A stretch of DNA of 29,354 nt from a virus: positions 1 through 29,354 of IMG/VR virus record IMGVR_UViG_3300006753_000040. The stretch is one strand, 5' to 3'. Of this stretch, positions 1 through 29,354 are shown piece by piece (positions within the stretch are counted from its first letter, which is position 1; each line of letters starts with the position of its first letter). Below the pieces are notes generated by a model. That model had not been told where the DNA came from. It ran no database searches and saw only the letters and a list, made by a program, of their open reading frames with translations. A program made the translations under genes and the position numbers.

Positions 1-426
1 CAATGCAGTGACAACACGCACTGCGGAGGTAAAGCTAGACCCTGTAAAAGTACCACCAATATTCAGAGCAGCATTGGCAGATACCGCACCAATGCCAACG
101 TTATTAGTGCCACCGTCTACATACAGAATGGTGTCGTCACCGTCACCAATGAGTACGTCCCCCGTAGAGCTTCCAGCGGTGAGGGTCAGGTTGCCCGTCG
201 AGGTGCTGATGGTCTGCGCCCCGGTAAACGTCAGGTCGCCATCAAGGGTCAGCGTTGACCCGTCGATGACCAGGCTGGTGCCGTTGTGGTACAGGGTCGC
301 GTCCTGCTCCGTGCCCAATTCCAGCTTCTGGTTGTCGAGCAGGTTGAACCCCTGGTTCACCGAGGACAGATAGCGCGAACCGTTGTTGTACCACGCTGGA
401 GCGCGAATGATTGGTCCTTCTGACAT
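1..426 (-). CDS. Fibre-like structural protein, N-terminal part (runs off the window)
   Basis: An open frame of 142 codons starts at the ATG complementary to 424-426 and reaches base 1 without a stop, so the gene is cut by the window edge. The start is preceded on the minus strand by a weak purine stretch (TTGAGGTGATTTG). The protein opens with MSEGPIIRAPAWYNNGSRYL, then becomes rich in Thr, Ser, Gly and Asp with short beta-strand-like repeats (STSTGNLTLTAGSSTGDVLI, then VGIGAVSANAALNIGG). Such repeats are typical of phage fibre and appendage proteins that often end in a chaperone or receptor-binding domain; no such domain is visible because the C-terminus is missing. It is the last visible gene of the leftward structural unit. 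I infer a tail or head fibre; a different repetitive virion protein is possible. Confidence 0.7.
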   Translation of the reverse strand, partial: MSEGPIIRAPAWYNNGSRYLSSVNQGFNLLDNQKLELGTEQDATLYHNGTSLVIDGSTLTLDGDLTFTGAQTISTSTGNLTLTAGSSTGDVLIGDGDDTILYVDGGTNNVGIGAVSANAALNIGGTFTGSSFTSAVRVVTAL

Positions 427-435
427 CAAATCACC

Positions 436-735
436 TCAACCGGAGACATCCGTGTAGTATTCTACATCGACCGCAGAATCCGTCGCTGTTTGCTCAATGC
501 CCTTCCACTTGTCGCATTCGTCCCGCGAGTTCAGCATGATTCGATCCCCCACGTTGGCCTGCTTCCCTGCCGTTGCAGTGGGGTCCGTGCCGTCCGTGGT
601 GTAGACCAGCGGTGCCGTGCGGACGTATAACTCCGCACACATCGCCGTCGTCGGGACGGTAAGGGTCACTACAGCGGCGGCAACGGCTAGGCCAAATTGT
701 GCCCCGCCAGCGGTTGACCTGGATCGTACTCCCAT
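436..735 (-). CDS. Small virion-like protein of unknown function (99 aa)
   Basis: This 99-residue protein begins MGVRSRSTAGGAQFGLAVAA. A Gly/Ala-rich hydrophobic stretch (about residues 10-35) is followed by a region with many Thr and Asp residues (TTDGTDPTATAGKQANVGDR) and then LNSRDECDKW. From memory, short proteins with this pattern (GGAQFGL near the N-terminus, a TxDGTxPT segment, then LNSRDE) recur in structural clusters of uncultured phages, but I cannot name a function. The ATG is preceded by TAGGAG with a 6-base spacer. The gene sits 9 bases after the zinc-binding protein gene and just upstream of the fibre-like gene, in the same direction, so it is probably a small head or tail component. 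The hydrophobic stretch could also be read as a weak membrane segment. Confidence 0.65.
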   Translation of the reverse strand: MGVRSRSTAGGAQFGLAVAAAVVTLTVPTTAMCAELYVRTAPLVYTTDGTDPTATAGKQANVGDRIMLNSRDECDKWKGIEQTATDSAVDVEYYTDVSG

Positions 736-744
736 CGGCTGCTC

Positions 745-1512
745 CTAACTGGCTTTCGCCGTCTCCTGGTCGTTATCGGGTGCGGTCATCTGCTCCATCA
801 CTTCAGCCAGGACTTCCGCCCTGAGCTTGTCCACGTCCACCTGGGGAGCGAGCGACGCCGTCTGGCGCATCGTGACCCAGATGCCGTACTCCCGTGGGTG
901 CTTGGAACTGGCGTGCATGAGCATCTGCTGCTCGGACAGGAAGCCGGTCGGCTGCCCGTCTCGTGTGCCGCCGTCCCGTGGACAATTACCCTGCATCTCT
1001 CCGAGTTGCGAGCACAGGCACCGGATTTCGCCGTACCAGTTGGTCTTAACCGGCACGTCCTCGTACCTGGAGTAGTAGAAGCGGACAACGTCCTGCGACC
1101 CGCAGGCCGAGCAGAACGTGGTGATGAACCCGTTTGCCTGACAGTCGTTGCAATGCTTCTTCCGCAGATAGCGGCTGATGCTTGGGTTGCTCCCGCCCGC
1201 CTGGTAAGCGATGGGCACCTCGGACGGTACGCCGTCCCAGTTGAACAGAGACACGGAGGTCGGCCTGGCAAGGTAGTTGCCCAGGTCCGCCCGCTGCTTG
1301 CGCCCCTTGCGAAGCTCGTCTCCGTACCCAGAGGGCACCAACGTGACCATGCCTGCCTCGCTGGCGTACTGCGCCCCGCGATCTCTCTCCTTGGTGTCCA
1401 GAACGTCTGTGGACATCTCCTCGGTTGCAAACTCCGACTCCATATGGGCCAACTGCGGGTCTGCCACCGCTTCAGCTACTGGAGCAGTCGCTGCGGGTTT
1501 ATCCTCTGCCAT
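745..1512 (-). CDS. Zinc-ribbon protein in the structural cluster (255 aa)
   Basis: The start has a good ribosome binding site (AGGAG, 6 bases before the ATG). Residues 1-45 are acidic and Ala-rich. Residues 119-140 hold two CxxC knuckles (C121/C124 and C134/C137) separated by nine residues, which looks like a zinc ribbon. C165, C167 and C177 follow and could make a second site with H200 or H205. The C-terminal 35 residues (LAPQVDVDKLRAEVLAEVME) look helical. I do not recognise the family. The place between the glycan-enzyme region and the fibre suggests a virion or assembly role, but a metal-binding protein of this size is unusual there and nucleic-acid binding is possible. The start overlaps the end of the upstream 155-aa gene by 14 bases, suggesting coupled translation. 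Confidence 0.75.
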   Translation of the reverse strand: MAEDKPAATAPVAEAVADPQLAHMESEFATEEMSTDVLDTKERDRGAQYASEAGMVTLVPSGYGDELRKGRKQRADLGNYLARPTSVSLFNWDGVPSEVPIAYQAGGSNPSISRYLRKKHCNDCQANGFITTFCSACGSQDVVRFYYSRYEDVPVKTNWYGEIRCLCSQLGEMQGNCPRDGGTRDGQPTGFLSEQQMLMHASSKHPREYGIWVTMRQTASLAPQVDVDKLRAEVLAEVMEQMTAPDNDQETAKAS

Positions 1513-1966
1513 TTCGGACTCCTATCACTTGTAACTTCCCGTTCGGTCCTTCCACCGCCACCGCCGTGGGCACCAGAAGCGCCCGACGCTGCCGTGGCGT
1601 CTGCTTCGGCAACTGGTATCCCTTCTGCTGCCACTCCACCGCCGCTTCGATAGCCGCCCCATGCCGCTCCCGTGTGCGGTTGATCTTCTGCTGGATTTCC
1701 GGCATACGGTCCGGCTTTGTCGCCGCTGCGTTGCGCTCTACCGCTTCCTCCAGGTAGTCCGCCAGCTCGTCGCGACTCGTCTCCATGCCGCCCAGGAAGA
1801 ACGTCCCTGCACTCGGCCCCTTCAGCGGCACCGCAAGCGGTCGCCGAGACCGAACGACGGTGTTCTGGTCCCGCCCAACATGCCATTCGGTAAGCACGTC
1901 TCCCACGACATGTTGCATGATGGGCTTCTCGTTGCCCGCATGGGGAGCCTTGATGCTGAACTCCAT
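1499..1966 (-). CDS. Unknown phage protein (155 aa)
   Basis: The protein begins MEFSIKAPHAGNEKPIMQHV. A basic, beta-rich first third (DVLTEWHVGRDQNTVVRSRR) is followed by a helical, charged middle (residues about 60-105, ELADYLEEAVERNAAATK and PEIQQKINRTRERHG) and a short basic tail. The start codon overlaps the stop of the upstream 71-aa gene by one base (TAATG), typical of translational coupling. I do not recognise the family. It lies in the leftward structural unit downstream of the glycosyltransferase-kinase-methyltransferase gene, and a head-tail connector or small assembly factor is possible but unproven. Confidence 0.7.
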   Translation of the reverse strand: MEFSIKAPHAGNEKPIMQHVVGDVLTEWHVGRDQNTVVRSRRPLAVPLKGPSAGTFFLGGMETSRDELADYLEEAVERNAAATKPDRMPEIQQKINRTRERHGAAIEAAVEWQQKGYQLPKQTPRQRRALLVPTAVAVEGPNGKLQVIGVRNGRG

Positions 1967-2181
1967 TACTTGGGCGCTTCTCCAAAGAACACCGGCTCGC
2001 CCTCTGCATCCCGTTTAGCCAGCATGTCCTTCACGCTGCTGCCGCGCACGAGTTGAGCACGGCCTTCGGCGTCGTACAGGGTGACCGACGCGTATTCGGT
2101 AGACTTGCGGGCAATCTCGTCCGTTGACCCTGCGCGCTCCGCCCAACTCGCGTATGTGTCGCCTTCTTCTGCTCTAGGCAT
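1966..2181 (-). CDS. Small acidic protein (71 aa)
   Basis: This is a 71-residue charged protein (MPRAEEGDTYASWAERAGST) with no recognisable domain. AAGGAG lies 7 bases before its ATG. The ATG lies inside the last codons of the upstream 728-aa gene (8-base overlap), and the stop overlaps the next ATG by one base, so this is a tightly packed, probably translationally coupled gene. Residues 30-55 (YASVTLYDAEGRAQLVRGSS) could form a small beta sheet. Function unknown. Confidence 0.65.
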   Translation of the reverse strand: MPRAEEGDTYASWAERAGSTDEIARKSTEYASVTLYDAEGRAQLVRGSSVKDMLAKRDAEGEPVFFGEAPK

Positions 2182-4360
2182 GAGCCGTCTCCTTCACTTT
2201 GCTGGTCAGTTTGAACAGGTTGCGGCCCCGTTCCGAACGGGCGATGCGCTCCACGCCGAACCCCATGTCGTACAGTTGTGCCGCTGTTAAGTTAGCGTCC
2301 TCCCAGTAGACCACGGGGACGGTCTTGAGAAAGTCCAGCAAGGGCCGTTTCCCCGCTTTCAGGTGCTGCCATACGGAGAGGCAGAAGGCCACGTCAAACT
2401 CCCCCTCTGGGAGAGTGGCGTTCATGTCCATCTCTTGGCAGTTCCCGTCCAACTCTGGATGCAGGATACGTGCCGATTCCACTATGGCTTTGTCTCGGTC
2501 CACGGCCAGGACAGACTCGGCACCTTCCTTCAACGACCGTGCAGAGAAGTACCCCAGGTTGCAGCCTATGTCCAGGACGCGCTTCCCTGCCACGTCGGGC
2601 TTCATCCAAGACCATCGCTCGTCGCAGTCCCGCTCCCCAACCCCGTCGATCTGCTGATAAGGCACGTCTGGCTTCGACGTGGACTTGTTGGCGTCAAACG
2701 GCAGGTTGTGAACGTAGGTCACGACGCGGTGAAAGCCCCGTGTGGCGATTCCAGAAGCCATGACGGGGACTGCGTAAGGCAGAGCGTCCGGGTGAAGCGG
2801 GTCGTAGTCGCAGAGAGCGGCCAGTTCGGGGTCAAGCCCCGTCTGGATGAAGTCGAAGTCGAAGATGATCGGCTCTCCGTCCTTGACCAGGATGTTCTTC
2901 GAGATGAGATCGCAGTGCGCCACCCCGCCCTTATGGAGATGGGCGAGTCCCGCCTGTATCCCCTGGAGAATCCTGTCCCCATCCTCGTCCGTGAAGTCCT
3001 TCATCTGGTCCAGGGGCACCAGCTTTTCGGTGTCGAACCAGTAGCGCCCGTCATCGTCCGTCCCCTCTCTCAGGATTTGGATGACGTTGGGATGCGGACC
3101 CAGGGCACGGACGGCTGCGTTCTGCTCCCGTTCGTCCTGCGTCGAGCCTCCCATGTCGTACTTCCGCACCACCTCGCAGCCAAGCTCCTCAACATAGCCA
3201 AGGTCTTCGATGAACTTGGTGTCGTGTCCGCCGTTGCGAACTGAGCCTTTAAGCTGCACCCGACTTTCCTTGAACTTCTGCTCCAACTCCACGTCGGCGA
3301 TAAGCGGCTTCCAGTGTTTGTTGTAAACGTCCTTCCAATGGTGGGGCTTGACCACCATCTGGCAGCAGGCCGAATGGTTCGCCCGTGCTTCGGGACTCAT
3401 GGCGTAGCAGTTCTCTAGCTGCTCCACATAGCCCTGCACGTCCAGAAGCGCGTTCTCCTCGTGCCATGTGACCGGCGGCACCATAGCGCCCAGGCCGTCC
3501 ATTCCCATGATTTCGGCGATCTCCGGCCTCTCCGTGGTGAGAACGGGCGTGCCGCACGCCATTGCCTCCAGCGCGGGGAGGAGCGCCTTGCCAGGGACGA
3601 TATGCACCTGGGACGTGGCGTACATTGCCGCCATCACGGGGTCTGTATACCCCATGTGGTAGGAGTAGGCGTCGGGGAACCGCAGACGGTCTATGGGCAG
3701 GCCCAACTTCAAGGCGTAGCCCTGGAGGTCGAGCGGCTGCGCTCCGTCCGTGTGGAGGTACGTGAAAACGTCCTCGTGGCGGGCCATAAAGACAGCAAGC
3801 GCCTCAAGCATACGCTTCCAGTGCGGGTCGTGAGGCCCAGCAGCGGTAATGAAGAAGGCGTCCTCCGGAACCTGAAGAGGCAAACGGAAGGCTTTCTTCG
3901 CATGCGCTGGGATTTCGCTAGTGAAGGCTGACCGGACACCCAGGGGGAACAGCCGTGGCAGCACCCCGCGAACCTCTAGCTGCTCCATCTCGTAGGGGTT
4001 GGTGGCAATGATTTGGGTCGACTTCCGCATGACCTTGCGTTCCACATCGCCAGGATGCCAGGCGATCCAGGTGAAGTCGGAGCCACCGTACTGCCGGTTG
4101 AACCCCGCGTCGCCTCTAGTGATGACGACAGGGGAGCCGGTAAAGGCTACATGGTGCTTGATGATGTCGTTGCCGAGGTTGTCGTCCCCAGGCAAGACTT
4201 CGATCCCCTCCCAGTCCAAATGACCGCCGTCGGAGAAACCCTTGGTGGGCACCCAGTACACGGTGTGGAGATCGTCACGAAGGCGACGGGCCAACTCCCC
4301 CATCTGGAGGGCATTGGCCGTCGGAAGCCACGGCGCGTCTGCCGCTAGGATAATACGCAT
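2174..4360 (-). CDS. Three-domain glycosyltransferase - kinase - methyltransferase
   Basis: A single intact frame of 728 codons joins three enzymes. Residues 1-355 resemble a GT4-type (GT-B fold) glycosyltransferase: a Rossmann-like start (MRIILAADAPWLPTANALQM) and the nucleotide-sugar signature around 261-283, LPALEAMACGTPVLTTERPE, with E265 and G270. Residues about 375-510 resemble a eukaryotic-like small-molecule kinase: possible Lys at 400 (VVRK), possible helix-C Glu at 412, catalytic loop H482-C-D484-L-I-S-K-N489 and D501-F-D503 in place of DFG. HxDLxxxNIL followed by DFD is the pattern of Kdo/WaaP-type sugar kinases. Residues about 580-715 resemble a class I SAM methyltransferase: VLDIGCNLGYFS at 595-606, acidic D621 and FDVAFCLSVWQHL at 655-667. 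Kinase plus methyltransferase is also the make-up of WbdD, which caps O-antigen with methyl phosphate, but there the order is methyltransferase first. It follows the capsid genes, so it may modify virion or host glycans; substrate unknown. The ribosome binding site is weak, and a strong hairpin lies 21 bases upstream. Confidence 0.9.
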   Translation of the reverse strand: MRIILAADAPWLPTANALQMGELARRLRDDLHTVYWVPTKGFSDGGHLDWEGIEVLPGDDNLGNDIIKHHVAFTGSPVVITRGDAGFNRQYGGSDFTWIAWHPGDVERKVMRKSTQIIATNPYEMEQLEVRGVLPRLFPLGVRSAFTSEIPAHAKKAFRLPLQVPEDAFFITAAGPHDPHWKRMLEALAVFMARHEDVFTYLHTDGAQPLDLQGYALKLGLPIDRLRFPDAYSYHMGYTDPVMAAMYATSQVHIVPGKALLPALEAMACGTPVLTTERPEIAEIMGMDGLGAMVPPVTWHEENALLDVQGYVEQLENCYAMSPEARANHSACCQMVVKPHHWKDVYNKHWKPLIADVELEQKFKESRVQLKGSVRNGGHDTKFIEDLGYVEELGCEVVRKYDMGGSTQDEREQNAAVRALGPHPNVIQILREGTDDDGRYWFDTEKLVPLDQMKDFTDEDGDRILQGIQAGLAHLHKGGVAHCDLISKNILVKDGEPIIFDFDFIQTGLDPELAALCDYDPLHPDALPYAVPVMASGIATRGFHRVVTYVHNLPFDANKSTSKPDVPYQQIDGVGERDCDERWSWMKPDVAGKRVLDIGCNLGYFSARSLKEGAESVLAVDRDKAIVESARILHPELDGNCQEMDMNATLPEGEFDVAFCLSVWQHLKAGKRPLLDFLKTVPVVYWEDANLTAAQLYDMGFGVERIARSERGRNLFKLTSKVKETAHA

Positions 4361-4380
4361 TTCACACTCACTTTGCGTAG

Positions 4381-4421
4381 CTCCTGGGCGAACCCCGAAA
4401 GACCCGCCCAGGAGACTTTTT
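4381..4421 (+). terminator. Strong hairpin with T-run on the plus strand, inside the leftward unit
   Basis: CTCCTGGGCG (4381-4390) pairs perfectly over 10 bp with CGCCCAGGAG (4405-4414). On the plus strand the stem is followed by ACTTTTTC, the form of a rho-independent terminator for rightward transcription. On the minus strand, the direction of all genes here, the T-run lies before the hairpin as an A-run, so it would not be a classic terminator. It occupies the 76-base gap between the 170-aa gene and the glycosyltransferase fusion. It could block antisense transcripts, protect the capsid mRNA 3' end or lower translation of the downstream enzyme. Confidence 0.6.
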
Positions 4422-4436
4422 CATTTAAGAAGCTAC

Positions 4437-4949
4437 CTACGAGGCTTCATGTCCGATGATGTAGTCCATCTGAAGGTGGACTTCGAAGATGCGGCTGGTG
4501 TCGGTCGCGCCGTAGTTGCGCACGTGCACCATCGCCACGTCTCCGGCGAGGAACTTCCTCCGGGCCGCCGTCTTGTTGGTCAGGGTGTACATGCTCTTCT
4601 CCCCCGACGTTCCCGGCAAGCGCCAGTTCAGCCCGCCACCCGTGGACGAGTTCTGAGCGCCGGTTCGGGCAGCCATCCTGAGCGCCGTGGCGTAGGTCGC
4701 GGTCGTGTCGGCGGTGGCATGCTTCCAGATGGAGACTTCGTCAATCCCTGTGTTGGTCGTCGCCTCCATTGCGGCGTTAACCCCCCCGACCAGGTGCCGG
4801 TCGACGTTCGCGTAAGCTCCCACCAACTGGGCCGCGAACGGGGCCTTCCACACCGGACGGTGCAGCGAGTTGGTGTCTGTGGCCGTCTCGAAGTGGAGAC
4901 GGATGTCTCGGAAGACGGTGTATGGAGCCAGTCGTGCGTTGAATCCCAT
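4437..4949 (-). CDS. Probable head or virion protein next to the capsid gene (170 aa)
   Basis: The protein starts MGFNARLAPYTVFRDIRLHF and is mixed alpha/beta with many Thr and Asn residues, without membrane or signal segments. AAGGAA lies 6 bases before the ATG. It follows the major capsid gene by about 100 bases in the same direction, the usual place for a decoration protein or head-completion protein. I cannot match a known family from sequence alone. The C-terminal half (MVHVRNYGATDTSRIFEVHL) is beta-rich, which fits a capsid-surface or connector protein. Confidence 0.75.
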   Translation of the reverse strand: MGFNARLAPYTVFRDIRLHFETATDTNSLHRPVWKAPFAAQLVGAYANVDRHLVGGVNAAMEATTNTGIDEVSIWKHATADTTATYATALRMAARTGAQNSSTGGGLNWRLPGTSGEKSMYTLTNKTAARRKFLAGDVAMVHVRNYGATDTSRIFEVHLQMDYIIGHEAS

Positions 4950-5023
4950 GAATGTTCCTTTCTTGCCCGCCGTGTCCCATCCCTGGGCCTAACGGGCGTT
5001 ACTCCCTATGGAGCCTACACTTG

Positions 5024-5062
5024 CTCCGATTACGCATCGGAGTCCACGTCACTACGACGTGG
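5024..5062 (-). other. Tandem hairpins at the 3' end of the capsid gene
   Basis: Two adjacent perfect inverted repeats span the capsid stop codon: CCACGTC/GACGTGG (5044-5050 and 5056-5062, 5-base loop) and CTCCGA/TCGGAG (5024-5029 and 5037-5042, 7-base loop). Neither is followed by a T-run on the minus strand, so they are not clear rho-independent terminators. They may stabilise the 3' end of the capsid mRNA, mark a processing site or cause partial termination, so that capsid protein is made in excess over downstream genes. Confidence 0.45.
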
Positions 5063-5930
5063 GTGCGGTTATGTCGGCGTCCCACTCTCTGCCGAAGCCG
5101 TCGTTGAGTTCGCCGTACCCGTAGTCCATGATGAGGTTCATCTCTGTCCACCTGCCCGAAGCGTCGTACTCCGGGTCAAGGTGCTCCGCCTCGAAGATGT
5201 AGATGAGGCCCGCATCCCTGTGAGTGATGCCGTTCCTGACGTTCGTGCTCGAAGTCACCAGGTTGGTTGTGAGGCTCACAGGAACCCCGTCAACGTCGAC
5301 CTTCACCGGCATGGTGCGGCTTCGGAAGTTCTCGGTGGTCTGCTCGCCTGGGAAGGGGGCGTTCGCGGCGAGCGGCCTGCCCTCGGCAGACATGTCGTGC
5401 CAAGTATAAGGGTGGATAACGACGTTGATGCCCGCCAGGTCGGTCTGCGGTTCGCTGTTCGCCCTGATCTGGGCGATACCCGCCCGCATCTGGCCGATGG
5501 TGGCTGCCGAGCCGTCTGCGCCCACGACGTTGCCGAAGCCATCGATCAGGGTGGCGAAGTCTCCTTCGCGCTTCACAATCATGGCGTTCGCCATAATCGC
5601 GCCCAGGTCGCGCATCATGCTGTCCTTGCCGACGGTACGCAGCATCTTCCTCGTGGGAACGACCTGCACGCCAACCTCGGACGCGCTCACCGCGACATTG
5701 CTGTCGGTGACCTGCTGCGCCTGGGCCATGTCAACGCCCTCGGTCAAGCCGTAGGCGGTGACTGTGCCCAACTTGGGGCTGTTGTAGGTATCGTCCTGGC
5801 CGTCGCTCGCCTCCACGGTCTTGAACGCGTCCCCGATGGGGGTCACGGTCTCCTGAAGGGTGAAGCGGACAGCCCCGATGACCTTCTCTTGGATATCGTC
5901 AATCTGGGTGGTTCCGATTCCACCTGCCAT
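5052..5930 (-). CDS. Major capsid protein
   Basis: This 292-residue protein has the features of an HK97-fold capsid subunit. It has an N-terminal helix-like arm (MAGGIGTTQIDDIQEKVIGA), a spine-helix-like stretch around residues 100-125 (MMRDLGAIMANAMIVKREGD), an A-domain region containing INVVIHPYTWHDM, and a beta-rich end with ITHRDAGLIYIFEAEHLDPE and MDYGYGELNDGFGREW. No long N-terminal delta domain is present; a separate scaffold-like gene lies just upstream, which is the usual alternative. TAGGAG stands 8 bases before the ATG, a strong site suited to a highly expressed protein. Length (about 290-350 aa is common) and position right after the scaffold candidate support the call. It would form the icosahedral shell. 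Confidence 0.88.
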   Translation of the reverse strand: MAGGIGTTQIDDIQEKVIGAVRFTLQETVTPIGDAFKTVEASDGQDDTYNSPKLGTVTAYGLTEGVDMAQAQQVTDSNVAVSASEVGVQVVPTRKMLRTVGKDSMMRDLGAIMANAMIVKREGDFATLIDGFGNVVGADGSAATIGQMRAGIAQIRANSEPQTDLAGINVVIHPYTWHDMSAEGRPLAANAPFPGEQTTENFRSRTMPVKVDVDGVPVSLTTNLVTSSTNVRNGITHRDAGLIYIFEAEHLDPEYDASGRWTEMNLIMDYGYGELNDGFGREWDADITAPTS

Positions 5931-5941
5931 AGGTTTTGCTC

Positions 5942-6760
5942 CTAACTAAATCGGCCCGTCGTCATAAGGCCGCGATATTTCTCTCGTATCGATGCCTGCG
6001 TTTTGGCATCGTAGTCGTCGATGTTTGCCATCATGTTGTCGATGTTGTCCCTGGTGATGGCCCCACCACCCGCTGCGCCTGGGCCTGCGCTCATGTCGTC
6101 CACACCGGCCTCTTCCAACGCTTGCGCCACGGCGGCCTTGCTTGCCGCTGCCACGTCCGCCTTGGCCTGTTTACTCGCTGCGCGCAAAGCCACTTTGGCT
6201 GCCCGTACTGCGGCGTTCTCGGCTACTGCAAACTTTTCCCTCGCCTGTGCCAAACGCCCCGCGTTTAGATGCTCGACGCCCTCGTTGTAGATCGAGCGCA
6301 TATCTGCTAGCTCAGGGGCTGCCTGCTTGTCCAGCAGTGCGGTCCCGTCGCCATCGTCCAGCGCATCGTCTATGGCGGCCATCCCATCGTCGTTTATCCG
6401 CCGGGCTATAGTGGCCTGGACACGGGTTGCGTACGGCTCGCGCGCCGCTTCCGCTTCCTCGTCCATCGTGTCTATTTCGCCACTCGCCACTGACTGCAAC
6501 CGTGACCGCATTTCGGCCTCGAACCCATCGAAACGATCATTGAACCCGCCAATGAGGTCTTCGATAGTCTCCTGCCGCGTCATCTGGCCCTGAAGCGCCT
6601 TGAAGTCGTTGGAACCCTTAGTTACTAGGGCTTCCGCCGCCTCCGCACGCTCCTGCCAACTGATCTCCGGTTCCCCTTCGCCCTCCGATGTCTCCGTCTG
6701 CTCGACCTGGTTGGTCGCTTCGGAGCTATCGTCTGGAGCCTGGGTCTCTTCCGATACCAT
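5942..6760 (-). CDS. Capsid scaffold protein
   Basis: This 272-residue protein is very acidic at the N-terminus (EETQAPDDSSEATNQVEQTE) and otherwise almost wholly helical, rich in Ala, Glu, Lys and Asp, with a coiled-coil-like stretch at about 165-220 (LAQAREKFAVAENAAVRAAK). The C-terminus is short and basic (IREKYRGLMTTGRFS), as in scaffolds whose end touches the capsid subunit. It is the gene immediately before the major capsid protein, 11 bases away. AGGAGG lies 5 bases before the ATG. Sequence similarity among scaffolds is weak, so the call rests on composition and place. A promoter and a terminator lie just upstream, suggesting it opens the capsid transcription unit. Confidence 0.8.
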   Translation of the reverse strand: MVSEETQAPDDSSEATNQVEQTETSEGEGEPEISWQERAEAAEALVTKGSNDFKALQGQMTRQETIEDLIGGFNDRFDGFEAEMRSRLQSVASGEIDTMDEEAEAAREPYATRVQATIARRINDDGMAAIDDALDDGDGTALLDKQAAPELADMRSIYNEGVEHLNAGRLAQAREKFAVAENAAVRAAKVALRAASKQAKADVAAASKAAVAQALEEAGVDDMSAGPGAAGGGAITRDNIDNMMANIDDYDAKTQASIREKYRGLMTTGRFS

Positions 6761-6800
6761 GCTTGCCTCCTATCCCGATTCTCCTGACGGGTTATCGGGA

Positions 6801-6830
6801 AATAAAAAAGCCGCCTCGTCACAAGGCGAC
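6801..6830 (-). terminator. Rho-independent terminator after the zinc-ribbon gene
   Basis: On the minus strand GTCGCCTTGTGACGAGGCGGC forms a stem of about seven pairs (GTCGCCT with AGGCGGC, one G-T pair) and is followed directly by TTTTTTATTT. This is a standard intrinsic terminator. It ends the unit that begins at TerL, about 13 kb upstream, and stands between the candidate capsid promoter and the scaffold start codon. Confidence 0.8.
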
Positions 6831-6853
6831 TTCTGCGCACAGTGGGCCTATTC

Positions 6854-6893
6854 AATTGTACAGAGTATTACACGGCAACCGTCAGGGTGTCAA
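6854..6893 (-). promoter_or_regulatory. Candidate promoter for the scaffold-capsid unit
   Basis: On the minus strand a perfect TTGACA (6888-6893) is followed after 17 bases by TAATAC (6865-6870), or after 18 bases by AATACT. A second -10-like box TACAAT lies at 6854-6859, the same hexamer as in two other promoter candidates in this window. The -35 lies inside the last codons of the small zinc-ribbon gene. The terminator at 6801-6830 falls between this promoter and the scaffold gene, so transcripts from here would meet it at once. Read by eye only. Confidence 0.4.
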
Positions 6894-7017
6894 CCGGCTT
6901 TCGGCGATCAACCATGAATTCTATCTTGCAGTTCCGACACCAAAACCAACCCCTGCCGATGATGTGCTCGGCGTACTTCTTGTTGCACTCAGGACACCTT
7001 ACAGGCTGGCATTTCAT
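6868..7017 (-). CDS. Small C4 zinc ribbon, Com-like (49 aa)
   Basis: The chosen start is the ATG at 7015-7017, whose first bases overlap the stop of the 2014-aa gene (ATGA). A longer frame to 7122 exists, but its first 35 residues are low-complexity and shadow the upstream gene. The 49-aa protein begins MKCQPVRCPECNKKYAEHII and continues WFWCRNCKIEFM, giving a C4 site of C8, C11, C27 and C30. This looks like the Com family of phage zinc ribbons; Mu Com is a translational activator of the adjacent mom gene. Whether this one regulates translation is inference only. Confidence 0.7.
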   Translation of the reverse strand: MKCQPVRCPECNKKYAEHIIGRGWFWCRNCKIEFMVDRRKPVDTLTVAV

Positions 7018-10000
7018 CGGTCTATCGCCAATCGGTTGGTGACTTCGCCGCCCTGCTGTTGTTTCAGCATAGCCACTTCTATCTCCAGGACCAGGTTGAT
7101 CGGGGCGTCTATCCAACCCCACTTGTACAGGATGCGCTCCAGGCGGAGAGCCTCGGCAAGAACGACGGGGTCGGAGCTCTGGGGCTTGCGTAGTCGTTCC
7201 TTACGCCCTTCTATCATGTCGATCGTCATGTTCAAGACGGGGTTCTGCTCCAGGAACCCCTCCCGGTCGTTGCTGGCAAGATACTCCCGATACAGGGGCA
7301 GATCACCCTGCTCGTCAGCAATGTCCTTGCCCGCCTCCAGGTACTCCCGGACGGACTCGCGGTCTTCCTCGAAGCGCATTACCATCTCACGCACCACGGG
7401 GTCGGCATACCGCTCGCCCCGATAAGTCTCCGACCCCGTCCCTGTGATATACGACTCGCTTATACCTAAGTCACGTGCCTCGCGTAGCACTTCCTCTCGA
7501 TCAGCGTCCCGCTGATCGAAGTCAGGGTCACCCGTCTCTGCGTCTTCGGGCGCGTCCGCAGACCAATACATCTCCGCCAGTATGTCCTCCACCTGCTGAT
7601 TAGCGTCCTTCTTTTCAAGTTCCTCTTGAACTACAGGATGATTCAACGCACCTTTGGTTTCTAAGAATCTTCTCTGCTTAAACTTGCTGATCTGGTTCCG
7701 TAAATCAGGCCCGTCCATAAAGGCGTCGATGTTGGCCCGCAGACTCTCCTCGGTCTCTGCCTTTATGATATCCACGTTGTCGAACGCCATTGCTATGACT
7801 TCGCGTACATCCGACGGCGGGCGTTTCTCGTCGAACTCTTCCAGTTTCTTCTGCACGGCAGGCTCTGCCAGGATCGCGCGCCGCTGGGCCTTGTTTAGGT
7901 CTTCTTCGGCCACATCAGGGAATAATCTCCGTCGGGCTTCCTCTTTCTGATCAATGAACCCCAATGGGCCGGACTTCAAGCCAATCCCCTCCGCCCCTAT
8001 GGCGAAGGCACCTTCCGCTATATCGCCTTCGGCGAGTTGCTTGCCTGCTTCTGGCAGGTCCTGTAAAGAGAACGGCGAGACAGCCTTCATCATGTAGTAC
8101 GCCGTCTTTTCGGACGCCAGATTCGCTAGGCCACGCCCTGACTCTCGTGTCCGTTCGCCTACCGTAGTCTCTCCTGAAGATAAATCCCATGCCTGCCGCA
8201 CTATCGGGGACGCCAGACTGCGGAGAGCATCCTGCGGCCTACCCATTGCGGTGAGCATGATGGCCTTCCCGATGGAGTCCCACGGGCCCAGCAAACTCAC
8301 GTCACGCCCGAATATCCTGGCTCGCATGAAGTTGTTGTTCGGGTTGCCGTCCACCCACGGACGCATGTCTGTGTCCCTGCCCTGGGCATAGTTGATAGCG
8401 TGGGTCAAGACAACTGCGAAGCCGACCATCTTCAGTACCGACCTTCGGGCTATCCGCTGGTCAAGGGTAGCGCCAGGGCGCAGTCCCATCGCCGCCTTGG
8501 TTACGGTGGACAGCCTGGCTTGCAGGAACTTGGGCGCGAACAGCGCGAGCTCGCCGAGCGAGCCTCCTGCGCGCTTGTGGGAGTGCCCTGTTAGGTTGTT
8601 GGCGATATCGGCGATACGCGCCAGTTCTCCGCTATTCCTAAGCTGCTGTAGGGTCTTACCCCGTGCAAGCTCGTTCCGAAGCATGTCGTCGACCAACTCC
8701 AGCCGGAGCGCGTCCCCGAAGAAGCCGAAGGCCCGGTTGGCGTGCCGGATGACCCAGAGCCTGCCCGCTCCGGCAGCGAGCCCCTCCCCTAACTGCTGCT
8801 CGCCAATGCTGGCACCGCCAAAGTGCAGGCCGTCAGCCACCCACTCCGATGAGGTGGGTCTCCCCGCCGCACGGGCGGTGTCGTCGAACTGGAAGACGAA
8901 CCGTCCTAGCACCTCGTCCCCGCCTTTAGCCCAGGCTTGCAGATTGACGCCCAATGCGGCATTGAAGGCTTTCGGGTTGTTGTACAGAGCAGCCAGGCCC
9001 TGGATGCCCAAACCGGAGTTGTCTAACGTCGTGTTCAGGCCAATTATCAGTCGGTTATAGCCTTTAACTCCTTCGATCCATGTCGCGCCTGCTCCGCGCA
9101 GCGGCCCCTGTTCCGCAATCACCTTGTTGGCAGCAGCGGCCAACTCGGCAGGGAAAGAATGCTGCTGCAATCCAGGCAGGTCAATGCGCCGGTCCTGCGG
9201 GATATTCTGTGACTTATCTACGGCCTTGTCCCACGCAACGCTGATCTCGTCCTTGTCGTCCTGGAAGTCCCGCAACTCCTGCTCGGTCTTCATGGCCCGA
9301 CGCTGCGCGTTCTCAAGGCGTTTGCCCCCACGACCAGCGGCACGAAGGGTGCGACGGTGCTCAAAGGTGAGCAGCCGTAACTCCCGCTCGACGTTCGCCA
9401 TAGCCTGCTGCTTCTGGAGCAGGGCGCGTTCTGTCCTGCGGGCAGTTACCAGAGCCTCGCGTTCGGCAGTCCGCATATCCTTCAGAATGTCGCCTTTCTC
9501 GATCAGGCCGTCCACTCGTGCAGCCATCTTCTCGGCCCGAACCGAGAGTTTATTCACCGTTGCCGTTAGCCGGTTGGCTTCCTTTAGGTGTGCCCCAACG
9601 GTGCGACTTAGACCACCCAGGTTCGGACGCGTGCTCGCCGCCCGCTTCGCACGGTCTGCTTCCAGCGAGGCGTTCCCCTCCCGAATGGCGTCGTTCAGGG
9701 CCTCTATCTCCTTCGACAACTTCCGCTCGGTGGAATTCAAGACCATCTTGCTAGTCCTGAGCTTCTGAATGTTCTGCCCTGCCTGGAAGGCGAATGTCTT
9801 TGCCTCTTCGACTGTCTGGGCCAGAGCCTCCCGTGCCAGTATCAGGTCTTCCTGTACATACGGGCTGGCCTTCGACGTAGCGCGTGCGCCAGTCGCGGCC
9901 ACCCTGGCACCCGTCCCCTTGGCAACGTTCTCCAGACGGGTGACTTCTCGCACCGCAGCCGCCTCGCGAACGTTCTGCCCCGCCAGCGTCTTCCTCCTAG

Positions 10001-13000
10001 CAGCTATCTGCCGCGTCAGCTTCTGGTAGGAATTGCGTAAGTTGGGGTCTATCAGGTCGGACGGTGTCAAGCCAATCAGTTTGCCGTCCGCGTCCCGCAG
10101 CGTCTTCAGGTAGTTCCCGATGTGTAGTTCCAGGGCGCGCCCGCCAGCGGTGGAGGCGTACCCTTCCAGAGCCTCACCGATAAGGGCGTATTCGTATCCG
10201 GCATCTATGCCTGCTGCCGCCGAATCGAAGTCGGCAGACTTCTCGAAGCTGCGCTTCCCACCAGTGCGAGAAGTAGTCTTCGGCACACTGACGGCTTCGT
10301 CCAGGCCGCCCTTCAGGGCACTGCCACGCGGGATGTAGAAACCACCGTCCATAATGTCGGGTCGATTGCCGATCTCTACCCCCGCCTCGTCCAGCATCTG
10401 CCGGTAGGCTTTCAGATCATTCTCCAACTTACGCAGCATGGCAAGTTGCTTATCGTTTAGGTAACGCCGGTACACAGGCAGCCGGGCCGCCACGTCCTGG
10501 ATGGTGGGCGCTAGGGGGGTTCCGGCAACAACCCGTGCGGCAGGGGCTGCTCCAGGGAGAGCGGTGGTGGGGGCACCAGGCCGTGCGGGGACTAGGTCAG
10601 GATAGTCACGAAGTACCTCATCGGGGACAGTCTTGCCTTCAGCGAGGGCATCTCGTACTAATGAGCGATGTAGATAATCAGACGCATTAAATTCCCCATG
10701 AGCATATCGACCAAAACGGCCCTCTTCGATAGGGATTTTATGTATAGCATCTAATAAATGCTCGATTTCATGCCTAACAACAACGAGTTTTGCATCTTTA
10801 GTAAGATGTATTTTTGAGCCCCTAGCACTAAACTCCCCTTGGTTAAATACCAAACGAGTAGCCCCTTCATTGACCAAGGGACCGCTTTCTTTTGTAGCAC
10901 GCAATCCACCGATTGTTACACCATTTAATTCTGGATACTTACCCTTGTAATAATCCAGAAGTTCTTGTGGGGTACTTGCTCCTGTATTATTCCGAATATA
11001 TGTTTCTGTTTCTACCTGTTGTCCCCCTGGCTGTCTAAACTCATCCCTTGTCCTCTGCCACGGCTCTTTAGCAACAGCCCGTGCTGTGGCGGGGGTGATG
11101 GGGGCTGCCTGCCGAGCTTCTAGTGCAGCGATCTCCTTCTGCGCCCTTTGTATGCTCGCCCTTAAATCCTTGGGGTATTTCACATCTAACTTATCAGCCG
11201 CAGCTATATAAGCCTCATCCTCAGCCGTATATCCCGTAGCCTTCTTTGCTTGTCTTAGTTCATCCCTAGCATCTGATAGGGCAGTCTTTGCCTCTGTTAG
11301 GTCATCGGGTTCGAGTGATCCATCCTTAATACCTCTCTCTGCGTCAGCTACCTCTTTTTTAGCAGCTTTTACCGCATCTTCGGCATCAACAATATCCTCA
11401 GCCCGCTGTGCTGCTGTTCGTGCCAGAGGAGGTCGATACCCTGGGTAGCCCGGCATTGCGCCAGGCTGTCGCACAGAATACGGTCTAGGTTTAGCCCCAG
11501 GGAATTTGGTTGTATACTCAACATCGTTAAGAAGGTCTTCAAGGGCTGCTTCGTCTCTAGCAAGCTGCCCTTTCAAGCGACCTAACTCAGTAGCCTCGTC
11601 TGGCGTAAGTGCAGTCCGTGCGGTGGTGGGGGCGGGTACATCAGCAGTCCGTGCGGGGGCGGGGGCGGGCCGTGTGATACGGGTAGGGCTTAAGTCAGCC
11701 ACCCTAGAAGCCCGACCTCCGCCTACTAATGCTGGGTCTATCCCTGCGAGGTTTTCTATTTGGCCCTTCTTGTTAATGTCAAAAACGCTGTTTATTCCGA
11801 AGCGCCACTTCTGGGCCATTAGGTTAGCCGCAGACGCAATGTTTGGGATAACGCGGGCCTGTTCCTTCATGGCCGGAGTAATCAGTTCATGGTCAACGGG
11901 CTTCCGTGTAACCCGACGCACCAGGTTCCAGATTTGCTCCCCGCGAGTTAGCCCCGGCTGAATTGGCTGCATCCCAATGACGTTAGTCGACGGCAGCGGC
12001 TCCGTGGCAGGCAACACCGTCTCCGCCATTCGCGGGTCGGGGTCGGGCACTAATCGCAGGAACCGTCCTCGGACCACCCGTGCGGTAACGGGGTCGGTCA
12101 GTGGATCAAAGAGTCGAGCACCAAATCGACCCACGTCCACGGCACCGGTACGGAAGGCCCTCTTGGCAGCCGCTGTGACCTGCGGCAGGGCTGCCCGTGT
12201 GAGAACCGAACCGGCAGGGCCAACCGCCGTGCCCAGGAGCGGCGCTGCGCTCGTTATGTCGATAAACAGTGCCAGAGCAGGGTGCATACGGCTGATTTCG
12301 TTGGGAGTCAGAGGTGGCTGGTTCGTCCCGAAGGAGAAGATGCCCGACGATATGGCCTCTGCCAAAGTACCCGGCTGTCTGGCGAACGAACGAGCCATCT
12401 CCAACAGGCGCTTGGCTTCACGCGTCTCTTTCATCTCCCGCAGCATGACGGGGTCGGTGATAGGCCCTTCCTTCGGCCAGTCGAACGTACGAGAGGCGAT
12501 GTCTCGGACGACCTGCGGGTCTGCCCCGGTTATGGAAGACCTTATGAAGAAATCTTCCTTACGAGTGTTTGCGGGGAAAGAGAAGTTCACGGGGTCTCCG
12601 CTGAACCCCCTACCAGTGACGGTGGACGCAACTCCCCCCACAAGTTTCTCGGTTAAAGCCCCCACTCCGGTGGGGATGCCTTTAAAGCCGCCCGTCACCT
12701 GCCTCAAGGCCGTATCTACGAATCCTCTTGGGCGATCATCGCTCGGTGCGACTACAGGAGTGCTGCCAGCAGTGCCGGCGAAGACATCCAGGCCAGTGTC
12801 GAAGCCAGTCTGTGGTAGGTGCGTAATGAACCCCTTACTCAGCGCACGTTGTTCCTCTGGCGTCCTGCGTTCGAATACCAGGTCGAATCCGGTCTGTTGG
12901 GGCTGTTGCGGGGGCTGTTGCGGGGGCTGTGGAGTCGCATGAACATTCACCCCCCTGGGATCGTCCTGCGGGAACGATTTCCGTAAGACAGGTTTCGGCA

Positions 13001-13058
13001 CTCCGCGCAAACCAAGCATGAGTTCCTTTATCCGTTTGCGAACTTCTGGGTCTGACAT
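7014..13058 (-). CDS. Giant virion protein with embedded HExxH module (2014 aa)
   Basis: A single 2014-codon frame. Residues 34-56 are a Pro/Gln-rich tag also found at the start of the adjacent 937-aa protein. Residues about 457-480, 652-667 and 823-851 are Pro/Ala/Thr linkers (such as RPAPAPARTADVPAPTTART). Between them lie a charged coiled-coil-like module (about 483-650) and a module with RHEIEHLLDAIHK, where H763-E764-x-x-H767 matches a zinc metallopeptidase motif. Residues about 1000-1330 are largely coiled coil. The C-terminal third has hydrophobic stretches (LKMVGFAVVLTHAINYAQGR) and then a very charged end. The place between portal and scaffold is where many phages encode MuF-type or polyvalent injected proteins, so I infer an internal virion protein ejected with the DNA; the peptidase-like module could act in the host or in maturation. 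The stop/start junction with the 937-aa gene is direct (TAA then ATG). Confidence 0.85.
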   Translation of the reverse strand: MSDPEVRKRIKELMLGLRGVPKPVLRKSFPQDDPRGVNVHATPQPPQQPPQQPQQTGFDLVFERRTPEEQRALSKGFITHLPQTGFDTGLDVFAGTAGSTPVVAPSDDRPRGFVDTALRQVTGGFKGIPTGVGALTEKLVGGVASTVTGRGFSGDPVNFSFPANTRKEDFFIRSSITGADPQVVRDIASRTFDWPKEGPITDPVMLREMKETREAKRLLEMARSFARQPGTLAEAISSGIFSFGTNQPPLTPNEISRMHPALALFIDITSAAPLLGTAVGPAGSVLTRAALPQVTAAAKRAFRTGAVDVGRFGARLFDPLTDPVTARVVRGRFLRLVPDPDPRMAETVLPATEPLPSTNVIGMQPIQPGLTRGEQIWNLVRRVTRKPVDHELITPAMKEQARVIPNIASAANLMAQKWRFGINSVFDINKKGQIENLAGIDPALVGGGRASRVADLSPTRITRPAPAPARTADVPAPTTARTALTPDEATELGRLKGQLARDEAALEDLLNDVEYTTKFPGAKPRPYSVRQPGAMPGYPGYRPPLARTAAQRAEDIVDAEDAVKAAKKEVADAERGIKDGSLEPDDLTEAKTALSDARDELRQAKKATGYTAEDEAYIAAADKLDVKYPKDLRASIQRAQKEIAALEARQAAPITPATARAVAKEPWQRTRDEFRQPGGQQVETETYIRNNTGASTPQELLDYYKGKYPELNGVTIGGLRATKESGPLVNEGATRLVFNQGEFSARGSKIHLTKDAKLVVVRHEIEHLLDAIHKIPIEEGRFGRYAHGEFNASDYLHRSLVRDALAEGKTVPDEVLRDYPDLVPARPGAPTTALPGAAPAARVVAGTPLAPTIQDVAARLPVYRRYLNDKQLAMLRKLENDLKAYRQMLDEAGVEIGNRPDIMDGGFYIPRGSALKGGLDEAVSVPKTTSRTGGKRSFEKSADFDSAAAGIDAGYEYALIGEALEGYASTAGGRALELHIGNYLKTLRDADGKLIGLTPSDLIDPNLRNSYQKLTRQIAARRKTLAGQNVREAAAVREVTRLENVAKGTGARVAATGARATSKASPYVQEDLILAREALAQTVEEAKTFAFQAGQNIQKLRTSKMVLNSTERKLSKEIEALNDAIREGNASLEADRAKRAASTRPNLGGLSRTVGAHLKEANRLTATVNKLSVRAEKMAARVDGLIEKGDILKDMRTAEREALVTARRTERALLQKQQAMANVERELRLLTFEHRRTLRAAGRGGKRLENAQRRAMKTEQELRDFQDDKDEISVAWDKAVDKSQNIPQDRRIDLPGLQQHSFPAELAAAANKVIAEQGPLRGAGATWIEGVKGYNRLIIGLNTTLDNSGLGIQGLAALYNNPKAFNAALGVNLQAWAKGGDEVLGRFVFQFDDTARAAGRPTSSEWVADGLHFGGASIGEQQLGEGLAAGAGRLWVIRHANRAFGFFGDALRLELVDDMLRNELARGKTLQQLRNSGELARIADIANNLTGHSHKRAGGSLGELALFAPKFLQARLSTVTKAAMGLRPGATLDQRIARRSVLKMVGFAVVLTHAINYAQGRDTDMRPWVDGNPNNNFMRARIFGRDVSLLGPWDSIGKAIMLTAMGRPQDALRSLASPIVRQAWDLSSGETTVGERTRESGRGLANLASEKTAYYMMKAVSPFSLQDLPEAGKQLAEGDIAEGAFAIGAEGIGLKSGPLGFIDQKEEARRRLFPDVAEEDLNKAQRRAILAEPAVQKKLEEFDEKRPPSDVREVIAMAFDNVDIIKAETEESLRANIDAFMDGPDLRNQISKFKQRRFLETKGALNHPVVQEELEKKDANQQVEDILAEMYWSADAPEDAETGDPDFDQRDADREEVLREARDLGISESYITGTGSETYRGERYADPVVREMVMRFEEDRESVREYLEAGKDIADEQGDLPLYREYLASNDREGFLEQNPVLNMTIDMIEGRKERLRKPQSSDPVVLAEALRLERILYKWGWIDAPINLVLEIEVAMLKQQQGGEVTNRLAIDR
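12892..12962 (-). repeat. 71-bp direct repeat, copy 1 (tag of the 2014-aa protein)
   Basis: Bases 12892-12962 are identical, base for base, to 15790-15860. On the minus strand it encodes a peptide beginning DPRGVNVHATPQPP and continuing as Pro/Gln repeats. Here it is internal, about 32 residues after the start. The identity includes all synonymous positions, so the duplication or conversion is recent, or the DNA itself is under selection. Confidence 0.95.
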
Positions 13059-15872
13059 TTAGGTCCTGACGACTGTGCGGCCACCAGACCGCAGCTTTTC
13101 CCTACGCCTACGCTCTTCCGCGTCCAACTGCGCCTGAGTCTTGAACGGCTTGGCAATTGGCAGGTTTGCGGCACGCGACTGTTCTGCCGCCCGTTGTACT
13201 CGTCCTGCTTTGTGCTTCGCAAGGAACGTAGCCTCCGAGGGTACGTATTGTGCGAGTGGATCAGGATTCTCCTTAGTGGGCACAGGACTGAAGCCCAATT
13301 TCTTCTCTGCTTTGACTTTGCTCGCTTCCCATTCTGCCGTTGCTGTATCTTTGTCGATGAGTTCCTGGCTTGCGACCCGTGCCGCTTCGGCTGCCTGCTC
13401 TGCCGCCATACTGAGTTTGCCGCGTGCGGTCTCCGCAACTGGGTCGAACGGCGCAGCCTCGGTTGGGATCGGGTTGCCTTTCGCGTCCACGGTAGGGCGC
13501 TGCGGGAACCCTAACGGGTCAAGTTGTATCCGCGTGGCGTCCAGCCGTTCTTCGTTCGTCAGAGTGGGCACAGGCTCGAACTCAGTGTACGTGGGTGCCG
13601 ATGGGTCTACCCCAGGGATGCCTCCGAACTCAGCGTACGATGGGTCTATCCCAGGGATGACCGGACGCTCAGTACGGTACAGTGGCTTCGGGACTATCTC
13701 CCCAAGCGGGTTGATGTCGAAGCCCTCTGCGATCCTATCCGTGGCGGCGGCACGTGCAACGTCAGGGGCGAAACCTGCCGCTATGAAGGTGCCCTCTGTG
13801 GTCTTCTCGTCTCGGAAGCCCTGTATGACCTTCTCCGTCTCTGCGGGCGATCCGTACGCCCCCGTCCCCAGTGGCCCCGAGAAATCCCTCTCCAATTCGA
13901 GTCGGCGCTCTGGAGTAATGCTGTTTTCGTCAAATCCCTGTTGGAACATGACCTCTCGGAAGCCCTCTTCGCCGCGCTTCGATGTCCAGTAGGTAGCTTC
14001 CTCTTCAAGTCGCGCCTTCTCCTGCTTGTCGAACTCTTTTTTCGCGACAACCTTCCCTGCCTGGGTCAGTACGGGATTCAGTTGGTCAAGAGCGCCTTGA
14101 AGGGCCGCGGTTTTTGCCCTAAGTATGTCGGCTGGGCCAACCGGGTCTGGCGGGCCAGAAGGAAACGCCCCACGAGTCAGACGGGCACCAAAGCTAGGAG
14201 CAGGCTCGGCGGCCTGAATCGCGTCAACGCTGTTTGCAATCCACTTCTTAAAGGCCGTTTTAGCTTCTGGCGAGTCAAGTTGGTCAAGAGTGGGCATACC
14301 TTCGATACCCTTGAGCAGAGATATCAGGTCTTCGGACGACTGCATCCCCGCCAGTTTGGACTGGAGTCGGATGTCGTCCTGATTCTCCTTGATGAACGCC
14401 CGCATCTCCTCGCGGGTGCTTCCGGCCAGGGTGCTGTAAAGGCCCGACAGAACGTCAGTGTGTAGGTCGTCGGTGCTTAAGCCGGTCGTGTTGAAATAAG
14501 CGTTCCTAACAGCCTTCTTGTGGTTGGTTTCGTTCGATAGGTCTGCGGCTTCGAGTTCGTCTACCGTGCCAGATATGAAGGACTCGTACTGGTTCGGTCC
14601 TCCATCGGCAGTCGGCGCAAAGACGCTCTCAACAAAGGCTGCTACCTCGTTGAACGCCTCCAGGGGTGTTGCGCCGCGCAGTTCTGCCGCAGCGCGGATG
14701 ACTTCGGCCTGCTCCTGAACGGTCTTGTTGGCACGGCTGGTGGCCCGTTTCTGATCCTTGTCCAATATGAGGTTCGGGTCTCTGGCTCCGCCCTGTTGTG
14801 CGATCAGGTCAAGCACGCGGTCTGTGAACTTCTTGTCCTCTGAACCGAAAGCGTCCAGGAGCGATTCCTCGGCACGCTTCTGCCTCTCAACCTGCGGGTC
14901 GAAGCCAGGGGCGTACCAGGCCCGCTCCTCGTCAAGCGTATCGAGCTTAACGTTACTGGTCATTGCCTTGAAGAAGCCGGAGTACAGGTCAGTACCGTTC
15001 GCCAGGTACGCGCCGGACAGGTTCTCGACCAGGAGCTGTGCCGTGGTCAGCCACGCCACCACGTCCTGAGTGAACGCGTCCAAGTTACCGATCTCCAGCA
15101 GGTCGCCGTCCAGGAGCTTGTCAACAAGCCCCAGAGCAACGTCCACCTGATTGCTGGACAGCATGGTGGCCCCGGTCTTGGGGTCAATGACGGTATTCCC
15201 TGCTGCGCGTATTGCTACCCCCAACCGATTGCCCGCCAGGGGGTTCATCCAGTCGACCCGTATCTCCTGGGACGCCTCTTGCAGCAGCAGGCCGACCGGG
15301 CCAGGCAGGTTAGGGAACGCTTCACCGAACTGCGACACCAACGACTCGATGCGGCCCGTCTCCGGGTCGATAGTGATGTCCGAGTACAGGTACTCTAACA
15401 CCATATCGTGCGCCCCAAGGGCTTCCTCGTCTGTCAGGGTGTAGTTCGTAGCCAGGTTGCTGACGAGTTCCATAACCAGCGTGCGGGCTTCGCTACTGGT
15501 GAACTCACGGAATACCACTTCCTCCCGTGGCGTTCCGGCCTTGGCCTTGGCCTCTGCCTCTCCCGTCAGGTACTCATCGTTTAACAGATCTGGATTGTCG
15601 CGCACGGACTGGACGTACTGGGACACCGACATGAACTCTTTCTTGTCGTTCGTCTCGGCGTCGATGTTCCACAGATCCCACGCTTTCTGCCCCTTCTCGG
15701 TCAGAGGGCCAGTGGCAACGCCTTCTGGGGCCGTTCCGGCCTTCGCCCTGCGAATGTCGTTGACCTTGTCCCGTAACTCGTCGTAACGAGTCTGTTGGGG
15801 CTGTTGCGGGGGCTGTTGCGGGGGCTGTGGAGTCGCATGAACATTCACCCCCCTGGGATCAAACATAGTCAT
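13059..15872 (-). CDS. Large virion protein with shared N-terminal tag (937 aa)
   Basis: The protein starts MTMF followed directly by the Pro/Gln tag at residues 5-28 that recurs in the next gene. The rest is long, charged and mainly helical, with many Ala/Glu/Lys/Gln stretches (KEFDKQEKARLEEEATYWTS). At about residues 738-765 is a short imperfect duplication (IPGIDPSYAEF, then IPGVDPSAPTYTEF). The end is strongly basic (EERRRREKLRSGGRTVVRT). No enzyme motif is seen. Its place after the portal and before the giant protein suggests an internal or ejected virion protein forming a pair with the 2014-aa protein. The start overlaps the stop of the upstream 64-aa gene (TGATG). Confidence 0.8.
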   Translation of the reverse strand: MTMFDPRGVNVHATPQPPQQPPQQPQQTRYDELRDKVNDIRRAKAGTAPEGVATGPLTEKGQKAWDLWNIDAETNDKKEFMSVSQYVQSVRDNPDLLNDEYLTGEAEAKAKAGTPREEVVFREFTSSEARTLVMELVSNLATNYTLTDEEALGAHDMVLEYLYSDITIDPETGRIESLVSQFGEAFPNLPGPVGLLLQEASQEIRVDWMNPLAGNRLGVAIRAAGNTVIDPKTGATMLSSNQVDVALGLVDKLLDGDLLEIGNLDAFTQDVVAWLTTAQLLVENLSGAYLANGTDLYSGFFKAMTSNVKLDTLDEERAWYAPGFDPQVERQKRAEESLLDAFGSEDKKFTDRVLDLIAQQGGARDPNLILDKDQKRATSRANKTVQEQAEVIRAAAELRGATPLEAFNEVAAFVESVFAPTADGGPNQYESFISGTVDELEAADLSNETNHKKAVRNAYFNTTGLSTDDLHTDVLSGLYSTLAGSTREEMRAFIKENQDDIRLQSKLAGMQSSEDLISLLKGIEGMPTLDQLDSPEAKTAFKKWIANSVDAIQAAEPAPSFGARLTRGAFPSGPPDPVGPADILRAKTAALQGALDQLNPVLTQAGKVVAKKEFDKQEKARLEEEATYWTSKRGEEGFREVMFQQGFDENSITPERRLELERDFSGPLGTGAYGSPAETEKVIQGFRDEKTTEGTFIAAGFAPDVARAAATDRIAEGFDINPLGEIVPKPLYRTERPVIPGIDPSYAEFGGIPGVDPSAPTYTEFEPVPTLTNEERLDATRIQLDPLGFPQRPTVDAKGNPIPTEAAPFDPVAETARGKLSMAAEQAAEAARVASQELIDKDTATAEWEASKVKAEKKLGFSPVPTKENPDPLAQYVPSEATFLAKHKAGRVQRAAEQSRAANLPIAKPFKTQAQLDAEERRRREKLRSGGRTVVRT
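13577..13658 (-). repeat. Imperfect tandem duplication within the 937-aa gene
   Basis: A 44-base unit at 13577-13620 and a 35-base unit at 13624-13658 share CGAACTCAG and TGGGTCTA plus CCCAGGGATG, the second lacking about nine bases. In protein they give IPGVDPSAPTYTEF and IPGIDPSYAEF. It is a local duplication in a Pro/Gly-rich, probably flexible region. Confidence 0.7.
15790..15860 (-). repeat. 71-bp direct repeat, copy 2 (tag of the 937-aa protein)
   Basis: Identical over 71 bases to 12892-12962, offset 2898 bases (966 codons). It lies four codons after the start of the 937-aa gene, so the encoded peptide is almost exactly N-terminal here. Homologous recombination between the copies would delete one gene's worth of DNA and leave an in-frame fusion. 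Confidence 0.95.
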
Positions 15873-16066
15873 CAGGCAGGCCCTCCAGCCGAGTCAAAGC
15901 CGTTCCGCACGTCCGTCATATCAAGCCCCTGCTCCTTATACCACTTCGATACAGGGTTCAGAGACGGTATCCTCATATTCAACGGGCGTGTGGACTTCTT
16001 CGCCTTCACCAGGCGCTTATGCTCGTCGATTACGCCCCTGACTGTCTTGGCCCGTTCGTCCGTCAT
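15872..16066 (-). CDS. Small basic protein between portal and virion proteins (64 aa)
   Basis: The 64 residues begin MTDERAKTVRGVIDEHKRLV and include KAKKSTRPLNMRIPSLNPVS and KWYKEQGLDMTDVRNGFDSA. No family is recognised. It overlaps the portal stop by four bases (ATGA) and the start of the 937-aa gene by one base, so it is translationally coupled on both sides. The tight packing supports a real gene in the head-assembly set. Confidence 0.65.
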   Translation of the reverse strand: MTDERAKTVRGVIDEHKRLVKAKKSTRPLNMRIPSLNPVSKWYKEQGLDMTDVRNGFDSAGGPA

Positions 16067-17772
16067 AGATTTGCCAGATCATCCAGCCGTTGCGGCTTGG
16101 GAGTAGTCTCGTCCAGCGGCTGCCTTGGATCGACTATAGGCGCACCGCCGTTACGGCCCGGCAACGCGAGTTCCCCGGAAAGAACCTCATTGGATACCGC
16201 ATCCGCGTCCTCTTCGGTAAGTTCCTCCATGCCCTGGGCCGTTGCCTTAGCTGTGATCGCCAGAACGGCCTGGCTTCGGCGCACCAACTGCTTGTTCTGT
16301 CGCAGCCGCCGTTCGGTGATGTTGGACTCGCCCGTCTTGTGCCAGTAGGTCTCGTCGTCCATCAGGCCGCGATCCCACTCCTGGAGATAACTCTGCCGCC
16401 TGATCTCTTCCATCACCGGGTCGCTGACTGCGAACGTCACGTCGAACTCGTAGTCCCCGTCTATATCGGCCCGTCGAAGATGCTTCCCGTGAGCGCCGAT
16501 GCCTTCCTTCAGCGTGGGGAGTTTGTCCACCACACGGGCGATCCAGCCCGCCGCGACGGACGCCATGTGCTCTTCCTGCATGGAGGAGCCGATGAACTTC
16601 CTCCGCCCCATGTTATCCAATTGGGCCTGTTGTCCCACGGTCTCCACGCCAGGCTGTCGCACGCCGCCACGGGCGGTGGAGCCGACGCTACGCTCGATGT
16701 GGTCGGCCACCTCTGCCCCCTGCTGGAACATCCAGCGACTCACTTCCTGGACTTGCAGTTTCCAGTAGTCCAGCGGGTTGCCCTCCAGGACGCCTTCCTG
16801 GTCGAGGGCTTTGACGAAATCCTCACGGTCTCGTGACGTGCCAAAGGGGGAGTATGCCTGCTCAATGACCATCGTATGCTTGGCCGTGTCCCCCTGCGCC
16901 TGTATCCGCAGCGTATCCTTCAGAGGGTCGAGCAGACCGACGGCCATGTACTTCGGGTCGTGCTTCTCCATGTCGGGAGGTTCCATCCCGTACCCCGCAA
17001 ACGCATGGGTGAAGGGAATGAAGCCCCAGCTATTCTGCTGCTGGTACAGGAACGTCTCCGACCCCAACTCTCGCACCGTCAGCCAGCCGTTCAGCCCCGT
17101 CCAGTGTCGAACGATCTTGACTATCTCCCACGGTTTGCGGTTCTTCATGTCGAACTCGCCGACGTGCTTGAGACGGCTCTTGCTCTTGATCAGCGCGGCC
17201 ACATCCTGGGCCGACATCTCTACGATCTTGATGGCAGCGTTGGGAACCTTCTCCAGGGGGTCAAGTAGCACATGGCCGGGGTTGGTTGCTTCCAGCCGCA
17301 CGGGGTTCCAGTAAGCGGGGCGACCGCGTTGGCTGCGCATGTTCGGGGCCAGTCCGACCAGGTCCATCTCGACGATGCCGTAGCCGAAGGCGTTCAGGTG
17401 CTTGCCCAGCAGTCGCCACGGGTTGACCATCGCGTGCATGGCGGCGTCCATCATAATGGCCTTCATCGCCACTTCAGAGCGGTCTGCCGCCGTCACCAGG
17501 TCGTCTATGTCGCGGTTGCGCGGCTCCCTGTGAACAGTTGGGACCAGCGCCTGGTACTGGTCGGCAGTATGGTCGATGATCGTCCGTGCTGTCGGCGGCC
17601 GGTAGCTCCCGCGTCGGGCCGCCTGGACATCCGTCCTCCAAACATCGAACTCCAGGTCGTAGAAGTCAAAGGTGTCTTTCCACTTGGCGCGGGAGGCCCG
17701 CCACAGGTCCGTCAGGTAGACCTGGTGGTCGTTCAGGAACTTCAGGTCAGGCTTTTCGTTGAAATCAGGCAT
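16063..17772 (-). CDS. Portal protein
   Basis: This 569-residue protein lies next to the terminase block and has the composition of a podovirus- or siphovirus-type portal. The N-terminal part has a Trp/Asp-rich start (FLNDHQVYLTDLWRASRAKW). A stretch at about 105-190 contains DAAMHAMVNPWRLLGKHLNA and GYGIVEMDLVGLAP, the usual place of the wing and stem approach. The C-terminus has a helical, charged region ending in a Pro-rich tail (PLDETTPKPQRLDDLANL). A portal forms the dodecameric ring at one capsid vertex through which DNA enters and leaves. GGAGG lies 8 bases before the ATG. The start overlaps the end of the zinc-finger/HhH gene by 8 bases. Call by size, order and overall likeness, no single diagnostic motif. 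Confidence 0.8.
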   Translation of the reverse strand: MPDFNEKPDLKFLNDHQVYLTDLWRASRAKWKDTFDFYDLEFDVWRTDVQAARRGSYRPPTARTIIDHTADQYQALVPTVHREPRNRDIDDLVTAADRSEVAMKAIMMDAAMHAMVNPWRLLGKHLNAFGYGIVEMDLVGLAPNMRSQRGRPAYWNPVRLEATNPGHVLLDPLEKVPNAAIKIVEMSAQDVAALIKSKSRLKHVGEFDMKNRKPWEIVKIVRHWTGLNGWLTVRELGSETFLYQQQNSWGFIPFTHAFAGYGMEPPDMEKHDPKYMAVGLLDPLKDTLRIQAQGDTAKHTMVIEQAYSPFGTSRDREDFVKALDQEGVLEGNPLDYWKLQVQEVSRWMFQQGAEVADHIERSVGSTARGGVRQPGVETVGQQAQLDNMGRRKFIGSSMQEEHMASVAAGWIARVVDKLPTLKEGIGAHGKHLRRADIDGDYEFDVTFAVSDPVMEEIRRQSYLQEWDRGLMDDETYWHKTGESNITERRLRQNKQLVRRSQAVLAITAKATAQGMEELTEEDADAVSNEVLSGELALPGRNGGAPIVDPRQPLDETTPKPQRLDDLANL

Positions 17773-18328
17773 CTGCCGTCACCTCCTCTAGGCCGTCCAC
17801 CCACGCCTTCATGCCGATAGCGAGGTTGTCCAGCGTCCACTCCTGTCCGTCCTTACTAGACCACACCGTGCCCTCCAGGCCCTTCTCGCTCCAGGTGGTT
17901 GCGAAACTGGCATTCCCGCTGAAGCGCTCAGAGAAGTAATCGTGTATGCGCAAACGCACATGTCTGAGACACGCCGGCCCCAAGCCTCGCACCCTCAGCA
18001 ATTGAGTATCAGGAGCTGCGTCTACCGCCTCTATGGTCTGGAACCCTCCGCGTATAAGTGCATAAACACCTTGGTTGATATGCCTATCCCCTTTAACGAG
18101 CAGGTGCCGCAGATCAGGGGAGACAGAACGGGTGATAATCCTTCTGGCTTCGCCAGCACTGGACAGCCACTCAGCAAGACGGTGGTCCTTAACGTGCTCT
18201 CTGAATCCGTACTCATGTGTAAAGCCTCTCGACACTTCCCCTACAAGAGGGCAGAGAGGGCAGTACCAGGCGTCGCCAACCTTCCACAGGTCCAGGGGGT
18301 CTACCATGCTAGGATGCAGCGTTTCCAT
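17765..18328 (-). CDS. C2H2 finger plus helix-hairpin-helix protein (187 aa)
   Basis: Residues 23-49 form CPLC, 18 residues, then HVKDH, a C2H2-type zinc site (C23, C26, H45, H49). Residues about 84-130, from NQGVYALIRGGFQTIEAVD to LLRVRGLGPACLRHVRLRI, resemble a helix-hairpin-helix unit and especially the RNA polymerase alpha C-terminal domain pattern (NxxxxxLxRxGxxTIxxL, then LLxxRGxGxxxLxxI). Such domains bind DNA or contact transcription factors. The gene is wedged between TerL (one-base overlap, TAATG) and portal (8-base overlap), where such a protein is unexpected. It could help DNA packaging, act as a DNA-binding virion protein or regulate late transcription. Domain calls are by pattern only; the alpha-CTD likeness is my inference. 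Confidence 0.75.
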   Translation of the reverse strand: METLHPSMVDPLDLWKVGDAWYCPLCPLVGEVSRGFTHEYGFREHVKDHRLAEWLSSAGEARRIITRSVSPDLRHLLVKGDRHINQGVYALIRGGFQTIEAVDAAPDTQLLRVRGLGPACLRHVRLRIHDYFSERFSGNASFATTWSEKGLEGTVWSSKDGQEWTLDNLAIGMKAWVDGLEEVTADA

Positions 18329-19815
18329 TAGAACCTGCTCCCTACTGAGATCGTCTTGCCGCCCTGGGCATACGCCTGGCCTTCCATCTGTAGCGCAATG
18401 GCGCAGGCGGTCGGATAGTCGTCGTGAGCGCCCTGTTTGGCCTCTGGCCTGCCCCTTTGCTTGGGGTTCAGCATCACGGTCACGAACTGCCGGAGTCCGT
18501 CTGCATTATAGACGACGATCTTGCCGCTATTGACCTGGGTGCGTAGTTCGCCCCACATCACCATACGCGACTTGTTGTCCGTGTGCCATCCGTTCTTCCG
18601 CTCTTTCAGGGTGGTCTCGCCGTACAGGTGGTTGTACCGTACCGCCTCCGCCACCTTTAAGACGGTAATGCCCCAGTCGTTGTCCTCAATCCCCCAGATC
18701 GGGTCGCGGTACAGGCGCAGCATCTTGATGCTCTGCTCCGCGAAGTCGTCCACTTCCATCTCGTTGGACATCACGTCGGCCACTACTGCACCGCTGCCCA
18801 GGTCCATTACCACAGTGACGCTGAAATCACCCCTAACACCGTGCGCGGTGTCAGTTCCAGCCGAGTACCGCCGCCCCAACTGGTACTTCGCGTAGATGTT
18901 CATATTCCCGTCACGGACGATGGGCTGACGGGTGTGTTGTTTCATGGTCTCCAGGATTTCCAGGTCGAAGTGGGCTGACCCCTGTGATGGGGCCAGGGCT
19001 TCTTCCGCCGTTGCAGGGTACTCCTTCAGCATATACAGGTCGGGGCTGAGTTTTTCCGTCTCCGGCACCGCACGTTTGGTACGGTCGTACCACGCTTCGT
19101 CGCGTCCTGGGCGAGATTGCCAACCGAAGAACAGGGCCCTCCAGCCGTTCTGCGGGGCACTCATATAAATCCTTTGGAAGACGGAGTCCACACGGGTGGG
19201 GCTGACGGTGGAGAGCAGGACAATCTGGCCGCCGGTGGAGTCGACGGACCCTGACAGGGCCAGGAAGTTCATGTCCAGGTATTCGTGGGAATCGGCCTCG
19301 TCCATCAGGACATAGGTAAAGTCGTAACCACGACCCGCATCTTCGGTAGACGGGAATACGATGACCTGGGACTTCACGCCCTGGCCGAAGTCGATCACCA
19401 TTTCCAACTGGGAGTCGATCTCCAGGGGTCGTTGCCAGTGGGCGGGGAGGTTGGCGTAGACGAACTTCACCTTGGCCTTCAGCGCCTTGGCTTCGGTCTC
19501 GCCCTTAGAGAAGAACCCGATGAGAGAGCCGGGGTGGAACAGTAGCAGCCATGCTCCGCGAGCGCCGCCCATGAGCCAGGAGCCGCCGACCTGTCGAGCT
19601 TTGAGTTCGGCGATCTTCTTCTCGGTATCCAGCGCCTCTGCCATCTCCATGACGTGGTCCCACTTCTCTAGCGGGACGACACCGCCCTGGATGCCCATAA
19701 GGGGTTGGGGGCGTTCCAGTATCTTGACGAAGTTCAGGAAGTATTCGAACGACTGCGACGCCAGCACGTAGTCCATATCGTCGGCGGAGGCGGTGTTGGG
19801 CTTCGTCTCGACCAT
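18328..19815 (-). CDS. terL: Terminase large subunit (packaging ATPase and nuclease)
   Basis: I choose the ATG at 19813-19815 (495 aa), preceded by GGGAG. The frame is open to 19887, but the extra codons run into a terminator and are unlikely to be used. The ATPase part has an adenine-contact/Walker A-like stretch KARQVGGSW (residues 72-80, lacking the classic GKS lysine, as in many TerLs), Walker B VLMDEAD (169-175) and a coupling motif LLSTVSPT (200-207). The C-terminal RNase H-like nuclease shows acidic residues at D322 (SAGTDTAHG), D378/D380 (GIEDND) and D465/D466 (AHDDYPTA). The enzyme cuts concatemeric DNA and pumps it into the procapsid through the portal. It opens the long leftward late unit. 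Confidence 0.93.
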   Translation of the reverse strand: MVETKPNTASADDMDYVLASQSFEYFLNFVKILERPQPLMGIQGGVVPLEKWDHVMEMAEALDTEKKIAELKARQVGGSWLMGGARGAWLLLFHPGSLIGFFSKGETEAKALKAKVKFVYANLPAHWQRPLEIDSQLEMVIDFGQGVKSQVIVFPSTEDAGRGYDFTYVLMDEADSHEYLDMNFLALSGSVDSTGGQIVLLSTVSPTRVDSVFQRIYMSAPQNGWRALFFGWQSRPGRDEAWYDRTKRAVPETEKLSPDLYMLKEYPATAEEALAPSQGSAHFDLEILETMKQHTRQPIVRDGNMNIYAKYQLGRRYSAGTDTAHGVRGDFSVTVVMDLGSGAVVADVMSNEMEVDDFAEQSIKMLRLYRDPIWGIEDNDWGITVLKVAEAVRYNHLYGETTLKERKNGWHTDNKSRMVMWGELRTQVNSGKIVVYNADGLRQFVTVMLNPKQRGRPEAKQGAHDDYPTACAIALQMEGQAYAQGGKTISVGSRF

Positions 19816-19836
19816 AGATGCAGTACTCCCAAGGCG

Positions 19837-19846
19837 ATTGTAACAT
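19837..19846 (-). promoter_or_regulatory. Extended -10 promoter for the TerL unit
   Basis: On the minus strand ATGTTACAAT (TGn followed by TACAAT) continues as CGCC and lies about 22 bases before the TerL ATG, downstream of a terminator. No good -35 is seen at the right distance, which extended -10 promoters can lack. The same stretch, ATG-A/T-TACAATCGCC, occurs in the rightward promoter at 26281-26294, supporting a real, shared promoter element. Confidence 0.5.
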
Positions 19847-19876
19847 GCCGTGTAAAGAGAGAGGGGCAAATATAGC

Positions 19877-19912
19877 ACACAAAACAAGAGAGGCCCTGTC
19901 GGACCTCTCTCG
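19877..19912 (-). terminator. Rho-independent terminator upstream of TerL
   Basis: On the minus strand GAGAGG (19904-19909) pairs with CCTCTC (19888-19893) around a 10-base loop; the stem may extend. It is followed by TTGTTTTGTG, a T-rich tail. It ends the small regulatory unit (HTH, zinc ribbon, membrane protein, HTH) before the TerL promoter. A separate small palindrome, GCACGG-TTC-CCGTGC, stands at 19949-19963 in the same 130-base gap. Confidence 0.7.
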
Positions 19913-20018
19913 TCGTAGTTGGGGCGCTAATCTGCGTGCCTAAACGCCGCACGGTTCCCGTGCAGAACGACACCTTTCGTGGCCCCAGTGCACGTGGGCA
20001 GGATATCACATCTGCTGA

Positions 20019-20213
20019 TTATCTTTTGAGAATCTGCCGTCCATAAAGCTGGTCCAGCGCATCGCTGGGGATTAGGATTTTGCCGCCCAACTTTATGGAC
20101 GGCAACTGGCCCTCCCGAACCGCGTCATAGATCAGATTCTTGCCAAGCTGCTTCCGGTAACGCTCCTTGAACTGCGTTACCGTCAGCCATTCCCGTTCGG
20201 TCACCATCGTCAT
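20019..20213 (-). CDS. Helix-turn-helix protein, excisionase-like (64 aa)
   Basis: The sequence LTVTQFKERYRKQLGKNLIY followed by DAVREGQLPSIKLGGKILIP and SDALDQL matches the HTH_17 / excisionase-type winged-helix pattern (helix, turn, recognition helix, then a strand pair with GG and a final helix). Such proteins bind DNA as small repressors or recombination directionality factors. AAAGGAG stands before the ATG. No integrase is in the window, so a regulatory role is as likely as excision. It is the last gene of a four-gene unit bounded by a promoter and a terminator. Confidence 0.8.
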   Translation of the reverse strand: MTMVTEREWLTVTQFKERYRKQLGKNLIYDAVREGQLPSIKLGGKILIPSDALDQLYGRQILKR

Positions 20214-20215
20214 GA

Positions 20216-20581
20216 TCAGGCTCTCCTTTCAGGATTTGACGGCATAGCGGGCGTAAACTCGCGGGCGAGGCCACTCATATCGTGGCCCAGGATGTGCTCC
20301 ACCACAGACTCAGGTGTGTCTACGGGATCGTTGCGGTGCACGAACGCGTTATTCAGTTTCCAGACGATAACCGCTCCCGTCACAACTACCCCGAACAGCG
20401 TAGCGCCTTCCCATGCTTCCGCAGACACCCCAAACAAGTCCTGGAAATCTGACGGAATCAATGCCAACAGGAACGCTAGAAGCACACCCATCCAAGGCAG
20501 CGCGTCACCATACTCTGGACGCCCCTTCTGGCGTAGGAACTGGTCGAATATTAGTTGAAGCCGGTATCTGTTGAGGGACAC
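20216..20581 (-). CDS. Two-helix membrane protein (121 aa)
   Basis: The start codon is GTG (minus strand, 20579-20581) with AAGGAG 9 bases upstream. The protein has two hydrophobic segments, about residues 29-44 (PWMGVLLAFLLALIPS) and 59-76 (ATLFGVVVTGAVIVWKL), and a charged, cytoplasm-like C-terminus. Small membrane proteins in phages can be holins, superinfection-exclusion factors or membrane anchors; two helices of this length would also fit a holin-like role, but no endolysin is nearby in the window. It sits two bases from the following HTH gene and shares its unit. Function open. Confidence 0.7.
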   Translation of the reverse strand: MSLNRYRLQLIFDQFLRQKGRPEYGDALPWMGVLLAFLLALIPSDFQDLFGVSAEAWEGATLFGVVVTGAVIVWKLNNAFVHRNDPVDTPESVVEHILGHDMSGLAREFTPAMPSNPERRA

Positions 20582-20617
20582 TTCACACGCTCCTTAGAAC
20601 AAGATGACGGCAGGATT

Positions 20618-20797
20618 TCACATCCGAAACGTGAACGCCGACGGCACCAATACCTGACCCGACGCCCCACACTCCTCACACCTCTTCTCCAATAACCCCC
20701 GCACTGCCCCAGTCCTCGTTTCCTCAAACTCCCTGAAAGACAACCGCAACTCCGCCTTACGCTCACACCCGCTGCACTTCACCACGTACCTCGGCAT
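20618..20797 (-). CDS. FmdB-like zinc ribbon (59 aa)
   Basis: I choose the ATG at 20795-20797 (MPRYVVKCSGCERKAELRLS), preceded by GGGAGG; a longer frame to 20851 overlaps the preceding gene and has no such site. C8/C11 and C40/C43 give a C4 zinc ribbon, and the MPxYxxxCxxC start is that of the FmdB regulatory-protein family. The ending (SGQVLVPSAFTFRM) is short and beta-like. A small nucleic-acid binding or regulatory protein is likely; the exact role is unknown. Confidence 0.7.
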   Translation of the reverse strand: MPRYVVKCSGCERKAELRLSFREFEETRTGAVRGLLEKRCEECGASGQVLVPSAFTFRM

Positions 20798-20801
20798 TAC
20801 C

Positions 20802-20984
20802 CTACCTCCCCTTGGAGTCCGTAGGCCGCAACCACGCCTCAACATCCTCACGCAGAACCCTCATGTGCCCCCCAGGCGTTCGCCACGCCCGCAATTTCCC
20901 TTTCCCTATAAAACGCCGCACCGTCTCCACCCTATACCGCAAATACTCCGCCACTTCCCTTACCAGCATATATTCCCTTTCCAC
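20802..20984 (-). CDS. MerR/excisionase-type helix-turn-helix protein (60 aa)
   Basis: The start is GTG at 20982-20984 with GGAGG 7 bases before it. The sequence YMLVREVAEYLRYRVETVRR, FIGKGKLRAWRTPGGHMRVL and REDVEAWL is a clear HTH_17 winged helix: a first helix, the recognition helix VETVRRFIGKG, a wing with PGGHMRV and a last helix. It is the first gene after the promoter at 21018-21046, whose start region carries a 9-bp-arm palindrome. A self-regulating repressor or an excisionase is the natural inference. Confidence 0.85.
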   Translation of the reverse strand: MEREYMLVREVAEYLRYRVETVRRFIGKGKLRAWRTPGGHMRVLREDVEAWLRPTDSKGR

Positions 20985-20996
20985 CGAAACACCTCC

Positions 20997-21019
20997 ATTC
21001 GCATGCTTTCCATGCGAAT
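20997..21019. promoter_or_regulatory. Operator-like palindrome at the leftward promoter
   Basis: ATTCGCATG (20997-21005) and CATGCGAAT (21011-21019) form a perfect 9-bp inverted repeat with a 5-base spacer. It overlaps the -10 box by two bases and covers the expected transcription start. A dimeric repressor bound here would shut the promoter; the adjacent HTH protein is a candidate. Confidence 0.65.
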
Positions 21020-21046
21020 CCTATCATCCCCCAAGGACAACGTCAA
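21018..21046 (-). promoter_or_regulatory. Promoter of the small regulatory unit
   Basis: On the minus strand TTGACG (21041-21046), a 17-base spacer and TAGGAT (21018-21023) preceded by TGA (extended -10). Five of six -35 bases match consensus. It points at the HTH gene that starts at 20984. Confidence 0.55.
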
Positions 21047-21091
21047 CCTTTGAAGTCTGGATGGCACAGTGAATTCAGTGGACGCATGGGG

Positions 21092-21157
21092 TACGAATGT
21101 TACGAATGTTACGAAGTTTAGACCGTCAAAGTTCGTTAAGTTCGTTAAGTTCGTAGT
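21092..21157. repeat. Inverted array of 9-bp units (set A)
   Basis: The left arm is TACGAATGT, TACGAATGT, TACGAAGTT (21092-21118), three head-to-tail 9-bp units. After a 12-base spacer the right arm is GTTCGTTAA, GTTCGTTAA, GTTCGTAGT (21131-21157), also 9-bp units and roughly the reverse complement. The arms can fold with blocks of five to seven pairs broken by regular mismatches. It lies in non-coding DNA between the leftward regulatory unit and TerS. It could be a replication origin, a partition-like site or a binding site for a cooperative regulator. Confidence 0.8.
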
Positions 21158-21232
21158 GGCTGCGGGGGGCACAGCATTCTGGGGCGTGGGCCTCCGGCGA
21201 GCACGGCTTACCGGCTGGAGCGGGGCAGCTAT

Positions 21233-21307
21233 GAAACCCCCGAAACCCCCGTAACCACCAGCACCACGACCCGAGGGACAGGGGTTTACGGGGTTTCGGG
21301 GGTTTCC
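21233..21307. repeat. Inverted array of 9-bp units (set B)
   Basis: The left arm is GAAACCCCC, GAAACCCCC, GTAACCACC (21233-21259). The right arm is GGGGTTTAC, GGGGTTTCG, GGGGTTTCC (21281-21307). The outer 17 bases of the two arms are exact complements (GAAACCCCCGAAACCCC with its reverse complement). No T-run follows, so it is not a standard terminator. It repeats the plan of set A (three 9-bp units, spacer, three units inverted) with a different sequence, 75 bases further on. Confidence 0.8.
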
Positions 21308-21566
21308 TCTGTGGACCGATTTTCTCTTGGACGGCAGAACGCGGGGCGATGGGCAACCTTGCCCTGTAGCTCAACACAGACCCAATTCGTTTCCCACCTA
21401 CACCCAGATTAACGGACTCCGTTAACACAGACCGACGACTGAGTGACCCATACCCCCCTCCCCTACCGCGCGGGACTCCGGCCCCGTTCACTCTCCGGCC
21501 GCACCCAGTTTGGGACTCCGGCGTCCCCTACAAGGAACACGCGCGCTCCTTATACGTCGCTCAACC
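21308..21566. other. Non-coding stretch with palindrome and GGACTCCG repeats
   Basis: No convincing gene is found here. TTAACGGA-C-TCCGTTAA (21409-21425) is a perfect 8-bp-arm palindrome. Its core GGACTCCG recurs at 21473-21480 and 21513-21520 within GGGACTCCGG, and AACACAGACC occurs at two places (near 21373 and 21424). Open frames across this region are made of repeat and low-complexity sequence. It may extend the control or origin region. Confidence 0.5.
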
Positions 21567-22049
21567 CTAGTCTGCCGGCGTAGCGTCGACCGTAAGCGTC
21601 GCTTCCGGTAACGCAACTTGATTACGCATAGCCAGCAGTTCGTCGAAGGTGAACAGCCGTGCGAGCTCCTCACGGACCGCGTCCCGGTCGTGGTTGACGG
21701 TCACTGTACGTTTGTCTTGTAACAGGCCTGTCAGCCGTCCAAGTGTTACCACGCTTGCGTTCGCATTGCCGTATTCTTCGGCAGCCATAGCGGCGTGATA
21801 GACAGCGAGGGCGTAGCCTACCAATCGATCTTGATCTACGCTCGCACGCTCTTGTTTGGCTGCCAGTTGGCGTGTGATCACTTGGGAGACGTTAGGATTA
21901 GTAACCAACTTGTGGGCACCAACCCTAACGGCGGCATCGGAAGTGGTTGCATAACCGGCGTCGCGGTATGCCTTGGAGGCATTGTGTCCATTGGTTACGT
22001 ACGCATTGACGAAAGCGGCCTGTTTAGGCGTCAAGGGTTTTGTAGTCAT
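21567..22049 (-). CDS. terS: Terminase small subunit
   Basis: I start at the ATG at 22047-22049 (160 aa). The frame runs open to 22292, but the extra 81 residues look unstructured and overlap hairpins. The protein begins MTTKPLTPKQAAFVNAYVTN, then GHNASKAYRDAGYATTSDAA, the helix-turn-helix of the Terminase_2 (XtmA) family, followed by VRVGAHKLVTNPNVSQVITR and a helical oligomerisation region (about 75-115). TerS rings bind the packaging start site and feed DNA to TerL. No clear ribosome binding site precedes the ATG, so initiation may be weak or leaderless. It is unusual in being more than 1.7 kb upstream of terL, with a control region and a four-gene unit between. Confidence 0.85.
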   Translation of the reverse strand: MTTKPLTPKQAAFVNAYVTNGHNASKAYRDAGYATTSDAAVRVGAHKLVTNPNVSQVITRQLAAKQERASVDQDRLVGYALAVYHAAMAAEEYGNANASVVTLGRLTGLLQDKRTVTVNHDRDAVREELARLFTFDELLAMRNQVALPEATLTVDATPAD

Positions 22050-22115
22050 AGCGTCAAGTGTAGCACGTAAGGGGGCGTAGGTTGCGCGTCCCGTCCCCGA
22101 CCTTGATTTTGTATA

Positions 22116-22156
22116 CCGCTCCCAACTAGCGGTCGTGGCGATTAGTGGCGCCACGA
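22116..22156. promoter_or_regulatory. Two adjacent inverted repeats upstream of TerS
   Basis: ACCGCT-7 bases-AGCGGT lies at about 22116-22134. TCGTGGCG (22133-22140) pairs with CGCCACGA (22149-22156). The second also contains the self-complementary GTGGCGCCAC (22145-22154), so two foldings compete. They sit in the 5' region of terS on the minus strand and may be operators or a structured leader. Confidence 0.45.
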
Positions 22157-22280
22157 TTGTTGTCTGACTTTCGTCACTCACTCGACCGCACCACTGGCCG
22201 ATAGCGCCTGTCTCGTATCGAGTGGACACCGTGCACCGTATATCTGGCATGCCAGCCAAAACCATTCTACACCACCCCCC

Positions 22281-22339
22281 ATTAGAACACAATAGAACAA
22301 AACATCACCCCAAATCAGGTACGAATTAGAACATATGTT
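22281..22339. promoter_or_regulatory. Operator-like repeats before the rightward promoter
   Basis: ATTAGAACAC, AATAGAACAA (adjacent, 10-bp step, 22281-22300) and ATTAGAACAT (22325-22334) are near-identical. The last runs into the perfect palindrome AACATATGTT (22330-22339), which ends five bases before the -35 box. The stretch is AT-rich compared with its surroundings. This looks like a regulator-binding region for early transcription. The rest of 22050-22430 shows no gene. Confidence 0.5.
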
Positions 22340-22343
22340 GGTC

Positions 22344-22372
22344 TTGACAAGCGCTTATTAGCGTGCCATAAT
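22344..22372 (+). promoter_or_regulatory. Strong rightward early promoter
   Basis: Perfect TTGACA (22344-22349), a 17-base spacer and CATAAT (22367-22372, five of six). The spacer holds the inverted repeat CGCT-TATT-AGCG, a possible operator. It would drive the GP88 gene and the small genes after it. The leader contains ACAACAAGGC twice in tandem. Confidence 0.75.
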
Positions 22373-22430
22373 GTGTGCAACATCAAGACACAACAAGGCA
22401 CAACAAGGCACGTAAGTGATGGGAGAAATC

Positions 22431-23171
22431 ATGCAATTATTATCAGTAAATCAAGACGCAAAGACTGCCAAAGGTGCAAAGCTTGGATTCTTAACAGGCG
22501 TGCAATACCTTGCACCGTCGAAAGAATCGGGCGTAGCGGATGTATGCCCAGACGCAACCGATGGCTGCAAAGCCAGTTGTCTATATACGTCTGGACGTGC
22601 TGCGATACATGACGCAGTCAATAGTGCGCGAATACTACGCACCATCACATTTGTTCGTGACAAACCAAATTATTGGCCAATGCTAGTCAAGGAAATTGAA
22701 TCACTCATTCGTAAAGCTAAACGAGAGAACTTGACGCCTTGCATTAGGTTAAATGGTACGTCGGACGCACCGTGGGAACGTATGCGGATTAAAGGCACGA
22801 AGTATGACGGTATGACGATACTGCAAGCTTTCAAAGACGTCCAATTCTACGATTACACAAAGACTCTTGACCGTATTAGCTTTACAGATTCAATCGATAA
22901 TTACCATTTGACAGCATCGTATTCGGAAAACATGACCGATGACATGCTAACCCTACAACTGGCAATGGAACATAACGTCGCAGTAGTGTTCAGAGTATGC
23001 GAACACAAAGCGAAATGTGGTTGCGAATTGCCTACCACGTGGAACGGTCACACTGTTTTCGACGGCGATAAATCGGACGTGCGATTCCAAGACCCCCTAG
23101 GCGTGATAGTCGGACTTAAGGCCAAAGGTGACGCACGTAACGACTATTCCGGTTTCGTAGTACGCATATAG
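22431..23171 (+). CDS. GP88-like conserved phage protein (246 aa)
   Basis: Start at the ATG at 22431, seven bases after GGGAGA; an upstream in-frame ATG at 22416 has no such site. The protein begins MQLLSVNQDAKTAKGAKLGF and has LAPSKESGVADVCPDATDGC, KASCLYTSGRA with C39, C46 and C50, then CIRLNGTSDAPWE, later FRVCEHKAKCGCELPTTWNG and FQDPLGVIVGLKAKGDARND. From memory this is the pattern of the gene-product-88 family first named in mycobacteriophages, common in many phages, with no firmly known activity. The conserved cysteines suggest metal or cluster binding. The gene is lower in G+C than its surroundings (22 of 60 bases at 22861-22920), hinting at separate origin. First gene after the early promoter. 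Confidence 0.85.
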   Translation: MQLLSVNQDAKTAKGAKLGFLTGVQYLAPSKESGVADVCPDATDGCKASCLYTSGRAAIHDAVNSARILRTITFVRDKPNYWPMLVKEIESLIRKAKRENLTPCIRLNGTSDAPWERMRIKGTKYDGMTILQAFKDVQFYDYTKTLDRISFTDSIDNYHLTASYSENMTDDMLTLQLAMEHNVAVVFRVCEHKAKCGCELPTTWNGHTVFDGDKSDVRFQDPLGVIVGLKAKGDARNDYSGFVVRI

Positions 23172-23219
23172 AAGAAAGCGAGAGTGGTGGTCAAAGCTAG
23201 TTAGTGAAAGGAAAGAACA

Positions 23220-23780
23220 ATGCTACACCTAGAGCCAACACAAGATATCAAGGCGCTCGCACATAAGGCATTCCCAGAGTATACCGGTCGTAAGTACAAA
23301 TTGGACAATTCGGGACGTCCCGTCAACGTTACCAGCTATTGGGACGGCGGGTCCCGTAGCTACTATGCCGCCGTCAATCTATCGACCGGCGCAACTTTAC
23401 CGGTACCGCAAAACGGGACGCCGTTCGACGGCGGGCCCATAGCACCCGACGGCGTCAAGGTGCCCGCCGGGTTCGTAATTGTCAAACATTCAATATTCGC
23501 CGGGACGGATTGCGGCATCACGTTCTATGTCGACCCGGATACCGCCACCGCATTCCTACCGGACCCGGTCGAAATATCAGACGCCGAACGAACGGTACTA
23601 TGCCAAACCGCAAGCCTAAAAAACACTTACGGCGGCGAAACCGATCTTAGATTCAAGCGGTCCGGACTGTCGCGTAGTGATTGGGACGCCGCAAGCGCAA
23701 ACCTTAAGGCGCGCAAGCTACTCAATAAGGCGGGCGCTATTACCACGGCGGGACGTAACGCCGCCGGTATCAACTACTAA
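23220..23780 (+). CDS. Unknown early phage protein (186 aa)
   Basis: AAGGAAAG precedes the ATG. The sequence begins MLHLEPTQDIKALAHKAFPE. The first half is beta-rich (RPVNVTSYWDGGSRSYYAAV, NLSTGATLPVPQNG). The C-terminal 60 residues are helical and winged-helix-like (ISDAERTVLCQTASLKNTYG ... LKARKLLNKAGAITTAGRNA), where a helical core and a GAITTAGRNA turn recall a small DNA-binding domain, but this is weak. Part of the early rightward set; function unknown. Confidence 0.75.
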   Translation: MLHLEPTQDIKALAHKAFPEYTGRKYKLDNSGRPVNVTSYWDGGSRSYYAAVNLSTGATLPVPQNGTPFDGGPIAPDGVKVPAGFVIVKHSIFAGTDCGITFYVDPDTATAFLPDPVEISDAERTVLCQTASLKNTYGGETDLRFKRSGLSRSDWDAASANLKARKLLNKAGAITTAGRNAAGINY

Positions 23781-23791
23781 CCAAACCAAAC

Positions 23792-23844
23792 GCCGCCGGC
23801 GCGTGGTGGCTGAACTAACCAAATCAGATTAGGAGTAATAGACA
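23792..23844 (+). promoter_or_regulatory. Structured leader with ribosome binding site
   Basis: GCCGCC (23792-23797) and GGTGGC (23805-23810) pair with one G-T wobble around a 7-base loop. The leader ends ATCAGATTAGGAGTAATAGAC before the next ATG, close to the leader at 24271-24287. Similar GTGGTGG blocks follow at 24255 and precede at 23187, so it belongs to a family of intergenic leaders. Confidence 0.45.
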
Positions 23845-24216
23845 ATGGCGCAAACTCACAAAATAGGCAAACATGCGACAACGGTCAAAACTGATATAGC
23901 TGGCGTGCTACGCGTAACGTATTGGTCTACGCCCGTGGTAACCGTTGACGGTGATTATGTCACCTTACGGGCGGGCGGCTGGCATACCGTCTCAACTAAA
24001 TCGCGGATGAATCAGGCATCGAACCAATTCGGCCTGGGATATAGCGTATTTCAGAAAAACTACGAATGGTTCATAGCTATGCCAGACGGTGACGTTATTC
24101 CCTACTGGGACGGCGTCACATTCCCGAAACGCGGCGCATCACCAGACGCCCACTCACTCGACGAATTGGCCCATCAAACATTACCGGCAAGACGGGCAAG
24201 ACAACGCGCCGCCTAG
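23845..24216 (+). CDS. Conserved small phage protein (123 aa)
   Basis: It begins MAQTHKIGKHATTVKTDIAG and continues with VLRVTYWSTPVVTVDGDYVT, then GGWHTVSTKSRMNQASNQFG and LGYSVFQKNYEWFI. From memory, this order (a ThrxVxTD start, STPVV, LxxGGW, TKxRMNQxxNQF, YSVFQ) recurs in small proteins of many phages, without a known function. AGGAG lies 8 bases before the ATG. The end is basic (LPARRARQRAA), possibly nucleic-acid binding. Part of the early small-gene string. Confidence 0.8.
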   Translation: MAQTHKIGKHATTVKTDIAGVLRVTYWSTPVVTVDGDYVTLRAGGWHTVSTKSRMNQASNQFGLGYSVFQKNYEWFIAMPDGDVIPYWDGVTFPKRGASPDAHSLDELAHQTLPARRARQRAA

Positions 24217-24218
24217 AC

Positions 24219-24287
24219 TTGACCACGTCCGCGTTTCGACACCGTCGAGGCGCGTGGTGGTCAAACCTAACCCTAATCAGATCGGAG
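24219..24287 (+). promoter_or_regulatory. Structured leader: long hairpin plus shared 17-base ribosome-site block
   Basis: TTGACCAC (24219-24226) pairs with GTGGTCAA (24257-24264) and the inside can fold further (CGAC with GTCG). It is followed by CCCTAATCAGATCGGAG (24271-24287), which recurs exactly at 24906-24922 and holds the ribosome binding site. No T-run follows, so a terminator is unlikely. It may control translation or mRNA processing of the next gene. Confidence 0.5.
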
Positions 24288-24294
24288 AAAGAAC

Positions 24295-24516
24295 ATGACC
24301 AGACGCTACCAAACATATTCACGCGACCCACATTGGATTACGGTCAAATATCCAGGGCGTTGTGGAAGTTGCACCGGCGCAATTCTCAGCGGCCAACAGG
24401 CGTTCTACTACCCGATCGGCAAGTTCCTGCTCGGGCTGAATTGCGGCCACGCAGACGACGCGGCGCGGGACTTCGACGCGATTAGCTTCGACGACGCCCA
24501 GATAGGCGCGGCATGA
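24295..24516 (+). CDS. Small zinc-binding protein (73 aa)
   Basis: It reads MTRRYQTYSRDPHWITVKYP, then GRCGSCTGAILSGQQAFYYP and LNCGHADDAARDFDA. C23, C26, C50 and H52 form a plausible zinc site, with the CGxC...G(x)2A(x)YYP form seen in small treble-clef or ribbon proteins. GGAGA stands 7 bases before the ATG. It overlaps the next gene by four bases (ATGA). Role unknown. Confidence 0.75.
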   Translation: MTRRYQTYSRDPHWITVKYPGRCGSCTGAILSGQQAFYYPIGKFLLGLNCGHADDAARDFDAISFDDAQIGAA

Positions 24517-24911
24517 AACATAAACGCGACCGCTACACCGCCCAGATGGACCGATACCAACTCACCCACCCTGACGGAACGGTCGAAACCTGGACGGTCG
24601 AATGCGATAAGCTCACCCACCCGCGCAGGCATCAATTCCGCATGACTGAATACGCCGTCGTAGTGATTGACCGGCATATCCCACTATTTAACGCCAGGAC
24701 TAAAAAGCGCATCAAGCCACGGTCGAAGGTCTGGACGTTCGCGCAAAGTTTCCACGGCGGGCCAAGCGCCAACGGGGACGGGGCCCTGGGCGGATTCAAT
24801 ACCGGACGATTTACCCAGAACGCCAGTCGTGCCCACTACAATCGCGTGGTGGCCGAGTTACTCGACCACGGCTTCGCGCTCACGCAATCCGTAGCGCATA
24901 AATCACCCTAA
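24513..24911 (+). CDS. Unknown basic phage protein (132 aa)
   Basis: A basic protein, MKHKRDRYTAQMDRYQLTHP, with beta-rich parts (DGTVETWTVECDKLTHPRRH; TEYAVVVIDRHIPLFNARTK) and a helical end (ASRAHYNRVVAELLDHGFAL). No family is recognised. It is translationally coupled to the preceding zinc-binding gene (ATGA overlap). Confidence 0.7.
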   Translation: MKHKRDRYTAQMDRYQLTHPDGTVETWTVECDKLTHPRRHQFRMTEYAVVVIDRHIPLFNARTKKRIKPRSKVWTFAQSFHGGPSANGDGALGGFNTGRFTQNASRAHYNRVVAELLDHGFALTQSVAHKSP

Positions 24912-24922
24912 TCAGATCGGAG
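24906..24922 (+). repeat. 17-base leader repeat containing a ribosome binding site
   Basis: CCCTAATCAGATCGGAG is identical to 24271-24287. It overlaps the end of the 132-aa gene and places GGAG ten bases before the start of the 51-aa gene at 24932. A related form (ATCAGATTAGGAG) precedes the gene at 23845. These look like duplicated start-associated sequences. Confidence 0.8.
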
Positions 24923-24931
24923 TAAAAGCGA

Positions 24932-25087
24932 ATGACAATACCTACGCCGAAAGTACAACAGATCAAAGGCAAATGGTATGCCCAACTTCCAGGCACCGAT
25001 TGGATGGGGCCGTGGGATAGCGTAGACGACGCCGTCAAATATTCCCACCGCGTGTTCTGCGTAGATTGCCCATTCTGCCACATATAA
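24932..25087 (+). CDS. Small protein with Cys-rich end (51 aa)
   Basis: An ATG ten bases after GGAG opens a 51-codon frame, MTIPTPKVQQIKGKWYAQLP, then GTDWMGPWDSVDDAVKYSHR and an end with VFCVDCPFCHI. The C-terminal CVDCPFCH could bind metal. The ribosome site is part of a repeat used by other genes, and the frame fills an otherwise empty 200-base gap, so I take it as real. Function unknown. Confidence 0.6.
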   Translation: MTIPTPKVQQIKGKWYAQLPGTDWMGPWDSVDDAVKYSHRVFCVDCPFCHI

Positions 25088-25113
25088 CCTAAACGAGAGA
25101 GAGAGGAATCACG

Positions 25114-25305
25114 ATGAATAGTGCAATTCGCGAAGGACATGCAGCTTACGTGCTAGGTCGCACATTGAACGACAACCCATACCGCAGGGCGTTAATCAGC
25201 GACCGTGGCGATCTGCCCGAATCACGGCGGGAAGGGTTGCGATTACTAGAGTGCGACTGGGATTCGGGACACGCGGTGGCACGCCGCTACGATAAAACTG
25301 GCTAG
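25114..25305 (+). CDS. Small helical protein (63 aa)
   Basis: The sequence is MNSAIREGHAAYVLGRTLND, NPYRRALISDRGDLPESRRE and GLRLLECDWDSGHAVARRYD. The ATG is preceded by a GA-rich leader, GAGAGAGAGAGGAATCACG, used in similar form by later genes. No family is recognised. Confidence 0.6.
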   Translation: MNSAIREGHAAYVLGRTLNDNPYRRALISDRGDLPESRREGLRLLECDWDSGHAVARRYDKTG

Positions 25306-25313
25306 CATTGACC

Positions 25314-25391
25314 GCGTTGGTGTCTTGGCTTCGGTCAAGGCACCCGGCGACCAACGCTAAGCGGCCCCATGAGGGCCAGAGAGAGGGAGAC
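25314..25391 (+). promoter_or_regulatory. Structured leader: UUCG-capped hairpin and CAYGA hairpin
   Basis: GCGTTGG (25314-25320) pairs with CCAACGC (25351-25357). Inside, TGTCTTGGC and GTCAAGGCA pair fully with two G-T wobbles around a TTCG tetraloop closed by C-G (25321-25342). A second hairpin, GGCCC-CATGA-GGGCC (25363-25377), is followed by AGAGAGAGGGAG and the start codon. The wobble pairs and tetraloop point to an RNA structure rather than a DNA site. Confidence 0.6.
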
Positions 25392-25493
25392 ATGGATGAG
25401 GCTATAGCGGAGATTAGGGCATTGATAGATGCTGGGTTCTTAACCCTGGCCCAGGCAGAACGGGTGCTAGCTCGCTGGGAGGACGCACGATGA
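25392..25493 (+). CDS. Micro-protein (33 aa)
   Basis: ATG at 25392 is preceded by GAGGGAGAC. The protein is MDEAIAEIRALIDAGFLTLA, then QAERVLARWEDAR, one amphipathic helical hairpin. The stop overlaps the next ATG (ATGA), typical of coupled genes. The frame is shorter than usual cut-offs but has a strong ribosome site and structured leader. Confidence 0.55.
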   Translation: MDEAIAEIRALIDAGFLTLAQAERVLARWEDAR

Positions 25494-25609
25494 AATTCTA
25501 CGACTCGACAAACCGGATAGACGCGGCCATCGAGCGCCAGCAAGGGCGTCATCACCCAAATGATCAGCGAACTACTGAGCAAGACACTGAGCAAGGCCAG
25601 CTAGCCTGA
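25490..25609 (+). CDS. Micro-protein rich in Gln (39 aa)
   Basis: ATG at 25490 lies on the stop of the 33-aa gene. The protein is MKFYDSTNRIDAAIERQQGR, then HHPNDQRTTEQDTEQGQLA: polar, Gln-rich, probably disordered. GGGAGGA lies 7 bases before the start. Coupled to its neighbour. Function unknown. Confidence 0.45.
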   Translation: MKFYDSTNRIDAAIERQQGRHHPNDQRTTEQDTEQGQLA

Positions 25610-25712
25610 GCCGCGTCCGCGTACCGGTAACAACCCCGCCGGTGCGCGTGGCGGCTACGGCTAGTAGCTAACACCCTAAGCGCCCCCACGAGGGGCAGAG
25701 AGGCAACGAGAG
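25610..25712 (+). promoter_or_regulatory. Structured leader: long hairpin and CAYGA hairpin
   Basis: GCCGC (25610-25614) and GCGTACCGG (25619-25627) pair with CCGGTGCGC (25639-25647, one G-T wobble) and GCGGC (25651-25655). A second hairpin, GCCCC-CACGA-GGGGC (25682-25696), is followed by AGAGAGG and the start. Compared with the leader at 25363-25377 the stem differs by a swapped G-C pair and the loop by T/C, with the flank CTAAGCG and the tail CAGAGAG the same. Confidence 0.6.
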
Positions 25713-25979
25713 ATGACCTACACGATAGAGAGCCTGAGTAGCGCATACGGGGGCCGCGTGCCGTGGGGCAACGCCACGCGGGAGGAGGGCCTCACAGAGC
25801 GACAGGCCATTCGCCGCTATAACGACCTGAGCCGCTGGTATCACCCGCAAGGGGACGGTAGCTATAGCGGCCATGTACGCATCGTGGGGAGTGACGAGTG
25901 GACATACGAGGTAGGGCATGCCCTACCTGGCGCTCGATCAACCCTGCAACGGCTGTACCACCTAGACGACCTAGCATAG
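25713..25979 (+). CDS. Small phage protein (88 aa)
   Basis: It begins MTYTIESLSSAYGGRVPWGN and has a Tyr/Trp-rich middle (RYNDLSRWYHPQGDGSYSGH) and a helical end (RSTLQRLYHLDDLA). No family is recognised. The ribosome site is a GA-rich run (CAACGAGAG) just before the ATG. Part of the early small-gene string, following a structured leader. Confidence 0.65.
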   Translation: MTYTIESLSSAYGGRVPWGNATREEGLTERQAIRRYNDLSRWYHPQGDGSYSGHVRIVGSDEWTYEVGHALPGARSTLQRLYHLDDLA

Positions 25980-26007
25980 CCACCCTAGAGAGAGAGAGGA
26001 AAAAACA

Positions 26008-26247
26008 ATGGCTTACATAGCGATACAAACCAAATTCCTGTGTGGATACTCTGAGGATAATTGCTGGGACTGCGGGGTCAACGCCGAAGAGGAATCCATT
26101 GGCTATGGAATCTGCACAGAGTGCAGGCACTCAATCTGCACAGACTGCCAGGACGATCTGAACTGCAACGGACGCCGGGAGGACCCGGTCTCCCTACCGC
26201 ATCAGTTCCGGGATGACAACGCCAGGTGCGGAACCTCCCCTAGTTGA
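26008..26247 (+). CDS. Cysteine-rich zinc-binding protein (79 aa)
   Basis: C12, C19, C22, C36, C39, C44, C47 and C53 are arranged as CxxC pairs (NCWDCGVN, ICTECRHS, ICTDCQDD), enough for two zinc sites. The form resembles a small RING-like or double-ribbon fold. GAGAGAGAGGAAAAAACA precedes the ATG. The C-terminal 25 residues look disordered. Function unknown; a host-factor binding protein is possible. Confidence 0.7.
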   Translation: MAYIAIQTKFLCGYSEDNCWDCGVNAEEESIGYGICTECRHSICTDCQDDLNCNGRREDPVSLPHQFRDDNARCGTSPS

Positions 26248-26260
26248 ACGCCGACGCGCC

Positions 26261-26290
26261 TTGACGCCCCACGGTACGCTATGATACAAT
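26261..26290 (+). promoter_or_regulatory. Rightward promoter for the second early operon
   Basis: TTGACG (26261-26266), an 18-base spacer and TACAAT (26285-26290) preceded by TGA (extended -10). Bases 26281-26294 match the terL promoter stretch ATG-A/T-TACAATCGCC. It stands 24 bases before the HTH gene. Confidence 0.65.
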
Positions 26291-26313
26291 CGCCACGAAG
26301 GATGGTGAAGCCT

Positions 26314-26514
26314 ATGACAACAAACCCCTACCGCACGCTGACAGACGCCGCACGAGAGTTGGGCCTGGGCCGGTCTACGATCTACCGGCTCCGCAAAGTC
26401 GGCAGGCTGAAAGAATACCTGCTCGACGGGCGTAAGTACGTCCGGCTCGACGAACTGCTGGCGCTCATAACGCCTGCTCCGCATGAGTCGAGCGAAGAGG
26501 AGACAAAATCGTGA
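26314..26514 (+). CDS. Helix-turn-helix regulator (66 aa)
   Basis: I choose the ATG at 26314; frames from earlier ATGs overlap the promoter. The protein MTTNPYRTLTDAARELGLGR, STIYRLRKVGRLKEYLLDGR, KYVRLDELL is a clear winged helix of the excisionase/HTH_17 kind: helix TLTDAARELG, recognition helix STIYRLRKVG, wing LDGRKYVR. It is the first gene after the promoter and may control its own operon. This is the third such protein in the window. AAGGATGG lies upstream. Confidence 0.8.
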   Translation: MTTNPYRTLTDAARELGLGRSTIYRLRKVGRLKEYLLDGRKYVRLDELLALITPAPHESSEEETKS

Positions 26515-26765
26515 CCCAGCACCAGCGTATCGGAGGAATCCTGTGCCCGCACGTCGAGTCCTCGGACCACCTGTGCGACCGGATAGCTTACTACCAGATC
26601 GACGGCCTGGTGCTGTGCCCGATACACGCCCGCCGAGCCGCCGAACAGCGCATGGACACGCTGTACCGGACCGTCACCGAATTCGACCCAACACAGAAAA
26701 GGATCGCCGACATCATGGACTGGCAGGCTGCTTATGAGCGCCCGCAAGGAGGGTACGACCGATGA
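26511..26765 (+). CDS. Small Cys/His protein (84 aa)
   Basis: The start is GTG at 26511 with GAGGAG upstream, overlapping the HTH stop (GTGA). The sequence has CPHVESSDHLCDRIAYYQID and LVLCPIHARRAAEQ, so C12, C22, C36 and H39 could form a zinc site. The C-terminal half is helical. No family is recognised. Confidence 0.65.
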   Translation: MTQHQRIGGILCPHVESSDHLCDRIAYYQIDGLVLCPIHARRAAEQRMDTLYRTVTEFDPTQKRIADIMDWQAAYERPQGGYDR

Positions 26766-26986
26766 ACAAGCCCGATGCCACGCTTCAGCTCGCCCTCGTC
26801 GGCGGCGAGATCAGACTCATCAGCTTCGACACCAGCGTGGACTTCGAGTTCGACCTGCTAGACCTGGACAACCTACGCGACTCGTACGCATCCCGTGACG
26901 TGTGCTACTGCCTCGACGTTGACGATGGCGGGCACGTCCACCGAGACTTCAGCAACATAGGCACATTCACCGGAGGGAGATCATGA
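26762..26986 (+). CDS. Small acidic protein (74 aa)
   Basis: The protein MNKPDATLQLALVGGEIRLI, SFDTSVDFEFDLLDLDNLRD ends FSNIGTFTGGRS. It is highly acidic, beta then helix, without known motif. AAGGAGG stands 8 bases before the ATG, which overlaps the upstream stop (ATGA). Acidic small phage proteins often bind host proteins or mimic DNA, but nothing specific supports that here. Confidence 0.65.
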   Translation: MNKPDATLQLALVGGEIRLISFDTSVDFEFDLLDLDNLRDSYASRDVCYCLDVDDGGHVHRDFSNIGTFTGGRS

Positions 26987-27693
26987 CAACCGACAAAGAC
27001 CGCCAGGAATCCCATGAGACGGCCCTGGTGCCACTGGAGACGCCCGAAACGGCGCTCTCCCCCCAGGAGGTCGTAGACCTGACGAAAGAGCGCGCCCAGG
27101 CCGTCATGGGCATCATCGAGGAGGCCAAAGCCTACGCCATCATTCAAGGCAAACGATTCCTAAAATGCGAGGCGTGGCAGACAATCGGGGAGTTCGACCA
27201 TGCCAAGGCGGTGACCGAATGGGTCAAGCCTGTCAACGACGCCGCCAACGCGGTCGTCGCCTGGTCTGCACGGGTGAACCTGGTCGACAAACGTACCGGA
27301 GTAATCAAGGGTGGAGCCGAGATGTCCTGTGGCCTGGACGAGTACGTCTGCAAGGGCAAGACCGGATGGGCAGGAAACCTGGCCGCACAGAGCATGGCCC
27401 AGACCCGCGCCGAGTCCAAGGCGTTCCGCATGAACTACTCTGCGGTGGCGCTGATGGCGGGGTTTGAGCCTACTACCGCCGAGGAGATGAACGCTGGTGG
27501 CGGCAGCGGGCGACCAAGCGCCGAACGCGACGAGTCCGCTCCGTTCTGCGACGAACACGGCGTCAGCTTCCGCAGGTTCGAGAACGACCGTGGCTCCTGG
27601 TACTCGCACAAACAGGGCGACGGCTGGCACAACTACCGGAAACCGGCAGAGAACCCCGAACCCGTCGAAGAAGCGGAGGAGATGCCGTGGTAG
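26983..27693 (+). CDS. Conserved phage protein, possibly ssDNA-annealing related (236 aa)
   Basis: Residues 30-60 are helical (VVDLTKERAQAVMGIIEEAK). A conserved-looking core at 137-169, SMAQTRAESKAFRMNYSAVA followed by LMAGFEPTTAEEM, resembles a segment of phage proteins found beside recombination and replication genes. The tail has CDEHGVSFRRFENDRGSWYS and HKQGDGWHNYRKP with Cys and His residues that might bind zinc, then an acidic end (PEPVEEAEEMPW) as in ssDNA-binding proteins. These hints suggest recombination or ssDNA handling (Erf/Sak/Rad52-like), but I see no decisive motif. The ATG overlaps the upstream stop (ATGA), with GGAGGGAG before it. Confidence 0.7.
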   Translation: MTTDKDRQESHETALVPLETPETALSPQEVVDLTKERAQAVMGIIEEAKAYAIIQGKRFLKCEAWQTIGEFDHAKAVTEWVKPVNDAANAVVAWSARVNLVDKRTGVIKGGAEMSCGLDEYVCKGKTGWAGNLAAQSMAQTRAESKAFRMNYSAVALMAGFEPTTAEEMNAGGGSGRPSAERDESAPFCDEHGVSFRRFENDRGSWYSHKQGDGWHNYRKPAENPEPVEEAEEMPW

Positions 27694-27788
27694 CGACTAA
27701 CGCCGAGATACGCTGCAACCTGGCCTTTTCTACGTGCGCCGCGTCCGCAACGGCTACCAGCGCGAGTCCGAAAGGGAGATTAACGTGA
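27687..27788 (+). CDS. Possible 33-aa ORF or frameshifted remnant
   Basis: A GTG at 27687, preceded by GGAGGA and overlapping the end of the 236-aa gene, opens VVATNAEIRCNLAFSTCAAS and ends at TGA 27786-27788, which overlaps the GTG of the next gene. In another frame the same stretch reads LFYVRRVRNGYQRESEREIN. It may be a true coupled micro-gene or the scar of a frameshift. Low certainty. Confidence 0.3.
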   Translation: MVATNAEIRCNLAFSTCAASATATSASPKGRLT

Positions 27789-28213
27789 GGCTACAAGAGG
27801 CGCAGGCCGTCACCAGCTTAACCCTCGAGGAGATGGTCGAGGAGCTTGTCCAGGCGAGGGATTCTTTGGCGTCCCAGCAGGCTACGGTCTATTACATCGA
27901 GCGGGCGGTGGTCGAGGCTATGCAGGAGCGAGGCGCGACCGTAATCAAGAGCGACGCTGGCGAGGCCACCCTGGTCACGCCGGTGACATACGACTACAGC
28001 ATCCTCGCCCAACTGCGGGAGATCACCAGCCCAGACGACCTCGTCGGCTACACGCCGGATCGGGAGGTCGTGAGGCGGGAGCCGGAGCGGTGGAACATGA
28101 CCCAGGCCAAGACCCTGGCGAAGTTGTCGCATGACCACCGGGCGATCATCGAGGACGCCAAAGTTCCCGGCAATCCGAAGATACAATTCAAGGCTAAAAG
28201 GAGTACCCTGTGA
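27785..28213 (+). CDS. Conserved small phage protein (142 aa)
   Basis: I choose the GTG at 27785, preceded by AGGGAGATTAAC; an ATG at 27734 in the same frame lacks a site. The protein is helical at the start (LTLEEMVEELVQARDSLASQ, with likely coiled coil to residue 50), then has IKSDAGEATLVTPVTYDYSI and LGYTP-like VGYTPDREVVRREPERWNMT, ending in a short basic tail. This pattern (helical pair, then DYxxLxxLRE, then YTPxxE, then RWxxxxAK) recurs in replication and recombination clusters of phages, without an assigned activity. Confidence 0.75.
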   Translation: MRLQEAQAVTSLTLEEMVEELVQARDSLASQQATVYYIERAVVEAMQERGATVIKSDAGEATLVTPVTYDYSILAQLREITSPDDLVGYTPDREVVRREPERWNMTQAKTLAKLSHDHRAIIEDAKVPGNPKIQFKAKRSTL

Positions 28214-28587
28214 CGCTACCATCTAAGCGCACCCGCCAGATCGAAGCGTTCATCCGCAAGCACCTGGCCGAGCACGGCATCCCGCCGTCGCACCGAGAGA
28301 TCATGCACGACTGTCGCGTATCGAGCACCTCAGTGGTGTCCTACCACCTGGACTACCTGGAAGACCACGGCGTCATCACCCGCGACGAAGGCAAGGCGCG
28401 GACGATTCGCCTGACGGACACGCCGATGGACATCTCGTTCGACGTAGCCAAGGGTCAACGATACGACCTTGTCCCATCCGACCCGACCCGCATGACAAAC
28501 GGGGCGGTCTATGGCCCTGGGCGTATCGTATACATCCCCAACGCGCTCAACGAACTCGCGGAGTGCCCCCTCGTGGCAGACGAATGA
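28210..28587 (+). CDS. LexA-type winged-helix DNA-binding protein (125 aa)
   Basis: The start is GTG at 28210 with AAGGAG before it, overlapping the upstream stop (GTGA). Residues about 6-68, RTRQIEAFIRKHLAEHGIPP, SHREIMHDCRVSSTSVVSYH, LDYLEDHGVITRDEGKARTI, match the LexA N-terminal DNA-binding domain (helix, PPSxREI, recognition helix with S/T and VxYHL, then the wing G-xxxRD-xGKARTI). The second part (TDTPMDISFDVAKGQRYDLV ...) is beta-rich and too short for the S24 peptidase, and I see no Ser-Lys dyad. It is probably a repressor-like regulator without self-cleavage. Confidence 0.85.
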   Translation: MTLPSKRTRQIEAFIRKHLAEHGIPPSHREIMHDCRVSSTSVVSYHLDYLEDHGVITRDEGKARTIRLTDTPMDISFDVAKGQRYDLVPSDPTRMTNGAVYGPGRIVYIPNALNELAECPLVADE

Positions 28588-28964
28588 CTACCGAGCCAAA
28601 TAGCACTACCACGACCCCTACGCCAACGCCAACCGAACACACGTTGGCTCGTGCGCAAAAGATGCGCCTTGACCTAGCCCACGACCGCATCACCGCGCTG
28701 GAAGACGAGATGGCTGCTCTCAAAGTCATCTTCCAGCACAAGACCGAAGACCGCCCCCGCACCGTCAACGAGAACTTCGCCGCCGTTGACCACCGGCTGA
28801 ACATGAAAGACGGCGAGATGCTTCGTGTCTGGCGGGAGATGGACAAGCTCGAAGGCGGTCTCGCTGCCATCCACAGGCTACTCGCGCCGCGCAGGAACCA
28901 CGCCGCTGGCGGGAACAGGCGCAGGTCCGAGAACGGAGCATCACCCTTTGAACTCCGACAGTGA
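28584..28964 (+). CDS. Coiled-coil protein with Thr/Pro-rich start (126 aa)
   Basis: I choose the ATG at 28584, which overlaps the LexA-like stop (ATGA). The first 20 residues are Thr/Pro-rich (MTTEPNSTTTTPTPTPTEHT). Residues 22-100 form a charged helix with heptad-like spacing (RAQKMRLDLAHDRITALEDE, MAALKVIFQHKTEDRP, MLRVWREMDKLEGGLAAIHR). The tail is basic (RRNHAAGGNRRRSENG). Function unknown; an adaptor or oligomerisation protein is likely. Confidence 0.65.
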   Translation: MTTEPNSTTTTPTPTPTEHTLARAQKMRLDLAHDRITALEDEMAALKVIFQHKTEDRPRTVNENFAAVDHRLNMKDGEMLRVWREMDKLEGGLAAIHRLLAPRRNHAAGGNRRRSENGASPFELRQ

Positions 28965-29354
28965 GCCGCCTACCAGTCGCCCTAGACGGCGACATCGTGA
29001 AGGCCCAGGTCGAACCGCTGGATGGCATGACGGTGGGGTTCAGCGCCGCACGGGTTAAGAACCGAGCGACCGGATACCATGCCACCACTCGCATCACGCT
29101 CAACGGCCAGTTACTTGCCGGAGACCTGCTGAACTTCGAGAAGCACGCCCAGCGCAAGACCCTGAGCAACGACGCCCACGCCATGATGCCCGAAGCGTTG
29201 CGGGAGACATACGGCAAACTGTTCCTGAAGCGAGACCTGGACGAGTTCTGCGAGCAGATATGGCCGGTCTACAACCAGCAGTTCCAGGCACGGCGTGTCG
29301 CCGGAGACCCCGACACATCGACCGAATGGTTCTGCCCACCGCTGATTATGAAAG
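28961..29354 (+). CDS. N-terminal part of a replication/recombination-like protein (runs off the window)
   Basis: A GTG at 28961 overlaps the upstream stop (GTGA) and the frame is open to the window end, giving 131 codons. It reads SRLPVALDGDIVKAQVEPLD, GMTVGFSAARVKNRATGYHA, TTRITLNGQLLAGDLLNFEK and later FLKRDLDEFCEQIWPVYNQQ, ending TEWFCPPLIMK. In phages a WxxPPLI ending of an N-terminal region often leads into a P-loop ATPase core, so a RecA/AAA-type ATPase may follow, but that part is missing. The identity is therefore only suggested. Confidence 0.6.
   Translation, partial: MSRLPVALDGDIVKAQVEPLDGMTVGFSAARVKNRATGYHATTRITLNGQLLAGDLLNFEKHAQRKTLSNDAHAMMPEALRETYGKLFLKRDLDEFCEQIWPVYNQQFQARRVAGDPDTSTEWFCPPLIMK

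Follow-up and report, generated by a model that had tools for sequence, protein, structure and literature searches.

The window, by which we mean the whole stretch of DNA analysed here, is a linear virus contig of 29,354 bases. Its minus strand carries an operon-like run of genes for a terminase, a portal candidate, two giant proteins, a scaffold-like protein, a capsid protein, a 170-aa protein and, two genes after the major capsid gene, a single polypeptide that joins a glycosyltransferase (GT)-like, a kinase-like and a methyltransferase domain. The features discussed below are the following.

18328–19887, minus strand: terminase large subunit, identified by profile matches
16063–17772, minus strand: portal protein candidate, with 60 matching proteins in loci retrieved with the terminase query
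13059–15872, minus strand: giant protein of 937 aa, between the portal candidate and the scaffold gene
7014–13058, minus strand: giant protein of 2014 aa, in the same interval
5942–6760, minus strand: scaffold-like protein, 5' of the capsid gene and kept in phages sharing this backbone
5052–5930, minus strand: major capsid protein, 292 aa, whose homologues match the phrog_267/544 major head protein
4437–4949, minus strand: 170-aa protein between the capsid gene and the fusion gene, at the position of a head decoration protein
2177–4360, minus strand: GT4-kinase-methyltransferase fusion, 728 aa (stop codon 2174–2176)
3281–4360, minus strand: domain 1 of the fusion, residues 1–360, GT-B/GT4 glycosyltransferase-like (profiles, AF2, comparison with 88 relatives)
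2726–3280, minus strand: domain 2, about residues 361–545, mini protein-kinase-like, phrog_3297 type (profiles, motifs)
2177–2662, minus strand: domain 3, residues 567–728, class-I SAM methyltransferase (profiles, WbdD-like motifs)

The original prediction had described an uninterrupted 728-aa frame at 2174–4360, which is indeed present, on the minus strand, a point left unstated there. The codon-position GC pattern is uniform over all three fusion domains, and the capsid and terminase genes show a similar one. The capsid protein itself gave no direct family match and was identified through homologues in other contigs; it is a candidate carrier of the modification proposed below. Profile searches with the 170-aa protein yielded no convincing family match. 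A reading of the locus as a defence system was set aside, PADLOC returning just generic kinase and methyltransferase matches.

Independent profile searches supported the predicted GT4-like domain (Pfam Glyco_trans_1_4, E = 6e-7; phrog_2170, E = 2e-10). Over this part AF2 pLDDT values are mostly 80–95, and the model matches the solved GT4 enzymes 6kih, MshA, BshA and PimA with Z of about 30, so that a GT-B fold is predicted for most of residues 1–360. Comparison with 88 relatives revealed several changes at the donor site: the first Glu of EX7E, an E in 82/88 relatives, is absent together with a 3-residue deletion; the RK pair, conserved in 88/88, is replaced; the GYG loop, kept in 82–83 of the 88, is lost; and so is one Asp that is present in 88/88. 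The second Glu of EX7E (E265) is retained. The domain is GT4-like by fold and sequence and does not carry an intact EX7E motif or the basic donor-phosphate residues. Since donor-site residues kept by 82–88 of the 88 relatives are missing, the earlier suggestion that this domain could add a sugar is doubtful.

The residues cited in support of a kinase (H482, D484, N489, D501 and D503) were found at their positions, forming H482-x-D484, N489 and D501-F-D503 with K400 as a putative further kinase residue. The kinase call itself stood, with a Pkinase match above the curated cut-off (E = 4e-8) and a match to phrog_3297 (E = 2e-5), but the proposed Kdo/WaaP style did not: the Kdo/WaaP LPS kinase profile (PF06293, E = 0.07) reached 13.0 bits against a cut-off of 21.3, and Pkinase, APH and RIO1 all scored better. 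The domain is protein-kinase-like and has the HxD, N and D(F)x residues of the WbdD type; homology to the kinase of WbdD specifically is weak, with hhalign giving 56% to a viral methyltransferase-kinase family described below. The fusion kinase is tiny, most of the C-lobe being missing. The kinase-methyltransferase half was modelled at low confidence (mean pLDDT 52), and its structural matches, class-I methyltransferases with Z of about 10, were given little weight; WbdD was absent among the 50 structural matches listed for this model. Because of the low confidence of the model in this half, the case for the kinase and the methyltransferase rests on sequence profiles and motifs, in which the SAM motif is retained along with the HxD, N and D residues of the kinase.

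The SAM methyltransferase assignment held (Methyltransf_25, E = 1e-7; phrog_9361, E = 8e-8; VLDIGCNLGYF at residues 595–605), and so did the resemblance to WbdD. A profile built from four sequences, the fusion methyltransferase and three mycobacteriophage relatives, ranked WbdD first among PDB entries (E = 4e-11), and this match included the R31–R36 region, described in the WbdD structure paper as a pocket unlike other methyltransferases (PMC3482155). Searched alone, the fusion methyltransferase found WbdD at rank 7 (E = 1e-4), with the 7SK RNA methylphosphate capping enzyme among its weak PDB matches, and it scored 28.6 bits against the WbdD-like profile and 32.9 bits against a general Pfam methyltransferase. 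Because the domain on its own scores no better with the WbdD-like profile than with the general one, the WbdD assignment leans on the mycobacteriophage relatives and on motifs. These motifs are Y568, R577-D-C579-D-E-R582, Q665-H666 and R713, which in the alignment match the WbdD positions Y16, R31, C33, R36, H133 and R203. Three of the residues essential for methylation by WbdD (Y16, H133 and R203) are thus matched, by Y568, H666 and R713, and the fourth, H132, is replaced by a Gln (Q665); the spacing from Y16 to R31 is 6 residues shorter in the fusion, and the match of R713 was made by eye. In the sulphate/phosphate pocket formed in WbdD by R31, C33, N34, Q35 and R36, the fusion's RDCDER keeps R, C and R and carries the changes N34D and Q35E; WbdD activity falls below 10% when exchanges of N34/Q35 to Asp/Glu are combined with H197E (PMC3482155).

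WbdD, the chain terminator of Escherichia coli O9a (PDB 4azs/4uw0), resembles the fusion in pairing a kinase with a related methyltransferase. Its domain order is methyltransferase-kinase-coiled coil, whereas that of the fusion is GT-kinase-methyltransferase, and it has no GT domain and acts on lipid-linked O-antigen. The fusion's kinase is also much shorter, and the protein ends 123 residues past the SAM motif, leaving no C-terminal extension for a coiled-coil ruler. We do not file the fusion as a WbdD, because the domain order differs and the C-terminal coiled coil is missing; the call of three domains is right and the analogy with WbdD is well founded.

Searches with peptide patterns found no close relatives of the fusion in IMG/VR or in 84,980 prokaryote species, and among 50,697 phage records there were only partial matches, to the GT4 and methyltransferase domains. 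Matches in two fecal contigs (L005 and L006) were discarded, as they fall in ordinary bacterial-type ORFs. The claim that no phage protein with this set had been described agrees with these searches as far as the three-domain order goes, which was not found elsewhere, but the novelty is narrower than that wording implied, given the split genes of cluster J mycobacteriophages (PMC3706429) and ORF6 of Klebsiella pneumoniae O7 (PMC11231755). The latter, like the fusion, holds methyltransferase, kinase and glycosyltransferase modules in a single chain and performs methyl-phosphate capping in vitro (PMC11231755), so that a single protein with three activities is not itself new. The order in ORF6 is methyltransferase-kinase-CBM-coiled coil-GT2-GT2 rather than GT4-kinase-methyltransferase, its kinase resembles AmiN and its substrate is a bacterial surface polysaccharide. 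The separate parts are therefore known, and what appears new is the domain order of the fusion and, as a proposal, methyl-phosphate-capped virus sugars.

The position of the fusion's GT in a structural operon beside the capsid gene is that of a virion glycosylation cassette, and the predicted link to virion modification gained weight from the recurrence of this neighbourhood in unrelated phages. Among GT4 relatives, gathered by sequence alone regardless of their neighbours, the gene lies 1–3 ORFs after a relative of the capsid gene in 16 of the 17 loci containing both (near-identical contigs counted). Pontimonas phage phiPsal1, Microcystis phage Mae-JY09 and many IMG/VR contigs likewise carry a phrog_2170 GT4 gene 1–3 ORFs downstream of the major capsid gene. 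Virion modification is the likeliest role of the fusion. We also observed fusions of GT4 to an FkbM methyltransferase (L024, L028, L048, L065, L068, L071 and L082), several of them downstream of capsid genes; these have no kinase. Unlike the fusion studied here, the GT4 proteins of this whole group, fused or not, keep their donor-site residues.

The same backbone, with related terminase, portal, giant, scaffold and capsid genes, also turned up in other phages. A search of 22 records from phages whose terminase is related gave no match to the fusion gene; as many of these records are fragments, its absence is firm only for the stretches read, and in four backbone-relative stretches other small genes come after the capsid gene. 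The best explanation is that the fusion is an accessory cargo gene of the head operon. Members of the capsid family of 5052–5930 share a short, conserved C-terminal tail, usually xAPTS, with or without a nearby glycosyltransferase. This tail was considered as a marker of the glycan acceptor; it occurs in 22 of 27 clusters with a GT and in 5 of 8 without (Fisher p = 0.35), and we rejected the idea because backbone relatives without a GT in the stretches examined carry tails that are the same as, or similar to, that of the fusion phage (TAPTS, TTPS and LPTS).

The closest parallel in gene order comes from cluster J mycobacteriophages (Omegavirus), in which a GT, a kinase and a methyltransferase are encoded as separate genes directly after the major capsid gene. 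In Baka, capsid gp10 is followed by GT gp11, kinase gp12 (phrog_3297), methyltransferase gp13 (phrog_9361), more GTs and the head-tail connector; the order GT-kinase-methyltransferase is the domain order of the fusion. LittleE gp15–gp17 are arranged in the same way, except that the methyltransferase is fused to a GT. The cluster J kinase and methyltransferase belong to the very families that the fusion matches, whereas the first GT of Baka is phrog_12406 and that of the fusion is GT4 phrog_2170, and the three functions, with several further GTs behind them, lie on separate genes instead of one chain. The cluster J insertion between the capsid and head-tail connector genes has been on record since 2013 with no mechanism proposed (PMC3706429). 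Fruitloop, TChen and Dante, cluster F1 relatives of Che8, carry a kinase among GTs at the right end of the genome, in the slot that holds three GTs in Che8, and Dante additionally carries a methyltransferase, giving the layout GT-kinase-(methyltransferase)-GT; the Dante kinase and methyltransferase are annotated as hypothetical and were assigned here by profile. Glycosylation of mycobacteriophage virions by phage GTs has been reported (Freeman 2023, as cited in PMC11600133 and PMC13313380). Scanning with the kinase profile gave matches confined to cluster J in IMG/VR, and two weak, uninformative loci in genomes.

A scan with the four-methyltransferase profile recruited a separate viral family of about 310 aa whose members, judging from the alignment, are methyltransferase-kinase fusions (for example in L103, L116 and L236). 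The profile of this family matches WbdD across the methyltransferase (E = 1e-17) and also aligns in the kinase motif, and its methyltransferases and those of the fusion and the mycobacteriophages match each other with 99.9% probability. Twelve of 40 distinct genes of this family are fused to, or at most 2 ORFs from, a GT4 of the fusion's family, and among 132 proteins around 27 distinct genes (clusters at 70% identity) the commonest neighbours were phrog_2170 GTs (8), major head proteins (4) and head-tail adaptors (4). In L236 the order is capsid, GT4, methyltransferase-kinase and head-tail adaptor. L207 encodes a methyltransferase-kinase-GT4 fusion adjoining another GT4, TerL and the portal gene, and a 1471-aa frame in L208 (2192–6607), which adjoins TerL, joins GT4, FkbM, methyltransferase-kinase, a further methyltransferase and GT9. 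A 768-aa frame directly after the capsid gene in L250 (6818–9124) combines a methyltransferase, two CTP-dependent riboflavin-kinase-like domains and GT2. These proteins resemble the fusion in placing a GT4 beside, or joining it to, a WbdD-like methyltransferase-kinase near head or packaging genes, and differ from it in their domain orders and, for L250, in the type of kinase and GT. The WbdD-like methyltransferase is repeatedly fused to domains of the CTP-dependent riboflavin-kinase-like type (PF01982; L105, L253, L255, L260 and L250), with shorter proteins in L105, L255 and L260 having one such domain. The methyltransferase is paired again and again with a kinase, which may precede or follow it and belongs to one of two unrelated types; this argues, short of proof, that the kinase makes the methyl acceptor. 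Elsewhere, methyltransferase-kinase genes adjoin a DNA polymerase gene (L231, L240 and L242), a poor fit to virion glycan modification, and one relative lies near UvsX (L115). At L207 (1398–6039) a thermosome-like gene, recognized by eye, stands beside the methyltransferase-kinase-GT4 gene, and this may be an archaeal virus.

Given these parallels, we consider it about an even call that the fusion modifies a virion glycan by WbdD-like phosphate-then-methyl chemistry. The glycan would sit on the virion, with proteins of the head or tail as its most likely carriers; the GT4 domain would contribute or position a sugar, the kinase domain would phosphorylate a sugar hydroxyl, and the methyltransferase domain would methylate the resulting phosphate. 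The product would be a methyl-phosphate end that cannot be extended, like the one made by the O-antigen terminator WbdD. We infer that this copy may be active in all three steps; the altered GT4 and methyltransferase sites and the small kinase mean that it may instead work on a glycan that other enzymes have started, or have lost a step. Methyl-phosphate capping is the best mechanism we can offer, and is unproven. Somewhat less probable is the general form of this proposal, that phages cap the glycans of their own particles with methyl-phosphate, by the chemistry with which bacteria terminate O-antigen chains, and have assembled the enzyme trio repeatedly, as split genes, in several fusion orders and with two unrelated kinase types, the fusion being the single-chain version. 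Phage virion glycosylation has, according to the papers that cite it, been reported only recently. A methyl-phosphate end would place a defined chemical mark on phage particles, would probably offer a means to control the length of virion glycans, would show up as simple mass shifts (+80, +94 Da) that could be sought in phages already in laboratories and would connect the head operons of phages with the machinery that terminates O-antigen.

The fusion might also modify a virion glycan without forming methyl-phosphate, the methyltransferase O-methylating a sugar hydroxyl and the kinase acting separately, on a sugar or protein or as a regulator. Most FkbM enzymes are O-methyltransferases, and GT4-FkbM fusions follow a capsid gene with no kinase at L024, L028, L065, L071 and L082. 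The Gln at the WbdD His132 position points the same way, as does the O8-type WbdD, a simple methyltransferase with no kinase (PMC3482155). We regard this alternative as unlikely, since the fusion's methyltransferase is not of the FkbM type and groups with enzymes beside or fused to kinases of both types and in both orders.

That the enzyme is degenerate or repurposed, with a catalytically dead GT4 that only binds a glycan or protein, or that the whole gene is decaying cargo, would fit the loss of four conserved donor-site features, the changes at WbdD-essential methyltransferase positions and the missing counterparts in the 22 records with a related terminase. Against this, the 728 codons form an unbroken frame whose codon-position bias is normal throughout the three domains, and the kinase HxD, N and D residues, the SAM motif and E265 are all kept. 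We rate this reading as quite unlikely.

Distinctly improbable, in our view, is a protein that caps or alters host surface glycans and so blocks adsorption of rival phages. The substrate of both WbdD and ORF6 of Klebsiella O7 is host O-polysaccharide, and some relatives lie outside head operons, but unrelated phages repeatedly have these genes at a site flanked by capsid and head-tail genes, which speaks against it, as does the co-location with GT sets in mycobacteriophages that are reported, in the citing papers, to glycosylate their virions. Modification of nucleic acids or nucleotides, suggested by the relatives beside DNA polymerase or UvsX genes and by the weak match to the 7SK RNA capping enzyme, is the most improbable reading, because the fusion lies among capsid, scaffold and portal genes and profile searches of the surrounding genes found no base-modification genes.

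Elsewhere in the window, neither giant protein had a Pfam match above cut-off. The 2014-aa protein contains RHEIEHLLD, a zinc-protease-like HExxH stretch, and has relatives in phages whose terminase is related. In the half of the contig that is transcribed in the opposite direction, the plus strand carries a GP88-like gene at 22416–23171 (PF17338, E = 8e-40).
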